64,000 bases of DNA from Pinguiococcus pyrenoidosus (taxonomy: Eukaryota; Sar; Pinguiophyceae; Pinguiochrysidales; Pinguiochrysidaceae), in contig JAAMXY010000127.1 of the NCBI GenBank assembly GCA_019677205.1, positions 62,001 through 126,000 on the forward strand. Direction: 5' to 3'. The translations under genes and the position numbers were made by a program. The stretch's first letter is position 1; each line of letters starts with the position of its first letter. Below are positions 1 to 64,000 of the stretch, in pieces. Under the pieces are notes generated by a model that worked only from the letters and a program-made list of their open reading frames with translations, ran no database searches and was not told the DNA's origin.

Positions 1-183
1 GTCAAGGTGCGGAAGGAGAAGAAGGATCTCGGGCAGGCGGGCATGCGAGCCAAGAACGCGCAGGACATCGCCATCTACGATGCCGTGGAGGGAGGACCCG
101 ACGCGCAGAAGCGGAAGAAAGGCCGCGGCGCACAAGGCAAAATCAAGAAGTTGACGAGGAAGCAAACGCGGGGCGGGAAGTAG
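1..183 (+). CDS. C-terminal fragment of a very basic protein (5' end outside window)
   Basis: An open frame enters the window at base 1 and ends with TAG at 181-183, giving 60 residues. The last 30 residues are almost all Lys/Arg/Gly (e.g. QKRKKGRGAQGKIKKL), like the unstructured basic tails of nucleolar or ribosome-biogenesis proteins. No family could be recognised from this tail alone. Its stop lies 89 bp before the convergent stop of SYF2, so the two genes end tail to tail. Whether this is the last exon of a spliced gene cannot be seen. Confidence 0.5.
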   Translation, partial: VKVRKEKKDLGQAGMRAKNAQDIAIYDAVEGGPDAQKRKKGRGAQGKIKKLTRKQTRGGK

Positions 184-271
184 TCTTGTGCAAAGACGGC
201 AATTTGGCCCATCAGTGATGGGGAGATCAACTGCCCTTCGGCTCGTGACCCTTGACTTCGCTACAAGAACC

Positions 272-1171
272 CTACAACGCGGTGCCTCGCTCCAGATTCT
301 GCCTGATCTCCACCGTGTATCTATCATACGCCTTCTTGATCCTCTTGTTGAAGCTCTTGTTGTTGTCGTTGATGTAGGTGACGTCCTCGGCGTCCACGTC
401 TTTCCGCCTCCGAGAGAACTTGCTGTTGATCTCCCTCCGCTTTTGAAGCTCTGCCCTCATGCGCTCGACTGCATGCTCCGACGGCTTGAACCCCTGCCCC
501 CCATAGCTCATGGGGTCGACATCGCCCTCCTGCGCTGAACTGGCCTTTGGCAAGGCCGCCAAGCGTTTGTCATACGCCCGATACTGCGTGTCCTGGTTGA
601 ACACTTCCCACCCAAAGGTCGCCTTCCGTGCTTCCTTCTCTTCAGCGGCCGCCTTGCGACGATCCACAAAGTCTTGCTGCTCGAAGAGCTCCGAGTCTTT
701 CACTTCCAAGCCGCGACTCTCCATCTCCTCGCGCCACTTCTGGCTTCGTTCATGGCGCTCGGCGGCCTTCTCCTTCTTGCCGAGGTTGGGGTCGTTGAGG
801 CGATTCCACTCGCTCTTGACCTCCTCCTTGTTCGCCTTCCTTCCCTTGTTGATCTTCATGCGGAGATTGAAGAGGCGGCGCTTGCGCTCGGCAATCTCGT
901 CCACGTAGGGATTCTTTGCCGGCCTGGCCTCCTCGGCCTCCGCCTTGCTCTCCTCGGCAGATGCGCTCTGCTCCGGGACAGCCTCAGGTGCTTCCGCCTC
1001 TTGTGGCCCCGCTGAAGCATCTGGCTCCTTTTCCACCGCTGGCGCGACCTCCACCGCATCTGTGGGCCCCTCGGGCGACTGCTCGGGCGCTGCTTTGGCA
1101 TCCGCCTCGGGCTCTTCGGCCGCGGAATCCGGAGCTTTGCGCTTCAGGCGCCGGCTGGAGCGGGTGCGCAT
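272..1171 (-). CDS. SYF2: SYF2 pre-mRNA splicing factor
   Basis: Single-exon frame of 299 aa from an ATG at 1171. The first ~85 residues are Ala/Glu/Pro-rich and low in complexity. The remainder follows SYF2 (GCIPL/p29, an NTC/Prp19-complex-associated spliceosome component) end to end: a charged helical region beginning ERKRRLFNLRMKINKGRKAN, a central YDKRL segment, the SKFSRRR block followed by YINDNNKSFNKRIKKAYDRY, and the C-terminal signature RQNLERGTAL, which is nearly invariant in the family. The product should act in the nucleus in the spliceosome, fitting the intron-rich genes around it. The absence of an intron here is notable but not decisive. Confidence 0.93.
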   Translation of the reverse strand: MRTRSSRRLKRKAPDSAAEEPEADAKAAPEQSPEGPTDAVEVAPAVEKEPDASAGPQEAEAPEAVPEQSASAEESKAEAEEARPAKNPYVDEIAERKRRLFNLRMKINKGRKANKEEVKSEWNRLNDPNLGKKEKAAERHERSQKWREEMESRGLEVKDSELFEQQDFVDRRKAAAEEKEARKATFGWEVFNQDTQYRAYDKRLAALPKASSAQEGDVDPMSYGGQGFKPSEHAVERMRAELQKRREINSKFSRRRKDVDAEDVTYINDNNKSFNKRIKKAYDRYTVEIRQNLERGTAL

Positions 1172-1522
1172 CGCCTATCTTCTGGACTGGGGAAAAAAGC
1201 GGCACTCAGTATTCCGTAGGGAAAAAAACGGGTACGATTCTGTGGCGCTAAAGTGGGTTTGTCTGGGATGTGCTGGTCTGTAGTATTCAAGCGTTATAGT
1301 CGCGTTTTCATATCATTGAGCAGTTTCGCTTTTATTTCATGGTCTATCGGTCATAGTCATGTATTGGATGATAACACTTTGAAATATTTGAGCTTTCGAT
1401 TTTCCCGCGCAAAGTTGTTGCCTAGTTTCGGCCGCTCAGGCTGCACTTTGGCCCTTTCGATCCGAACCAGCTTAGCGTCCTTCCGCTGTCCAGCATCTCC
1501 GGATCGCTGTGGCCATGCAAGC

Positions 1523-1560
1523 GTGGTGGATTTGATCACTGGTGGTGGATTTGATCACTG
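1523..1560. repeat. 19-bp perfect tandem duplication
   Basis: The 19-bp unit gtggtggatttgatcactg occurs twice back to back (1523-1541 and 1542-1560), just upstream of the ATG at 1584. It lies in the 412-bp gap between SYF2 (minus) and the next plus gene, so it is part of a divergent promoter/5'UTR region. No other structure was seen in that gap apart from an AT-richer stretch around 1300-1400. Confidence 0.8.
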
Positions 1561-1583
1561 CGGCGATCCAGCTTCCGAATCAA

Positions 1584-3284
1584 ATGTACCGCTCCAAGTT
1601 CTTGAGCCAAGCGGAGCAGCGGGCGCAAAAGCGCTCTGCTGCCGCTCTGAAGAAGATGCGCGCCCAGAGGCGCAAGTATCTGCAGGAGCAGAAAGAGGCG
1701 GAGGAGCGTTCTGGAAAGGCGGCCGAGGCCCCTCTCTTCGCCGCACCGGCGGAGGCAAAAAGCGCGTCGATGCCTTCGACTGTCCGAGCCCCAAAGGGCC
1801 AAAGCAAGGAGAGAAGGACGCGAGCGCCTCCCAGCGATGTCGAGGCTCCTGCGCCGAGCCGACAGCATCGAAAGAGAGCTCTTCAGCAAGAAGTCCTCCG
1901 AGAAGAGGCGAGGACAGCAGCCGTCGTCGTCGAGACTGAGGAGAGAGCCTTGCGAAGTGCCGAACGGGAGGCGTCGAGAGGGATCGTGAGGCCGAGGGCA
2001 GAGCAGTCGCACTATAGCCAAATGTCACAGGTGGATCCCGCAGAGCTGCTCACGGGGATCGACAAGGAGATTGAGGAGTACTACCAGAAAGCCCGAGACA
2101 GGAACCGCGGTGACCAACTTTACAGCGGCCGCCGGGTCTCGGCAGCCACGCGGGGCTGGTCCAATCACCCGGAGAGGGGCGCCCTTCCCGTGATATCCAG
2201 ATCCACTTCGCCTTTCGATGAGGAAACTGTCAGAGCCTTCGTGAGGAAGACGACCCAAAAAACTCCGCGATCGGAGCCTGGAGGCTTCCAAGCATGGCGC
2301 GCCGGCGTGGAGCAGAAGCTGTCGTCAGCTGAGAGATATCAGCGAGGGAGCGCCATGCCGGCTGCTCCTGCTCAGCAGCTGCGATCGGCCGCTCCGGCGG
2401 TTGCCGGGCCTGTGCCGAGCGTCCCAGAACGCTTTTCGCAACCCCGCCAGGCTGCTCGGCAAAATCCGACACGCACGCCGCAGCACAACGACGACGCCGC
2501 GGCTTTGGGGCAGGAGGACAGACCCATGCCAGCCGGGGCGAGTCGCCGTTTGCATATTGCTCGGCTTTGGCGGCATCTGGAAGACATGCGAGCAGACAGG
2601 GTACGAATGCGAAAGAGGCTGGAGGAGCGCTCGGAGACGCTGCTCTTCCAAAGCGTCGAGCGGAAGCTGTCGCTCATGAAAAGCAAGAGACGAAGGGAGA
2701 AGGACAGAGAGCTTGAGCAGGCGATGGCCAGTTCAACTGAGCGGTGGGCCACCGGCGTGAAGAAAACATGTGAAAGACAGCTGCAGCAGCACCCGCAGCA
2801 GCAGCACCCGCCGCACCCGCTGCCGCAGCAGACCATCGCGGCGCTTCCTTTGGCGGCCTTCAAGACTGCTCAGGATGGGGGAACGGAGAGGCTTGCGACG
2901 CAACCGCAAGGCGAGCTCACGATGGCAAGCAAACAGCAGCTGGGCAGATACATGGCCAAGATCCAGGGACACGGAAGGCAGCGTCCCGACCTGTCCCTGC
3001 CGCAGGCCAAGCTCGAAGCCCTCCGGCAGAATCGGGGCGAAAGGCTTGCGATTCGCAAGCGCATCGAAGCTGACTTGGCGCCCTCCGGGGTGCAGCAGTG
3101 GCAGGTGAGCGAGAGACTTGGCGACAAGCTCCTCCCTCGGCGAAAATCATATGCTGACGTCCGCTGCGCGCAGGTCATCGAGATTATTGCAAAGGACATC
3201 TTCGAACGCACTCTTCGAGACACGTGTGAAGAAGTCGATGGCCTGTTCGAGAACATAGCGGAGACACTGATCGAATCCATATGA
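1584..3284 (+). CDS. Unknown charged, helix-rich protein
   Basis: Open frame with the first ATG at 1584 and stop at 3282-3284, 566 aa. The frame stays open upstream to 1542 but only with non-ATG codons. The N-terminal ~150 residues are Arg/Lys/Glu/Ala-rich and probably coiled coil (MYRSKFLSQAEQRAQKRSAA). The centre is low complexity, with His/Gln/Pro runs from CAG/CAC triplets near 2770-2830. The C-terminus is a predicted amphipathic helix (AKDIFERTLRDTCEEVDGLF). No known domain was recognised; the overall look resembles centrosomal or ciliary scaffold proteins, but that is only an impression. Codon usage and GC match the neighbours and no splice junction is needed to keep the frame. The gene converges on the TMEM70-like gene, with 24 bp between stops. 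Confidence 0.6.
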   Translation: MYRSKFLSQAEQRAQKRSAAALKKMRAQRRKYLQEQKEAEERSGKAAEAPLFAAPAEAKSASMPSTVRAPKGQSKERRTRAPPSDVEAPAPSRQHRKRALQQEVLREEARTAAVVVETEERALRSAEREASRGIVRPRAEQSHYSQMSQVDPAELLTGIDKEIEEYYQKARDRNRGDQLYSGRRVSAATRGWSNHPERGALPVISRSTSPFDEETVRAFVRKTTQKTPRSEPGGFQAWRAGVEQKLSSAERYQRGSAMPAAPAQQLRSAAPAVAGPVPSVPERFSQPRQAARQNPTRTPQHNDDAAALGQEDRPMPAGASRRLHIARLWRHLEDMRADRVRMRKRLEERSETLLFQSVERKLSLMKSKRRREKDRELEQAMASSTERWATGVKKTCERQLQQHPQQQHPPHPLPQQTIAALPLAAFKTAQDGGTERLATQPQGELTMASKQQLGRYMAKIQGHGRQRPDLSLPQAKLEALRQNRGERLAIRKRIEADLAPSGVQQWQVSERLGDKLLPRRKSYADVRCAQVIEIIAKDIFERTLRDTCEEVDGLFENIAETLIESI

Positions 3285-3308
3285 GCTTGCGATCCATGAA
3301 CGATATCG

Positions 3309-3987
3309 TTACGGTCCAGCCCCGGCGTACTGCTTTTCGGACTCTTTCAGAGGCCGTCCGTACAGTCGGACAAGCAGCTCCTTGTCGGGGAACATGACCC
3401 CTTCGACGTAGTATCCTCTGCCCTCCACCTCGAAGCTCTGGAACGGATGCATCACTGCCGGCGTCGGCTTCACTTGGGCCATCGAAAACTCCGTGAGGAC
3501 GGGAAACATGAAGAGACTGAGCTGCTCCACCTCGAAGATGATGTCCTCGTCCTTCACCTGGCCCAGCTTCACCTTGTCTCCGTCCCTCGGCGCCGTCTCG
3601 GGCACCGCCACGGTCATGCGATGGATGTATGGCCTCGCGATCCACTGCAGCAGCACAGTAGACAGCAGAGTCACGCTGCCCACGACGCCGGACAGGGCGA
3701 TCTTGCCCGCCGCCGGAATCTTCTTGGTAGAGAGCTGCGTCAAGAGTGGCAGAGCGACCAGGCCCAAGCCCGCCGTCGTCAAGCTGGTGGCCTTGAGCAC
3801 CTTGGAGCAGTGGGTAAGTGGCGCTGCCGCAGTATTCCCCTTCGCAACCGCTCAAAGTTACCTTCACGACGAAGGTGAGACTCCCTTGGTACTTGATGGC
3901 CGCCACTCTCGGCGGCGAGGAGGACAGCAGTCGCAGCCTGAGCATCCGCGGACGCGCACTGCGCACCAATGATGCTCGGAGAGCCAT
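3309..3987 (-). CDS. TMEM70-family mitochondrial inner-membrane protein
   Basis: Two exons: 3862-3987 and 3309-3800, joined across a 61-bp GT-AG intron (3801-3861, phase 0); 205 aa. The start at 3987 gives an Arg-rich, acid-free N-terminus (MALRASLVRSARPRMLRLRL) typical of a mitochondrial presequence. The rest follows TMEM70/TMEM186/TMEM223: an IKYQGSLTFVVKVLKATSLT segment, a first membrane hairpin (GLGLVALPLL), a second hydrophobic stretch ending in LLQWIARPYIHRM, then a soluble tail. TMEM70 helps assemble the c-ring of ATP synthase and complex I. Which family member this is cannot be decided by eye. The match is strongest around the two membrane helices. Confidence 0.8.
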
Positions 3988-4441
3988 TACGAACGCTTCG
4001 AATGCGTCGATGTCACGATGTTTTTCTGCGGTGCGTCCTGTGCGTTGTGCGTCGCGAACCTCGGGGACATGCGGGCGTACACGCACGATCCTCGTGAACA
4101 TAGGGCGTCTCCTCCGTCGTCAGCTGAAGTCGATGTGGCGACTTCGGAAGAGCTGTCCGTGGACGCCTCGGCGACGTTATGAAGAGAGACAGAGAGCGTA
4201 AAAAGTGCCAATCCAATGACGCTCAAAGTGAAGAAACAGGCGATTGAATCCACTGCCGCCGCTTCGTTTATGATAAGCATCGAAAGGGGGAAAACCGCGT
4301 TTTTCCACTCTCTTTTCACCCTCAAAACCGCACTATTCTTTCTCAGCTGTTCCCGCTCACTTGGCAGACACCTTTTCGCCACAGACTCTCCAAACGTCAC
4401 TTGTGGCTTCAATGACAGACGTCTCCTGTGGAAACTTCACC
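3988..4441. other. Intergenic, no gene seen
   Basis: 454 bp between the TMEM70-like start and the small-Tim stop (both minus strand), so it should hold the TMEM70 promoter and the small-Tim 3'UTR. Frames crossing it have no recognisable content and no supported splice structure. Confidence 0.5.
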
Positions 4442-4869
4442 TCAACTTCCAGGCTGCTGAAGGTTCTGCTGCATGAGCGCCGTCTGCTGCGCGTTTCTCT
4501 CCGCGAAGCGGAAGCCCACGCGCTGGAACAGCATGAAGTACTTGGTGGCGCACTTGTCTAGACAGCTCTTCTCCGACTCCTCTAAGCTCTTGGACGCGAA
4601 GCCTCGCCAGCCGGTCTGGCTCTTGAAGTTAGTGCTGCGCGTTCCGCGCACGTTCAAACGCTCTCGAGACGCACCTGACAACACGTAGTGAAGCACTCGT
4701 CGATCACGTGGTTGTAGAGTCTGTACCATAGCGAGTTAGCGCGCGCCGCGCCACACAAAGCGCGTCAGCTGACGTACGAGGTCTGCGCCTTCATCTGCTC
4801 CAGCTCCAAGTGCTTCATGAGCTCCTGCTCTTCTCTCGGCGTGAGAGAGCCTGGCTGGATGCCGTTCAT
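4442..4869 (-). CDS. Small Tim chaperone, Tim9-like
   Basis: Three exons, 4778-4869, 4675-4720 and 4442-4621, give 105 aa. Introns are 57 and 53 bp, and both carry a ctaac element shortly before the 3' AG. The product has the twin CX3C signature of intermembrane-space small Tims: CFTTC in exon 2 and CLDKC in exon 3, flanked by helices (EEQELMKHLELEQMKAQ and KYFMLFQRVGFRFAER). The spacing between the motifs (about 21 residues) is slightly longer than in animal Tim9/Tim10. The YNHVIDECF context before the first motif and RVGFRFAE after the second resemble Tim9 most. It would act as a hexamer escorting carrier precursors to TIM22. The exons are too short to show up as one open frame. Confidence 0.88.
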
Positions 4870-5151
4870 CTTGCGTGCGGCGTTGCGGCGCGACCTGCGG
4901 CTCCCAGCGGCGCTCTTTGGCCCCAAGGAGACTTCTTAAGGGTTTGGCCTCCAAGGCCGGTTTCCGTTCTCGTCCGAGAAGGCCGGTCCGGAGAGGCTCT
5001 GGAGCCCTCTTTTTGCTGGGGACTTTTGGCCGGGAGTTTCGACTTCGGTGACAGAAAGGGGATTCTCCGTGGAGAAATGACCGCTGGGGCTGGGCTGCGG
5101 AAGAATTTCGGGGTGAAGTGGCCAGGTCTGTGGCCCGGCAGCTGAGGTCGG

Positions 5152-5747
5152 ATGGTGCTGACCCAAGAGGAGATCGACGGATGTCGAGAGGCGTTCTTGG
5201 CCTTTGACAAGGACCGCTCGGGCACCATCGACGTCTGGGAGCTGCGTCAGGTCTGGAAGCTGCTTGACGAGTATCGATTGGCGAGCTGCTCACTGAGCCG
5301 CAGGTGCTGGAGGCCATGGGGCAGAAGCCGACCGAGGAGGAGCTGTTCCAGATGATCAGCGAGGTGGACGAGAACATGAGCGGCTCCATCGACTTCGCCG
5401 AATTCCTGAAGGTCATCGAGAATCAGAAGGAGCGGGCCGAGAACTTTGACGACGAGACGGACATGATCGACGCCTTCGTGGCCTGCGGCGGCCGCTCCGA
5501 CAAGACCGGCCACGTGAAACGGGACACGCTCGTGAAAATCATCAAGCAGGTGACGCGCGGTGCCCACGCCATGGGACCTAAAAGATTGGATGAAACATCA
5601 ACCATCGAAGCAGCACATCTCACATCTCTCACCAACATTCCGTAGGACTTTGGCCTCACGATCGACATTGAAGAGCTCATCAACAAGATCGACACCGACG
5701 GCAGCGGCGAGATTGAGTTCGAGGAGTTCCGCACCTTGCTGTCGTAG
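5152..5747 (+). CDS. Calmodulin-like EF-hand protein (possible axonemal light chain)
   Basis: Three exons, 5152-5250, 5304-5549 and 5646-5747; 148 aa. Introns are 53 and 96 bp, both phase 0. There are four EF-hand positions: DKDRSGTIDVWE and DENMSGSIDFAE (intact loops), CGGRSDKTGHVKRD (degenerate, probably non-binding) and DTDGSGEIEFEE (intact). The length and four-hand layout equal those of calmodulin/centrin, but the third loop is lost and the core (MGQKPTEEELFQMISEVDEN) is unlike calmodulin proper. A flagellar role is possible since a dynein light chain lies 2 kb away, but the sequence only supports 'EF-hand Ca2+ sensor'. Confidence 0.82.
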
Positions 5748-5880
5748 GACGCAACCGCCGTGGAAACAAAAAAGTAGATCGCCTATCAAGAACCAGAGAG
5801 TATATCAAGAAAATTGGAAGTCTCTCCTCTCCGCCCTTTCTTCTTGATGCTGCTCAGTCGCTTGTCATGCGTCATACATG

Positions 5881-7435
5881 CTTCCCCCGATGTTGGCAGG
5901 CTGAGAAGCCGGCGGCAGAAGCGCCGCAACAAGCGCCAGGTGCAGCTTCTGGCCCCGCTGCAAGCTGGATCCGCGACCTCCCCCGACCCCGTCGCCAAGA
6001 AGGACGAGAGGCCCTACCTTTTCAAGGCAAGCACCACGTACCACTCTGCACTGCACAATACAATCAGCATGGTCTAACTCGTCGCGTCGCTATTCGCCGT
6101 GTAAACACAGGTTCCCGGGCCACTAAGCCAGTCGAAGAGCATGCCGGCACTGCAGCCTCTTGACGACCTGCGGACGCAGGAGCACCTCCGGCAGTACTAC
6201 CACAAGCGAGTGCAGTCTGTGCTCGCTCCCATCGTCGAGAGTATGCTCGCGCAGGGAGTCACTGCTCCCGAGGAGTTTCTCGTCAGCTTCGTGGGCGCCA
6301 AGGATCCGCGGCTGGCCAAGGCCGCCGACCGCATCAAGCAGAAGAAGATCCTGATGCAGCAGCAGCAAGCCAAGACGCAGGCGCTGAGGCAAGCCATCGA
6401 TACGACGAAGCGTCAGATACGGGAGGCGCTGCTTCGGCAGGAAGATCGGCAACAGAGGCGCATGGAAGAGGAGGAGGTGAGTCTGGCAAAGAGCCCCAAC
6501 AGAGTGCCAAGTGCTTCGAGTGCCTCACGACGTCTCTTCCGCAGCGGCGAAAGCAGTTCGTCATGCTGCAAGAATCCGCAGAATGCTCGCGCCTGGCGAA
6601 GGATCGCCTCGTGCAGAAGGATCCCGTTGCCGCCTTGGCTGGGTGCGTGAGCGTTCACGCCACCCAGCTGCGCTTTTCCTCGCGCTATGGCGTCGTCGCC
6701 GAGAACCTGTTCGAGAGGCGTTCTCACGTGTCCGTGGCGAAGGAAAGCACAAGCTTCTCCTCTCGATATGGCGTTAAGCAAGTCATGGGCTCCGCACCAG
6801 CTCGAGCTCTCAAGACCACGGCGAAGAGAGAACGGCCGGCGGACTTTTCGCTGTTTAAGCATGTCAAGCGAATCCTCGAAAGCCAAGACGCCGCAGACCT
6901 CGCAGATGCGGTCGCGGAGATTGTGCTGAAGCGACGGCCCGATCTGCCAGCTGCCGTGGATGGTCTCATGCGCACGAAGCTGGCGCTTGCTGAGAAGAAG
7001 GCAGCGATCCTCAGGATCCAGGCCGGCTTCCAAGAGGCGCAAAGCGACATCGACACGGCGCTCGAGAAGCGCAGGGAGCGGCTGAAGAGAGTCGAGGAAG
7101 CACGCCAGCAGCGGAGGGGGGAGCTCAAGATGATTGCGGAGAAGCGCCCAGAGCTCCGCGCCCAGATTGCCCGCCTGCTGGATAGAGACGCGGCGGTTGC
7201 GCGAAAGGCGGCCGAGACCGAGGCCCTAAAGATGCAGACGCTCCGTGCCAAAGCTTCCCTAGTGTCTGCCCTCCAGCGCCACGCAGAACGAGTCGCGAAA
7301 CGAGACGAAGTCGCAGCGCTCTACGCCGCGTACCTCGGCGGACTTGCCGACCGCGAGGAAAGGCTTCGTGTCCTTCGTGCAGTTCGAGAGACGCGACCAG
7401 ATCTGATCGCCAGGATCGACGCGGTGGAGGCCAGA
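5881..7435. repeat. Segmental duplication, copy A (1,555 bp)
   Basis: Matches 40844-42398 in the same orientation with a constant offset of 34,963 bp, so there is no net insertion or deletion. By eye about 28 single-base differences are seen (about 98% identity). The block starts ~260 bp upstream of an ATG and ends inside the third protein repeat of the full-length gene. Beyond 7435 the two loci share nothing. Confidence 0.93.
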
Positions 7436-7561
7436 TGCGCCCTCCACATCAAGCACGTGAGCCCAGGCAAAAGGATCGACAAGAAAAAGCTGTATTTTTA
7501 TGGCTCTTACGCACGCCACAGCAGAATGTACACGCTGGGCACGACGGTGAAATACATGTAG
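6141..7561 (+). pseudogene. 3'-truncated copy of the KRP(E/D)L-repeat gene
   Basis: Copy A carries exon 1 (6141-6476), a 68-bp GT-AG intron (6477-6544) and exon 2 from 6545, exactly as in the intact gene at 41104-43232. After 7435 homology stops, and the frame runs on for 41 unrelated codons, antisense to the dynein light-chain 3' end, before TAG at 7559-7561. The hybrid product would be about 450 aa with two complete repeats plus the start of a third, against 686 aa for the parent. There is no internal stop or frameshift in the duplicated part, so it may still be expressed; 'pseudogene' describes the truncation, not proven silence. Confidence 0.7.
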
Positions 7562-7863
7562 GTCTTGATCTCGTGTGTCACATAGCCTCCAAAGCTGCGA
7601 CCCACGACGCAGTTCCAGCCCCTGCCGTACTTCTTGTCGAAGCCGGCTCTAGGATGGGCACCAGAGAAGGGGAGGTGACCTGCTGACCCTTTCTCGTGAG
7701 GCATCCAGGGCTTCGCTTCTCACCGAATGATAGATGCCACGGTGCCAAACTCGTTGCCCTTCACCATCTGCTCATTGAAGGCCTGCGCGGCAATGGCCAG
7801 GGCGTCCGAGCACATCTCATCCGTCATGTCCTCTGCAAAGATGTGCTGCGTCTTCTTCTCCAT
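7507..7863 (-). CDS. Dynein light chain, LC8/DYNLL family
   Basis: Two exons, 7724-7863 and 7507-7648, flank a 75-bp intron (phase 2); 93 aa. The product shows the LC8-type fold signature: an N-terminal helix (EDMTDEMCSDALAIAAQAF), then FDKKYGRGWNCVVGRSFGGY followed by VTHE, where canonical LC8 has [24 protein letters not shown]. The C-terminus (YMYFTVVPSVYILLWRA) is more divergent than in cytoplasmic LC8, as in axonemal paralogues. It would act as a dimeric light chain of dynein or of other complexes. Its 3' end overlaps the run-off frame of the truncated duplicate on the other strand (7507-7561). Confidence 0.9.
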
Positions 7864-8595
7864 CTGGAAGCGCCTACCGCTGCCCACCAAAGCACGAAGC
7901 AGAGAAGCAGAGGTTTTGAAGACGGTGAACAGACTTCGAAGCGGGAAGCTGTGCGGCGGCCAGACAGCCGAAGTGAGTGAAGTCCGGGCAAGGACCTGAG
8001 AGCTTTTACGTCGCGATTCGGTCAGGAGAATTCCCGGGCCAATGGGGTGTATGCGGCACCGGGGCGAAAGACTCTGGACAACTCTCGGACAGCAAGCTTA
8101 TTGGCCATCGGGGAAAGGGGGCATTGCCCTTGGTTTGTTTGTGTTTGGGAGGAGACTTTCGAATGCCGCCAGCAACCAGTGATGGCTTGCATTTAACCGC
8201 CTGCGAAACGGCCGCTGCGGTCTCCGGCCAGAGGCTTCGGGCTTATGTATGGATGGCTATTCATACGTGCGGATTGCCTCCATCCCTCTCGGGAACTAAA
8301 ATCCATAAATGCGAAAATCTGCGGTTCGGCATCTCCGGACGGCGAGATTCTCGGTCCTTCGGGGCCTTCTACGGATGCCGCTGCGAATGCTGCCAGGTTG
8401 CTGCGTTTTCCTCCCTCCATCTCTCTGTGGGTCTCTGGAACTGCTAGGCTCTCTCCCTTTCCCTCCTCTCTTCTCTCTTGTTTTTTCTCTGCCTCCAAGC
8501 GAAAGCAAAGGGAGAAGCTCCGAAGTCCATGGCCAACATGGACGAAGGTCCAACATAGCAATAGCGTGCCGGAGCTACCACGCTGGCGCCACGGG
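7864..8595. other. Divergent promoter region, dynein light chain / DEK1-like gene
   Basis: 732 bp between two outward-facing start codons. It contains a CCAAT motif at 8039-8043 and a pyrimidine-rich stretch around 8435-8495. A frame is open through part of it into the downstream gene, but the first ATG followed by a clear signal peptide is at 8596. Confidence 0.5.
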
Positions 8596-11500
8596 ATGCG
8601 GGCGGCTTGTCTGGCCATTGCACTGCCCGGCGTCTTCGCAAGTCTCACATGTCAGGTCCCCAACGACCCCAGCTGCGACTTGGCCCTAGCGGGCGGCAAC
8701 CTGAGCATTCGCGTGGCCGAGGCAAGAGGCGTGCCCAACCTAGAGACGCCGCTCTTCCGCTGGGCCACTGGCACCAGCGACCCTTATGTGTCTGTCGATG
8801 TCGCCGGCGTCCGCCGCAGGACCAGAACCCTTCGAAGTACCAGTGCACCACGATGGCGCGAGACCTTGAACTTCGGCTTCCAGGCCTCCGGCTCTCCGGT
8901 GTCTCTCACGCTCTTCGACGCCGACAGCGGCTTGGAGTTCGGCGACGACCGAGTCGGCTCAAGGCGCCTGGGCGTTCCTTTCTGTAGCATGTTCACGGAG
9001 GCCTTCGAGGTGGAGTCCAGCTGCGGCCTGGACACCTGCGCCACTTCTGACTCCAGCTGGCAGATGCCGCGTCGGCGCCAGTGCCGTAGTGGGGATCTGT
9101 GGCTGGCGATGAAGTCGGATGCCACTGACGATGAGGATCGCGACTGCCAAAGCCTTAATGCATCGGTCCCCTGTCTGCGGCTTGAGCTGACGCTGACGCC
9201 CTTTGAGGTGCATGTGGACTTCAACTACTACGGCGATCCGTTCGGCTTCAGCGCGGCGACGCCCAGTGCTGCGCTTTTGCCAGCGAACCTGAGCCTCAAT
9301 CGGCCCTTCGCTGACAGCCAGCGCCAGCTGTGTCAGGACTGCAGCGTCTTAAGCGCCGGCGTCGAGGGCGGGCTTCTACTCCAGAGCAGTCTTCAGCAGA
9401 GGTCGCGGCCTTGGTACCAAGGTAGCGGCGCCGACAGTAGCTGGCTCATGCGCTTAAGTCTCAACCTGGACGCCACGGCGCTTCTCTTCCGCTGGGCCGG
9501 CGATGACTTTGCACTACCGAGGTGGATCGAAGAGGCCTGGGATGAATGCCTCATCGAGTTGCAACTCGACGACAACGTCGATGGCCGCTTCCGCTGCTTC
9601 CAGAGAGATCTAGTGGCCAATCGCCGGAACAAGTACGGCGACGCCGTGCCTCCCGACGACGCCTTGTTCCTGCTCCCCAACGTCCCCGAGGGCTACGTTG
9701 TGAACGGCGACAACCCCGAGATGACGTACAACTACTTCGTCGTGTTTCTTCCCAAAGTGCGAGCACCAGGCGGAGGCTCGGAAGCGATACCAGATTTGGA
9801 TGTCGCTGCCTTCGTGACTCGGACGCTTGAGTATGGCTTCGTCTTTCTTATCTTCCTGGCGCTCTCTTCCCGATTTTGGAAGAGCAGTTCCGACGTCTCC
9901 GGTCACACGGTGAAGGCGTTCGTGGCTGAAGCGGCGGACCCCAAGGCGGAAGGCAACTCGCTCTTGGCCACGATGTTTCTGGACGATATGGAAACGCCAG
10001 GGAACCTGACAACGAGGCGGAACCTCTTCTACACCTCCGTGGCTGTCCAGACGACGCTACTGCTGCCGTTGGTGGTGCTTTGGACCTGGGGCGCCACGTC
10101 GATGGCGTCGGTAGAGCCGATGGCCTTTGGCTTCAGCGTGACGTTCGTGACCACTTGTCTACTCGTGGGAAGGGCGTCGCTGCAGACGTTCAGCGCCGCG
10201 AGGTTCATGATGTCCCAGACGGTGATGCAAGGCGTTTCCTTTGCTTTGTCTTTTTGGCTGGTGATGTTGGTGGTCATCGTGTTTCTGGATCCGGCGGTCC
10301 AGTACAACGAGGAGCCGCTGAACTTCGCCGCACTCACGAGCGTCTTCGCTACCATCAACGCCGTGTGGTGCGCTTGGTACATCTTCGAGAGAGACGTGCG
10401 GCTCAAGCGCAGTGACATGGCATTTGCAAAGGCCCTGGGCGCACTCAGTAGCATCAGAACGGCCTCTCGCAATGCGACGGACGCGATACCAGGCGCCCCG
10501 ACGGAGCCGTCGTCCCCGCTTTCCGTCGTCCTGAAAGAAACGTACACGGTCAAAACGCATCACTTGCCGACTCGCTGGGCCGACGTGGCGCCATCGGCGC
10601 AAGTCACTTTGAGGTCCACAGCGGCGTCAGGCTTGTCGACGAAAGTGTATCAAGTATCTCTCGGCGTTCTGGTTGTCTACATGGTCCTCAGTGCCGCTTG
10701 GACCTCGCATGCTGCCCTTGGCGTGCTCAACGCACTGGCCTTCGTGCTTGTCGACCTCGTGGACGACGTGATGCGGAAGAGTTCCAGCGCACGCTTGCCG
10801 CATCATACACTTCTCGTCACAGCGCTGGGTCGCCTACTGATCGCTGCTGTCGGTGCGCGGTACTGGCTGGTGGGATACGCGATCACCTTCGTTCTCTATG
10901 GCGCCGGTCTGGCAAGACGGATCGTGGCCAAGTATCTCCCGAGGGAGCTGTATTCCGAAGCCGCGCACATCGTCCTCTTAGGTCGGAGTCCAACCGAGCA
11001 GCACGTCGAGACGTCGGACATATCGGCCACCCCTGAGTTCGCGTTGTTTATGTTGTCTTTCCCCTGGATGGTGGTGCTCCTTCTGGTAGGGTTTGCGGGA
11101 CCGGCTGCTTTACCAAATCCGGCCATTCGCGTGCTTGGGAGACAATGGCATCTGCACGTCTTCGGCATGATATCCTTCCTACTGGTGATGATCGCAGGCC
11201 TGGCGGAGGCGTCCCGCAGGGCGTTTAGCCTCTACGACGCTGGCTTGCTGAGTTCGTCGCTTGCTTCCAAGTATTTCCGGAATCATCAGATCCGAGCGCC
11301 GCATTTCCTCCTCCTCGCGTGCGCTCTTTGCGTGCTTTGCTCCGGCTTGCTGCTCTTCGCCGCCTCCGGGGAAGGCGGCCTTCTTGTGCTGAGCGTGGTG
11401 GTGCCCGTCCTGACGGCGCTGGTGATCTACATCCTCACCGAGTGGAAGAAGAACGACTTCATCTTCGTGCACTGGCCGCCGCTGAGCAAACCCGCTGACG

Positions 11501-14500
11501 GCGACGTCGTGCCTCCGCCAGAGGAGGTGGCCATGAACATGGTGTCCACCGTGTTCCAGGACGACAAAGCGACAAGTGGAGGGCAAGACACTGAGTACGC
11601 TGCTTTGTTGGCAATCGGCCGAGAGTTACCTGCCGCCGCGCAACCGATGCCCGACTCACCCGAGGGCGACCACCAACCGTCCTTCGATGACAAAGGGCTC
11701 TTTGACCTGCCGCCGCTCTACAAGACGGGCCCAGGGACGGTCCGCGAGGACAGTGTGACGATTCCCGAGACCCCGACAAAAGGGATGATGACCAAGCGCC
11801 GACTTGGACAACTGGGCGCTGCGGTACCGTCTTCCGAGGAAGCTGCATCCGAGGAGGAAGCTGGACTCGCAGACGCCTCCCTCCAAGCCGGCATCGCTGT
11901 CCGCGAAGAGGAGCCGGCAAATACTGCTCACGACAATGGCATAGCGCGCTTTGTGTCCGAGGAGGAGCTCGAGGTGAAGGGCGGCGTGGAAGTAGCGCGA
12001 AGCACCAGAAGCGAAAGCGTCGCCGATCGTATTGTCGAAGTGCGGAAGCGGATACCCAGGCACTACGAGCCGCCGACGTTGGCGTCGATCTTGTCAGGTT
12101 GCTGTCGCGATGTGGTTCGAAGATGCACCCGTGGTGCGAACCAGGATGGGAAGGGTGAGTACACCAAACTGGTTGACGAAGAAGCCGCGCAAGCGCCATC
12201 GGCCAGAGGAGGAGCGCTCCGATACGAAGACCTCACGCTCTTTCACGCCATCCTTGGCGGCTTCCTGCTGCCATCGGAGCGCAGACTTTTGGAAGCGATT
12301 CTGGCAATGTTCGTTATCGCTCTTGCTGGTGCGTTAGCCAAACTTGTCCACTCTTGGCGAGCCGGAAGACAAGCCACTAAATCGAAAATTGCCAGGCGGG
12401 ATCTCAATCTCCCTCAGCACGCAACCGGCGTACCTAGGGCACGCCTTCTGGGTCGGTGCATACCTCCTCTTCCTACTGGGGTATGTCTTCGCAAAGTACT
12501 TCAACACCCTCGAATGGGACGTCACCATGACCCGAGCCGTAGCGGCAAGCGCAGTAATCTGGACGGCATTCTGCTTGCTCTTCTACTTGCTTGAGCTGGA
12601 CATCACCGTGAACGACGCAAGCGCCGTCTGGGTCTTAAATGCCTTCCTCCTTGTCCCAACGGCAGTCCTTGGCCTCTTTGTACTCCTGCGATGGGCTGAT
12701 GGCGACCTGAAGCTGCCACGGACGTTCTTGCTCAAACAGCTGAGAAGCGCCCCTCTGTTCCTCGCGCTCTCGCTGATCTGTCTCTGCAGCCTTTTCTTCT
12801 TCGGCAGCGTCCTTTTCGGCATCTTTGTCACCTTGCTGCTCTTCCTGGGGATGCTTGCGTATGGCTTCGCGCGGAGCTGGGCTGCGAATAGCTACCGCCT
12901 ACCCCCGCGGACCCAGAAGCTGTTGAAAGCGCTCGTGCTCGTCACCATGATCAGCAGCGGCGTCGTTGGACTGACAGCCCCCGTCGACCGTGCGTCCTGC
13001 TTGACAGTCTTCTTCTTGACGTACATCGGCCAGCAGGTCGTTCTCGCGCTCAAGAGCTGGAGCAGCGTTGATACCGAGAGTCCGGTCTTCGCGACGAGGT
13101 GGCTTTTCCCGGTGTTCGTCTACAACCCCCAAGAAGACGTTGCGGTAGATATGTCGCCAGCCGTCCTTCGCATCGTGTATGCTGCCTTCGCGGGGAGCAG
13201 CTGGGGAGTCAGCGTGGCTGTGCTGGGAGGCGACTTCGGCCTGGGAATCGTGCTCGCCTGCGTCTTCCTACTAGGTGGCTTCTTCCTCACCGCCGCAGCG
13301 ACCGTCGGACTGCCGATCCGACTGGGCGAAGCAGTCAAAGTGCTCAGCACCGGCAGCCTCGGCCTCGCGGCATCGCAAGCGACCGACCAGGCACGACAGC
13401 GACGTCAGAAAGTAAGCTTCGAGTGCAAGGCGTGGGACGCGAAGACGGCTTCTGCTGATGCGCCGGTGGAACCGCGGGACTCGTCCTTCTCCAAGGTCGG
13501 TGCCATCGCTCAAGATCTTCACGAGGCTTTGCTCGACCTGCGGTTTGAGAAGACCTCGCAAAGGCCAAACGCACTTCCAACTGTGGGGGATGCTGACAAG
13601 GCCGTGGGTGGTGGAACGACCATCAGGAGGATGGTGTATTCCCTTTTTGCGGATCCTCTTGGCGATGTCGCCGCATCCCCAAGGGCCGATGCTGTCTTCT
13701 CCGCCAGCGATGCCATCGCGGAGAGCATCATCGGCGGCGTCGGTCCCTTCGCCATGCTGGGCTTCTTCGGCCTCGTAGGGAGCTGTGTCGCATGGACGCA
13801 AGCGACAAGAAGCCTGCAGCATCTTGTCAAGGCCTACGATCACAAGGGCCTGCGGGCGCTGCCCGCACCGACAAGGCCACTGAACGCGCTGTACATCCTG
13901 AGAAGGCTGAGGCCAAAGTGCCAGGATTTGCAGAAGACGTATGCTGCCGAAGTACGCGCCCTGGCACACTTCGAGATGCTGGTGATTCTCGCCGCGGACG
14001 CAAGGCTGCGGCGGCAGGCTGGGCTACTACGCAAGTTCCTGCGGCAGATGCGCTTCAAGCTGCTGAGCATGGGCCTCGCGCCGCCGACGCAGGCGCTTCG
14101 CGCCACCGGCGCCGTCAACGTGCCGCTGGTGGCCAAGTGGATTCTGACGCTGGAGGCCTACGAGCGAGAGCGCTTCCACAGTCTGAAAGTGGAGTTCAAC
14201 GTCGCTCAGCGCCAGCGCGATGAGCGAATCAATCGCGACGTAGAAGAGCGCCAGCGAGCCGTACAAGCACTTCAGAGGCTGCGGCGGGGCCGAGAAGCTC
14301 ACATGCTGCGTCAGAACGCGCTCTGGCACCGCTCCAAGCTGGAGTCCCGACTGCACGCCTTCGCTGCAACCCTCGAGGAAGCCGAGCAGCAGTTTCTCCA
14401 CAAAAAGTCTCAGGACTGGATGGCGGGTCTCGTCCAGCTGGAAGAGCTGTCGGAGGAAGCGAAGGCCTTGTACGAGCGCTTCCGCGTCGAAGTGCTGCGC

Positions 14501-16486
14501 GAAGGCCTAGGCTGCAAGCTGCTCGACATCCGCGAGTATATGAACGACATCGATGTCTCCCACGTGTCCGTGCGGCAGGGGGAGAAGCCGCGAACGTACC
14601 AATTCGTCGACGACGAGTTTCCACCGGACAACGACGCCCTCTACGGATACGACGAAGATACGCACGCCCTGCCGCTGGACGTGAGCAGCTGGCACTGTTC
14701 TCTCGCTCTGAACGCGGACGCTCGGCTCTTCGGTGGCGCCACCGATCCAGACGACGTCCGTCCTGGCTTCTTTGGTGACGACTGGCTCATGTCCGCGCTC
14801 AGCATGCTGGCGGCCGGCGGCGGCGTCGGCAACAACACTGTCGATCCGCAGATTGCGGCGCTGTTCGTCGCGTTTGAAGACAAGCAAGGCCGGCCGGTGT
14901 ACAAGTCGGACACCGGCGTCTACGCGGTGCGCCTGTTCAAGGGTGGCGTCTGGGAATACGTCGTCCTGGACGACTTCTTCCCCATGTTGCACAAAGGGCG
15001 GTATCTCAGCCAGGCGCCGGAACAGTTGGACGTCGCCGAAGTGGAGAGGCACCTCTCAGAATCCCGGGGCGCCGCGTGCGCCCATTCGCCAGGCTTCGAC
15101 AAGATCTGGGTGGCGTTGGTGGAGAAAGCCTTCGCAAAGTACTACGGCGGTTATGGCACCCTGCGGCATGGCTTCGTGCACCTGGCGCTCCAGGATCTCA
15201 CGGGCTGCTTCACCGAGGAGATGCCTCTCGTCCACGCCGCTCAAGGAGCCGGGCAGTCTCACGTCTGGAAGCTTCTGCGGCGCCACCAAGCGAATGGATG
15301 CATCATGGGCGCCACGTGTCTGCCAGAGCGCCTGGCGGACGAAAGCGTGCGCGAGCTAGGGCTCGTCTTCGGCGGCGTGTACGTTGTGTACGAGGTGCGC
15401 CAGGTGGACCGCGTCCGCTTGATCATGCTGCGCAACCCAGCGGGAGACCACGAAGAGTGGCGAGGCGACTGGTCGGACGCTTCTCCGCTGTGGACCCGTC
15501 GGATGAAGAAGAAGCTGGGGTTGAAACCAGACGCGAACGACAACACTTTCTGGATGGGCTTCGACGACTTCTGCAACGTCTTTCAAAGCGTCTGCATCTG
15601 CCACTGGAGGGATGCCAGCATCTGGCGCACGCACAGCTTCGATGGGACGTGGCACCAGCCACAGAAACCCGAAGAGGAGGACGCCGCCACACCAGGCGAG
15701 GGCAGGCCGCCATCAGTGTCTCCAGACGAAGAAGCCAGCGCGGAGAGGTCGCGGACTCGGAGGAAATGCGGCACCGCAGGCGGCCTCCCGACGCTAAGCA
15801 ATCCCGATGCCGACGTCGAGCAGAACCCACAGTACGTAGTGATGACGCACTGCGCTGCGGACATCACTATCACGGTCACGCAGCGGGCCGCCAGCGGCGC
15901 TGCCGCGGACGTCGTGTGGCCCTTCTCCATCCTCGTGTTTCGCGGGGAGCAGGACCCCAACACTGGCGTCGTGGCAACGGTGAACAGCGTCGACCACGAG
16001 AGGCTGCTTGTGCACACGGGCTCGCCCCAGATCCGAAGAGAGCTCCGGCTGGACAGGTCGTATGGAGAGGGGATCTTCATCGTGATGATTGCGACGTATT
16101 TGGAGAAGATGGAGGGCCCTTTCCACGTAGAAATCGCGTGCAACTGTGATGCAGAAGTCGGCCAACTGTGGCCGCCGCAGTGGAAGTCGGAGCTGCAGCG
16201 GCGGATTGAAGGCGCCGCAAAGGCCTTGGACGACGCGAAGCAGCGGATGAAGGAAGTGGGGGCCAAGCACTTCGTCGCGTTGCATGACAAGCTGGAAGAC
16301 GAAGACGAAGACGAAGACGAAGACGAAGACGAAGACGAAGACGAAGACGAAGACGACCATGGTGATGAAGTAAGCGTGAAGAGCAAAGGGAGCGGGGAGA
16401 AGGCGCGGAAGGAGCTGTCGCCTCAAGGTAGCCAAAGCGCTGCAGGTCGGGATGACGTTGAGCTTGGAGAAGGCAGGGCTACGTAA
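8596..16486 (+). CDS. Giant membrane calpain-like protein (DEK1/TML-calpain type), catalytic residues replaced
   Basis: Two exons, 8596-12328 and 12396-16486, joined over a 67-bp intron (phase 1); 2,607 aa. Order of parts: signal peptide (1-18); C2 domain (about 31-140, GTSDPYVSVDVAGV); extracellular region to ~410; a first group of about ten membrane segments; an acidic cytosolic loop (about 960-1230); a second group of about nine membrane segments; a long charged helical arm (about 1730-1970); a calpain CysPc domain (about 2010-2323); a calpain-type C2-like domain (about 2392-2495); and a (DE)n run. This is the layout of plant DEK1 with an extra N-terminal C2 domain. The calpain triad is altered: the Cys motif reads GFFGDDWLMSAL (Asp2040 for Cys), the His motif FGGVYVVYEV (Gly2238 for His), while LRNPAG keeps Asn2258. 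It should be proteolytically dead. Confidence 0.88.
16295..16354 (+). repeat. (GAAGAC)10 microsatellite coding an Asp-Glu run
   Basis: Ten copies of the hexamer gaagac lie inside the last 200 bp of the DEK1-like CDS and encode alternating Glu/Asp. The frame is kept on both sides, so length changes in multiples of three would be tolerated. Confidence 0.95.
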
Positions 16487-16897
16487 GAAAGGAATTCAGA
16501 TGGGTTGTCTACGTGCTTGGCCTCCAAAGGTCACTCCTTTTGCGCTCTTCAAAGATACGTACAGCTCCCACCAAAATCATCTTGGTACACGAGAGCCAAA
16601 AAGTCCACACGGATGCTGACATGGTGACCAACGCCAGCCTCCCATGCACGACTGAAAAAATCAAAACTGCAGTCCTTGGCGCCGGAGACGTATGTAAGAA
16701 TGTATGATGCACGTACTCGTCATCCACCGACTCGGTGTCCCTCCTCCTCTCCATGCGGGGGAGGGGTGGGCAGGGAAAGGCTGCGGACGCTGCATCGGCT
16801 TTGACGTCCGCAACGGAGACTCAAACTTGGTATGTGGCTTTCCGTTGACGAACATATCGGAAGCCGTAACTTGTGTGTACGCAAATGCAAAATGCTC
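16487..16897. other. Convergent intergenic region
   Basis: 411 bp between the stop of the DEK1-like gene and the stop of the NOX-like gene, both 3' ends. No gene, RNA fold or repeat was recognised. Confidence 0.5.
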
Positions 16898-19888
16898 TCA
16901 TTCGCTGAATTCTTCAACGTGGAACGTCCTCTTCTTCATGCGCAGTAGGTGGGACCTGTCCATCGCGTTCTCCACGAGGGCTTGCGCCGTCTTACCGCAG
17001 ATGAGGAAATGCGGCTACGTGGGCGAGCGGAAGAGGGAGCGAAGCTAGATGTTAGGAAGCTTTGCATGGAGCCATCATTTGCAAGACTCGTGATGTACTA
17101 CCTGTTTGGCAGGAAGCGGGTCGTAATCAGCTCTGAACGACGCACACTCCACGATGAACTCGAGGATCTCCACCATGAAAGTCGCGTTGGCGTAGCCTTG
17201 CAGTTTCAGATGGCTCAGCTGGGACACGAGGCCCAAGAAGGGTGAGAAGGTACAGACTCTTGTTCTGCTTTCTTCACGCATCGTCTGACACGCATACCTT
17301 GTGCTCTCCGGGCGTCGCCACCCCAAGATTCTGGTAGAGCCACAGCGCCAGTCGTGGCGCAGACTGCACGAAAGGGTGCACGCTGCGCTCCGCGTTCTCC
17401 CTCGTCATTATCAGGGCTTCAGGCTGGCGGTCTGTTGGGATTGGGCACCCGTGAGCTTCCGGCGTTCTCGCAGCCCCTCGGATGATCAAGTAGTATTGTA
17501 CCTCTCTCGACCTCCAGCTTCAGGGACGCAAGAATGACCCTGTTCAGCTCGACGAAAGCATCGCCCGAGGCTCCGAAGATGCTCCGAATGTCCTCTTCGC
17601 TGGCGCCGTCATCTGCACACCACAGCAGAGAAGGCCGGCGAAATCAGCGACCATCACGTGCCTTGTGGGGCATTGCGTTGGAAGCGGCTCACCAAGCCTG
17701 TCGCTTCCAATGGTCGCAAACGACCCTGGCGCAGTCTTGCAGCCGAGCTCGATCCATATGACGTTCTTCCAATGGCCTGCGTGGGGCACACAAATCAGCG
17801 ACCACGCAAGGCATCGTGAACGCCGGAGCCTGTGCCACGTTCAACACGACGGTACCTGGATGGGCGTTTGCATACTTGCGCACGCAGTGCGCCACAGTCC
17901 TTCCCAGTCCCGACGTCAGGACGATGAGGAAATTCTTCGCCTAAAGGGGCGACGAGCAAGGGCGGATCACAACCGGACGGGACTGGGGAAGAGGGGATAC
18001 CAGCTGCGCGAGATGGAACGCGTACCATGCTGACGGCGTAGTCGGTGCTATGATACGGTCCGTGGATACAGAACATTTCCTTGAGCTTTGCGCCGATACC
18101 GATCGCCTGGGGAAAGTGCCTCGGTCAACGTGGGGTCAGACGCACCACTGCGAACGAGGGTGCATACCTCTTGCGTCTTCCGATCCGCAAGCTCCAGATC
18201 AATGGCGTTCTCATCCTTGAGGGAAGCCGAGTCGAGTCTGCGTCGGCCGGAGTCGTCTAGCAAGTCAAGGTCACAGCGATTGAGCTCGTGACTGCCAGCA
18301 ACGACGGACCGTCGTCAAGTCTCGCACCTGAAGGGGTAGACTCTTCCAGATGCTTGATGAGGTTGTACATGGTAGAGGAGTCTCCGATCTCAAGCTCCAT
18401 GGTGCCGTCTGCGGACGGGATCATCGTGTAGCTCGAGGAAACTCGCGTGAACCATCCTGCGAAACCAAGATTCAGGGGAGGCAAGCGAGGGGAAACAGCG
18501 TCGTAAGCGAGAAAACAACGTCCAACGAGAGAGAAAGAGAGAGCCGAAATGGACGCGCACTACCTTTCCCAACATCGAGCTGGTAATACTGGCCGTACGC
18601 CAGAGGCGCTTCTCTGCCGATGTACAGGTCGAAGCGCAGACGGATGCTGTCTTTCACTTTGCTGCCCTCCTTCCGACGCAAGAAGTACACTTCCAGGTCG
18701 AAGCTTCGATGCCACGTGCGGTGCAGGTGCTTGTCGACAAACCACACGAAGAGCAGGATCGCCACGGCGATCTGGAAGCAGTGCAGGGCGTACAGCACGG
18801 CGATGACCACAGCGACGATCACATGGGTCCTCCGGAAGTACCATTTCAAGCACGCCGTGCTCCACTCATCAAAGCTCCTTAGCGTCAGCGGCTTACGACT
18901 GCACAAGAAGACTGGCCAGAACAGCAGCAGCTTCGGCCACAGCCAAGGAAGAGCCTTCAGCACGTTGGGCAGCGCCTGGGAAAAGAAGAGGCCGAGGAGC
19001 AGGACCCCGGTTGAGAAGAACCACCACTCGTAGTGGTTCTTGGGGTCGTCCAACAGCGGCGCCGTGGTATGCTGATCGCAGTAGAACTGGCGGATCAGGT
19101 GCGCAACGGAGTGAATGACGCTGAAGACGATGGCCAGGTACGCCAAGCTCCGGTGCGCCTATGTGGATCCGCAAGTCCATCAACCGGTGGACAGAGAAAT
19201 CGACCAAACAAGCAAGAGATCCCTTACACTTCTCCAGGTCACCCAGCTCCGAATGGAGTGAGGAATCCGATTAATCGCGGACGTCATGGCGCGAAGCGCC
19301 ACGAGGAGACAGAGAAGCGTGGCGAGGCTGATTCCCTTGCCGGTCATGCGGGCCACCAAAATCATCGTGTCCTTCTCGGACGCCCCCAGTCGTTCTTCGT
19401 TAGGTCTTCAAAGGGCCAGGTCAGCCAGTGCTACCGCCTCTTACCGGGCATTGCAGAGAGTCTGGCCACGTGAAGTCGTAAACCTGCACAACGCTGATCA
19501 CGCCGTAGGCAGCCAGGGAAAGCACGCCGAGGACGATGAAGGCCTGGCGTGCAACGGCAGCACGTCAGCCGGTCAGTGGTCGAGGGGCTTCACTGGCGCC
19601 GACGCCATACCCAGACAAAGGCGGGGACGCGGAGGCCCAGATCTGCCTTTTGCACTTGATAGTTCCGCCCGTCTTTCTCGTCCTCTCCGGCATAGAACGG
19701 ATCGTCGATCGCATCTCTTCGCACTTCGAAATGCGCCTCGGCACCGAGGCCAGGGTCCAGCTATGGCGCAGTACGCACGCTTCTTGAGTCATCGTCCCAT
19801 AAGGAAGTGCAAAGCGATGATGGACGCAGTCTGGTACCCGTTGTGGCTCCGCTTCGTTCGTGCCGACCTCCAGCTCTGGGTCGATCAT
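16898..19888 (-). CDS. NADPH-oxidase / ferric-reductase-like transmembrane flavocytochrome
   Basis: Fourteen exons (minus): 19838-19888, 19611-19760, 19445-19543, 19228-19374, 18564-19158, 18328-18456, 18168-18256, 18026-18106, 17856-17940, 17693-17776, 17502-17612, 17298-17431, 17102-17218, 16898-17014; 662 aa with a consistent phase at every junction. The membrane part carries the bis-haem histidines of the ferric reductase/NOX domain: HRSLAYLAIVFSVIHSVAH on one helix and THVIVAVVIAVLYALH on another. A FAD-type segment follows (GQYYQLDV ... SSSYTMIPSA, where NOX has HPFTI). An NAD(P)-binding half includes HGPYHSTD, NFLIVLTSGLGRTVA and ends PHFLICGK ... HVEEFSE. The nucleotide motifs are poorly conserved, so substrate and activity are uncertain. 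The acceptor of exon 4 is the least certain junction. Confidence 0.72.
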
Positions 19889-21630
19889 CTTCGCCTCCGT
19901 CGGAAGAGGTTCTTCTTTCGACTCCGCTACGACGCGCCAGAGTGAGCATTGGACGCGCGCGCGCTATCTGGTTCTGCCAATTTCCACGCACCAAAGACTG
20001 ATTCTCCGGCGGCGACTTTTTGGCTGCCGAACTTGATGGCCTGCGCATTCGTTCGGGCGTTAGACTCGCTTTTCAATGCATGGAACCTCGCGGCAGAGCT
20101 TACCGCGAGAGTCGCCTTGCCTTGGGCCGGCTGGTCACCACGCACGTCCTTTCCAACCATCCGCGCGCATGCGACATCATGAGCATAGGAATTCCGAGCG
20201 CTTCGGGCGTTTCCCTCGCGGAAGAAGCCAGCTAGACTCGCCATGATGCTCCTCGCCCGGGCCAAGGCAGCTTGCAGTCGTGGAGATCTCGTATAGCACG
20301 ATGCGGTGCTCGCGCAGCCTAGCCAGGCCTGAGTCAGCGGCGGATCACCAATACGCAAGCCGGTCGGCACTCGTGATGATCGATACGTGTGATCGATCAC
20401 GTACCTCAAACGTTGGCGTTCTTGGCGGCGGACTGGCGGACCTCCACGGCGGTCGCCAAATCCGTTTTCACAACCCCGGCCTGTCAAGGTCGCACTCGCT
20501 CGGGGAGCCTTTTTCTGGAAGCGGAGTCCCCGTCAAAGACGCGTTTCCGCGACGCCCGGCTCCGGCGGCCCTTAACGAGAAGCTGTAAAACGGCGAGCAG
20601 ATGAGACGGCTGGAGGCTGGACCGGGTATCTGCTCTGCCCAGGCCGGTCCGGGGCCTCGCTGGCTCCTCACCTCTGGCGCTGGCAGTCCTTCCCAGGCGC
20701 GCAGCGCTGTCTTTGCGTGCGATTTCCCACCACAACTGCCTTGTTCCCCCCTGGAGGCGAGAGAAGAGGCGGTGCTGCGCACCCCTCTCTTCTGCGCACC
20801 ACCCACAGCCAACGCAGGTGATAGGGCGCTCCACACCGAGTCCGGAGCAAGCCGAGATTCTGCCCGATGACGCCGCTTGGACTCGCTGGTGAAAATGTTC
20901 CTCGGCGGAGCAGGGGCGGCAATTCCGCGCCGCTGGGTTGTTGGTACAACCACGATTCCACCTTCCCAGGAAGGAGCAGGATATTCCTGAAAGATTGGGC
21001 CCCGATCTTATCTAGCAATGACTCAGGCCGAGCACGGCAGCAAGATCGTGAAAACGGACCAATGAAGGAGGCCTTGGCCGAAGGAAGATGCTTTTTGAAT
21101 GAGCAGGTGCAGCGCCCTTCGGGAAGGGAGCCAAGCTGATTGGCCGGTAACTCCAAATTCATGGCGCAAACGCCATGCGCAGCAGTAGTTCAGATGCTAT
21201 ACCGGAAAGCGCATGGCGAAATATCCTCGACCTTCTCGCACCTATCCACGGCACCTCGCGGGAGTCTTTCCAGGGACTAGGAATCGGGAAGCTTCGCTCC
21301 TGTGGAACGCCTCTAGCACAGCAGATCAACGGTCGGTGACTCGCTCTGAGAAAGGGAACGTCGACAGCCCCCCTGGACGCTATAGCCCCGCTAGAGTGTG
21401 TACGCGGGGGGACTGACTGGCCAGCCAAGGCTCCGGTTTAAACTTCAAGACTTCAGCCCTTGGACGAGTCCTGACGAAGCTCTCGCAAGGTCTCGCCTCA
21501 CCTTCGCCGCAGTTCGCGCGAATGGGGTTTGCAGTCCAAAACGCCTTGCAAAGCTCGGTGACGAAGTGGAAAACAGCCCGAGAAGGCGCCGACGAGATGA
21601 GATGACGTGACCGCTTCGCCTTGGCTGGAA
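19889..21630. other. Large divergent intergenic region
   Basis: 1,742 bp between the NOX-like start (minus) and the GT41 gene start (plus). Several frames of 100-190 codons cross it on both strands, but none has recognisable content, and they overlap each other in different frames. CCAAT motifs occur at 21059-21063 (plus) and 21139-21143 (minus). No tRNA-like fold or transposon end was recognised. Confidence 0.45.
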
Positions 21631-24600
21631 ATGCGGCAGGCTCCGCTGCGCATCCTCTCGGTCTTGGTGACCTTCGTGGGCATTGAGCCTTCGGTCTGGA
21701 CCTCCGAGCCGCCTTGCCAGTCTGCGGCGTCGCACGTAGCAGCAGATGGACAGGTGCTGCAGCAAACGCTGCAAATTCTGCACGACAGCCACGACTATGC
21801 GGCGATCGTGCAGCTCGTCGATGCAGTTCGGCAGCAGGACCCGCACCTTTTGCAACCCACAGGCTCGGCCTCGCTCTGGGAGTACTACGGTAGGACCCCG
21901 GCTCCGTGAGCAAACTGAAGCCATGGACGAGTGCCGCGTCCATGCCTCAAAATGCAACCGACGTTGCACCAGGATTTGCCCTGTACGGAATGCGGGACTT
22001 GGCCGGCGCGGAGGCGGCGTTCTTCAGAGCCCTGAGGGACAATCCAACGCGAAGCAGCACGTGGTGCAACCTGGGCGACGTGCTAGTTGCATCCCTACAG
22101 GTAAAGATGTTAAGATCTGAGACCCTCGTCTTAGCAGCGCCGCAGGCATGTCTCAGATCAAAAGCAGGTCTCCAAGGCCTTGAAAGCGTTCTCCTTTGCC
22201 AGACAGTACAACAACTCGCTGGGGTGAGCGCGGATCTACGAAGTTCGTCGCAATCTGAACTGAACAAGATGTGAGCCACCCTCTCCTGTTGGTGGGCAGG
22301 CCTCATAAGATCTACAAGGCGAAGAGCTGGGTGGCGGACTGGTCTCATGATGACGCGCTCGTCGGGGAAATGAAGAGCATGGCGGCTGCTGCTCTCCGCC
22401 GCGGAGAGGCTCTTCCTTTCAGCATCACCGACTTCCCCCACTTCGCTCCACAGGTATGATGTCGATGATCGGGCCTGCACGGCAGTGAGGCGGACGTCGC
22501 TCGCTTCGAATTCGGTCATTGTAGGTGGAGACCATTGCGCTCTCTATCGCTAAAACAAGCCATCCGCACATATCGCAGCAACTGAAGGAAGCGGCCTTGG
22601 CATCTTTGTCGGTCAAGTCCACGAGAGCTACGCACAGCCGGTACCACGATCTGTTTGACAGGGTCCGGCTGCGTCGGAGGACGCTTCGGCTTGGGTTTCT
22701 GTCGTCGGACTTTGGCGTCCATCCCGTCTCCTCCCTGGTCCGAGGCTTCATACGAAGGCTAGGTCGAGATCCAGAGACCCTCGTCTTCGTGTTCAGCCTC
22801 AAGGACGACCCGAGCTGGTGGAGAGACGATATCCGGCGAGAGGCCTCCGTCTTTGTCGACCTACCAAAGGCGTCAGCAGCGGCGACAGCAGACGTCATCG
22901 CCGGCTACGAAGTTGACATCTTGGTGGAGCTGAATGGGAACACGCTGTTCTCGGGCCTGTCCGTCTTAGCCTACAGGCCAGCACCGCTACAGATCTCGTG
23001 GCTTGGTCTTCCCACGACGACAGGTATGCTGACCACGGCGAGGTGGGCACAACAGGTTTACGTGGCTTATCGCTGAGCGCATGTCCATCACCGTACAGGA
23101 GCGCCCTACGTGGACTATTTCATGACGGACTGGAGTGTCGCATCGCCGGAGCTGCTTGCTGGGTCTTTCTCAGAGCGCCTGTTGCTGCTCCCGCCGAGCT
23201 ACCTGGTCAATGACTTTGCCGACTTGCAGGTGGCCTGTTTGAGATCCTTGCTGATGCTGCGAGCATGAAAGCCACTCATCAGAGGCAGATGTAGGGGCAC
23301 ACGGTGACCGACGGGCGCCTCTACAGGAATCCTCTGCACCCAACGCCAGGTACCTCAGAGACTTTCTGCGCCTTTCATTCGTGGATGCTGTGCCTGAAGT
23401 TCTTTGGGGAAAGACCTCTGCGGCAGCGTCAACGGAACTGTACCGCCGTCTCGGCTTCGACGTCGCAACGTGGACGCCTCCCTCTCGTCCGTCGAAGACG
23501 CCGAGGCTTTCAATTTTCTCTTCGCGTGCCTGAGCAACTGGCAGAAGATCGATAGGTCCGTCGAGCACCCATGCCGCCGTCGATGCCACCGTTGTCCCAT
23601 GCTCATGGGAGTATCAGGCCGGTCTTTCAGGTCTTTGCCAACATTCTCCGGCGATTTCCTGAAGCCGGGCTGTGGTTCCAGCGCTACCGCTTGTGGGAGG
23701 ACGCCAGTGCCAATCTTTGGAAGACCGTGGCCGCGATGGGCGTCCATCCGCGACGAATCATCTTTGAAGAGCTGGTGCGTAGTTGGTCATAGAGATGACC
23801 CCGCCCTCCTTCCGCCACAGCCCTAAGGGCCCGTATCGGCTTTTCACCGGCAGGCGCCATGGGTGGTGCACACGCAGTGGAAGACCGCTGCTGATGTGGT
23901 CCTCGACACCACCCTGAAGAACGGCCACACGACCGGTGAGTCGAGTCGGATGGCGTTGACTTCGGTCGGATGGATCGGATGAGCGCCTTTCTGCTGATGC
24001 CAGGCCTAGATGCCGTGTGGGCGGGCGTGCCGCTCATCACGATGCCAGGGGCAACACCGGCACAGCGAGCTGGATTAAGCTTCGCCGACGCCGTCTCGTT
24101 CGGACAGAAGAAGTTTCTCAGAGATGTCGAGCTTGTCACGTCCGCGGAGGCCACGGTCGTCTACTCACTCAAGGCCTACGAAGACCTCGCCTTCCGCCTG
24201 GCTGAAGACGAACAGCTCTTGGCGTCGCTCCGCCTTGCCTCGGAGGATATCCGCACACTTCGGTAAGAAAGATCCAGAGCCGTCCTTGTGACTGTTTCCC
24301 GCAGATTGGCTTCCGTCGGATCTCACGTGACATCGCAGGAACGGCCTCTTCGACGCCGAGGGCTGGACGAGGAGGACACGTCGGGCGTTGGATGCTCTCG
24401 TCGACGCCCAGCAGGGATACCGGGGAAATCCGTTTGCGAACGTGTCGCAGAAGAGCATGCCCCACGTCTTCTTCGGAGATTTAGCAGCTGGCGCGCAGTC
24501 TCGTGAGCGGCTTCCCGTCAAGAGTGGCCTAGAGCCGAACGGCACCATGCTCTGTGCATCCTCTGGAAGCGGTCCAACACTGCCATTGGGGCCATCGCAC

Positions 24601-25351
24601 GTCGATCTGCCAGAGAACGCCTCGTTCGGCGAGGACGAAATGCTTCTGCTGCACGTCGGAGGCAAAGAACGACGAGATGGCTGGACCATCGTGGACGTTG
24701 ACGACCGGAGCGAAGTTGACGTCGTCGCTCCGATGTGGGACATGGGAGCTTTCCGCAACGCTTCGGCAGTCGCGATCTACGCCAGTCACTGTCTCGAGCA
24801 CGCCTCGCACGAGCAGGTGCATGCCACTCTCCAGGAATGGCACCGGCTGCTGAGGCCAGGCGGCCTGCTCATGGTGGCGGTGCCGGACCTGGTAGCGCTG
24901 GCGGAGCTGCTGCTCTCGCCGCCTCCTCGCTTTGATGCAGCCCAACGGTGCGCTCTTTCCTTTTGTGGTTTCATGAGAGAGGCTGCTGCGATGTACCTCC
25001 GCGGAACCGCGGGCGTCACGCCCAATCAATCTCACACGCCTCTCCTGCTCGCATAGGTGGCAGATCCAGCGAATGATGTTTGGCGGCCAGACGAACCTCT
25101 TCGATTTCCATCACAGCGGGTTCGACGAGATGACGCTCAGCACCTTGCTTGCCCAGCATGGCTTCTGCGGCGTGCAGCGCGAGGAGGACTTCGGCCTCTT
25201 CGACGACGCCAGTATTGGCACCTACTCGGGGAAAGGCATCAGCCTGAACTTTGCCGCTTCGAAGTGCGCCGAAGCAGGCGACGTAGGGGTTGTGCACGTC
25301 GGCTATCCCGGATCGCGCGAGAAGCGCGTCGTGGTTCTGCCGGAGGCATAG
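21631..25351 (+). CDS. Secretory GT41 (O-GlcNAc transferase/SPINDLY-like) fused to a SAM-dependent methyltransferase
   Basis: Exons seen: 21631-21889, 21973-22100, 22168-22223, 22300-22453, 22525-23023, 23099-23229, an exon ending at 23555 (start unresolved, 23230-23420), 23618-23774, 23854-23935, 24004-24262, 24339-24992, 25057-25351; about 940 aa. Residue 1 starts a signal peptide (MRQAPLRILSVLVTFVGIEP). A short TPR-like region follows (GMRDLAGAEAAFFRALRDN). The GT41 part has LRLGFLSSDFGVHPVSSLVR, YRPAPLQISWLGLPTTTG, an FLFACLSNWQKID block and the split DTTLKNGHTTGLDAVWAGVP motif. Without a stop, the same exon that closes GT41 (NGLFDAEGW) continues into a class I methyltransferase: LLHVGGKERRDGWTIVDVDD, IYASHCLEHASH, LLRPGGLLMVAVPDL, IQRMMFGGQTNLFDFHHSGF, FGLFDDASIGTYSGKGISLN. 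The signal peptide implies ER/Golgi or plastid-directed trafficking, unlike cytosolic OGT. Confidence 0.85.
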
Positions 25352-25457
25352 CTTTCCACGGAGCATGGCAATCTGGAAGGAGCCCAACCCATGAATCGGA
25401 ATCCAGTCTTTCGTTTTTGTTTTTTCTCGTATTTTGCGAGAACCGTGCCTCTGCCGT

Positions 25458-26492
25458 CTATGGTTGGTCTCCATTCTCTTCCGCTTCGATCTGCGCTACT
25501 GCATCCTTGGCTATTTTCGAAACCACGTTGATAAAAACACCGAGGCCGCCCAACGCGGCGACGTATATGTACCATGGCGTGCCTGTTGACATGCTGGAGT
25601 TTGCCACCGCCGTGCTGACCTCGCGACCCACCTGTCCCGAATACACGTACGCGACGGTCCCGGGCATGAACCCGAAAAACGTGCCCCAAAAGTAGCCCCA
25701 AAAATCTACAGCGCTGAGCCCATAGAGGTAGTTGCTTAGCGCGAAAGGCAGCAGCGGGCTCAGCCTGAGCAGCAGCACCAGGCGGAATCCTTCCCTCCCC
25801 ACGGCCTTATCGACGGCGCTCCACTTGGGATTGGAGGCGGCAAACCCCTTGACGTACTGCCGCAGGAACGTCCGGGACAGCAGGAAGCTGATGGAGGCGG
25901 CCACGGTTGCAGACAGCAGCACAACGCTGGTGCCGCGGAAAGTGCCAAAGAGATACCCCGAGGACGCCGTCAGCGGCACGGCCGGCAGCGCCACCAGCTC
26001 GGCGAGCGTGTACACCAGCGCGAAGTACACGTAGCCCATGGGGCCGGCGTCCTCGATGACTTTCACCGTGGCTTCCAGGGTCTCCCGGACGTCGAAGTTC
26101 TGCAAGTACTCCCCCACGCTCACGCCCTTGGCGCTCGCGATTGCCCCCAGAATCGCGAAGCCCAGGCCTCCCACCACAGTCACGAAGGTCACGCCCGCAG
26201 CCGCGATGAGACCACGTGGTAACTCCGCCGCTTCTTCCACCTCAGGCGCCTGGGAAAGCGCGTTCTGCCGCTCCTCCTGCGCTTTCACGGCCTTGATTTC
26301 GCTCTTGATCGGGTCCGCGTCGTCCTTGGTGGACGTGGCTTCATGTTTGAAGCGCGCGCGAGCGCCCAGAGCCGAGCTGCGCGGCGCAAAAGCCGGCTGG
26401 ACGCGGCGGCCGGACGCCGAAGGGACGTACGCGGCGACAGAGACGAGGGCGGTGCAGAGCGTCAGCACCGCCACGGGACCTCGTAACCTCAT
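25458..26492 (-). CDS. VTT-domain (TVP38/TMEM64/DedA) membrane protein, probably plastid-targeted
   Basis: Single exon, 344 aa, ATG at 26492. The N-terminus is a signal peptide (MRLRGPVAVLTLCTALVSVA) followed by a Ser/Arg-rich stretch containing AFAP, the bipartite type used for complex plastids. After an acidic linker comes a VTT/SNARE-associated domain: ALPAVPLTASSGYLFGTFRG (re-entrant Pro/Gly motif), FLLSRTFLRQYV, then RLVLLLRLSPLLPFALSNYL and FFGFMPGTVAYVYSGQVG. These are the hallmark segments of the TVP38/DedA superfamily, which includes thylakoid and envelope proteins in plants and lipid scramblases elsewhere. It converges on the GT41 fusion gene with ~106 bp between stops. Confidence 0.88.
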   Translation of the reverse strand: MRLRGPVAVLTLCTALVSVAAYVPSASGRRVQPAFAPRSSALGARARFKHEATSTKDDADPIKSEIKAVKAQEERQNALSQAPEVEEAAELPRGLIAAAGVTFVTVVGGLGFAILGAIASAKGVSVGEYLQNFDVRETLEATVKVIEDAGPMGYVYFALVYTLAELVALPAVPLTASSGYLFGTFRGTSVVLLSATVAASISFLLSRTFLRQYVKGFAASNPKWSAVDKAVGREGFRLVLLLRLSPLLPFALSNYLYGLSAVDFWGYFWGTFFGFMPGTVAYVYSGQVGREVSTAVANSSMSTGTPWYIYVAALGGLGVFINVVSKIAKDAVAQIEAEENGDQP

Positions 26493-27056
26493 GGCCCTAT
26501 CCTATGCCGAAAGAAAACCGAGGGGTGGCCTCTCTGCGGAAGGCGAGCACTTCTGTCTCTGCCACTGCGGCACCTCAGCGCCGGAGTGGGACGTGACGTG
26601 AAGTTCAGCTGTGGAGAGGGTTGGGAGGATCGCCTGCGCTTGATTTCAACCTTGGAGGGATGGAAACAGAGAACCCCGGCAACTGTGACGGACAGAACGG
26701 CCCGGACTTGAGTTCGGTCCGTCACGGGATCTTGCATCGAATCTGATGAGCCATCGCGATATGGACACCCACCACGAAGTCACAAGATCGATATGGAAGC
26801 TTCTCGAACTCGTGTGGTTTTGGGGTTTCAGCGCCACAGCCCTTTGTGGGAAGCGCACTGCGGAGTTCCACGGCCATCCAAGAGGCGACGCCGTGCCCGT
26901 TCGGTACGTATGTAGCTGTTGATCGCGACGATGGACTTTCGGCCCAACGAGCATGGAGGGAAGTCGCTTCGTCCGAGAGCTACCTCCTCTAAACCCCTCC
27001 ATGTTCCTTTCCGTCAATCTCAGAATCGCAGTTCGCCAGACGCCAGTGCAGCCGAG
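26493..27056. other. Divergent promoter region, VTT gene / Rab18
   Basis: 564 bp between outward-facing starts. No motif stands out and no coding content was seen. Confidence 0.45.
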
Positions 27057-27827
27057 ATGGCTTCTCACGATCACCTCTTCAAGCTCCTTCTCATCGGCGA
27101 CTCATCAGTGGGCAAGTCCAGCCTGCTGTTGCGCTCAACGGAGGTACTCACGTGCCGACGCCCTCGTTTTCGAAGTCTCTCCCTTTACGGCCCATCTGGT
27201 GCGGCGATAGGGCATCTTCGACGAGGAGAACATCCAGAACACAATCGGAGTGGACTTCAAGATCAAGTTCCTGGACCTGGATGGCAAGCGCATCAAGCTC
27301 ACCATCTGGGATACGGCGGGGCAGGAGCGCTTTCGAACTTTGACCAGCTCGTTCTACAAGGGCGCACACGGCGTCATCCTCGTCTACGACGTTTCTCGGC
27401 GGGACACATTTGAGGGCCTCTCCCGCTGGTTAGACGAGGTAAAGGGTCCGTCTCGGACTTGCCAACGCCCAGCAATCACCGTAATCGCCTGGTGTGGTGT
27501 TGCACATGTCTTTGCGTTTGCTCGGGATGGCAGGTGGAGATCTACAGCAACAACGCCGCGCACGTCGTGAAGCTGCTCGTGGGCAACAAGGTGGACAAGG
27601 AGCGCGCGATTCCCACGGAGGAGGCGCAGGAGTGGGCAGACGCCAGAGGGATGCTCTTCGTGGAGGCAAGCGCGAAGACAGAAGTAGGCATCAGCGAGGT
27701 GTTCTTCGACGTCGTCCGAGAGATCCTGGACACACCGGAGCTCGTCCAGTCCAAGAGTCAAGCACCCGGTGGCACCATCGGCTTGTCACACCAGGACGAG
27801 GCTCGCGGAGGAGGCTGCCTGTGCTGA
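27057..27827 (+). CDS. RAB18: Rab18-type small GTPase
   Basis: Exons 27057-27143, 27211-27438 and 27534-27827 (introns 67 and 95 bp, phase 0); 202 aa. All G motifs are present: P-loop GDSSVGKSS, switch [32 protein letters not shown] and EASAK. The stretch [20 protein letters not shown] plus a C-terminal region reading [16 protein letters not shown] are characteristic of Rab18 (ER/lipid-droplet and ER-Golgi traffic) rather than Rab1/8. The terminal CLC would be geranylgeranylated. Exon 1 ends inside the region before switch I, so no single open frame covers the protein. Confidence 0.9.
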
Positions 27828-28044
27828 CGAGCGGCCACGAAACTGATGAAGTCGGCGAAAATCGCTGTGCAGATGCTGTACCACGAGGTCTTGATCGAAG
27901 CCCCCCCTGTACCTAAAGCGCCATCTCGCTCCTGTCGGTCGCTCTGTGGGACGAGAACGATGCGAACGCACAGGAACGCATCCAGTAGTACGTGAGCTTT
28001 GTCATGAAAAGAGCAAAGGAGCGGATTGGTAGAAACGCGTGCTC

Positions 28045-28745
28045 TCATTGATTCGGGGAATGCTTGTGAATCGTAACCTGCAAAGCGGCCGACCTCCGCG
28101 TGAGCACTCCGCGCACTTGGACATTTCACCCTTGCTGCGCGATCAACTTACATCACACTCCGCCTCCTTCGCCATCTTCTCGAGATCGTCGGTGGTCAAA
28201 CTGTGCAGCTCCTGTCCGTCATGGCCCGTGGGGATCTTCGCAGCATACGTTCCTAGAAGAACACCAGACGAGGTAGGAGTATCTCAGCCTCGCAGTTTCA
28301 TCCAGACACCGAGGAAGGAGGAAGCCAAGAAGGAACCCAGTACAGATCTCTCACCTTGCTCCGTCAGCTGTCCTTGAACGAAGTGATTCCGCAGCATATC
28401 TTCCGCCTCGTCAATGCCTCTCAGCATGTCCTGGAATGAATGCCAAGCCGGCAAAACGCGCCGAGAAAGCGTCATGCCACGCACCGAAGCGAGACACAGG
28501 CTGACTCTGCGGTGTACCTGGATCTTCGCCGGGTCTGTCTCATGTCTATTGTGCTGAAAGTGAAGTCGCAGCTCCTGCTGACTCGCGACTAACGCCTGCT
28601 CGTCATTTCGAAAGAGATCCTGACCTCGTCGTCGTCAGCAAACCTTGTGGCCCAAAGCCTACGGGATAGATGTGGTCGAACCCACCTTACGAGCGCGCAA
28701 CAAGCGTCGAAAGCCGCTCAACACCCGCTGGCGAGTCGCAGCCAT
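28045..28745 (-). CDS. LYRM7: LYR-motif complex III assembly factor (LYRM7/MZM1)
   Basis: Five small exons, 28686-28745, 28518-28619, 28355-28430, 28152-28252 and 28045-28077; 123 aa with consistent phases. The N-terminus gives VLSGFRRLLRARK followed by DLFRNDEQALVASQQELRLH, where human LYRM7 has [20 protein letters not shown]; the LYR position is LLR here. The next segments (HFQHNRHETDPAKI, IDEAEDMLRNHFVQGQL, DGQELHSLTTDDLE) also match LYRM7/MZM1, which chaperones the Rieske Fe-S protein in the mitochondrial matrix. A plausible short last exon (VTIHKHSPNQ) closes the frame. Exon 1 was chosen for its ATG and the donor at 28685; the intron carries gctgacg near its 3' end. Confidence 0.82.
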
Positions 28746-28997
28746 TTTCAGCTGACGTCCTTGGCGCCACAAAAGCGCATCGGACGCATGGACGGAAACC
28801 GAGCTGGCGACAGATGCGAAGACGTTGCAGCAATATAGAAATTATCAGAATAACAATTAATGATTTGATAAAATTTAAGATAGTTCTTGAAAGTTTCAAC
28901 TTTGGAAAGGAGCAATTTTCCCGCCATTTTCCTTAGGCTCCAAAGGACGTGTTCGGAAGCCCGATTCTGCATGGATTTTTAGTATTCTTCTGGAATT
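28746..28997. other. Short AT-rich divergent promoter
   Basis: 252 bp between the LYRM7 start (minus) and the HEAT-repeat gene start (plus). Positions 28836-28900 are strikingly AT-rich (long runs of a/t, e.g. attatcagaataacaatta) in a GC-rich window, so this probably is a nucleosome-poor shared promoter. Confidence 0.5.
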
Positions 28998-31368
28998 ATG
29001 GATCTGAGTCGGAGCAGTCGAGCGTTGCAAAGTCTTCTGAAGCGTCCAGCCGTTTCGGAAGCCACGAGAGCTTCGGCGCAGGCTCTGCTCGATCTTCTGG
29101 ACTCGTCCGCCGCTTCTGATGCAGAGTGGCGAGACGCCGTGCTGGACTTGGCTGGCCAGGACAGCTGGGAAGCTGTCGCAGCATCGCTGTGCTGCGCGAA
29201 GGAGCGCATGACCACGGACAACTCCGAGGTGACCTTTTCTTGGCTTTTGTCCCGTTTGAAATCCTTGCGGTGGCTCAGACGCTGAAGCGCCATGGCTCTT
29301 CTTACAGATGGCGATCGGTCTCTGCAACGAGCACCTACATCACACAGAAGCACGTGTACGCGCGGAGGTGGCAAACGTGTTGGGTTCGGCGGCCGCGGCG
29401 CTCGGACTCACCGTGTACGACGCGATGCGGGACCGCCTGCTGGAGTCCGTGGAGACGCAGATGGCTCGCGCGGCTGACACGGCATCCGCAGCGCTCGGCG
29501 GCACACGAGTGGAGCTGGACGACACCACCGGTTGGAAGTCCTTGGAGTCGTCGCTGCTGGCGCTGAGAAGCCTGTTGGAAGGGCTGCGACGCCGTGGCTG
29601 CGAAGGTGCGGCTGCGGGAGGTCCCGTGCTCCTGGCTCTGCGTAGAGATGCCGAGAGGTTGTGTGGCCTGACCAAGCAGCTGGTGAGCCATCAGAACCGG
29701 CACGTACGCCAGGCAACCTATCAGATGCTGGACACCATCGCAAGGAGTTTTCGGCCTGTGGTCGACAACCCGCTTCCGCCTGCTCCGGAGGTTCGCCAGA
29801 GCTTGCCAGAAGCCAGTGCAACCACCGCTGGAGCCTCAGTGGCTCCTCCGCCGGAGGAGATCGCTCCGGAGTATTTGCAGACGTTCCAGGATACCCTGCC
29901 CGTGGGGCTGGGCGACAACTGGAGCCAGGTCCGATACGAGGCGTCGGTTGCGACTCGGAGCTTCATGCTTGGCCTTACTGAGCAGGAGCGCGAAGCGTAC
30001 TTTGCCACGATCATGCCCCCAATGTGCCTCAATAGGCACTACCTCGCGGAGGGCGTGCGTCTCTATTCGCAGATGAGCTGGCGCCTGGTGTACGGCAACA
30101 AGGGAATTCCCCTCCTCGAGCGCTACCTGGGGGAGACGGTCGAGTGCTACGTGCAGGCCGCGGAGAGGGACAACCACGTCGTCCGCGAAGCTGCGTGCGC
30201 TGCCATTGCCGAGCTGGGCCTGCGCCTGGGCAAGGAAGCGCTTGCACCCCGTGTGGGAAGCCTCCTCGACGCACTGATGGTCTGCTTCAAGGACGAGAGC
30301 TGGCCCGTGCGGGATGCCGCCTGCGTGTCGTCTGGGCATTTCTGCTTCGTCTTCGGGCCGTCGACGCCAGATCCACCCCGCAACCTGGAGCCTGCGTTCC
30401 GAAAGCAAATGCTCTCGTACGTGAAGCTGTTGCTGCCGTTGTGGTTGAAGAATTTGGCGGATCCGATCTGGAGCGTTCGGGAAGGTGCCGCCATTGCGCT
30501 CGGGCGCTCGTGCCAGGCGTATGCAGCAGCTCCCATGCTAATGATCGTCGAGAGAGCCTGCCGCGAGATCGTGCAGCGATTTATGAAGTTGAAAGAGCAG
30601 GACTACACGGAGGACAAGACCAAGAAAGCGGTTGACCAGCAGCTGTTCTCGTGCGGCAGCTTGGCCCCGAAGCTGAAGAGAGGTGGATGCAGCGACTGCG
30701 ATCCCCAGCGCGAGGCCATGCCGTGGGAGCACGCCGACGGAGCGCTCTACCTACTTCGGGAGCTCTCCACCCCATTCCCGAATCTCGTCGTCCAGCTTCT
30801 CCCGAGGCTCCGGCTTATCGTGGAGACCGCAGCGCCCTCCGAGCTGGGCGGGCGACAGCACCCATACTTGAGACGCCTTCGGGACACCCTGTGGCGCGTC
30901 CTCCTTCATGTAAGTCATCTGCAGCAGAGCTGCCGAGCTGCCGAGCTGCCGAGCTCCCGAGCTGCATGCCGAGCTCCCGAGCTACATGCCGAGCTCCCGA
31001 GCTGCCGAGCTCCCGAGCTGCCCAAGAGGCCCAGTTGTCTTTGAATAGCTGTCCACCGCAGTCCCCATGCCGACCTGAACTCCATCTCGTAGGTGGCCAA
31101 GAACTTTGGAGCGGATTCGATGAAGGACCTCCTTCCGCTCTTCCTTCTGTCAAGAGCGCGTGAAGACGCTCGTCTTGGCGACGCGCAGCTGCAGCTGAGT
31201 GCGAAAGAGTATCTCGGGTACGCCGAAGAGCGACCTCATTCCATTCGGAATCCTTTCTGGCGTCCTCTCGTCTAACACCTCCATCTCCGCAGGGGCGTCG
31301 AGGCTCTGCTCGGCGCAGAAAACTCACCCGGTTCTGGGGATCTCGAGGCCAACGTCATCCAAAGATAG
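28998..31368 (+). CDS. HEAT-repeat protein of unknown function
   Basis: Four exons, 28998-29228, 29308-30909, 31093-31208 and 31293-31368; 674 aa. Introns are 79, 183 and 84 bp; the last has gtctaac before its 3' AG. The protein is a right-handed helical solenoid: repeated pairs of amphipathic helices such as DNHVVREAACAAIAELGLRL, DESWPVRDAACVSSGHFCFV and DPIWSVREGAAIALGRSCQA are typical HEAT units with the conserved D/N-x-x-W-x-VR pattern. A Pro-rich linker (around 29760-29850) separates an N-terminal from a C-terminal array. This type occurs as uncharacterised ARM/HEAT proteins in plants and protists; no specific complex can be assigned. The end of the gene converges on SHQ1 (89 bp apart). 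Confidence 0.75.
30927..31025 (+). repeat. Intronic minisatellite of 9-bp (gagctgccg/gagctcccg) units
   Basis: Intron 2 of the HEAT-repeat gene is enlarged to 183 bp by an array of 9-bp units, gagctgccg and gagctcccg, with a few atgc interruptions. The gagctc units are palindromic, so the array can fold on either strand. In the frame of the upstream exon it has no stop until 31043. Confidence 0.85.
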
Positions 31369-31457
31369 CGCTTTCAAAGATGTGCCCCACCTGTTTTTGG
31401 CATCGTTGTAAGATACGATCCGCTACGGCGGCTTCTTGCGGTGGGCTTTGCTTCTCC

Positions 31458-33584
31458 TTACCATGTTGCCAGCCTCTTCAGGCTTTCGTCCACCAGCCAA
31501 TGCTCTTCTGGGCTTTGCGCCCAGACGCAGTAGTCGTTGAGAAAGATGGTGTTCAGGATGTAGTGCGTCTCCGATTTCTCAAGTCGTCGGCGGACCCTAC
31601 GCCAGATCATCAGGAGACGGCCAAGCGGAGACCTCGAGCGCCCCTGGTGCTACACTTTTGGAGAGGCCTCACCTGAGCAGTGCGTTCGAGACAGCGCGCC
31701 TCCCCAGCTGGAGCATGATGTGCACGTCGCGAAGGCACTTTCGCATCACATCCCACCTGGCGTCCAGCCTTGGGCATCAGCGCTCGGTTGCTCCGCCTGA
31801 CTTGCCATCCATCACTACGCAAGCGTCCGCACCTCCTCAAGTAGGGATACGTGAGAGCACGGCGAGCGCACTGCCGCACGCAGAGCTTCACCGCTTCCTC
31901 AATCTCCAGCGGTTCAGCACTCTCCACGATTTCCAGGGCCTCCACTCGACGACTTGGCAAGCGGATCTCCGGCTGCGAGTCGGGACCTTCCGTTGCCTCC
32001 GTTGCTTGTGGAGCGGAAGCGTAGACATGGTGCCAGGCCACCAAGAAGCTCAGGCTCGGGGACAGAGTCGCGATTGTCCACGCGGACTCGGGCCCATCTT
32101 CCCCTTTGCGGGCAAAACACCAGAGGAAACGTGGGTAAGGGCCCAACGGAGGGGACGAAGCGAAGCGCATCAAGGCAACTTGAAGCTACCTTGGCTGAAC
32201 CTCTCTTCATACGCCGCGCCGAACAAGATGTCCGCCGCACTGAGAGCCGCAGACAAGCAGATCCGGTCTCGCAACGCGCCTAAGATATCGTAAACCTTGA
32301 GGGGCGGAAATTTCCTTCTGACGTGAATCCGCGAGAAGAGGCCGTGCATACCGTCCGGAGGAAGCAGCTCCACTCGCGGCAGTTGTCGTAGCGTCGCTTC
32401 TTCTTCCTCTGCGAATCCGGGGAAAGACGCCACAAGGGGACTGTTGCTGCTTTTTCGGTCCTCTTTGGAAAGACCTCGAAAGGCGCGCAGGTGCGTATCC
32501 CAGGGACAGCAATGGTCCATCATCGCTCGATACAGGTAGTCGTCCTCTACGCTCTCATCCGCGCTGTCCGCCAGATAGCGGTCGGGATCAAATTTTGCAT
32601 TCTCCGCCGCCTCCATCAAAGCGAGACGTTCCCGAAACGGAAGCTGATCTGCGAGACGCATGAGGACGCGTTTCGTCCTTTGAGACCGAGGCGACCCCCA
32701 AAGCCAGGATCAGCATGCTGTTCGCACCTGCTACGTGCGAGCATTCGATGCAATCGAGCTGCTCCTCGCGGAGCGTCGTGAAGACGCCATGATACTTCTG
32801 ATTGAAGCCGTAGCCCATGCGCTGCTCATTTCGACCCAACAACTCCGCGCCATCCAGGCCCTTCGCCCCCTCCAGGCCCTTCGCCCCCTTCAGGCCCTTC
32901 GCCCCCTTCAGGCCCTTCGCCCCCTCCAGGCCCTTCGCCCCTTCCAACGCTGCCACATCTTCTTGCGTATCTGCGCCGCCGCCCTCCTCCTCTTCCTCCG
33001 CATCGCCCGCCTTTGCCTCCGTGCTGGACAAGACTTCAATCAGGGGTCCCGCGCGGCGAGGCGCTGGAGCGTGCTTCACAAGGAGGCGGCTTGTCAGATC
33101 CAGATCGGGAAAGACTTCGCCTGAAAGACTTTTGGCATCAGAACTCGGCAGCTCATACCCTCGAGACGCAGCACTTCGGAGACATTGCGAAGGTTTGCTC
33201 TCAAGCTCTCACCGGGGTTTGCCTTCGGTACATGCACGGTGATCGTGCCATGCTCGTCGTTGACATCATAGACCCCTTTGCACCTGCCGAGGCCGAGTCT
33301 GAGCCCGAGCCTTGGCCAGCCAATGCTTCCCTATCATACCTGTCGTCGTCCACGACTTCTCCCGGTAACAACAGCTTCAGTAGGAAGGGCTTGCAGAAGA
33401 AGCTGAAGTTCCTGCCGTCAAGGTGCGTCTCCGCCTCGCTGACGCGGACCTATGGGAACGCGAGGCTTCTTAGGCCACACCCCCCCTGCTTCTGGCAGCT
33501 CCCAGACCCTACCCATGGCACGCGGATGACAATGTACAGAAATTCGTCGTCTTGGCGAAGGGAAAACCGCGGCGTTCTTGGCAT
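31458..33584 (-). CDS. SHQ1: SHQ1, H/ACA snoRNP assembly chaperone
   Basis: Eight exons (minus): 33513-33584, 33340-33449, 33213-33283, 32728-33120, 32190-32648, 31833-32103, 31673-31756, 31458-31596; 532 aa with all phases consistent. The N-terminal CS-like domain begins MPRTPRFSLRQDDEFLYIVI and continues RVPWVRVSEAET, FSFFCKPFLLKLLLPGEVVD and GTITVHVPKA. The SHQ1 domain follows: MGYGFNQKYHGVFTTLREEQ, AKFDPDRYLAD, ESAWTIATLSPSLSF, RCLRDVHIML-like helix VMRKCLRDVHIMLQLGRRAV, and LNDYCVWAQ. Human SHQ1 has the same blocks in the same order (YGFGNL, KFDPDHYLAD, ESAWNIRKLSP, DYCVW). SHQ1 protects dyskerin/Cbf5 before RNP assembly. An acidic linker holds a (KGLEGA)n repeat. Confidence 0.9.
32854..32943 (-). 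repeat. 18-bp coding minisatellite in SHQ1
   Basis: About five copies of an 18-bp unit (caggcccttcgccccctc and variants ending cccctt) encode six-residue repeats GAKGLE/GAKGLK on the minus strand, in the linker between the CS and SHQ1 domains. The unit length is a multiple of three, so copy-number change keeps the frame. Confidence 0.9.
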
Positions 33585-34055
33585 CTTCAGGTACTCCACC
33601 GAGAAATTCTCACTGACGCAGTATCATGTGGACGCCATTGGACTGCCTGATCATCAGAAACCTCTTCTCGCGTCTATTACGTCCTTGAAAGTGAGGCTGA
33701 GAGCCCCAAAAAGGGTATTTAACGCCACTCGCGGCGCTTTTTTCGCCCATTTCTCGCTTCCGCGATCGCTAAATCCGGATATTCTGTATCGATAGTGTCC
33801 AACTATCCAAGGTGTTCCGATCAATTTCGATTTTCGACTCTCCTTCGAGTTCCACGGCACTCCCCTGTGCTACATGACAAGAAGAACTCTGCATCGCTCG
33901 GAATTGGCAGATACCGAAATCTCGGTCTCCATTTTCTTCCGCAAAAATCTCTTTTGGAGAAATCGGTGTCAACGCCGCACAAACCGCCTTCGAAAGGCTC
34001 TCCGGCTCTTCGGCTCTATCCGACTGTCTGCGGAAGCTGTAGAAAAGCGCGAAAG
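33585..34055. other. Divergent promoter region, SHQ1 / FUN14
   Basis: 471 bp between outward-facing starts. It is somewhat AT-richer around 33710-33830 (the gcgatcgc and atccggatat palindromes are visible). No coding content was recognised. Confidence 0.45.
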
Positions 34056-34864
34056 ATGCGTGTCACAGTGGCGTTCCTGGCGATTCAGCTCGCTCTGCCC
34101 ACTTTCGCCTTTGTTTCCGGTGGATCCTCGTGGATTTCCCGCGCTCGCAGGCGCGTACACTAAGCGTTTTGGGCGTTTTGCAGGCCAGAGACATCCCATC
34201 AACAACAACAACCCGTTTAAGCGCTTCCAGAACCTCATGGACCGCGTCCAGGACGAAGGCCCTCAGGTTGGTTGGGCAGATCCCGCCGGTCCTCCAAAGA
34301 GACTCCAACGCCTCCGCTGGGTCCCAGGCTATCTTTCGCCCTTTGGAGTCGCAGAACTCCGTACGCTTCGGCGCCGGCATGATCACCGGCTTTGTGGCGC
34401 TGAGCACCATCAAGTCCATCGGAAAGGTGCGAGAAAAGCTGGCCTGCCGAGGTTTCCACGTGGAGACACGGGGGGGTTGACGGACGGCGGCCTTTCGCTA
34501 GGCGTTCATCGGCATGGCGGCCGGCGCGGCCTTCCTGACGTGGCTGCTGAACTCTCGGAACAAAGTGGAAGACGACCTCGGGATCAAAGTGACGGTGGAC
34601 TCCGACAAGATCCGCAGGAGCCTCATCAACGTCGTGGACCTGGATCGGAACGGCGTTTTCGACATGAACGACTTCGAGGTAAGAAGCACCCCGTCCTCTG
34701 CGTGGCTGGGCGAGCCAAGGAGGAGGTGGACTGACGCGAAGCACCGCTGCATAACTTAGGCGGGAGTCGGGAAGGTCTGGGGAGCCACCAAGCCCCTGAT
34801 CCAGAAGTTTAAGGTGTTTGCGCTCGGCTGCGGACTGGGCGTCGGCCTCGCGTTCCTCTTGTAG
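34056..34864 (+). CDS. FUN14-family membrane protein with plastid-type presequence
   Basis: Five exons, 34056-34119, 34184-34266, 34355-34426, 34502-34678 and 34760-34864; 166 aa, all phases consistent. The N-terminus is a signal peptide (MRVTVAFLAIQLALPTFA) followed by Phe-Val-Ser-Gly, an ASAFAP-type context. The body follows FUN14 domain proteins: a Gly-rich helix (GAGMITGFVALSTIKSIGK), a second helix (AFIGMAAGAAFLTWLLN), an amphipathic insert with an EF-hand-like loop (DLDRNGVFDMNDFE), and a final Gly-zipper helix (FALGCGLGVGLAFLL). Plant FUN14 proteins have the same DxNxDGxxDxxD insert. Animal FUNDC1 is a mitophagy receptor; here the presequence argues for a plastid or endomembrane location instead. 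Confidence 0.8.
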
Positions 34865-35333
34865 ACAGCATAAGAGCTCTTCGGAAGCGCGCGAGGGACA
34901 GTAGGAGCTGAGGCGTCTGGCCATCGTCCTGTGAATCTCAAGTCAACACTCTCCAGCCATAGCAAGGCAAAAGACCACGTTTCGTCCGGAGCTCACCACA
35001 GTCTGTGTGACGATTCCCTGAGGAGCCAGACGGCGCAAACATACTACGCATCACATTCGAGTCGCCACCACTTAAGGGGCGCCTCTCTCCCCGCAAAGTG
35101 CACCCTTCGCAAAGCACCCTGGCAGGTCATACCACACACGCGGTGTCATCACCACGGCGAAAGCTCGCATCAGCACAAGTTCGAAACGCATCGAACGCTC
35201 CGTCAGACATTCCCATTCTCATCCGGAAGAGGCTCATAGTACGCGTGGCGCTCGCGCGACACGTAGATCCCGCAAATCGCAAGCGCGAGGAGCGCTCCTG
35301 GTGGGCGGGGCAAGGATGTCAGGCTCGGGGCGC
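34865..35333. other. Convergent intergenic region
   Basis: 469 bp between the FUN14 stop and the papain-like protease stop. No gene or repeat was recognised. Confidence 0.45.
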
Positions 35334-36866
35334 TTAGGTACGCTGGGACGCAGGCGTACCGAATAGGCCCGCCAGCAGCTGCGAGAGCCACGGTGGCAAG
35401 GAATTGATCCATTGAACAAAAGCGCTCCTGAGCTTCCCCAGCCAGCGCTGCAGCCAGCTCTCATGCGATTCCACGGGACTGCCCGGGTCGCCGCCTTCGC
35501 GTTTGGAAAGCAAGCACAAGGAGAGATGAGGATCCAGAGAAGCGGACTGGCGCCATGCGGCCACGTACCGGCTCCACCCACCGCCACAGACGCTGCCAAA
35601 GTGATGCCACAAATCCCGGCGGGTCCGATCACGCTTGCCTGTAAATCAACATGACGTGCGTCACAGCTACCCCATACATACCGCGTCGCTTGTTCCGTTC
35701 CAGAGCGCCTACCTTCGAATCCCGTGGCGCATTTGGATCCGGCTGGACCGTCCGCAGCAGGCGAATGTACCCATCTTCGCCCCACTCGACGCCCCAGGAA
35801 TTGCGTGCGATCCAGAAGTCCACTCCCGTCTTATTGTCGTGCCCGTATCCGACAAGAAGGAGAGCGTGATTGAGCTCCTGGCCACAGTTGGGGTCGTCGT
35901 GAATGCCACCGGAGTACAGCAAGAATCCGGGACTGCTACCGCAGACGCCCACCGCCACAGGGCCAATGTTCACCTGGACCGAAGCGCACAATCAGACGCC
36001 CCGCCAGACGGGGAAGCAGCATCCTTTGGCCGTACCGCCTCCAAGAGAGCGTGCTCATCCAGTGGCCGGACGACGCCGAAGCCAGTGATGGTGGACACCC
36101 GATGCAACGTCGTAGGACAGTCAGACTCTCTCCCTAGAGGACAAGCACGCTATCAGACGACGCCCGCCGCTTCGTGGAGCGTGGAAGGCCACCTCGATAA
36201 GGGTACTCGGTGTCGGCGGCCAAGCCATTGTCAAGGATGAACGAGTACGACAGCAAGGGGTTGCCGCCGGCGCAGCCCAGATTCTGCTGGCGGTCGCAAT
36301 CGACCAGCTGCTGCGGACTCAGCATCGTGAGCTTCCCCGTGTTCTGCGCCACGCTGCCCTCGACGGTGCCCGTGGCCACGAAGGCCCAGCAGCTGCCACA
36401 CTGCCCCTAGGCAGCGGCACATCCCAGGTCAGCTCCGACCGCCTCCGCCACGAGAGGACGTCGCCCACCTGGTTGCGAACCGGAGTCACGATCGAGTGGC
36501 CCAGAGGGTTGTCGTCGGTGCTCCAGTCCAAGTGATCCAGCAGCTCGTTGCTCCTCCGCCGCAGATCCTGCAAGGTTTCACGCCGCGTTATCTTCGCTTC
36601 CGCCCCACGGCGCCCGCTCCCTCTAGTGCCACTACCTCCGCCACGCCCACGGGAGTCTTCCACCACACGGGTTCTCCCTGTGCAGTGTCCAGCTGTCGCT
36701 GACTTTCAAACGTCTCCAGCATGGCGATCTGCCGCCGCAGCTCCAAGGGCACGTCAACGGGGCTGTCGAACAGGGCCGTTCTCAGCGCCACGGGGTCCAT
36801 GGCCTCTCTGCCACCCAGGGCGACTGGGCTGGCGAGGACCAGGAGCCACCATGTCGAGACGGCCAT
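35334..36866 (-). CDS. Papain-family (C1A) cysteine protease
   Basis: Seven exons (minus): 36636-36866, 36469-36567, 36193-36406, 36036-36133, 35713-35973, 35569-35638, 35334-35494; 377 aa. It starts with a signal peptide ([18 protein letters not shown]), then a prosegment of ~70 residues without a clear ERFNIN motif, then the mature domain from LDWST. Active-site residues are intact: Cys116 in GQCGSCWAF, His250 in [11 protein letters not shown], Asn272 in [17 protein letters not shown]. After the usual end (RDSK) there is an unusual ~75-residue C-terminal extension, with a hydrophobic stretch in exon 6 ([19 protein letters not shown]) and an amphipathic [13 protein letters not shown] ... [13 protein letters not shown] tail. 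That suggests membrane association of a vacuolar or secreted protease. Confidence 0.87.
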
Positions 36867-37576
36867 CCCTGCGGCGTTTCTGCGGCGTCGAGAGGCGAAC
36901 TTGACGGCTTAGTCGCGTGATTCTCTATATGATAGTGGGAGAGAATCACGTGATCGGTTGACTGACGTCGGCGCTGCGGAGTCGGGATCGGCGATTCGGG
37001 AGCGTTCTGTGTGCGATGCGAGGATGCTTCATGCGCGCGTCCAGAGGCTTCGGGGCGGGGGCAAGGTGTAGGGCGTGGGCAATGGCATGGGAGTGCCGCG
37101 CCTTGCGTGCGCTTGCCAGTCCTGTGTTGAGTTTCGTGGAAGTTCGCGAACTGCGTATCCAAGCAAGTTGCAAGCCGACATTCTTCTCTCATGGATTCCG
37201 CGTTCTCATCGCTCGGTGTTTCATCCTGAACCCATTGACGCCGTAGACCGTTTGGTCGTCGGTCCACGAGGGCCTTGTCGCACTGTGTCCGCTAGCGTCC
37301 CGAAGCGCGTCTCATAGATCCAGCGGACGTGTCTCTCTGACGCTTCGTCCCTTTCATTTTTTCTTCGCGGTGTCGTCCACGCTGGTGCTGCACACCTTCC
37401 CTTGTATTTAGCATTCGATTTGCCATCCCAAGCTTCAGTGGTGGTGCTGCTGGTCTTCGCGACTTGCCTTCCTCACGCTTGCCGGGAAAGGCCGATTTGC
37501 CCTGCCCTGCGCTGCGCTGCCAAGCATCCGGCATTTGGACAAAACTTGCCGAGTAGTTCCACGTGCCAAGCAGTAG
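36867..37576. other. Intergenic region upstream of the papain gene
   Basis: 710 bp between the protease start and the MCM8 stop (both minus strand). Apart from the inverted repeat at 36916-36950 no structure or coding content was recognised. Frames crossing it are short and overlapping. Confidence 0.45.
36916..36950. promoter_or_regulatory. 11-bp perfect inverted repeat near the papain start
   Basis: Arms cgtgattctct (36916-36926) and agagaatcacg (36940-36950) are exact reverse complements separated by 13 bp. The element sits 50 bp upstream of the protease ATG. It could be a dimeric regulator site or a 5'UTR hairpin; the sequence shows only the symmetry. Confidence 0.45.
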
Positions 37577-39940
37577 CTACGTCCCCTGTGACAGCGACGT
37601 CCCCTGCAGTGCAAACAGGCCGGGACCTTTGCGCAAGAGGTAGCACTCATGCCTCATCACCTCCAGCAGATTCTCGAAATCCATGCCTCGCATGCCCATC
37701 AGTCCCGCATTCTCGCGCAACTCCGTGAGGCTGAGAAGAGGGCTGCGTTTCCGCATGGTCACTTGCTGCAGACGCTTGACGAGCCTTTTCAGGCGCGAAG
37801 ACAAGCCTTGACCGCCGCCTTTTCCGCCTGCGCCTGTGCCAAAGCCGGAGTCGAAGTCCAGACCCAGGCCTTCGCTGCCGGCTTGGAGCATGCTCTCCTG
37901 CATGAGCGCGACCACCTCGTGCGCGTCGTTTTCCGTCACGATCTCTCTCAGGGACAATTTTGCCCTCGCCTCTGCGAGACGGATGAGCGACTCGAGCTGG
38001 CGCGTCGTCACCGGTACGCCGCCTTGCCTGCTACCCTTTCGCATCTCCTTGAACTGGTCCTGCAGCACGCGGGCCGCTTTCGGGCAGAGTCGCGGCCGAC
38101 AGAAGGCCTTGCAATACGCGAGGTACTTGCGAAGCATGGCCGGCGGCAGGAACTTCAGCGAGGCTTCGGTCTGGTGCATCTGCCTCCCGTACATGCCACA
38201 CACGCGGCGAAGGTACGTGGAGAGGCCCTCGTCCTCGAATGCTCGGAAGGCGAAGTCTCGGCAGCTCTCGTTCACCTCCTCGGGGGGGATGGCGAGTTGC
38301 ATGCTGCGATCCGCCTCATCCCTTGGATACGCTTCAGGGAGGCATCCGCTGTGTGCTGACATGACATGCCTGGACAGCATCGCGTCCCTCTCGGCGTCGG
38401 GATCGTCCACCAGGATGAACACCAGGTCGAAGCGGCTGAGCAGCGCCGAGCTCATCTTCAGGTTCTCTCGCACGGTCAGGCCTCGGTTGTAGTTGCCACC
38501 GATCGGGTTCGCGGCCGCGAGGATCGCGCATCGGCAGCTCAGCGTGGCGACAACACCACCCTTGGCAATGCTCACCCGCTGCTGCTCCATTGCCTCCAGG
38601 AGGGCGCTGTGATGCTGATGCATCTTGTCAAACTCGTCCAGGCAGCACACACCCTGATCGCTCAACACGAGCGCACCTGCCTCTAGGCTGGTGTCGCGGC
38701 CGTCCTTGTGCGCCGTGACGGTGAGGCCCGTGGCCGTGGTCGTGTTGCCACAGACGTAGACGCTTCGCGGTGCACAGGCCGCCGCCGCGATCAGCATCTG
38801 ACTCTTCCCCATCCCTGGATCACCGACGACGATCACGTGGGGATCTGCTCGCAGCGGCACGTCAGCAGGTCGCTGGGTGCCGCCAACGAGCGCCAGCAGA
38901 AGGCCCATCTTCACGAGCTCCTGTCCCTGGATGCCCGGCGCCAGGCTCGCAATCAGCAAGGGAAGCGGCAACGCGTTTCGCGCCACCTTGGCGACCAGCT
39001 GCAGTTCCGCGGCAGAGAAGCGAAGGCCACTGGCGACCTTGTCGTCCGAGTGACTCCGCGAAGCTACGGCGGAACGCGTATTGGCCACGCTGTTGGCCAG
39101 AATGTAGAGCACAAACAGGCTCGACTCGAGGGCTTTCTTCCCGCCCTGCCCAGCGGACAGCATCGCGTTCTGGGTTGACACCACTCCCGCGACTCGCACG
39201 ACGTCCCCGGGGACGCCGGAGTCCACGAGCGGCCCTCGGAGCTCCACCGCAATGCTGGCTGGCACTCGCCCCGCCTCGACGCATTCCGTGTCCATCTCCT
39301 GAAGCCGAAGCTTCTGGTGATCCACCGTCACCGCGGTGTCCCTCAGCAGCTCGAAGCGGTTGGAGCGGCAGCGCGACGTGAGACAGCGCTTCGGATACTC
39401 AAAGTTGCCATCCACGAAATGCTTGGTCACGGCACCGCCACACTTGCAGCACTCAAAGTCCACCTGCACCACCAAGGGCCGCACAGAGGAAGCCCGGATG
39501 ATGCTGCCCGTCACCTCCACCAACCGCCCCGCGACATGACTGCGCACGGCAGCGAGCGGCAGGCTGGGCTTCACGTTGATGAACTGGGCCACGAGCGCCT
39601 CCTCGGGCACGTCGATGCCCAGGCGTCGCATGGCCACCAGAATGGCCAGACTCACGCATCCGATGGACTTCGCCGGCTGCTCATGTAACACTCTGCTGAA
39701 GTCTCGCAGAGGGACCGCCTCGCAGAAGCTGGAGAAGTCGAAGGAGTATGTCGCGCGGCTGCTCTTCAGACACTCGCCGTTGAGGACCGTAGCAGCTCCC
39801 GGAGACGCGAGGAAAGCGCCGAGGACCGCGATCAACGTCAGGCGCCCATCGCCGTCTGCGGCTTCGGCTTCGCCGTCGAAGTACGTCGGCCACACCGCGC
39901 GAAGTTCTCGAAGCTCTTCAGGATTCAGCTGCTCAGTCAT
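37577..39940 (-). CDS. MCM8: MCM8 replicative/recombination helicase
   Basis: Single exon of 787 aa with the first ATG at 39940 (the frame is open 51 bp further but without ATG). Features: N-terminal MCM domain; zinc ribbon with CCKCG and CLTSRC pairs; AAA+ core with Walker A GDPGMGKS (Lys379), Walker B/MCM signature CCLDEFDKM (Asp435-Glu436), a sensor segment ILAAANPIGGNYNRGLTVRE and the arginine finger LLSRFDLVF; C-terminal winged helix. VYVCGNTTTATGLTVT and LEAGALVLSDQGVCCLDEFD identify MCM8 rather than MCM2-7 or MCM9. MCM8 works with MCM9 in homologous recombination. An 800-codon gene without introns is unusual beside its neighbours. Confidence 0.93.
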   Translation of the reverse strand: MTEQLNPEELRELRAVWPTYFDGEAEAADGDGRLTLIAVLGAFLASPGAATVLNGECLKSSRATYSFDFSSFCEAVPLRDFSRVLHEQPAKSIGCVSLAILVAMRRLGIDVPEEALVAQFINVKPSLPLAAVRSHVAGRLVEVTGSIIRASSVRPLVVQVDFECCKCGGAVTKHFVDGNFEYPKRCLTSRCRSNRFELLRDTAVTVDHQKLRLQEMDTECVEAGRVPASIAVELRGPLVDSGVPGDVVRVAGVVSTQNAMLSAGQGGKKALESSLFVLYILANSVANTRSAVASRSHSDDKVASGLRFSAAELQLVAKVARNALPLPLLIASLAPGIQGQELVKMGLLLALVGGTQRPADVPLRADPHVIVVGDPGMGKSQMLIAAAACAPRSVYVCGNTTTATGLTVTAHKDGRDTSLEAGALVLSDQGVCCLDEFDKMHQHHSALLEAMEQQRVSIAKGGVVATLSCRCAILAAANPIGGNYNRGLTVRENLKMSSALLSRFDLVFILVDDPDAERDAMLSRHVMSAHSGCLPEAYPRDEADRSMQLAIPPEEVNESCRDFAFRAFEDEGLSTYLRRVCGMYGRQMHQTEASLKFLPPAMLRKYLAYCKAFCRPRLCPKAARVLQDQFKEMRKGSRQGGVPVTTRQLESLIRLAEARAKLSLREIVTENDAHEVVALMQESMLQAGSEGLGLDFDSGFGTGAGGKGGGQGLSSRLKRLVKRLQQVTMRKRSPLLSLTELRENAGLMGMRGMDFENLLEVMRHECYLLRKGPGLFALQGTSLSQGT

Positions 39941-40843
39941 GGCTGCGGAGTCGCAGTCGAGTCCGCTTCGGAGAGCGCAGCCCAACGCCAAACACGGCGG
40001 ACTTCGGAAGCTGCGCTTCTCCCGCTTCCCGGGTATTCCGAGCCTGCGGCCTTCTGGGTCAGCGAGTTGTGCTTGTGTCCCTTTGCAAGAGCCTTCCTTG
40101 GGATACTTCAGAGAACGTGCGGGAGAGAAAGGAGAGAGGAAAACGGCGAAGAATCGGGAGTCGGGAGAGAGATGCGGAGGATCTTTCGAACGAAAATGGC
40201 GGGAGAATCGCTGGCTAGGAAAAGTTTAAAGTATGAAAGATACTTATTAGAATGGAAGATGCTAGAATATTTAAACAAGTAAGTTCCTCGAGCCAATGAG
40301 GTATCGTTTGCTGACGCAATTTGCCAAGTGTTCCTCCAAGTCTACGCGACATTAGCTTCAGCAAAGCCCTCTTCTCAACATTTTCTGACGTAGAAAAACT
40401 GAAGATCCTGTAACGAGGATGCTTGGTGTCAAGGATGTAGCTCTTATAATTTAAAATAAATTAAACACATTACTACTCACAAATATGATGTCAAGCATAG
40501 AGCTCCCCAGAGGCCCTTTTTGCACAGTTTCCCCCTTTTCGCTAAGTTCCGCCAACGTTCCGTCAGGCCTGACTCTCCTTCCAACGCCGTCTGCCTCTGC
40601 GGTCTCTTGCACCAAGGGGTCTCACAACTCCTCCAAGCGCACTTTCCAACTGCCCTGCGCTCCCAGGACCCCCTGCCTCAGCCTCCCCATTGCGATGGGC
40701 TTCCACTATCACACTCCGGCCAAGAGGTGCGTGGCCTCCCGGGAGCTCCAGTCCTCCCTCCTTCTTCCTTCCTCCCTCCTTCTTCCTTCCTCCCTCCTTC
40801 TTCCTTCCTCCCAAGCCTTTGTCATGCCCGTGTTGCTAAAGCG
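39941..40843. other. Intergenic region between MCM8 and the duplicated block
   Basis: 903 bp upstream of MCM8 (minus) and of the repeat-protein gene (plus). It contains an AT-rich island at 40200-40275 and 40430-40490 (e.g. tataatttaaaataaattaa), a CCAAT motif at 40293-40297, and a short pyrimidine minisatellite (40753-40811). A long open frame across 40485-41126 has no recognisable protein content. Confidence 0.5.
40753..40811. repeat. 18-bp pyrimidine tandem repeat
   Basis: About three copies of tccctccttcttccttcc in tandem, ending about 30 bp before the start of the duplicated block (40844). The array is absent at the other copy, so it marks sequence next to the duplication boundary. Confidence 0.9.
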
Positions 40844-42398
40844 CTTCCCCCGATGTTGGCAGGCTGAGAAGCCGGCGGCAGAAGCGCCGCAACAAGCGCC
40901 AGGTGCAGCTTCTGGCCCCGCTGCAAGCTGGATCCGCGACCTCCCCCGACCCCGTCGCCAAGAAGGACGAAAGGCCCTACCTCTTCAAGGCAAGCACCAC
41001 GTACCACTCTGCACTGCACAATACAATCAGCATGGTCTAATTCGTCGCGTCGCTATTCGCCGTGTAAACACAGGTTCCCGGGCCACTAAGCCAGTCGAAG
41101 AGCATGCCGGCACTGCAGCCTCTTGACGACCCGCGGACGCAGGAGCACCTCCGGCAGTACTACCACAAGCGAGTGCAGTCTGTGCTCGCTCCCATCGTCG
41201 AGAGTATGCTCGCGCAGGGTGTCACTGCTCCCGAGGAGTTTCTCGTCAGCTTCTTGGGCGCCAAGGATCCGCGGCTGGCCAAGGCCGCCGACCGCATCAA
41301 GCAGAAGAAGATCCTGATGCAGCAGCGGCAAGCCAAGACGCAGGCGCTGAGGCAAGCCATCGATACGACGAAGCGTCAGATACGAGAGGCGCTGCTTCGG
41401 CAGGAAGATCGGCAACAGAGGCGCATGGAAGAGGAGGAGGTGAGTCTGGCAAAGAGCCCCAACAGAATGCCAAGTGCTTCGAGTGCCTCACGACGTCTCT
41501 TCCGCAGCGGCGAAAGCAGTTCGTCATGCTGCAAGAGTCCGCAGAATGCTCGCGCCTAGCGAAGGATCGCCTCGTACAGAAGGATCCCGTTGCCGCCTTG
41601 GCTGGGTGCGTGAGCGTTCACGCCACCCAGCTGCGCTTTTCCTCGCGCTATGGCGTCGTCGCCGAGAATCTGTTCGAGAGGCGTTCTCATGTGTCCGTGG
41701 CGAAGGAAAGCACAAGCTTCTCCTCTCGATATGGCGTTAAGCAAGTCATGGGCTCCACACCAGCTCGAGCTCTCAAGACCACGGCGAAGAGAGAACGGCC
41801 GACGGACTTTTCGCTGTTTGAGCATGTCAAGCGAATCCTCGAAAGCCAAGACGCCGCAGACCTCGCAGATGCGGTCGCGGAGATCGTGCTGAAGCGACGG
41901 CCCGATCTGCGAGCTGCCGTGGATGGTCTCATGCGCACGAAGCTGGCGCTTGCTGAGAAGAAGGCAGCGATCCTCAGGATCCAGGCCGGCTTCCAAGAGG
42001 CGCAAAGCGACATCGACACGGCGCTCGAGAAGCGCAGGGAGCGGCGGAAGAGAGTCGAGGAAGCACGCCAGCAGCAGAGGGGGGAGCTCAAGATGATTGC
42101 GGAGAAGCGCCCAGAGCTCCGCTCCCAGATTGCCCGCCTGCTGGATAGAGACGCGGCGGTTGCGCGAAAGGCGGCCGAGACCGAGGCCCTAAAGATGCAG
42201 ACGCTCCGTGCCAAAGCTTCCCTAGTGTCTGCCCTCCAGCGCCAGGCAGAACGAGTCGCAAAACAAGACGAAGTCGCGGCGCTCTACGCCGCGTACCTCG
42301 GCGGACTTGCAGACCGCGAGGAAAGGCTTCGTGTCCTTCGTGCAGTTCGAGAGACGCGACCAGATCTGATCGCCAGGATCGACGCGGTGGAGGCCAGA
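40844..42398. repeat. Segmental duplication, copy B (1,555 bp)
   Basis: Same block as 5881-7435, direct orientation, constant offset of 34,963 bp, about 98% identical. Here the homologous segment is embedded in a complete gene that continues for another 834 coding bases, so copy B looks like the source and copy A the derivative. Confidence 0.93.
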
Positions 42399-43232
42399 GA
42401 CGCTGAAGTCGAGGCCATGGCAGCTGCGACAAGCCAACTACAGGCGCAGCTGGACAACGCACAGATGCGCCTCCATCGAGCGCAACTTCGCCAGCAACAA
42501 CGGCAGAAGGTCGCTCCTGATCCGACTGCCGCCACAAGCGCAAAGGTCTCGGAAGCTGAACTTGCAGAGCAGCTTCGGGCCATTGCTGCTCAAAGGCCGG
42601 AGCTCTCGCAGAAGATCGAAGAGATCTTTGCGCGAGAGCAGAAGCTATTGTCAATGAAAGAGCAGACGAAGGGTATCACGGAGGAGCTCCGAAAGACCAC
42701 GGGCATGCTAGAAAACGCGACGGAGCGTCGTCAGCGTCGCGCGCCTGTGGCAGGCGGTGCTTCCTCTGGAGATGCCAAGAACCAGCCGTTAGACCCCTCC
42801 AAGATACAGGCATTGCAGGAGATCGCCAAGAAGCGTCCGGAGCTCGCGGACAAAGTCAAGTTCGTCCTGCAGCGCGACGACCTCCTGATGAAGAAGAAGG
42901 CCGAGAACGCCGAGCTGAGCCAGTCTGTCAACGACATGAACGCCAAGCTATCTGGTGCCATCAAGCGCCGAGCACTGCGGCTGAACGAGTCGGGACAAGA
43001 GACCGAGCCGCAGGATCCCAGCGGCGCAGGCGCCTTCGCGGAAATCGCGACGAAGCGGCCGGACCTCGGCGCCAAGGTCGCACAGCTCTCTGAGCGCGAT
43101 ACAAAGCTATCGCTGCAGCGGCGCAAGACCGAAGAGCTCCAACTGCAGCTGGACAAGGTGCTGCAGATGCAGCGCAGCGCCGACGAGCGTCGCGAGCTCC
43201 GCCTTGCGCAGCGGCAGGTTGCGGCGGCGTAG
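41104..43232 (+). CDS. Coiled-coil protein of six ~75-residue KRP(E/D)L repeats (full-length copy)
   Basis: Exons 41104-41439 and 41508-43232 (68-bp intron); 686 aa. After a helical N-terminus (to ~115) and a linker with SSRYGV twice, six related units follow. Each starts with a motif of the form A-x(2-3)-R-P-E/D-L: KRRPDLRAAV (~residue 242), EKRPELRSQI (~313), ETRPDLIARI (~396), AQRPELSQKI (~475), KKRPELADKV (~555) and TKRPDLGAKV (~629). Spacing is 70-83 residues. Every unit continues with a helix containing a 'RD/RE' turn (LLDRD, VEARD, IFARE, VLQRD, LSERD) and then 30-40 residues of heptad-rich Lys/Glu/Leu/Gln coiled coil ending in RR-x-x-R. No known domain was recognised. A possible extra upstream exon ending DERPYLFK (copy B ~40980) with a GC-AG intron would extend the N-terminus. 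Confidence 0.72.
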
Positions 43233-43358
43233 CGATCTATTTGGATGCAAAGAACGAAGGGGCTCGACTACAAAATCCAGACTTCTCGCCACGGTACCAT
43301 ACGCTTGAGTCCCTCAAAACACGCCACAAATTCGCCCGCTACAGGACGCTCCGTCGGC

Positions 43359-43988
43359 CTAGCGCCGAGCTGCCTGGCGCTTCTGGTTCTCAATCCACGT
43401 GAGATGCTCGCGAAGGGCCGTCAGGCTGGAGGCCGGCAGTCCGATCGGCGGGTCCTTTGCACGCAACAGCACCTTAAGCTCCGAGAAGAGAAGAACATCC
43501 GTACACCCCTGAAAACCCGAGAAAAACGCAACGTACCCGGCCTAGCTCCGCATAGACTGCGTGGATTTTGCCCACCAAGCGCTCCTTCTCGTTCTTCTCC
43601 TTCATCTGCTTGCTCATGTACGGGCCCTGCTCCTCCTCCCGACGCCGCTCCAGCGCCGCCTGCGCAGCGGCGTCTCGCGCGGCCACGCCAGAAGAGCTGT
43701 CGACGCCTCCGCCGCCCAGGCTTCGCAGAAGAAGTGGTGAGGAGCTCGGAATCCCCGGAGGTGTCCTCTCGAAAAAGTTGCAGAAAGGCGCTCACCGAGT
43801 GCCCGCAGCGGTCCCCCCACTATTGCCGCCTAGCCTGGGCGCGTGAAGCAGGTTTGAGAGAGATTGGCGCAGTGTGAGGCGCGCTGTGGCGTCGTGTCTG
43901 TCCGCTACCTCTGTCCGCCGCCGTATCCGGAGTTGGGCGCCTGCGCGTAGCCGTCCTCCTCGTTGCAGCAGCTGGAGCAGCTGCCCAT
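43359..43988 (-). CDS. Small protein with N-terminal acylation motif, unknown function
   Basis: Four exons (minus), 43909-43988, 43796-43834, 43537-43720 and 43359-43472; 138 aa. The N-terminus MGSCSSCCNEEDGYAQAPNS has Gly2 for N-myristoylation and four cysteines (4, 7, 8) suited to palmitoylation, as in many membrane-anchored signalling adaptors. A Gly/Ser-rich linker leads into a charged helix (ALERRREEEQGPYMSKQMKE) and a C-terminal LREHLTWIENQKRQAARR. No family was recognised. The last junction could instead use an acceptor at 43509, leaving an implausibly short 28-bp intron; the 65-bp intron is preferred. Confidence 0.6.
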
Positions 43989-44664
43989 GGCTGTCTGGGG
44001 CGCGCGGCAGCGGCGGTGGAAAAGGGCCGGTGGGTGCGCTGTGGCGCGAAAGCCGCCGGGGATTTTGAGAGGATTTTCTGGATGTGACAGATGGATCCGC
44101 GAAAAAACGACGCCGGAGTCTTCCGTGTCGCTCCGTCTGATTGCGCATGGTTTCTTGGGTTGCGGGTGTACCTGAGGAGAGATTTCGGCCCTCGCGATTG
44201 TGTCTTGGCATGAGATGAGCTTTGGGTCAGGTCGTTATTGTTGTTGTTTTTGTTGTTGTTGTGGTGATGGCGAAGAGAGCTTTGGTACTATCATCGCACA
44301 GTGTTTGTTCTTCTTCCTTCGACATTCGATACAAGCTACGTCTCCGGGCAGGATCTACGGCGTCGGTGACGGTTGATGTCGAACTGAGGCCTCTCAGGTA
44401 CCCGAAAGCTTCAGGAAGCGCCTGCTGCCTCTGCTTGAGTGCGTCAAGGGACACGAGAGACCTTGTTCGATCATCAAAGCCTCCAGCTACGATCATCAAG
44501 CATATTGGCGGCGCTCCGTATCCAAAGTGCTTCGCAGTGGCGCCGCACCAGTGACCTAAGCATTCTTACATTGTATCTCTCTCGCGCGTCGGCATCGAGA
44601 TCTCTTCCGCGAAATTCCTACAGCTCAAGCAAACAGGTACGAATCCTCCGATGCATCAAGGCCA
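43989..44664. other. Intergenic region
   Basis: 676 bp between the acylated-protein start and the VHL-like stop, both on the minus strand. It contains a Gtt-rich low-complexity stretch at 44233-44270 (gttgttgtttttgttgttg). No gene was recognised. Confidence 0.45.
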
Positions 44665-45625
44665 TCACTGCAGCAGCGGCGTTGACGACATCTCGACCAC
44701 ATGGCTAATGGGGATCTCGCAGGGTTGCAGCACCTCCACCGTGGCCGAGGGCTGCCCACCAGCGTCGCTGGTGATCTTCCACACATGCTGCGGCATCGTC
44801 TGCACCTTGACCGAGCTTTGCGACGGAATGCTCTCGTAGTCGATCTGGCGGCCATGGAAGCCCACCCACTGCAGCGCCACACGAAGCGGCAGGTCATTCC
44901 AGAACACCACGTCAATGTACTCCGCAGTGTCCGCCTCCACGCTTTGCTGGCGCTCGCTGACCACTCGGTACGACGGACCGTCCACCGTGTCATCATCCGT
45001 ATCTGCCGCAGAGCGCTTTCTCGCGTCGACCAGCGGACTTGAGGCGTCGAAGTCACTGGACAGGTCATGACCGCGCTCGTTCTCCTTGTCCAACACAAAT
45101 CTTTCGGAGCGGTCGGGAGCCACTGGAGACACATCTGGCGTCCAGCGCCAAGAGCCCGACCAGGCGCTGGAGTGCGGCGTACCACTGAGGTTCTTCAACG
45201 GTGTGGAAGATAGCGAGCGAGAGCTATCGCCTCGTAGCAGCTCCTGTAGAACATGGTCATAGCCGACCGCTCTGCCCTCCACGCGCGCGAAGTACGCGGC
45301 TTCGTACTCGTCTTCGCACTCCTCTGCGTACTCCTCTTCCTCCGGCTCCAGAAACTGCGCGGGACTCGCTGGCGCCGGAGCTCCGCCTGCCGAGTGCGGC
45401 GGTGAAGATGGTGGCGACTCGATGGCCTCTTCGCTGATGACATCCGTCGGAGGCGTCTCATGCCCGGGCTCCTTAACTTCCTCTGGCGGAATCCGAAGAT
45501 CGTGAGAGCCATTCTCACTGTCGCATTTTGGAGCGTCAAAGACGCTTTCCTCTCGGGTAAAACAGTCAAGGGACAGTTTTGGTTCCTTTGTTTCTGTGCT
45601 TTTTGTTTCTGTGCGTTTGGCTTTT

Positions 45626-45661
<36 letters not shown>

Positions 45662-45706
45662 NNNNNNNNNNNNNNNNNNNNNNNNNNNNNNNNNNNNNNN
45701 NNNNNN

Positions 45707-45743
<37 letters not shown>

Positions 45744-45837
45744 TTCTCTCTTTCTCTCTTTCTCTCTTTCTCTCCCTTATACTCTCCTTCCAGCTCCTTG
45801 GCTCTTGGGCTCGATCGGCTTTTGCGGCACTGGGCAA
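44665..45837 (-). CDS. Acidic protein with a C-terminal VHL-beta-like domain (5' end unresolved)
   Basis: The frame from about 45590 down to TGA at 44665-44667 is clearly coding. An acidic, Pro/Ser-rich region comes first (EPEEEEYAEECEDEYEAAYF), then a Ser/Asp-rich linker, then a C-terminal ~95 residues starting AEYIDVVFWNDLPLRVALQW. That block follows the beta domain of VHL-like proteins: a strand 'V-F-x-N', 'W-V-x-F-x-G', 'Y-x-x-I/L-P-x-x-S', then 'T/H-x-W-K/I' (here VGFHGRQIDYESIPSQSS and PQHVWKI). Upstream the frame runs into an Arg-Glu stretch from a (GA)n microsatellite interrupted by 45 unknown bases (45662-45706), reaching 45837 without an ATG, so the true start or first exon is not determined. 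The bases before 45829 (ctctcttgcccag) look like a splice acceptor. Confidence 0.55.
45640..45778. repeat. (CT)n microsatellite with 45-base gap (N) at 45662-45706
   Basis: Nearly uninterrupted ct dinucleotides flank a run of 45 N. The gap is an assembly placeholder in a repeat that could not be resolved; its true length is unknown and may change the frame of the VHL-like gene on the minus strand. Confidence 0.97.
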
Positions 45838-45859
45838 GAGAGCAAGGCAAGAGCAGTCT

Positions 45860-46261
45860 TCAGAAAGAGGGCGAACCTGAAGGTCGTTGGGGAGACTGCG
45901 CGTCGTCCGGCTCCGGCACCTGCACCCCCTGCTGCTCGGGAAGTCGTCGCACCAGCACCAGCACGGGTCGGGCGCCTTTCAGCCCGGCGTCCCGGAGGGA
46001 CGCGTGGTCCTTGCAGATCTCCTTCCCGGCCGGCGTCCAAAGGCCCACTTCTGTAGAGGGAACGCCTTCCGCCACCGCCACCTGACGCCGAAGCAGCGCG
46101 ACGGACGCTTGCGACTTGCTCTCCAGCTGGGTCAGTGGATAGCCGTTGGGGTCGATGATGTCCAAGATGAGCTGCTCGCCACCGCACTCCGCCAGCTCCC
46201 GCGCCACATTGAGCCGCTCGGCAAGGTTCCCGTGGCACTGGCAGGCGAACAGCTGGCCCAT
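45860..46261 (-). CDS. Small ubiquitin-like-fold candidate with N-terminal myristoylation motif
   Basis: Frame of 133 aa with the first ATG at 46261. The N-terminus MGQLFACQCHGN has Gly2 and nearby cysteines suited to acylation. The C-terminal half (VALLRRQVAVAEGVPSTEVG followed by LWTPAGKEI ... DHASLRDAG ... PVLVLVRRL) has the strand-helix-strand spacing of a ubiquitin-like domain ('L-x-x-x-V/I-A-x-x-x-G-I/V-P-x-x-x-x-x-L ... G-K ... L-x-x-x-G'). The stop lies only 23 bp from the open frame of the VHL-like gene on the same strand, so the two may be exons of one gene; alternatively this is a separate small gene. The family is unproven. Confidence 0.45.
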   Translation of the reverse strand: MGQLFACQCHGNLAERLNVARELAECGGEQLILDIIDPNGYPLTQLESKSQASVALLRRQVAVAEGVPSTEVGLWTPAGKEICKDHASLRDAGLKGARPVLVLVRRLPEQQGVQVPEPDDAQSPQRPSGSPSF

Positions 46262-46819
46262 CGTCACGCACTCGAACGCCGCCGCCCAAACGCGCCCCCC
46301 AGTGGAGCAAGTGTACAGCCCGATACGGCTCGCGCCTCCGCGCTCGACTTACCAGTAACTTGGGAAATGGCGGGAAGTTGGACCTTTCCCGAGCGGTTCA
46401 ATTGGTCCGCCGCAACGACCGAAGCGGGGTCGGACCAATGGCGTGGGGCGGAGTGGCCACTCCCGCGAGGGCCATTCGTAGAGGAGCTGTCAACCAGGCA
46501 TCTCAGAGACCTGCCACAAGTTTGGATTGCGAAGCTGTAGAGTAGAGGCTCGGCAGCGTGTTCCCGACGCGATCGTCGCCTGCACAGATCCATTATCGAA
46601 AATAATTGCCGTTTCGATACTGAGCGATAGAGTCCGAACTTGGTTGGCCGGAAACGGAAAACCCCCGTTTAAACGCCGGAGGCTCTTTTGGCCATTTGCG
46701 TCTGCATTGCATTTGCATTTGCATTTGCAATGATGTCTTGCTGAGGGCCCTCCCGTGCAGCTGTGTTAGGCTGTGGTACAGCTGAAGCATCCGCCGAAAG
46801 CGTGGTGGCCTGGAAGGCC
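46262..46819. promoter_or_regulatory. Divergent promoter region with inverted CCAAT pair
   Basis: 558 bp between outward-facing starts. Two CCAAT boxes in opposite orientation sit 35 bp apart (minus strand at 46400-46404, plus strand at 46435-46439), both in the wider context ggaccaat. This is a natural arrangement for a bidirectional promoter. A gcatttgcattt repeat lies at 46700-46728. Confidence 0.45.
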
Positions 46820-47520
46820 ATGTCGGCGCCGGACATCTCCCGCCTGTGGGACCGCCTGGATGCCGAGGAGAAGCAGATGCTGCTGGAGCGGCGGCGCCTG
46901 CAGGACATCTGGCTGAAGATCAGCCAGATGCACAGAGAGAACGAGGAAGCGAGGGAAGCGTAAGTGGGCGGAGTCGTGGTGGGCGTCGCCAGCAAGAGCA
47001 GTGCAGCTGACGAGGCCCGATCTGCAGGATGGAGAAGGAGGCCAACATGACCTTCGTCCCGGGGGACACTCGCATCGTTCTGAACGTCGGCGGGCAGCTT
47101 TTCGAGACGACCGCAGAGACGCTGTGCCAAGATCGCTACAGCCTTTTGGCCGCCTTGTGCTTGAGAAGACCCGCTCCTCCCGTGCAGCACAGGGAGCTGC
47201 CGGAAGGGAGGGGGAGGGCCTTCTTCATCGACCGCGACTGGTGGGTCTTCAATCCGATTCTGCACTTCTTGCGGACGGGCGTCCTTCCCAGTGATATGCA
47301 GCTGCTTGAGGAGTTGTATGCCGAGGCGTCCTTCTACCGCCTGCACTCGTTGCGCGTCGCGATCGAGACCCGCGCGAAGGACGCGGCATCTGCGGAGACG
47401 CCCCTCGAGTGGCCGGTCCACGGAGGCGCTCACACGGTGCCGGGCCGCCGAGGAGCTCAGCGGGAAGCCTATCGCCTGGCGGATCCTCACCACTTCCTCT
47501 CCGATGCGGCGTGGCGATGA
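46820..47520 (+). CDS. BTB/T1 (KCTD-type) domain protein
   Basis: Exons 46820-46959 and 47028-47520 (68-bp intron); 210 aa. A short N-terminal coiled coil (LDAEEKQMLLERRRLQDIWL) precedes a potassium-channel-tetramerisation type BTB domain: TRIVLNVGGQLFETTAETLC, FFIDRDWWVFNPILHFLRTG and LLEELYAEASFYRLHSL, the classic 'I-x-L-N-V-G-G ... F-I-D-R-D ... I-L-x-F-L-R' pattern. The C-terminus beyond ~150 is unrelated and lacks channel segments. KCTD-like proteins often act as cullin-3 adaptors. The loop between the first and second halves is longer than usual (around 47150-47220). Confidence 0.82.
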
Positions 47521-47941
47521 CAGTGCCCCAGGCTCGGCGCGCAAGCCTTGCCAGGAGCAACCTCGCCGACAGCTCCAGAGAGTACCAGACAAGGAACTGG
47601 ATTTTTCGCTACGCATCTCATGTGTTCCGGATCCTTGTTCACAGGCATGTTAGACAGAATCCCCTTTTGGTTGCCCCGCTATTCAGCAACTGACACATCT
47701 CTTCGAGTGCCATTTCCGCCACGGCTTGGTATTCGACCCGTTTCACGTTGCTGTCAATCAACTCGCTCGCGCTGCACGGTCTAATCTCCACTACGCCTAT
47801 CCGGACGACTCGACTCTAGCTTTGTCAAGATCCCTGACGCCCGCCTGCCCGGTCAAGACGGTGAGCCCTCGGGAGCGCGGCAGCAGGTCGCGGAGGTGAA
47901 ACCCATACCGGCATCTCCCCAGCCACTGCATGTCGTACCAC
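47521..47941. other. Convergent intergenic region
   Basis: 421 bp between the BTB gene stop and the Mpv17-like stop. No gene or repeat was recognised. Confidence 0.45.
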
Positions 47942-49485
47942 CTACTTGTTCCCGATGAAGGACAGGAAGATGTTGTATCCAATCTGGATCGTGTTGATGT
48001 AGAGCAGCCGCTACAAGACGAAGGGAGCGGCGTGAGGAACGAGGCGCCACGGGGTCTTGCATTTCTCGTCCACGCGTCGCTCACCTGGGACGACGGAATG
48101 AAGCGGAAGTTGATGGTGTGCGCCGGCACCCAGACGGTCCAGCTTCCAACAACAGCGGTCTTCAGGTCACGCTGAACCTGAGCAGGAGAAGCCAAACGAG
48201 TGAGGAAGCTCCTCTGCCACAAGCGGGGCTGGGCAGCTTGGCGAGCACTGCTAGCCCACCTTCGCCTTGATATCCGAGATGCTGTCGCCAGCAGTCAGTC
48301 CCATGTAGGAGAAGAAGATCGTGGCAAAGACCGGGTTGAAAAGGGCCTAGGCGGAAGGCCACAAGCAAGCTGAGCGATGCGTGCGCGGGCGATCAGCGAA
48401 GCGGGCTTTGGGAAGGGCAGCGAGACCTGATCGATGCCGACTTTGGTGGCGACCGTGGCAGCATTCGTTCCGGGGAGAATGCCGTCGATGTAGCCTGTGG
48501 AACACGTGGACGAGATGGGTGAGGTCGGTCATCGCCGCCATGCTGGGGAGAAAGACGCAAACACAAGGCTCGCAGGACCTACCGTAGAAGAAGTGCCCCA
48601 TAGATCCGTGAAGAAGAAATCCGAAGCTAGCGAGGCGCGCCATACGCTTCCAGTCGAACTCCTCCACCTGAACGGCGGCACAAGCTCGTGAGTGTCGGGC
48701 GTCCTCGGAGCGGCTCTTGCGAAGATGGCGCGTCCCATACCTTCTCGACGAACAGCTGTGCGAGGATGTCGCCAAGGGAGAAGCCCACGAGCGACGTGAG
48801 GCACTTCACAATGAGGGGATTCGCCTCCAGCGCCGCGTTGTACGCCGCCCAAAGGCCTCCACCGCTGTCGTATCCGAGGCACACATGGTCAGGTACCCCC
48901 ATCGGCCCCCCATCGCTGCCCGACCACAAGGCCGTCTCTGTCTGCGTAAGCACTTACGAGCCCTTGGGAGTCTCATCCGGCTCAGAGGGCGGCATCTCGG
49001 ACATGCCACGGCGGGTGTTCTTCCGGCCGCCGTTGCCGTTTCCATTGCCACTGCCGAAGATGCCGCCAGCGCCAAAGTTGCCATTCCTCTAAAGCGCAAT
49101 TTCGAGTTGGATAGAAGGACGCGTCAGGCGAGAGGCACGCGCTTCGCGCTTCTCCAGGTCAAGGCTTCCCCACGTCCCACACGCTCCTCACCTTGTTGAA
49201 AATGCTGAAGATGCCGCGCTTCACGCCCGCGCCGCTGATGCGACCGTGGCGAAAGCCACCGAGGGCCTTTGGATTGCAAGAGAAAGTCCACCAAATTTCG
49301 GTTCATCGTGAGGCTCCACGTCTCTCTTCCACTCCGCCTGGGGGCCCTCTCGGGCCCCGCAAGCTCGAAGGCCAGAGCTGTTTCTCGCAAGCGTTTCCAC
49401 GTACCATGGTGACCGGCTTGGTCGTCGTGAAGGCATTCGCGGTGACGAAGAGGCCTATCAAGGCCACAGCAGCAAGCTTCATCAT
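47942..49485 (-). CDS. Mpv17/PMP22-family membrane protein with plastid-type presequence
   Basis: Nine exons (minus): 49405-49485, 49192-49266, 48958-49088, 48741-48864, 48583-48667, 48427-48494, 48260-48346, 48085-48177, 47942-48010; 270 aa with consistent phases. Exon 1 encodes a signal peptide and ASAFAP-like site (MKLAAVALIGLFVTANAF followed by TTTKP). Exons 2-3 give a Gly/Asn/Arg-rich linker. The Mpv17 domain follows: LWAAYNAALEANPLIVKCLT, GDILAQLFVEK, RLASFGFLLHGSMGHFFYG, then the family signature in exons 8-9 (GSWTVWVPAHTINFRFIPSS and LYINTIQIGYNIFLSFIGNK, where relatives have NWKxWPxxQxINFxFVP). The family includes peroxisomal, mitochondrial and plastid-envelope channel-like proteins. 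Confidence 0.9.
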
Positions 49486-50201
49486 CGTCCTGGGCGAAGA
49501 CGGCGGAACCGCAAGTATGAGAGGGCGCGCCGGGCGGTTTACAGCCGGTGTATCTTTCGGTCTTCTCACGGAGGAGGGGAAGGGGACGGGGCGGCTCTGC
49601 GAAGGAGACACGCGCGGCGCTGAAGCTGAATCTGTGCGCTGGGGCTGCGACGCGGTACCTGAGCGGGGGAGAGAGGCGCGCGATGTCTTGAAACTTTGCG
49701 GCGCGGGAGCTGGGCGACAGAACTGCAACGGTGAAGCGGGATTCAACTCTAAAATCCACCGCGGGCGTCGCACGTTCACTTTAATCGCAGTATATCATAT
49801 GGATATTCTACGAGCCTCGGTAACGAGAATTATCTAGTTCAACCCCTTCGTGCGTCATCAATTGCGCAGCTGTGGCACAGGCCAAGGAAGCGATCCTGAC
49901 CGGTAGCAGCGGGACACCCTCCCACCGCCGCGACAGACGCGACGCGCCCGGGGCTCCGTCCGCGCCTTCGTCCGCCGGACAGAAGCCGGCTACCGTGGGA
50001 ACGTCCGAGATTCGCCGCGTCCGGCCGTCACGCCCGCCGCCAGCTTAACCTCCCGCAGTACAGTAGCGGCCCAAGCCGGTGCGAGGTGGAGTACCAAAGG
50101 GAGCAGAAAGCTCAAGATGTTGGTTCAGCTTCAAGGAAACGGAGGCCTCGGCGCGCCACTGGGCTCTTCGGCTATAGTTCGCGCGATCCAGAGACTCCAC
50201 G
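49486..50201. other. Divergent promoter region, Mpv17-like gene / ispG
   Basis: 716 bp between the starts of two plastid-protein genes facing outward. It is GC-rich around 49900-50040. No coding content was recognised. Shared regulation of the two genes is possible but not shown. Confidence 0.45.
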
Positions 50202-53200
50202 ATGCGCGCTCTGCTCTCGGCGGCCCTCGTGGCCCTTTCGGCGTCGTCAGCGCGCGCGCTGGCGCCCAGGTGCGCCGGACTCGCGGGCGAGCTACGCTTT
50301 GCGCACACAGCGGTTTTGCGCCGCGCGAGTTGGGGGGCACAGCGGGTGGAAGATGCCCGGTGCTTCGGAGGCTCATCTGCTTCTCTTCTGGGCTTGGCAA
50401 GGCCTGCGTCGCTGCGGCGCGGCTCCGCGCTTCTCATGTCCAAGGGCCCGCCGCTGGGCGACAAGTACTGCGTCGATCTCTCTCGAACCGTTCGCCGCAA
50501 GACCTCCACTGTGACCGCCGGACCCGTGAAGGTGAGACGTGCACCATGTGCTGGTCGATGTACCTCGGGAGCGAGTTGCAGTGCAGTGGGAGTACCAGAG
50601 TGCGCGCAGAGCGCGGCGAAAGGGCATCGACGTGTTGATGAATCTTCGGAAGGGCGGGGGGCCTTGCCATGCCTGGAGAGGAATAGAGACTGAGCGCCTT
50701 GTGTTGCCTTCTTGCAGATCGGCTCGGACCATCCCATTGCGCTGCAGACCATGACCACGACGGACACCAAGGATGTGCAGGCGTCCGTGGATCAGATCAT
50801 GAAGTGCCACGACATGGGCGCCGACCTCGTCCGCCTCACCGTGCAGGGCAGGAAGGAGGCCGAGGCTGCCATGAAGATCCGGGAGTCGCTCTTCCAGAAA
50901 GGTAGGCGGATGGTAGGCGGATGGAAGGAATTTGCGGTAGATGCCCAGGGCTTCGTGATGCCGATGCCGCCGGTGGACAGCTCGGCGTCGTTGCTGACGT
51001 TGTCCACAACCCGGCTGCATCAAGGCTACGACGTACCGCTGGTTGCCGACATCCACTTCCAGCCCAAGGTCGCTCTGATGGTGGCGGACGCCTTCGAGAA
51101 GATTCGCGTCAACCCGGGAAACTTCGCCGATGGAACCAAGTCCTTCGAGGAGATGGTACGCCGCCTTCATGCCTTGGGAACGCCAGCCGCAGAGTGGTCC
51201 TAAACGCGCATCTCGCGTCACCTAGGTATACGAGAACATGGACGACTTCCAGGCGGAGAGACCTCACATCGAAGAGCTCTTCATTCCGCTCGTGGAGAAG
51301 TGCAAGCGCCTCAACCGTGCGATGCGCATCGGAACGAACCACGGTGCGAACAGGAAGCTTGCAGGTCTCCGGCCTGGTGGGGAAGGTGCACCTCGTCTCA
51401 CCGAGATGCCGTGATCGCAGGCTCCCTCAGCGCGCGCGTAATGTCCTTCTACGGAGACACCCCGGAGGGCATGGTCGAGTCCGCCATCGAGTTCGCGGAG
51501 ATCTGCCGCGACCAGGACTACCACAACTTCGTCTTCAGCATGAAGGCCTCCAACCCCGTGGTCATGGTGCAAGCCTACCGCCGCCTCGCTGCTCGGATGT
51601 ACGATCTGGACTGGAACTACCCCCTTCACCTCGGAGTGACAGAGGCGGGAGAAGGTATCGCCTTGCCATCCACTCGTGCGGAGCACCTGACATGCTGCCA
51701 GTTTCGGGCCTGGCTCTTACACTCGCAATCGCATGAATGAACAGGTGAAGACGGTCGCATGAAGTCTGCCATCGGCATTGGCACGCTTCTCCAAGATGGC
51801 CTAGGCGACACCATCCGTGTCAGCCTCACGGAGGTGCGCTTCAATGAGCTTCCAAGCTGATCGCACAGAGCGAGCTCTGACGTGAAACCAATTCCCCGCC
51901 CCATGCAGGATCCGGAGCTGGAACTGGCCCCGTGCCGCGAGCTCGCCCGTCTTGGCACCGTCGCAGCAGCGCCCGAGTCGGTGAGCTTGGCAAACTTCAC
52001 CTAGCAAGGGAACAGCATCGACTTATAGGCCTTCTTTGCCCTTTGCAGGAGAGCCGATACACGATCGTTCCGCCCTTCTCCGAGACCAAGCGCGACTTTG
52101 CTCAGTTTGAGAGGCGCAAGGGGTAACGACCAGTAACGACCAGCACCCTGTGCTGTTCTCGATGGCTCCGCGCTGACGTCTGCGTTTCGCTTCTTTCTCC
52201 TCCCTTCCCTTTCCTTCTCCTCCCTTCCCTTTCCTTCTCCTCCCTTCCCTTTCCTTCCCCTTCCTTCCCTTCCCTTCCCTCCCCTGCCATTCCTTTCCTT
52301 TCCCGCCTCTTCTCCAGTGCCCCCTTGGAGAAGGCCGAGGCGGAGACTTTCCCGACCGACCAGTACTTCCACCGCGACGGCAGCGTCTTCTCCGTGATCA
52401 GCTCCGATATCCTGGACACCCCCGACGTGCTCTACCAGAGCATGGGGTGCAAAGTTGCTCTGGGCATGCCCTTCAAGGACATTGCTACCTCTGACAGCCT
52501 GGTGCTGAAGGACGTGCCCGCCTCGGACAACACGGATGCGCGTCTGGCGCTGAAGCGGCTTCAGGAAGTCGGCGTGGGCGTCTTCGCGCCGTGGGAAGCT
52601 CTCCAAAGCGCGCCGATCCCGGAGGCGGTCGCGATCACGTCCCTCAAGGAGATGTCCGACGGCTCCGGCTACGCCAGCATGCTGGAGGCCGCCCAGGCGA
52701 CGCGACTGGCGGTCGTCCTCGACGGCACCGAATCCGATGAAGCCTTCAACGCCGTGAAGGACCTGCCGAAGGACGTGCTCACGTGCCTCTTCCTTAAGAT
52801 GGACTCGGGCGTTTCGCGGACGCACGCTTCGCGCCGTATCTTTGAGCTTCTGCACCAGGCGGAAATGGACACGCTCGTGATGCACTACGTCGTGGCGCAG
52901 GAAGAGGAGGCCGGCCCCGTCGGCCGCGAGAAGTTCGTGCTCAAGGCCGGATCGGAGGTCGGCCCTCTTCTCGTCGACGGCCTCGGCGATGGCATCGTCT
53001 TGGAGAACGGCAAGGTCGACGATGACATCACGTATCCGCTCGCGTACTTGCGGGAGACGGCCTTCGGAATGCTGCAAGGAAGCCGCATGCGCACCGTCAA
53101 GACCGAGTTCGTCTCGTGCCCGAGCTGCGGCCGCACTCTCTTCGACCTGCAAGAGGTCACGGACCAGATCCGCCAGCGCACCGGCCACCTTCCGGGAGTG

Positions 53201-53630
53201 AGCATTGCTATCATGGGATGCATCGTCAACGGACCGGGAGAGATGGCCGATGCCGATTTCGGGTACGGAGTGGCCTCGTCTGCCTGCCTCCGTGTAGGTT
53301 CTGCTCAGCGAGACCCTGACGAATTTTCGTTTCTCCCCGCTTCCAGATACGTCGGTAGCGCAGCAGGCAAGATCGATCTCTACGTAGGCAAGACAGTAGT
53401 ACGCAGAGGTAAGCCAGGGACAAAGGAAGAGCGAATCGGGAGCCCGAGACAGCGGACAAGGACATGGAGCCGGGTCGGCGACTCAAGCCCTCTTGCAACT
53501 CGCAGGCATCAACATGGACAGCGCTCCCGATCAGCTTGTGGACCTCATCAAGGAACACGGCATGTGGAAGGACCCGGATCAGCAGGCCGAAGAGGAAACG
53601 GAAGTGGAAGACGAGAAGGTCGTCGTGTAG
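50202..53630 (+). CDS. ispG: 4-Hydroxy-3-methylbut-2-enyl-diphosphate synthase, plastid type
   Basis: Eleven exons: 50202-50531, 50718-50901, 51025-51155, 51226-51343, 51421-51654, 51745-51833, 51909-51980, 52049-52122, 52318-53262, 53347-53408, 53506-53630; 787 aa. The bipartite presequence is [19 protein letters not shown] followed by LAP. IspG (GcpE) converts MEcPP to HMBPP in the plastid MEP pathway. TIM-barrel blocks: [80 protein letters not shown], and [20 protein letters not shown]. Exon 9 begins with the large insert found only in plant, apicomplexan and some bacterial IspG, then carries the Fe-S domain ([31 protein letters not shown]), with all three cysteine ligands. The end [14 protein letters not shown] is typical. 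Confidence 0.95.
52190..52300 (+). repeat. Intronic pyrimidine minisatellite in ispG
   Basis: Intron 8 of ispG (52123-52317, 195 bp, about twice the usual length) is filled with tandem copies of a ~20-bp unit (ctcctcccttccctttcctt) grading into simple ttccc repeats. The array is purely pyrimidine on the sense strand and leads into the 3' splice site. Confidence 0.9.
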
Positions 53631-53783
53631 ATGGAATCGGCGCTTGTCTCAATCGCCCGAGCTACCAGGCAAGGCGAAGAGGTTGGATGTGGAGAAATCA
53701 GCTAGATAGCACAAGGCGTTCCGAATGTGCGCTTACTCGGCCTAAAGCTTTCATGGCTTGATTGCGTCCTTGTGATGGTGGCC

Positions 53784-55146
53784 TCACGCCAGCAACGCTT
53801 CTCGAATCCTATCAACAATATCCTCGACCGCCTTGTTTTGAATGGACGGGGAAGGGGAGGAGGGGGGAGAAAGGGGAAGATGGGCATCAGACACGGAGCG
53901 CAAAGCTCATGCGATTGCACGAGAGCTGTATCCTCACCGCAAGAGCACCGTTGCCAACATCACCGCAAGCTAGCAGCTTCTCTTGAGGGGTAACAACCTG
54001 CGGAGGCAGCGTCTTTCGTCACTTGTCACGTCGCTTTGCAACGATCACGCAGTCTCCGTACCTCCGCACCCCACTCGCGGAGCGTGTTGAGATGTGCGAC
54101 CGTGATGTTCTGCTGCCACATGATCGTGTTCATCGCTGGTGCGAGGATGACCGGCTTGGCGGGCGGCGGAATGACTTCCGAGTTGCTTCCCCCTTTGATG
54201 AGCATGGGTTTCTCGTTCGCCTCGACGACGACGGGCTTCTCCCAGCCTTCGCTGCGAGACGAGCCCAAGCTCGACATGGAGCTGAAGCTGCCGTTCTGGT
54301 TCCAGTCCCACGCCCTCGCGAGGCATGTCACCAGGTTGTCGCACAGACCCAGCGAGAGCTTGGCCAAGGTGTTCGCGCTCAGAGGAGCGTACACCAGGAC
54401 TCGATTCCGCTTGGCCAAGTCAATGTGCAACACTCGGGAGCCTTCGTGGAAAGCACGGCATCCCAGTTGTAAGCATGCAAGCACAAGCAAGAACAGCTGC
54501 AAGACGCTGTCCACTGTGGAAGCAAAGCAAAGCAAAGCAAAGGTAGACACCTGTCTCGCTCCCAACTTCCGTGTAGTCCCCCCACTCGTCTGCATCCGTC
54601 CAGATCTCCAGATACGGCACTCCATCGTCGTCTTTAGTAAGAAGCGATCGTAGACCGTGTGGTTAGAGCCATTTGGCGCACACATGTTCCGTGCGCTGCG
54701 GCGCAAAGCGAAGTGGAGCAAAGCAGATCGCACCTTTGTATCTTTGCAGCTGTCGAAGTAATCGATGCGGTTCTTCGCCTCTGTACAGCACGTTCTGGAA
54801 GAAGCCTCCACTTTTCGTCAGCACCAGATCCACGTAGACTGCGGCAGTCTGTGCGCGGAGCTGTTAGACGCGAAGCCATGACGGGGGAAGCGCACGTCGA
54901 AAGACACGCTTCTCTCACCGAGGGCTTTGACGAACTCTCGGTGTCCAAGATGAGCGCTCTGGCGATTTGCGCCGCCTTGACCGCAGCCACGCTTCCACAC
55001 GCACAGAGTGCCACTCGCTTCTTTCCATCCTGTGGCGCGGCTGAGTACAAACGGAGAGAAGCGCAGAATCCGTGAGCGGAACTTCGACCTTTGACAGGAG
55101 ATTTCGCTTCATCGACGCACTTCGCTTGCGTCGCCACCTGCGCCAT
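53784..55146 (-). CDS. PPCDC: Phosphopantothenoylcysteine decarboxylase (HAL3/CoaC family)
   Basis: Six exons (minus): 54919-55146, 54734-54848, 54551-54631, 54062-54441, 53938-53997, 53784-53831; 303 aa with consistent phases. The flavoprotein decarboxylates 4'-phosphopantothenoylcysteine in CoA synthesis. Motifs: CACGSVAAVKAAQIARAL (FMN site), VYVDLVLTKSGGFF, DADEW, VLHIDL (catalytic His), APLSANTLAKLSLGLCDNL, PAMNTIMW (Asn) and LLACGDVGNGALA (catalytic Cys), followed by a helix VEDIVDRIREALL. A ~40-residue Ser/Lys/Pro-rich insert (SSMSSLGSSRSEGWEKPVVV and following) interrupts the core before PAMNT. The start at 55146 is the least certain part; an upstream in-frame extension exists. Intron 3 holds an (agcaa)n repeat at 54521-54541. 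Confidence 0.9.
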
Positions 55147-55921
55147 GCGACTGCCACGGCACCAGCGACGGCCACAGTGAGCACCACAGCGGAGTGGCGG
55201 CGGATCCACATCGCGGTAGACGCGGAAGCTCTCTTGCTGCGGACGAGGCGAAGTGGCGTCCGGTCTAAAAAGGGCGGAAGCTCGTTTACTTGTCGCGTGT
55301 TTGGGCTCTCCAAGGATGTATATTTTGAATACCCAGGATGGCACGCTCTCCACCTATGATGTGGTATTCTATGATTTTCTAATTCAATATGGTAAAGCAA
55401 CAGCTGGCAGCCGAAGAGTTTTCGCGCGCTGTGGTTTGAAATGGCCGCCAGGAATCGCCGCCGAGTTTCCTCTCTTTCGAGTCTCTTCTGGCTCGGCGTT
55501 TTGACCGCATCCGCAGAGCTTCTGGAGAAACCTGCAATGCCAACACGTCTCGCGCGTCTAAGCAATGTTCTCGTGGCAAGCAATTGGAAGCGCGGGCCGA
55601 TTCGTGGAAGGAACGACACACCCACGATGCGGAGACGACAGGCTTTGGTGGCGACGCCGAGATTTGCTGCGTCTGGCACGCCGACCTTCGTTCCAACCGC
55701 CGCAGCAGAAGCGGGCCTCAGGTGGCAAGACCACCTTGCCAGGCCCAAGTCCCTCATGTGCGGAGAAGGCAGTGGGAAGAAAAGAAAGCAGAGCGAGAGA
55801 GAAGAAAGGCCTTGGCCCCAAAGCAAGGGTGGTAGAGTCGCATCACTTCAACACGTACGTCCATCGTCGTGTCGCTGCGGCTCTTTCTAGCGCGATGTGC
55901 CTCTTCACTGTGACACGAAAG
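55147..55921. other. Intergenic region upstream of PPCDC
   Basis: 775 bp, promoter side of PPCDC (minus) and 3' side of the hypothetical gene. An AT-richer stretch at 55300-55400 (atgatgtggtattctatgat) probably marks the promoter. Frames crossing it have no recognisable content. Confidence 0.45.
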
Positions 55922-56419
55922 CTACAAATCTAGCTCGAAAATGTCTCCGTGGTCCTCGTCCGGCTGTGCGATGACGACATCCTCAGAACGTGAATACGAG
56001 GTGTCCTCGCCGAATGCGCCGAGCGCGTCTCTCCCAGCGCTCTTGGGCACTGCGATCGGCTCGCTCTTCGCGACGTACTGACCAAAACTGCTCCTACGCC
56101 CACTAACACGAGGCTCTTCCTCTCCCCCATGGTGGTGAGCCGATGTGTCGGCTTCACCGCTAGTCTTTCGCTCTCTCAGCCAGCGCTCGGACAGACAACT
56201 CAGGCTCTGGAGCGGTGGACTCGTCCCCAAGATGGTGCTGTCGCTGACGCGCTCGCTCTGTCTCTGTGGCTGCTTCTCTTCTACTTTCTGTCGTCGCTGG
56301 CGGCGGCGAACCGCTCTGCTCTTCAAGAGCAGAGGCTTAGTCTTGGCTTCGCCGGAGAGGCGAGCCGAGATGGCCGCCGAGAAGCGGAACACATCCATGT
56401 CCCGCTCCTTGCTCTCCAT
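55922..56419 (-). CDS. Hypothetical acidic/basic low-complexity protein
   Basis: Frame of 165 aa from an ATG at 56419 to a stop at 55922. It starts MESKERDMDVFRFSAAISAR and has a basic segment (KSRAVRRRQRRQKVEEKQPQ), a Ser-rich centre and an acidic C-terminus (EDVVIAQPDEDHGDIFELDL). No family was recognised. The evidence for a gene is the clean termination at both ends and an acidic tail unlikely by chance; an upstream exon may exist. Confidence 0.35.
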   Translation of the reverse strand: MESKERDMDVFRFSAAISARLSGEAKTKPLLLKSRAVRRRQRRQKVEEKQPQRQSERVSDSTILGTSPPLQSLSCLSERWLRERKTSGEADTSAHHHGGEEEPRVSGRRSSFGQYVAKSEPIAVPKSAGRDALGAFGEDTSYSRSEDVVIAQPDEDHGDIFELDL

Positions 56420-57257
56420 AGCGTTCACCAAGGTCCTGTCCTATGCGCGCGGTACTCCGGATGTGCGTTGGAACTCTACGGCCTTTCCGGCAACTTATCA
56501 TGTTCGAAAGGTCGCTTCGCACGCCCAACTCTGGTCGTGGACAGGGTCGCCGAACAACCGATTCGGCACGAAACGCAGGTGAGACTAGACCGATGAGCCC
56601 CAGCGCAAGCTGCACGCGGCCTTGCACACATACCTGAAGGGCGGTTTCAGCAGGACAGTGGCATGGTGCCGGTGTGCGGAAAGGGCGGCAAGGGCCTTGC
56701 CTCTTCGCGTGCGATCACTTCGGCGCCGCTCAGCCCTTCGCACCTGGAATTGGAGCCGTCCCCGATTTCCAATGGAAATGGAAGCGGGAAGACGTGGAGG
56801 GAGATCCTCAAGCGTGCGGCTTCAGGTGCGCAACCACAGGTCGGATTGGGGCCTGGGGTGCGGTCTCGGCCAATGGCCGCGGCCGGAGATTCCACATGGA
56901 CCAATCCGGATGTTTCCTGACAGCTCTCGGCAAAGTTGAAGGGCAAGTGCCCAATGGCAGGTCGCGCATCCTTCAACCCAGCAAGCGCCTGGTGGCGCGC
57001 TTGCGCCGTGAACCAACCATTTCCGGGGCGGCCTATGAGGTGCGCGAGCGGCGAGGGCAGTAAGCCGCCCGGAAAAGAATGGGATTCCATTTTGTGAGGC
57101 GCTATCTCGGCCTGCTTCAGCCGAGAATAGTCGGCTTTTTAAAACCAATACCGATGAGCTTGACCGGCCGATGTACGGCGGCGCTTAGGGGTACGCGCTC
57201 CGCTTTCCCGCCGTTTTCGAAGCCGCGGTAACCACACCGGAAGCGCGCCACAGCTGC
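56420..57257. promoter_or_regulatory. CCAAT-rich upstream region of the TPS-TPP gene
   Basis: The 838-bp gap holds four CCAAT motifs within about 110 bp: 56845-56849 (minus), 56870-56874, 56901-56905 and 56951-56955 (plus). This is the densest cluster in the window, and it ends about 300 bp before the TPS-TPP ATG. No coding content was recognised. Confidence 0.4.
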
Positions 57258-60200
57258 ATGCTCACGCGCTCTGCCTCTCTGAATCCATGGCAACTGGTGT
57301 CGCTGGCTTCAGACTGGTTCCGCTGCTGCGCTGCGACGCCAGATAAGCAACTTGAACACGACGCGCCCTCCGCCTCCGAAGCCGAGTCGCACATGGACGC
57401 CACGGACGATGGCGCGCCCGCGGACGAGGCGCACCTGCTCGCGCAGCTGCAGCAGCTCCACGCGCAGCTCCAGGAGCTGCGACGCGGGGAGCGCCGCAGC
57501 CAGGACCTCAACTCCAACGGGCTCAGTCCGGCGCCCAGAGACATGGCCGAACCCATGATTCTGGTGACGGCCAAGAAGCTGGAGTTCAGTCTGCCCCCGA
57601 ACCTGCCGGTCACCGTGCTGGAGGCGCCCAATCCGGGCGCCAAGGCGAACAGCGGGCTGAACACCTTCTGCACGCGCTGCTTGTGGCCGCTGTTCCACAG
57701 CATCCCATCGCACTTCGGAGACACGCTTCTGCACGCGTCGATGAACTCGTACTATCGCGACTTCGTGCAGCGGAATCAGCGCATGCTGGAGATGACCGCC
57801 TCGGCCATCACCAGCTACAGCAGCAACGGCGACGAAGCGCCGAATGTCGTGGTGTTTGACTACGAGCTCATGCTGCTGCCGAACCTCCTGCGACGCCGCT
57901 TTCCCGAAGTGTCCATCTGCTTCTTCCTGTGCATTCCCTTCCCGTCGTCGGAGTTCTTCAACATGCTGCCCATGAGACAGGTGAGTCTGGTCGTCTGGGG
58001 AGGTGCAGCGGAACTAAGCAGGCGCCTTGGCGGAATCTGACGGGGACTTCGTTTTGCTATGCGTGTGCGTCTTGCTTTGGCCACCGTCCATTCCTTTCGA
58101 TAGGAACTCTTGCGTGGCGTGCTCGGGGCCGACCTTGTGAGCTTCAACCACTTCGACTACGTGACCAACTTTTTATCCGCGTGCACGCACGTGCTGGGCT
58201 TGGAGACGACGCCCAGCCGCTTCACCTACGAAGGGCGCCTCATCAGCCTGAGCATCTGTCCCCTCGGCGTCCACCCCGACGACTTCGATACGACGTCGGA
58301 AGAGGTCCAGGCTCGGTTTCGGCACTTGGAGGCCAAGTTGAAAGGCGGGGCAAACGAGGATCCGCTGGGAGGGAATCTCTTTGCGCGGAAGGTCACTCGA
58401 AAAGTCATCATCAGCGTCGACAAGTTGGACGAGTGCAGCGGGATTCCCGAGAAGCTCATGGCGTTCCAGACGCTGCTGCAGATGTTCCCGGAGCATCGGC
58501 AGAACACCACGCTGTACCTCATCTTGGACGCGACGTCGCCCTTGGTGGACAGTCACCTGGACAAGCAGCTGAATCAGCTCGTGGGCACCCTGAACGGAAA
58601 GTTTGGCAGCGCCGACTACTGCCCCGTGAGATACATTCGGCGGCCGCTGGATAAGGCGCAGCTCGTTGCCCTGTACGCGATTGCCGACGTGGCGCTCGTC
58701 ACGAGCTTGAGAGAAGGGATCAACCTCAGGGCGATGGAATTCGTCCTGTGCCAGCAGTATGGGAAGGAGGGCGTCCTCGTGTACAGCGAGTTCGCCGGCT
58801 GTGCGTCGAGCTTGAAGGGCGCCATCGTCGTGAACCCGTACCACACGGAAGAGGTGGCGCGGGCCGTACACAACGCCATCACCATGACGGCCACCACAAA
58901 GAAGGTCTTCCACCACCAGCTGCTGCAGTACGCCACGGCGTACACCAGCCGCGCATGGGCGAACCGGCTGGTGTGGGAGCTGAAACGCGCGGCCGAGTCC
59001 GCCAGGGAGTGCAACAGAGCAATACACCTTGAGCTTGGAGACATCAAATCGTTCTATGAGAGAAGCACCCAACGCCTCTTCGTGCTCGACTACGAGGGGA
59101 CGCTGACAGACTTTGAGGCCGTGAAAGAGCTTCTGAAAGTCGATCCGGAAGTGAAGAGCACGCTCCAAAGCCTCGCCGCGGATCCGCGAAATCGGGTGTA
59201 CATATACAGCGGCTGGGGTACCAAGGATTTGGAGCGCTGGTTCGGGGAGATTCCCAATCTCGGCCTCATCGCGGAGAACGGATACTGGGTGAGACCGGCC
59301 GGTATCAGCAACTCCCTGCCGACCTCGAACTTGAGCCCGAAGCTGACGGCGATCGTTCCGAATCGGACGCCGAACCAAAGCAGCCCGATCGGCAGCATGG
59401 ACGCCGAGGTCGCAAACTCAAACATCGGCCTTAGCCTGAACGAGAACGAGATAGAAGAACATAAAGAGGATCACCAAGAGAGTTTCATGGCGAGGCTGCA
59501 TGAGCTGGCCACCGCAAGTCCGACACTGAAGCCCGTCAGGTACGGTCCACGCTCGCATGTCGCATGCGCCCTCCCGGGGAAAACGTATTGTAGTCTGAGA
59601 TTTGGGCCAAGCGCTAACAAGGGTGGCACTCCGAATCACCGAACGAACAGGAGCGCTCACGACTTTGACAGCGATCCTGCGCGATCCGCGAGCCCGTCCG
59701 TGACGCTTTCCCCCCCCGCAACGGACTACGACCCGGAGAGCCGCTGGCACTGCTTCGGCCATCCGAACCTTGACTTCAGCTGGAAGTCGCGTGTCACCGC
59801 GATCCTCCGCGAGGCGACCGAGAGCACCCCCGGCTCATTGCTCGAGGTGGAGGATTCGTGTGTCTCGTGGCACTTCCGAGACACCGATCCGGACTTTGGA
59901 TTGATGCGCGCGAAGCAGCTGCAGCTGCACTTCGACGAGGTGCTCGCCAGCCACCCCGTCCGCACGGAGCTTTCCTTGAGGCGCAAGTGCCTTGTTGTGC
60001 ACCCAGCGTCCATCAATCGAACGCGCATGTTTAACAAGTTGCTCCGAGAGACGCACAAGCGACAATCCTTTGACTGCATCTTCATTGCAAGCACGGTTCG
60101 ATCGGCGGAAGATCAGTACTTCGACTCCGCTCGCGGGGCCTCGAGCTTCACGTGCACGGTCGGGAAGGGTGTCAGCCGTGCCCAGTACTATGTCGAGGAC

Positions 60201-60293
60201 ACCTTGGAGATGCTGAAAACGTTGCAGGCCCTCGCATCCTTGACGGCCATCTTGAACCACAACGGCTCGGTTGTGAGCGGCATGGAGCACTGA
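57258..60293 (+). CDS. Trehalose-6-phosphate synthase/phosphatase-like fusion (class II type), catalytic sites degenerate
   Basis: Exons 57258-57980 and 58104-60293 (123-bp intron); 970 aa. The N-terminal GT20 domain has FDYELMLLPNLLRRRFPEV, CFFLCIPFPSSEFF, GLETTPSRFTYEGRLISLSI, and TSLREGINLRAMEFVL. The C-terminal HAD domain begins LFVLDYEGTLTDF and ends with STVRSAEDQYF. Key residues differ from active enzymes: the histidine of the usual F-x-H-x-P-F-P motif is Cys225, the Arg and Lys of the phosphate loop (R-L-D-Y-x-K-G) are Lys348 and Ser353, and the HAD motif D-x-D-x-T reads Asp570-Tyr-Glu-Gly-Thr. It is therefore more likely a regulatory class II protein than a trehalose-making enzyme. 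A ~100-residue Ser/Asn insert lies at about 59330-59720. Confidence 0.88.
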
Positions 60294-60880
60294 GAAAGCC
60301 TGACACGTCCCCGGGGGAGCTCCGTAGACGTGGCACGTGGCCGTCGGCAGGTCTCGTTTGGGTTTGCGTGATTGTGTGGCTACACGGTGTGCAATCCTTG
60401 AGATTCATTTTGGAATTTGAGCTCAGTAGTAGCGTTGGTATCAAAGCGAGAGGCGGATCTGCGCCAGTGGCGCAATGTGCCAGTGTGGCAATGTGCAGTA
60501 ACCTGGCAGTGCGGCGACTCGATCACGCGGCGACTCGATCACGCGGCACCTTGATCATGCGAGCAAGCACGGCCGCAGCTGGAAATTGACAGAGGCGTCG
60601 ACGGTGCAAGCATCGCTCGGCTAGGACGACCGAATGGCGCATCGAATAATATGATTCCTACTTCCCTGAACCTTGGTTTAAATGACATGACAGGACACTC
60701 GGATGAACGCTAGGCGTCACACACCCGTCAAGGCTAGGCTAACTAGTCGCTTGTGCCACTGGCACGAGCTGCGCTATTGTGGTTTTTCTTGGCTCCGCAG
60801 CTTCTCGTTCCGCCAAACAGTGACGATTGCACGGGGCACGCTACTAACAGGATTGACGTCGGCACACCCCTCATGGCCCT
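60294..60880. other. Convergent intergenic region with 16-bp tandem repeat
   Basis: 587 bp between the TPS-TPP and GRK-like stops. The only structure is gcggcgactcgatcac repeated exactly at 60511-60526 and 60527-60542, followed by a third diverged copy. Confidence 0.6.
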
Positions 60881-62803
60881 CTACAAAATCACGCAGCAGT
60901 TGTCTCCGACGGTGTGACGGATCACGTTTGCTTCCCCACCCATCTTCGCTTCGTACACCAGGTACTCGATGACCTCCACCTGGAACGCCCGTGGCGAGAT
61001 CCAGTTGAAGTCCTGGTACACCGCGTGGTCCTCGTCCGTGAGCTCGGTGCGCTTCAAATCCGATTCGTCCTGAAAGTCCCCAATCTCCGACTGGCTCATC
61101 GCGTTGATGTCCTTGGGAGGCTTCATGGGTGGCTTGACCTGGTCCGCTTCCATGGCGTGGTAGTCCAGATCCTTAAAGTACGGGTGCGTGAGCACCTCCT
61201 CGGCGCTCTGCACCCCCAGTCGGGTGGTGGGATCTCGGGTGAGAAGCCGCCGGCAGATGTCCACGAAGTCTTCGTCCTTGTGGTCGCAGTAGTCCGGCTG
61301 CATCTCCTGGGTGGCCTTGTCCATGTTCTTCTCCCGGTCGGAGCCGCCGCCCCACTCCTTCGCCGCTCGGGTTCGGAAGGGGCACTTCCCCAAGGTGAAC
61401 TCGTAGATGAGGCACCCGAAGGACCACCAGTCTACGGCCTTGCCGTAGGTCCCCCGGCGACCGGTGTCGGGATCCTTGCGGATCATCTCGGGGGCCCAGT
61501 AGCCTCTGGTACCGGCCACGCCGGTGAGCTTGGGCGACCACTTGACGGCCAGGCCCAGGTCCGTCAGCTTGATGTTGCCGAAGTCGTCCATCAAGATGTT
61601 GTCCGGCTTCAGATCCCTATACACGATATCTAACTTGTGAAGGTGCCGCAGCGCCAGCGCACATCTCATGGCATAGAACGTCGCCTCTATCTTGTTGAAG
61701 ACACCCTTGATGCTCAGGTGGAAGGCCAGGTCCCCGCCCGTCATCAGGTCGAGGATGAGGAACAGGTCCTCGTTGGTCGCGAAGGAGTACTTCAGGCAGA
61801 CCAGGAACGGCGAGTCCACCTCGGCCAGGATGCGCCGCTCGTTCATGCACAGCTTCTCGCTGCCCCTCATCTTGATGCGCTTCTTGTTCAGCACCTTCAT
61901 GGCATACAGCTTGCCGCTCGTGCGCTTCTTGCAGCCGTGGACCAGGCCGAAGCCGCCGCGCCCGATGATGCGGAACAGTCCAAAGTCGTCTTCAGTAACC
62001 GGCTGCTGCTGGATGCACAGGAACTTCATGAGGCGGTCGAAGGACGGGCTCGCCCGGAAGGCGGGGTACACGTGCTTGCTCATGAAGAGCGCGCACATGT
62101 AATCCAGCATGTCGAACAAGTCTCCCCGCAGCGACGCGTGCACGCTGCGCCGGAGCTCCTTACTCCCCCGGAGCTCGTCGTGCGAGTAGCCCTTGACGTT
62201 CTCGTACGCAGACACGACCCTCTCCACCTCCTCCCCCTGGATCGGCAGCGCGGTCACCACGCCGTGCAAGGCCGCGGCTTCGTCGAAGCCAGCCGCATAC
62301 GCCTGCTCCACGTCGGCGGGATCCACCTTGGGCAGCGGGCGCCACAGCTCTCCGCCCTCCACTCCGTTGTACTCCACCGACCGCTCCGCGCGGAAGAAGC
62401 TGCGGAACATGCTGATGAAGAGCTCGTGGCGCGCGCCCACGCTGCGCGCCCGCTTGTAGCGGATCACGTCCGTCATGAACGCCATGACCACTTTGGCCGC
62501 CGGCGCCAAAGCGCCCGGACCTGCGTCTCCGTCTGCGTCCGTCTCGTGCTTCTGCTGCTCGGCCTCCGGCCTGGCCGCGTCCACCTCGCTGGTGCAGAAC
62601 GTGTACATCTGGTACAGGCCCAGACACTGCGCCGCCAGCGCGTCGAAGCCCAGCGCGTCCGCCTTGTGCGCCTCCAAACGCTCGATGAACTCTCGGGTGC
62701 GCTCGGCGCTGGGGTACTTCCAGCGCTTGGTGGGCTTCAGCGTGTCCTCATGCACCGCGCTCATGTACTGCGCATCCTCGATGGCGTCCTGCAGCTCGTC
62801 CAT
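60881..62803 (-). CDS. GPCR-kinase-like AGC kinase (RGS-homology + kinase + CaaX)
   Basis: Single exon, 640 aa from ATG at 62803 (frame open further but without a supported ATG). Residues ~20-265 form a helical RGS-homology region split as in GRKs (TREFIERLEAHKADALGFDA ... LFDMLDYMCALFMSKHVYPAF). The AGC kinase domain is ~272-545: IIGRGGFGLVHGCKKRTSGK, YAMKVLNKKRIKMRG, IVYRDLKPDNILMDD, then TDLGLAVKW (DLG instead of DFG, the GRK hallmark), GTRGYWAPEM, VDWWSFGCLIYE and CPFRTRAAKEWGG. The AGC tail contains VYQDFNWISP. The protein ends NCCVIL, a CaaX box whose Leu favours geranylgeranylation. Together this gives the GRK4/5/rhodopsin-kinase layout, membrane-anchored at the C-terminus. Confidence 0.88.
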   Translation of the reverse strand: MDELQDAIEDAQYMSAVHEDTLKPTKRWKYPSAERTREFIERLEAHKADALGFDALAAQCLGLYQMYTFCTSEVDAARPEAEQQKHETDADGDAGPGALAPAAKVVMAFMTDVIRYKRARSVGARHELFISMFRSFFRAERSVEYNGVEGGELWRPLPKVDPADVEQAYAAGFDEAAALHGVVTALPIQGEEVERVVSAYENVKGYSHDELRGSKELRRSVHASLRGDLFDMLDYMCALFMSKHVYPAFRASPSFDRLMKFLCIQQQPVTEDDFGLFRIIGRGGFGLVHGCKKRTSGKLYAMKVLNKKRIKMRGSEKLCMNERRILAEVDSPFLVCLKYSFATNEDLFLILDLMTGGDLAFHLSIKGVFNKIEATFYAMRCALALRHLHKLDIVYRDLKPDNILMDDFGNIKLTDLGLAVKWSPKLTGVAGTRGYWAPEMIRKDPDTGRRGTYGKAVDWWSFGCLIYEFTLGKCPFRTRAAKEWGGGSDREKNMDKATQEMQPDYCDHKDEDFVDICRRLLTRDPTTRLGVQSAEEVLTHPYFKDLDYHAMEADQVKPPMKPPKDINAMSQSEIGDFQDESDLKRTELTDEDHAVYQDFNWISPRAFQVEVIEYLVYEAKMGGEANVIRHTVGDNCCVIL

Positions 62804-63695
62804 CCTTCCGCGCTGCGCCGCGCACGCGCGCTCTCGCAACGAAACGACCGGTGGCGGCTGTTGTGGGCGCCGCAGGGGCACGACTCGAGCGGTTCCGCGC
62901 CCGAATCGCCTGCCAAGCGCCGCTCCACGGCTACAGGAAAGCTTGGGGAAGACGGGTGGCGCCAAAGACGCGTGGCGCGGGAGAGAGAGGGGCGGGCGCG
63001 CGCGCCTGAAGAGCGGGGTTAAAGAGTTGCAGCAAGCCGGTTGTGAAGGACAGCTGAATAAGCGGCCTTGTGTCTTCCGTATCAAATTGAAACGGCTCCG
63101 GACGCATCCATCAGCTGAGCACCGAGATGTCCGTGCCGGAAAAGTGCTCGTCGGAGGGCGCATGAGCCCATACGAGGCGGCAGGAAGGGCCGAAACCGAA
63201 GAAGAGTTTACCAGTCCTGCCCCGCTACGCGAGCGCGCAGCAGAAACTGCCCAATGGAAAGCGCACAACAAACGGCAAACGAATCAAATGCGCACGAGGC
63301 CGGATACAGGACCGGAGTACTTTCTGGGTACGGAATCTTGGTCTCCTGTCTCTCGTCTCTCGGTACTAGGGCTCCATACCTGATGCTCGACCTCGACCAA
63401 GGGGATTATGCTTTTAAGGGGATTATGCTTTATCCCCTTGCCTCGACAGGCCGTTTCCGAGACCGGTATGTGATTCGCTAAAGCAGTGATAACCGGTCAG
63501 TCCGATCTTCCCGCCAAAACTTTCATTTCAGGATTAGGATTTCGGAGTTGTCCGCTTGTTTGAAGAGAGGCCTCGCCGCGTCGCCTTTCAGATGCGCTGC
63601 TTCGCGCTCGGCCACGAGCCTTCCTCTCCACCACCGCTTGGAAGAAGACGCGTCGGTGCTCAGCGAGGCTGCTGCACTTTGGGCCACTAACTAGC
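62804..63695. other. Divergent promoter region, GRK-like / oligopeptidase gene
   Basis: 892 bp between outward-facing starts. A CCAAT motif lies at 63251-63255. A 16-bp direct repeat aaggggattatgcttt occurs at 63399-63414 and 63416-63431, followed by atcccctt, which can pair with its ggggat. No coding content was recognised. Confidence 0.45.
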
Positions 63696-64000
63696 ATGAG
63701 GTTGTCGAGACGACGCGTTCCCGGGCTTCTCGTCAGCCGGAGATCACGCCCCTCAGGGCCGCTGAAGCGCCACGGATACCTCGGCTCCACCGCGACGCGC
63801 GTCTTACCGTGGCTGGAAGATCCGGAAGACTCGCGGACCCAGAGTTTCCTTCGGCAGCAGAAAGAGAGATACAGCAGATGGCTCAGAAAGCACCGCGACG
63901 AAATCGAAAGAACCTACAAGAGAATCAAGGTGCGCTGCGCTCTACCTCCTTTGCATCGTTGGTGCGTGAACACCAGCCAGCAGACTTCGAGGTGGAGACG
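63696..64000 (+). CDS. N-terminal part of a prolyl-oligopeptidase-family (S9A) enzyme (3' end outside window)
   Basis: Exon 1 63696-63929 (78 codons) starts MRLSRRRVPGLLVSRRSRPS, an Arg-rich leader without acids (mitochondrial or plastid-like). It continues VLPWLEDPEDSRTQSFLRQQ, the N-terminal signature of S9A peptidases ('Y-x-W-L-E-D-P-x-S-E-x-x-x-x-F-x-x-x-x-N'). A donor gtgcgc follows at 63930. The next acceptor is near 63982 (ccagcagac); its exact position cannot be fixed because too little of exon 2 is present. Prolyl oligopeptidase or oligopeptidase B are both possible. Confidence 0.65.
   Translation, partial: MRLSRRRVPGLLVSRRSRPSGPLKRHGYLGSTATRVLPWLEDPEDSRTQSFLRQQKERYSRWLRKHRDEIERTYKRIKVRCALPPLHRWCVNTSQQTSRWR

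What the first reader, a model, noticed from the sequence alone, without database searches (positions are those of the whole stretch)
21631..25351. O-GlcNAc-transferase-type GT41 fused to a SAM methyltransferase, with a signal peptide
One exon (24339-24992) carries the end of the GT41 catalytic domain (NGLFDAEGW) and, in the same uninterrupted frame, a class I methyltransferase with IYASHCLEHASH, LLRPGGLLMVAVPDL and, in the next exon, MMFGGQTNLFDFHHSGF. GT41 enzymes modify Ser/Thr with GlcNAc or fucose in the cytosol; this one starts with a signal peptide. The methyltransferase type resembles ones seen beside glycosyltransferases in bacteria. A two-step 'add sugar, methylate sugar' enzyme of the secretory pathway is a reasonable hypothesis and not one I know to be described.
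Basis: partly seen in the sequence, partly recalled or inferred. Interest (0 to 1): 0.8.

Follow-up and report, generated by a model that had tools for sequence, protein, structure and literature searches.

The report
Sugar-adding enzyme fused to methyltransferase
This algal gene joins in one protein a part related to enzymes that attach sugars to proteins and a part that looks able to attach methyl groups, it probably works in the cell's secretion pathway, and water moulds have relatives of it.

Summary
One gene (21631-25351; 13 exons, 941 aa) of a photosynthetic eukaryote encodes a hydrophobic N-terminus, a GT41 catalytic domain and a class I methyltransferase (MT). The end of the GT41 and the start of the MT share one exon (24339-24947, not 24992).

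The fusion is not unique: full-length relatives occur in oomycetes, a partial one in a brown alga, and bacteria made such fusions separately. The bacterial MT gene often lies near a GT41 gene (29 of 80 loci, three of them fused).

New points: (1) the residue proposed to govern GT41 donor choice (Tyr in SPY, Cys in human OGT) is Lys in 23 of 23 eukaryotic fusions, so neither fucose nor GlcNAc can be assumed; (2) two cysteines placed for a disulfide occur in 21 of 22 eukaryotic fusions and together in 0 of 141 other MT rows, which with the conserved hydrophobic start points to the ER/Golgi lumen; (3) three relatives keep a decayed MT tail.

Most likely it glycosylates secretory proteins and methylates the added sugar. 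Donor, acceptor and both activities are unproven. Ten searches of an open-access library gave no paper on the fusion.

The parts
21631..25351 (+). Whole gene, 13 exons: 21631-21889, 21973-22100, 22168-22223, 22300-22453, 22525-23023, 23099-23229, 23295-23349, 23414-23555, 23618-23774, 23854-23935, 24004-24262, 24339-24947, 25057-25351
   Evidence: Spliced model of 941 aa, no internal stop; exons 7-8 chosen among nine joins
21652..21684 (+). Hydrophobic segment ILSVLVTFVGI after two Arg: signal peptide or signal anchor
   Evidence: Most hydrophobic 11-residue window of the protein (rank 1 of 931). No signal-peptide predictor was available
21871..22223 (+). Short TPR-like region (about residues 81-147)
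   Evidence: TPR_2 and TPR_14 below their cut-offs (earlier model)
22684..24366 (+). GT41 catalytic domain (residues 253-650; exons 5-12)
   Evidence: Pfam PF13844; domain limits from a profile of relatives; OGT-type residues D261, H265, K472, H533, H552, T553, T554, D557 invariant in 11 of 11 aligned rows
23917..23919 (+). Codon of Lys549, the site of Y744 in SPY and C917 in human OGT
   Evidence: Lys in 23 of 23 eukaryotic fusions; role of the site from PMC9715652 (passages)
24367..24639 (+). Linker, residues 651-741, in the same exon as the end of GT41 and the start of the MT; contains an HVF motif
   Evidence: Open frame; H[VI]F in 7 of 11 aligned rows
24640..25268 (+). Methyltransferase domain (from residue 742; exons 12 and 13, intron 24948-25056)
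   Evidence: Methyltransf_11; family alignment keeps all 17 invariant columns
25166..25168 (+). Codon of Cys881, first cysteine of the eukaryote-specific pair
25265..25267 (+). Codon of Cys914, second cysteine of the pair

Best explanation
A two-domain enzyme of the secretory pathway. The hydrophobic N-terminus takes it into the ER/Golgi lumen; the GT41 half moves a sugar from a nucleotide donor onto passing proteins (Ser/Thr most likely) or their glycans; the C-terminal SAM-dependent methyltransferase then O-methylates that sugar. Shown by sequence: the fused gene, its conservation, the kept motifs of both halves, the conserved hydrophobic start and the cysteine pair. Inferred: lumenal location, SAM binding, activity of both halves, action on one product. 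Not determined: donor sugar and acceptor.
For: One exon carries both domains, and relatives with both are found in oomycetes and, partly, a brown alga. The same MT family is fused to GT41 separately in bacteria and lies near GT41 genes in 29 of 80 bacterial loci, against an upper chance rate of about 1.6%, so the two activities belong together. Separate origins: GT41 tree and rejection of a joint MT clade (AU p 0.023). OGT-type catalytic residues are kept. The MT family keeps a class I fold in a model of P0057 (pLDDT 96.3), with RebM and AtmM (sugar O-methyltransferases, recalled) among the VIA-align rows. Hydrophobic start in 12 of 14 eukaryotic relatives and 0 of 5 bacterial fusions. Cysteine pair in 21 of 22 eukaryotic and 0 of 141 other rows. 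O-methylated sugars occur on algal secretory glycans, and a 2020 review knew no characterised enzyme for it (PMC7773692, passages).
Against: No transcript, enzyme or localisation data. The MT family's glycine loop is one residue shorter than in more distant rows. P0139, P0140 and P0142 keep the tail but have lost SHxLEH and GGQ, so a methyl step is not needed in every lineage. The fold match is shared by very many methyltransferases and shows no substrate. The hydrophobic start and the cysteines are inherited traits, so they are few independent observations. Two residues near the donor nucleotide differ from human OGT (W530 and W536 for Lys and Arg).
Confidence: 0.5

Rival explanations
1. The MT half is active but methylates something other than the sugar just added, for example a side chain or another glycan residue of the same client protein; fusion only brings both enzymes to one client.
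For: Nothing in the sequence fixes the methyl acceptor; the fold is that of a large class with many acceptors.
Against: Repeated pairing with GT41 in eukaryotes and bacteria is more easily explained by a shared product.
Confidence: 0.25
2. The tail is a structural or regulatory pseudo-methyltransferase that no longer transfers methyl groups.
For: Three relatives have a decayed tail that still keeps both cysteines; shortened glycine loop.
Against: The window keeps all 17 columns invariant in 33 other family members, including YASHxLEH-type and GGQ-D-H motif residues; the decayed tails show what relaxed selection looks like and the window does not look like them.
Confidence: 0.12
3. The protein is not lumenal: the hydrophobic segment is an anchor with the catalytic part in the cytosol, or it is the first part of a plastid-targeting sequence in this alga.
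For: The organism has light-harvesting genes, and algae with complex plastids use signal peptides for plastid import (recalled); the window's segment is short.
Against: Oomycetes, which have no plastid (recalled), share the segment; two Arg before and Glu after it fit N-in, C-out (rule recalled); the cysteine pair suggests an oxidising compartment.
Confidence: 0.1
4. Two adjacent genes were joined by eye into one.
For: No transcript was seen; an ATG in frame lies in the linker at 24546 or next to it.
Against: One uninterrupted exon spans the junction; P0001 and oomycete proteins are predicted as single chains that align across it. Base composition by codon position in the linker (GC1-3 0.65, 0.53, 0.67) is between that of the domains and the introns (0.59, 0.56, 0.56), so it helps only a little.
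Confidence: 0.03

Closest known systems
O-GlcNAc transferase, OGT (GT41; human OGT, PDB 3pe3 and others)
   Same: GT41 domain with SSDFGxHP, QKID-type Lys, the His of the uridine loop and NGHTTxxD; nearest solved structures by sequence and by fold; GT41 trees put the eukaryotic fusions beside it
   Different: Lys549 in place of Cys917; few TPR-like repeats; hydrophobic start; methyltransferase tail; OGT works in nucleus and cytosol (recalled)
SPINDLY, protein O-fucosyltransferase (GT41; PDB 8dtf, 7y4i)
   Same: GT41 fold; Asn and Lys of the pyrophosphate site as named in PMC10027727 (passages) have counterparts N469 and K472 by motif
   Different: NGHTTxxD instead of the GTTTTCE type; Lys549 instead of Tyr744; SPY is nucleocytoplasmic and has 11 TPRs
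Bacterial TPR-GT41-GT41-MT proteins (P0017-P0021; locus L039) and the single-GT41 fusion L083
   Same: The same MT family at the C-terminus of a GT41 protein
   Different: Two GT41 domains in P0017-P0021 and L039; SPY-type motif; no hydrophobic start in 5 of 5 and no cysteine pair in 8 of 8; separate branches in both trees
Stand-alone 'predicted SAM-dependent methyltransferase' of bacteria (Methyltransf_11 family members such as P0057, P0065)
   Same: Homologous to the MT half, up to 51% identity over 85%
   Different: Not fused; no cysteine pair; function unknown
ER enzymes EOGT (GT61) and POFUT (GT65)
   Same: Would share the compartment and the task of O-glycosylating secretory proteins (search listing for EOGT, passage for GT65)
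   Different: Other glycosyltransferase families; not compared by sequence here

Membership tests
GT41 | Sequence match to the family profile above its cut-off | tested here: met
   PF13844, 203.9 bits, cut-off 25 (earlier model)
GT41 | Catalytic-domain fold of GT41 | tested here: inconclusive
   Not modelled for the window protein; the relative P0001 matches human and Xanthomonas OGT but its model is of modest quality (pLDDT 68.7)
GT41 | Glycosyl transfer from a nucleotide sugar | not testable with these tools
   Needs an enzyme assay
OGT (protein O-GlcNAc transferase) | NGHTTxxD-type donor motif | tested here: met
   NGHTTGLD
OGT (protein O-GlcNAc transferase) | Cys at the donor-choice site (C917) | tested here: not met
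   Lys549
OGT (protein O-GlcNAc transferase) | Long TPR superhelix | tested here: not met
   Only a short TPR-like region below Pfam cut-offs
SPY (protein O-fucosyltransferase) | Tyr at the donor-choice site (Y744) | tested here: not met
   Lys549
Class I SAM methyltransferase | Sequence match to a methyltransferase profile above cut-off | tested here: met
   Methyltransf_11, 27 bits, cut-off 21.2; other methyltransferase profiles below theirs
Class I SAM methyltransferase | Fold | tested here: met
   Shown for the homologue P0057 (about 51% identical to the window's MT half), not for the window itself
Class I SAM methyltransferase | Full glycine-rich loop of motif I | tested here: inconclusive
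   LHVGG, one residue shorter than the LNLGSG or LHLGCG of more distant rows; true of its whole subfamily
Class I SAM methyltransferase | SAM binding and methyl transfer | not testable with these tools
   Needs an assay
Secretory-pathway protein | N-terminal signal segment | tested here: inconclusive
   Hydropathy only, conserved in relatives; no dedicated predictor was on hand

The most novel reading that the evidence does not exclude
A third specificity class of GT41, old in stramenopiles and working in the secretory lumen, that attaches a sugar other than GlcNAc or fucose (its donor pocket carries an invariant Lys, which could pair with an acidic sugar) and caps it with a methyl group in the same protein. 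Since bacteria made the same pairing separately, GT41 plus this methyltransferase would be a recurrent system for methyl-capped protein glycosylation.
Probability: 0.3. Interest if true: 0.85.

Novelty: new variant of a known kind. Interest (0 to 1): 0.62.

Why it matters
Known eukaryotic GT41 enzymes act in nucleus and cytosol (SPY; OGT: recalled). A conserved lumenal GT41 with its own methyltransferase would carry the family into the secretory pathway of oomycetes and algae. It would offer a candidate for sugar O-methylation in eukaryotic secretory pathways, for which a 2020 review on microalgae knew no characterised enzyme (PMC7773692, passages). It also gives a natural third state, Lys, at the single residue proposed to govern donor choice in GT41 (PMC9715652, passages), so that proposal becomes directly testable.

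Tried and rejected
Rejected: a 12-exon, 892-aa model with a 276-nt intron 6, replaced after P0001 showed the missing exon; the searches used that earlier version. Rejected: one fusion event shared with bacteria. No support for a viral source: one scan of viral contigs with the single MT sequence, which reaches close relatives only, confirmed none. Little use: Rfam on the window, no match; NCBIfam, only weak partial matches far below cut-off; sequence search of solved structures with the MT profile, five weak partial hits; Foldseek and VIA-align rows for the MT show the general class and no close family that stands out. A first count of the cysteines by text pattern picked the wrong GF motif in the fused rows and was replaced by an alignment. 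Naming the organism got no further than: light-harvesting genes present (29 matches), one of them nearest to light-harvesting proteins of several algal groups in solved structures, and an OGT-like gene that groups with a Phaeothamnion protein; a stramenopile alga is suggested, not shown. Literature: ten searches of an open-access library; of the papers named here I saw search listings and passages, none as a whole. PMC11468063 (passages) reports about ten GT41 genes per brown algal genome, a donor site favouring a UDP-sugar in selected sequences, and possible new activities; the word methyltransferase does not occur in its main text. PMC6168125 (passage) lists one Phytophthora cactorum gene as GT2, GT41 in a table; whether it is this family was not checked.

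Full report
GENE. The window lies in an unnamed assembly of 23.7 Mb in 768 contigs. The finding is real: one + strand gene, 21631-25351, 13 exons, 941 aa, introns GT..AG of 62-109 nt. The ATG at 21631 is the first in a frame that opens at 21601 after a stop. Exons 7 and 8 are the least certain part: one search lists nine joins and I took the one that fits the closest relative, P0001. Base composition by codon position is coding-like in both domains; in the linker it lies between domains and introns.

RELATIVES. The fusion is not private to this window. Of the 186 proteins returned by three capped searches, 27 carry both domains by profiles that I built from relatives: 22 of eukaryotic type and 5 bacterial. 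Of the 22, 17 are named: 16 oomycete proteins (Phytophthora, Nothophytophthora, Pythium, Lagenidium, Saprolegnia, Achlya, Aphanomyces) and one brown alga (Ectocarpus fasciculatus, partial: only the first part of the MT). In the window's own genome the MT was found only in this gene, while other GT41 genes exist, one of them OGT-like on contig C617. An HVF or HIF motif in the linker is shared by 7 of 11 aligned rows, and two near-identical GT41 proteins, one of them named Ochromonas danica, end just after such a motif.

BACTERIA. A scan of prokaryote genomes confirmed 287 MT relatives, of which the tool kept the best 80 loci. In 3 of 80 the MT is fused to GT41; in 26 more a GT41 frame lies elsewhere in the locus, 23 on the same strand and 3 on the other, 15 of the 23 within 300 bp of the MT frame (frames read stop to stop); 51 have none, some of them on short contigs. 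As a yardstick, 19 of these genomes, picked by me and mostly ones with a neighbour, hold 122 GT41 part-matches in 112.2 Mb, an upper chance rate of about 1.6% per 12.5-kb locus.

TREES. In the GT41 tree (83 rows, quick method) the 16 eukaryotic fusions lie in one starred set of 24 rows with 8 rows in which no MT was recognised; next to it, at 94 without a star, is a starred set of human OGT, the genome's C617 gene and a Phaeothamnion protein. The 13 bacterial fusion domains lie in the other half of the tree, in a starred set of 23. In the careful MT tree (68 rows) the 13 eukaryotic rows form one side of a branch at 89/88, not starred, inside a starred set of 25 that otherwise holds cyanobacterial or unnamed rows. 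Seven of 8 bacterial fusions group with one unfused row, and the eighth (L083) lies apart. Holding all eukaryotic and bacterial fusions together is rejected (AU p 0.023). Against a tidy story: the quick MT tree with 113 rows put the window and P0001 apart from the oomycetes with weak support, and the careful tree nests them among the oomycetes, where holding the oomycetes together is not rejected (p 0.39). So the pairing arose at least twice, perhaps three times, which speaks for a functional link.

COMPARTMENT. The window's hydrophobic segment is its most hydrophobic stretch. Of 14 eukaryotic relatives given to the test, 12 have one (mean hydropathy 1.87 or more, a limit set after seeing the values); P0012 and P0015 do not; 0 of 5 bacterial fusions do. 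Eight further eukaryotic rows were not given; of these P0022 begins with such a stretch by eye, and the other seven have starts that are cut or show none. Cys881 and Cys914 are both present in 21 of 22 eukaryotic MT rows (P0015 lacks the second; partial Ectocarpus left out). Of 141 other rows (8 bacterial fusions, 77 loci, 56 of the 77 hits) none has both and one (L029) has the first; in 59 of the 141 the second column is a gap, so the first cysteine is the fairer count. By a looser text pattern 8 of 77 loci have some Cys near the second place. The two lie at the start of one strand and the end of the next in the P0001 model (positions 830 and 863), so a disulfide is plausible; no distance was measured. 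Both signs point to an oxidising lumen, but they are inherited and so count as two observations.

DONOR. PMC9715652 (passages) argues that one residue, Y744 in SPY and C917 in human OGT, sets the size of the donor pocket in GT41 and may drive donor choice. It is Lys in 23 of 23 eukaryotic fusions and in 6 of 8 eukaryotic-type relatives with a decayed or unrecognised MT (Val in 2). It is Tyr in 8 of 10 bacterial fusion domains (2 without a readable motif), Tyr in 32 and Phe in 1 of 39 domains from bacterial loci (6 unreadable), and Cys in the genome's own OGT-like gene. Among 69 other domains 34 were readable, one of them Lys. Neither GlcNAc nor fucose is therefore safe to assume. PMC11468063 (passages) favoured a UDP-sugar for selected brown algal GT41s.

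DECAYED TAILS. P0139, P0140 and P0142, of unknown organisms, have GT41 domains in the same starred set and a tail that keeps the GFC and the last cysteine but lacks SHxLEH and GGQ. The tail can thus outlive its methyltransferase motifs, which supports a structural role in those lineages. The window's tail is not decayed in this way.

MECHANISM AND NOVELTY. Best reading: a lumenal enzyme that adds a sugar to secretory proteins and methylates it. Gene, domains and conservation are shown; compartment, activities and a shared product are inferred; donor and acceptor are unknown. Both domain types are known, and databases already hold such proteins, one JGI entry being named for both halves (P0021). 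I found no description in ten searches of an open-access library, which does not cover most subscription journals. I rate it a new variant of a known kind.

Noticed in passing
window 5880-7435 and 40843-42398: A 1556-base stretch occurs twice on the same strand at 98.3% identity; the frames over it have no Pfam match above cut-off. A recent duplication or a mobile element.
   Followed up: partly
window 25461-26501, - strand: Neighbouring gene with a VTT domain (PF09335, E 2.4e-22), on the opposite strand and close to the 3' end of the fusion gene.
   Followed up: no
window 12338-16483, + strand: Long open frame with a calpain-type protease domain (PF00648, E 1.9e-49).
   Followed up: no
window 58104-60290, + strand: Trehalose-phosphate synthase and phosphatase domains in one frame (PF00982, PF02358).
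   Followed up: no
window 37580-40225, - strand: MCM helicase with an MCM8-type winged helix (PF00493, PF25051).
   Followed up: no
window 52127-53758, + strand: Part of a GcpE (IspG) gene of the MEP pathway (PF04551, E 1.3e-23), in keeping with a photosynthetic organism.
   Followed up: no
P0139, P0140, P0142 (proteins of unnamed organisms): GT41 proteins with a decayed methyltransferase tail that still keeps both cysteines.
   Followed up: partly
G000 contigs C288 and C656 (L003, L004): Two further GT41 frames of 944 and 1070 aa without introns in the same assembly, on long branches in the GT41 tree; host genes or contaminants, not settled.
   Followed up: no
L055:2797-6519: In an Acidobacteria locus the MT is the C-terminal part of a 1241-aa open frame in which no GT41 was matched; its other part was not looked up.
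   Followed up: no
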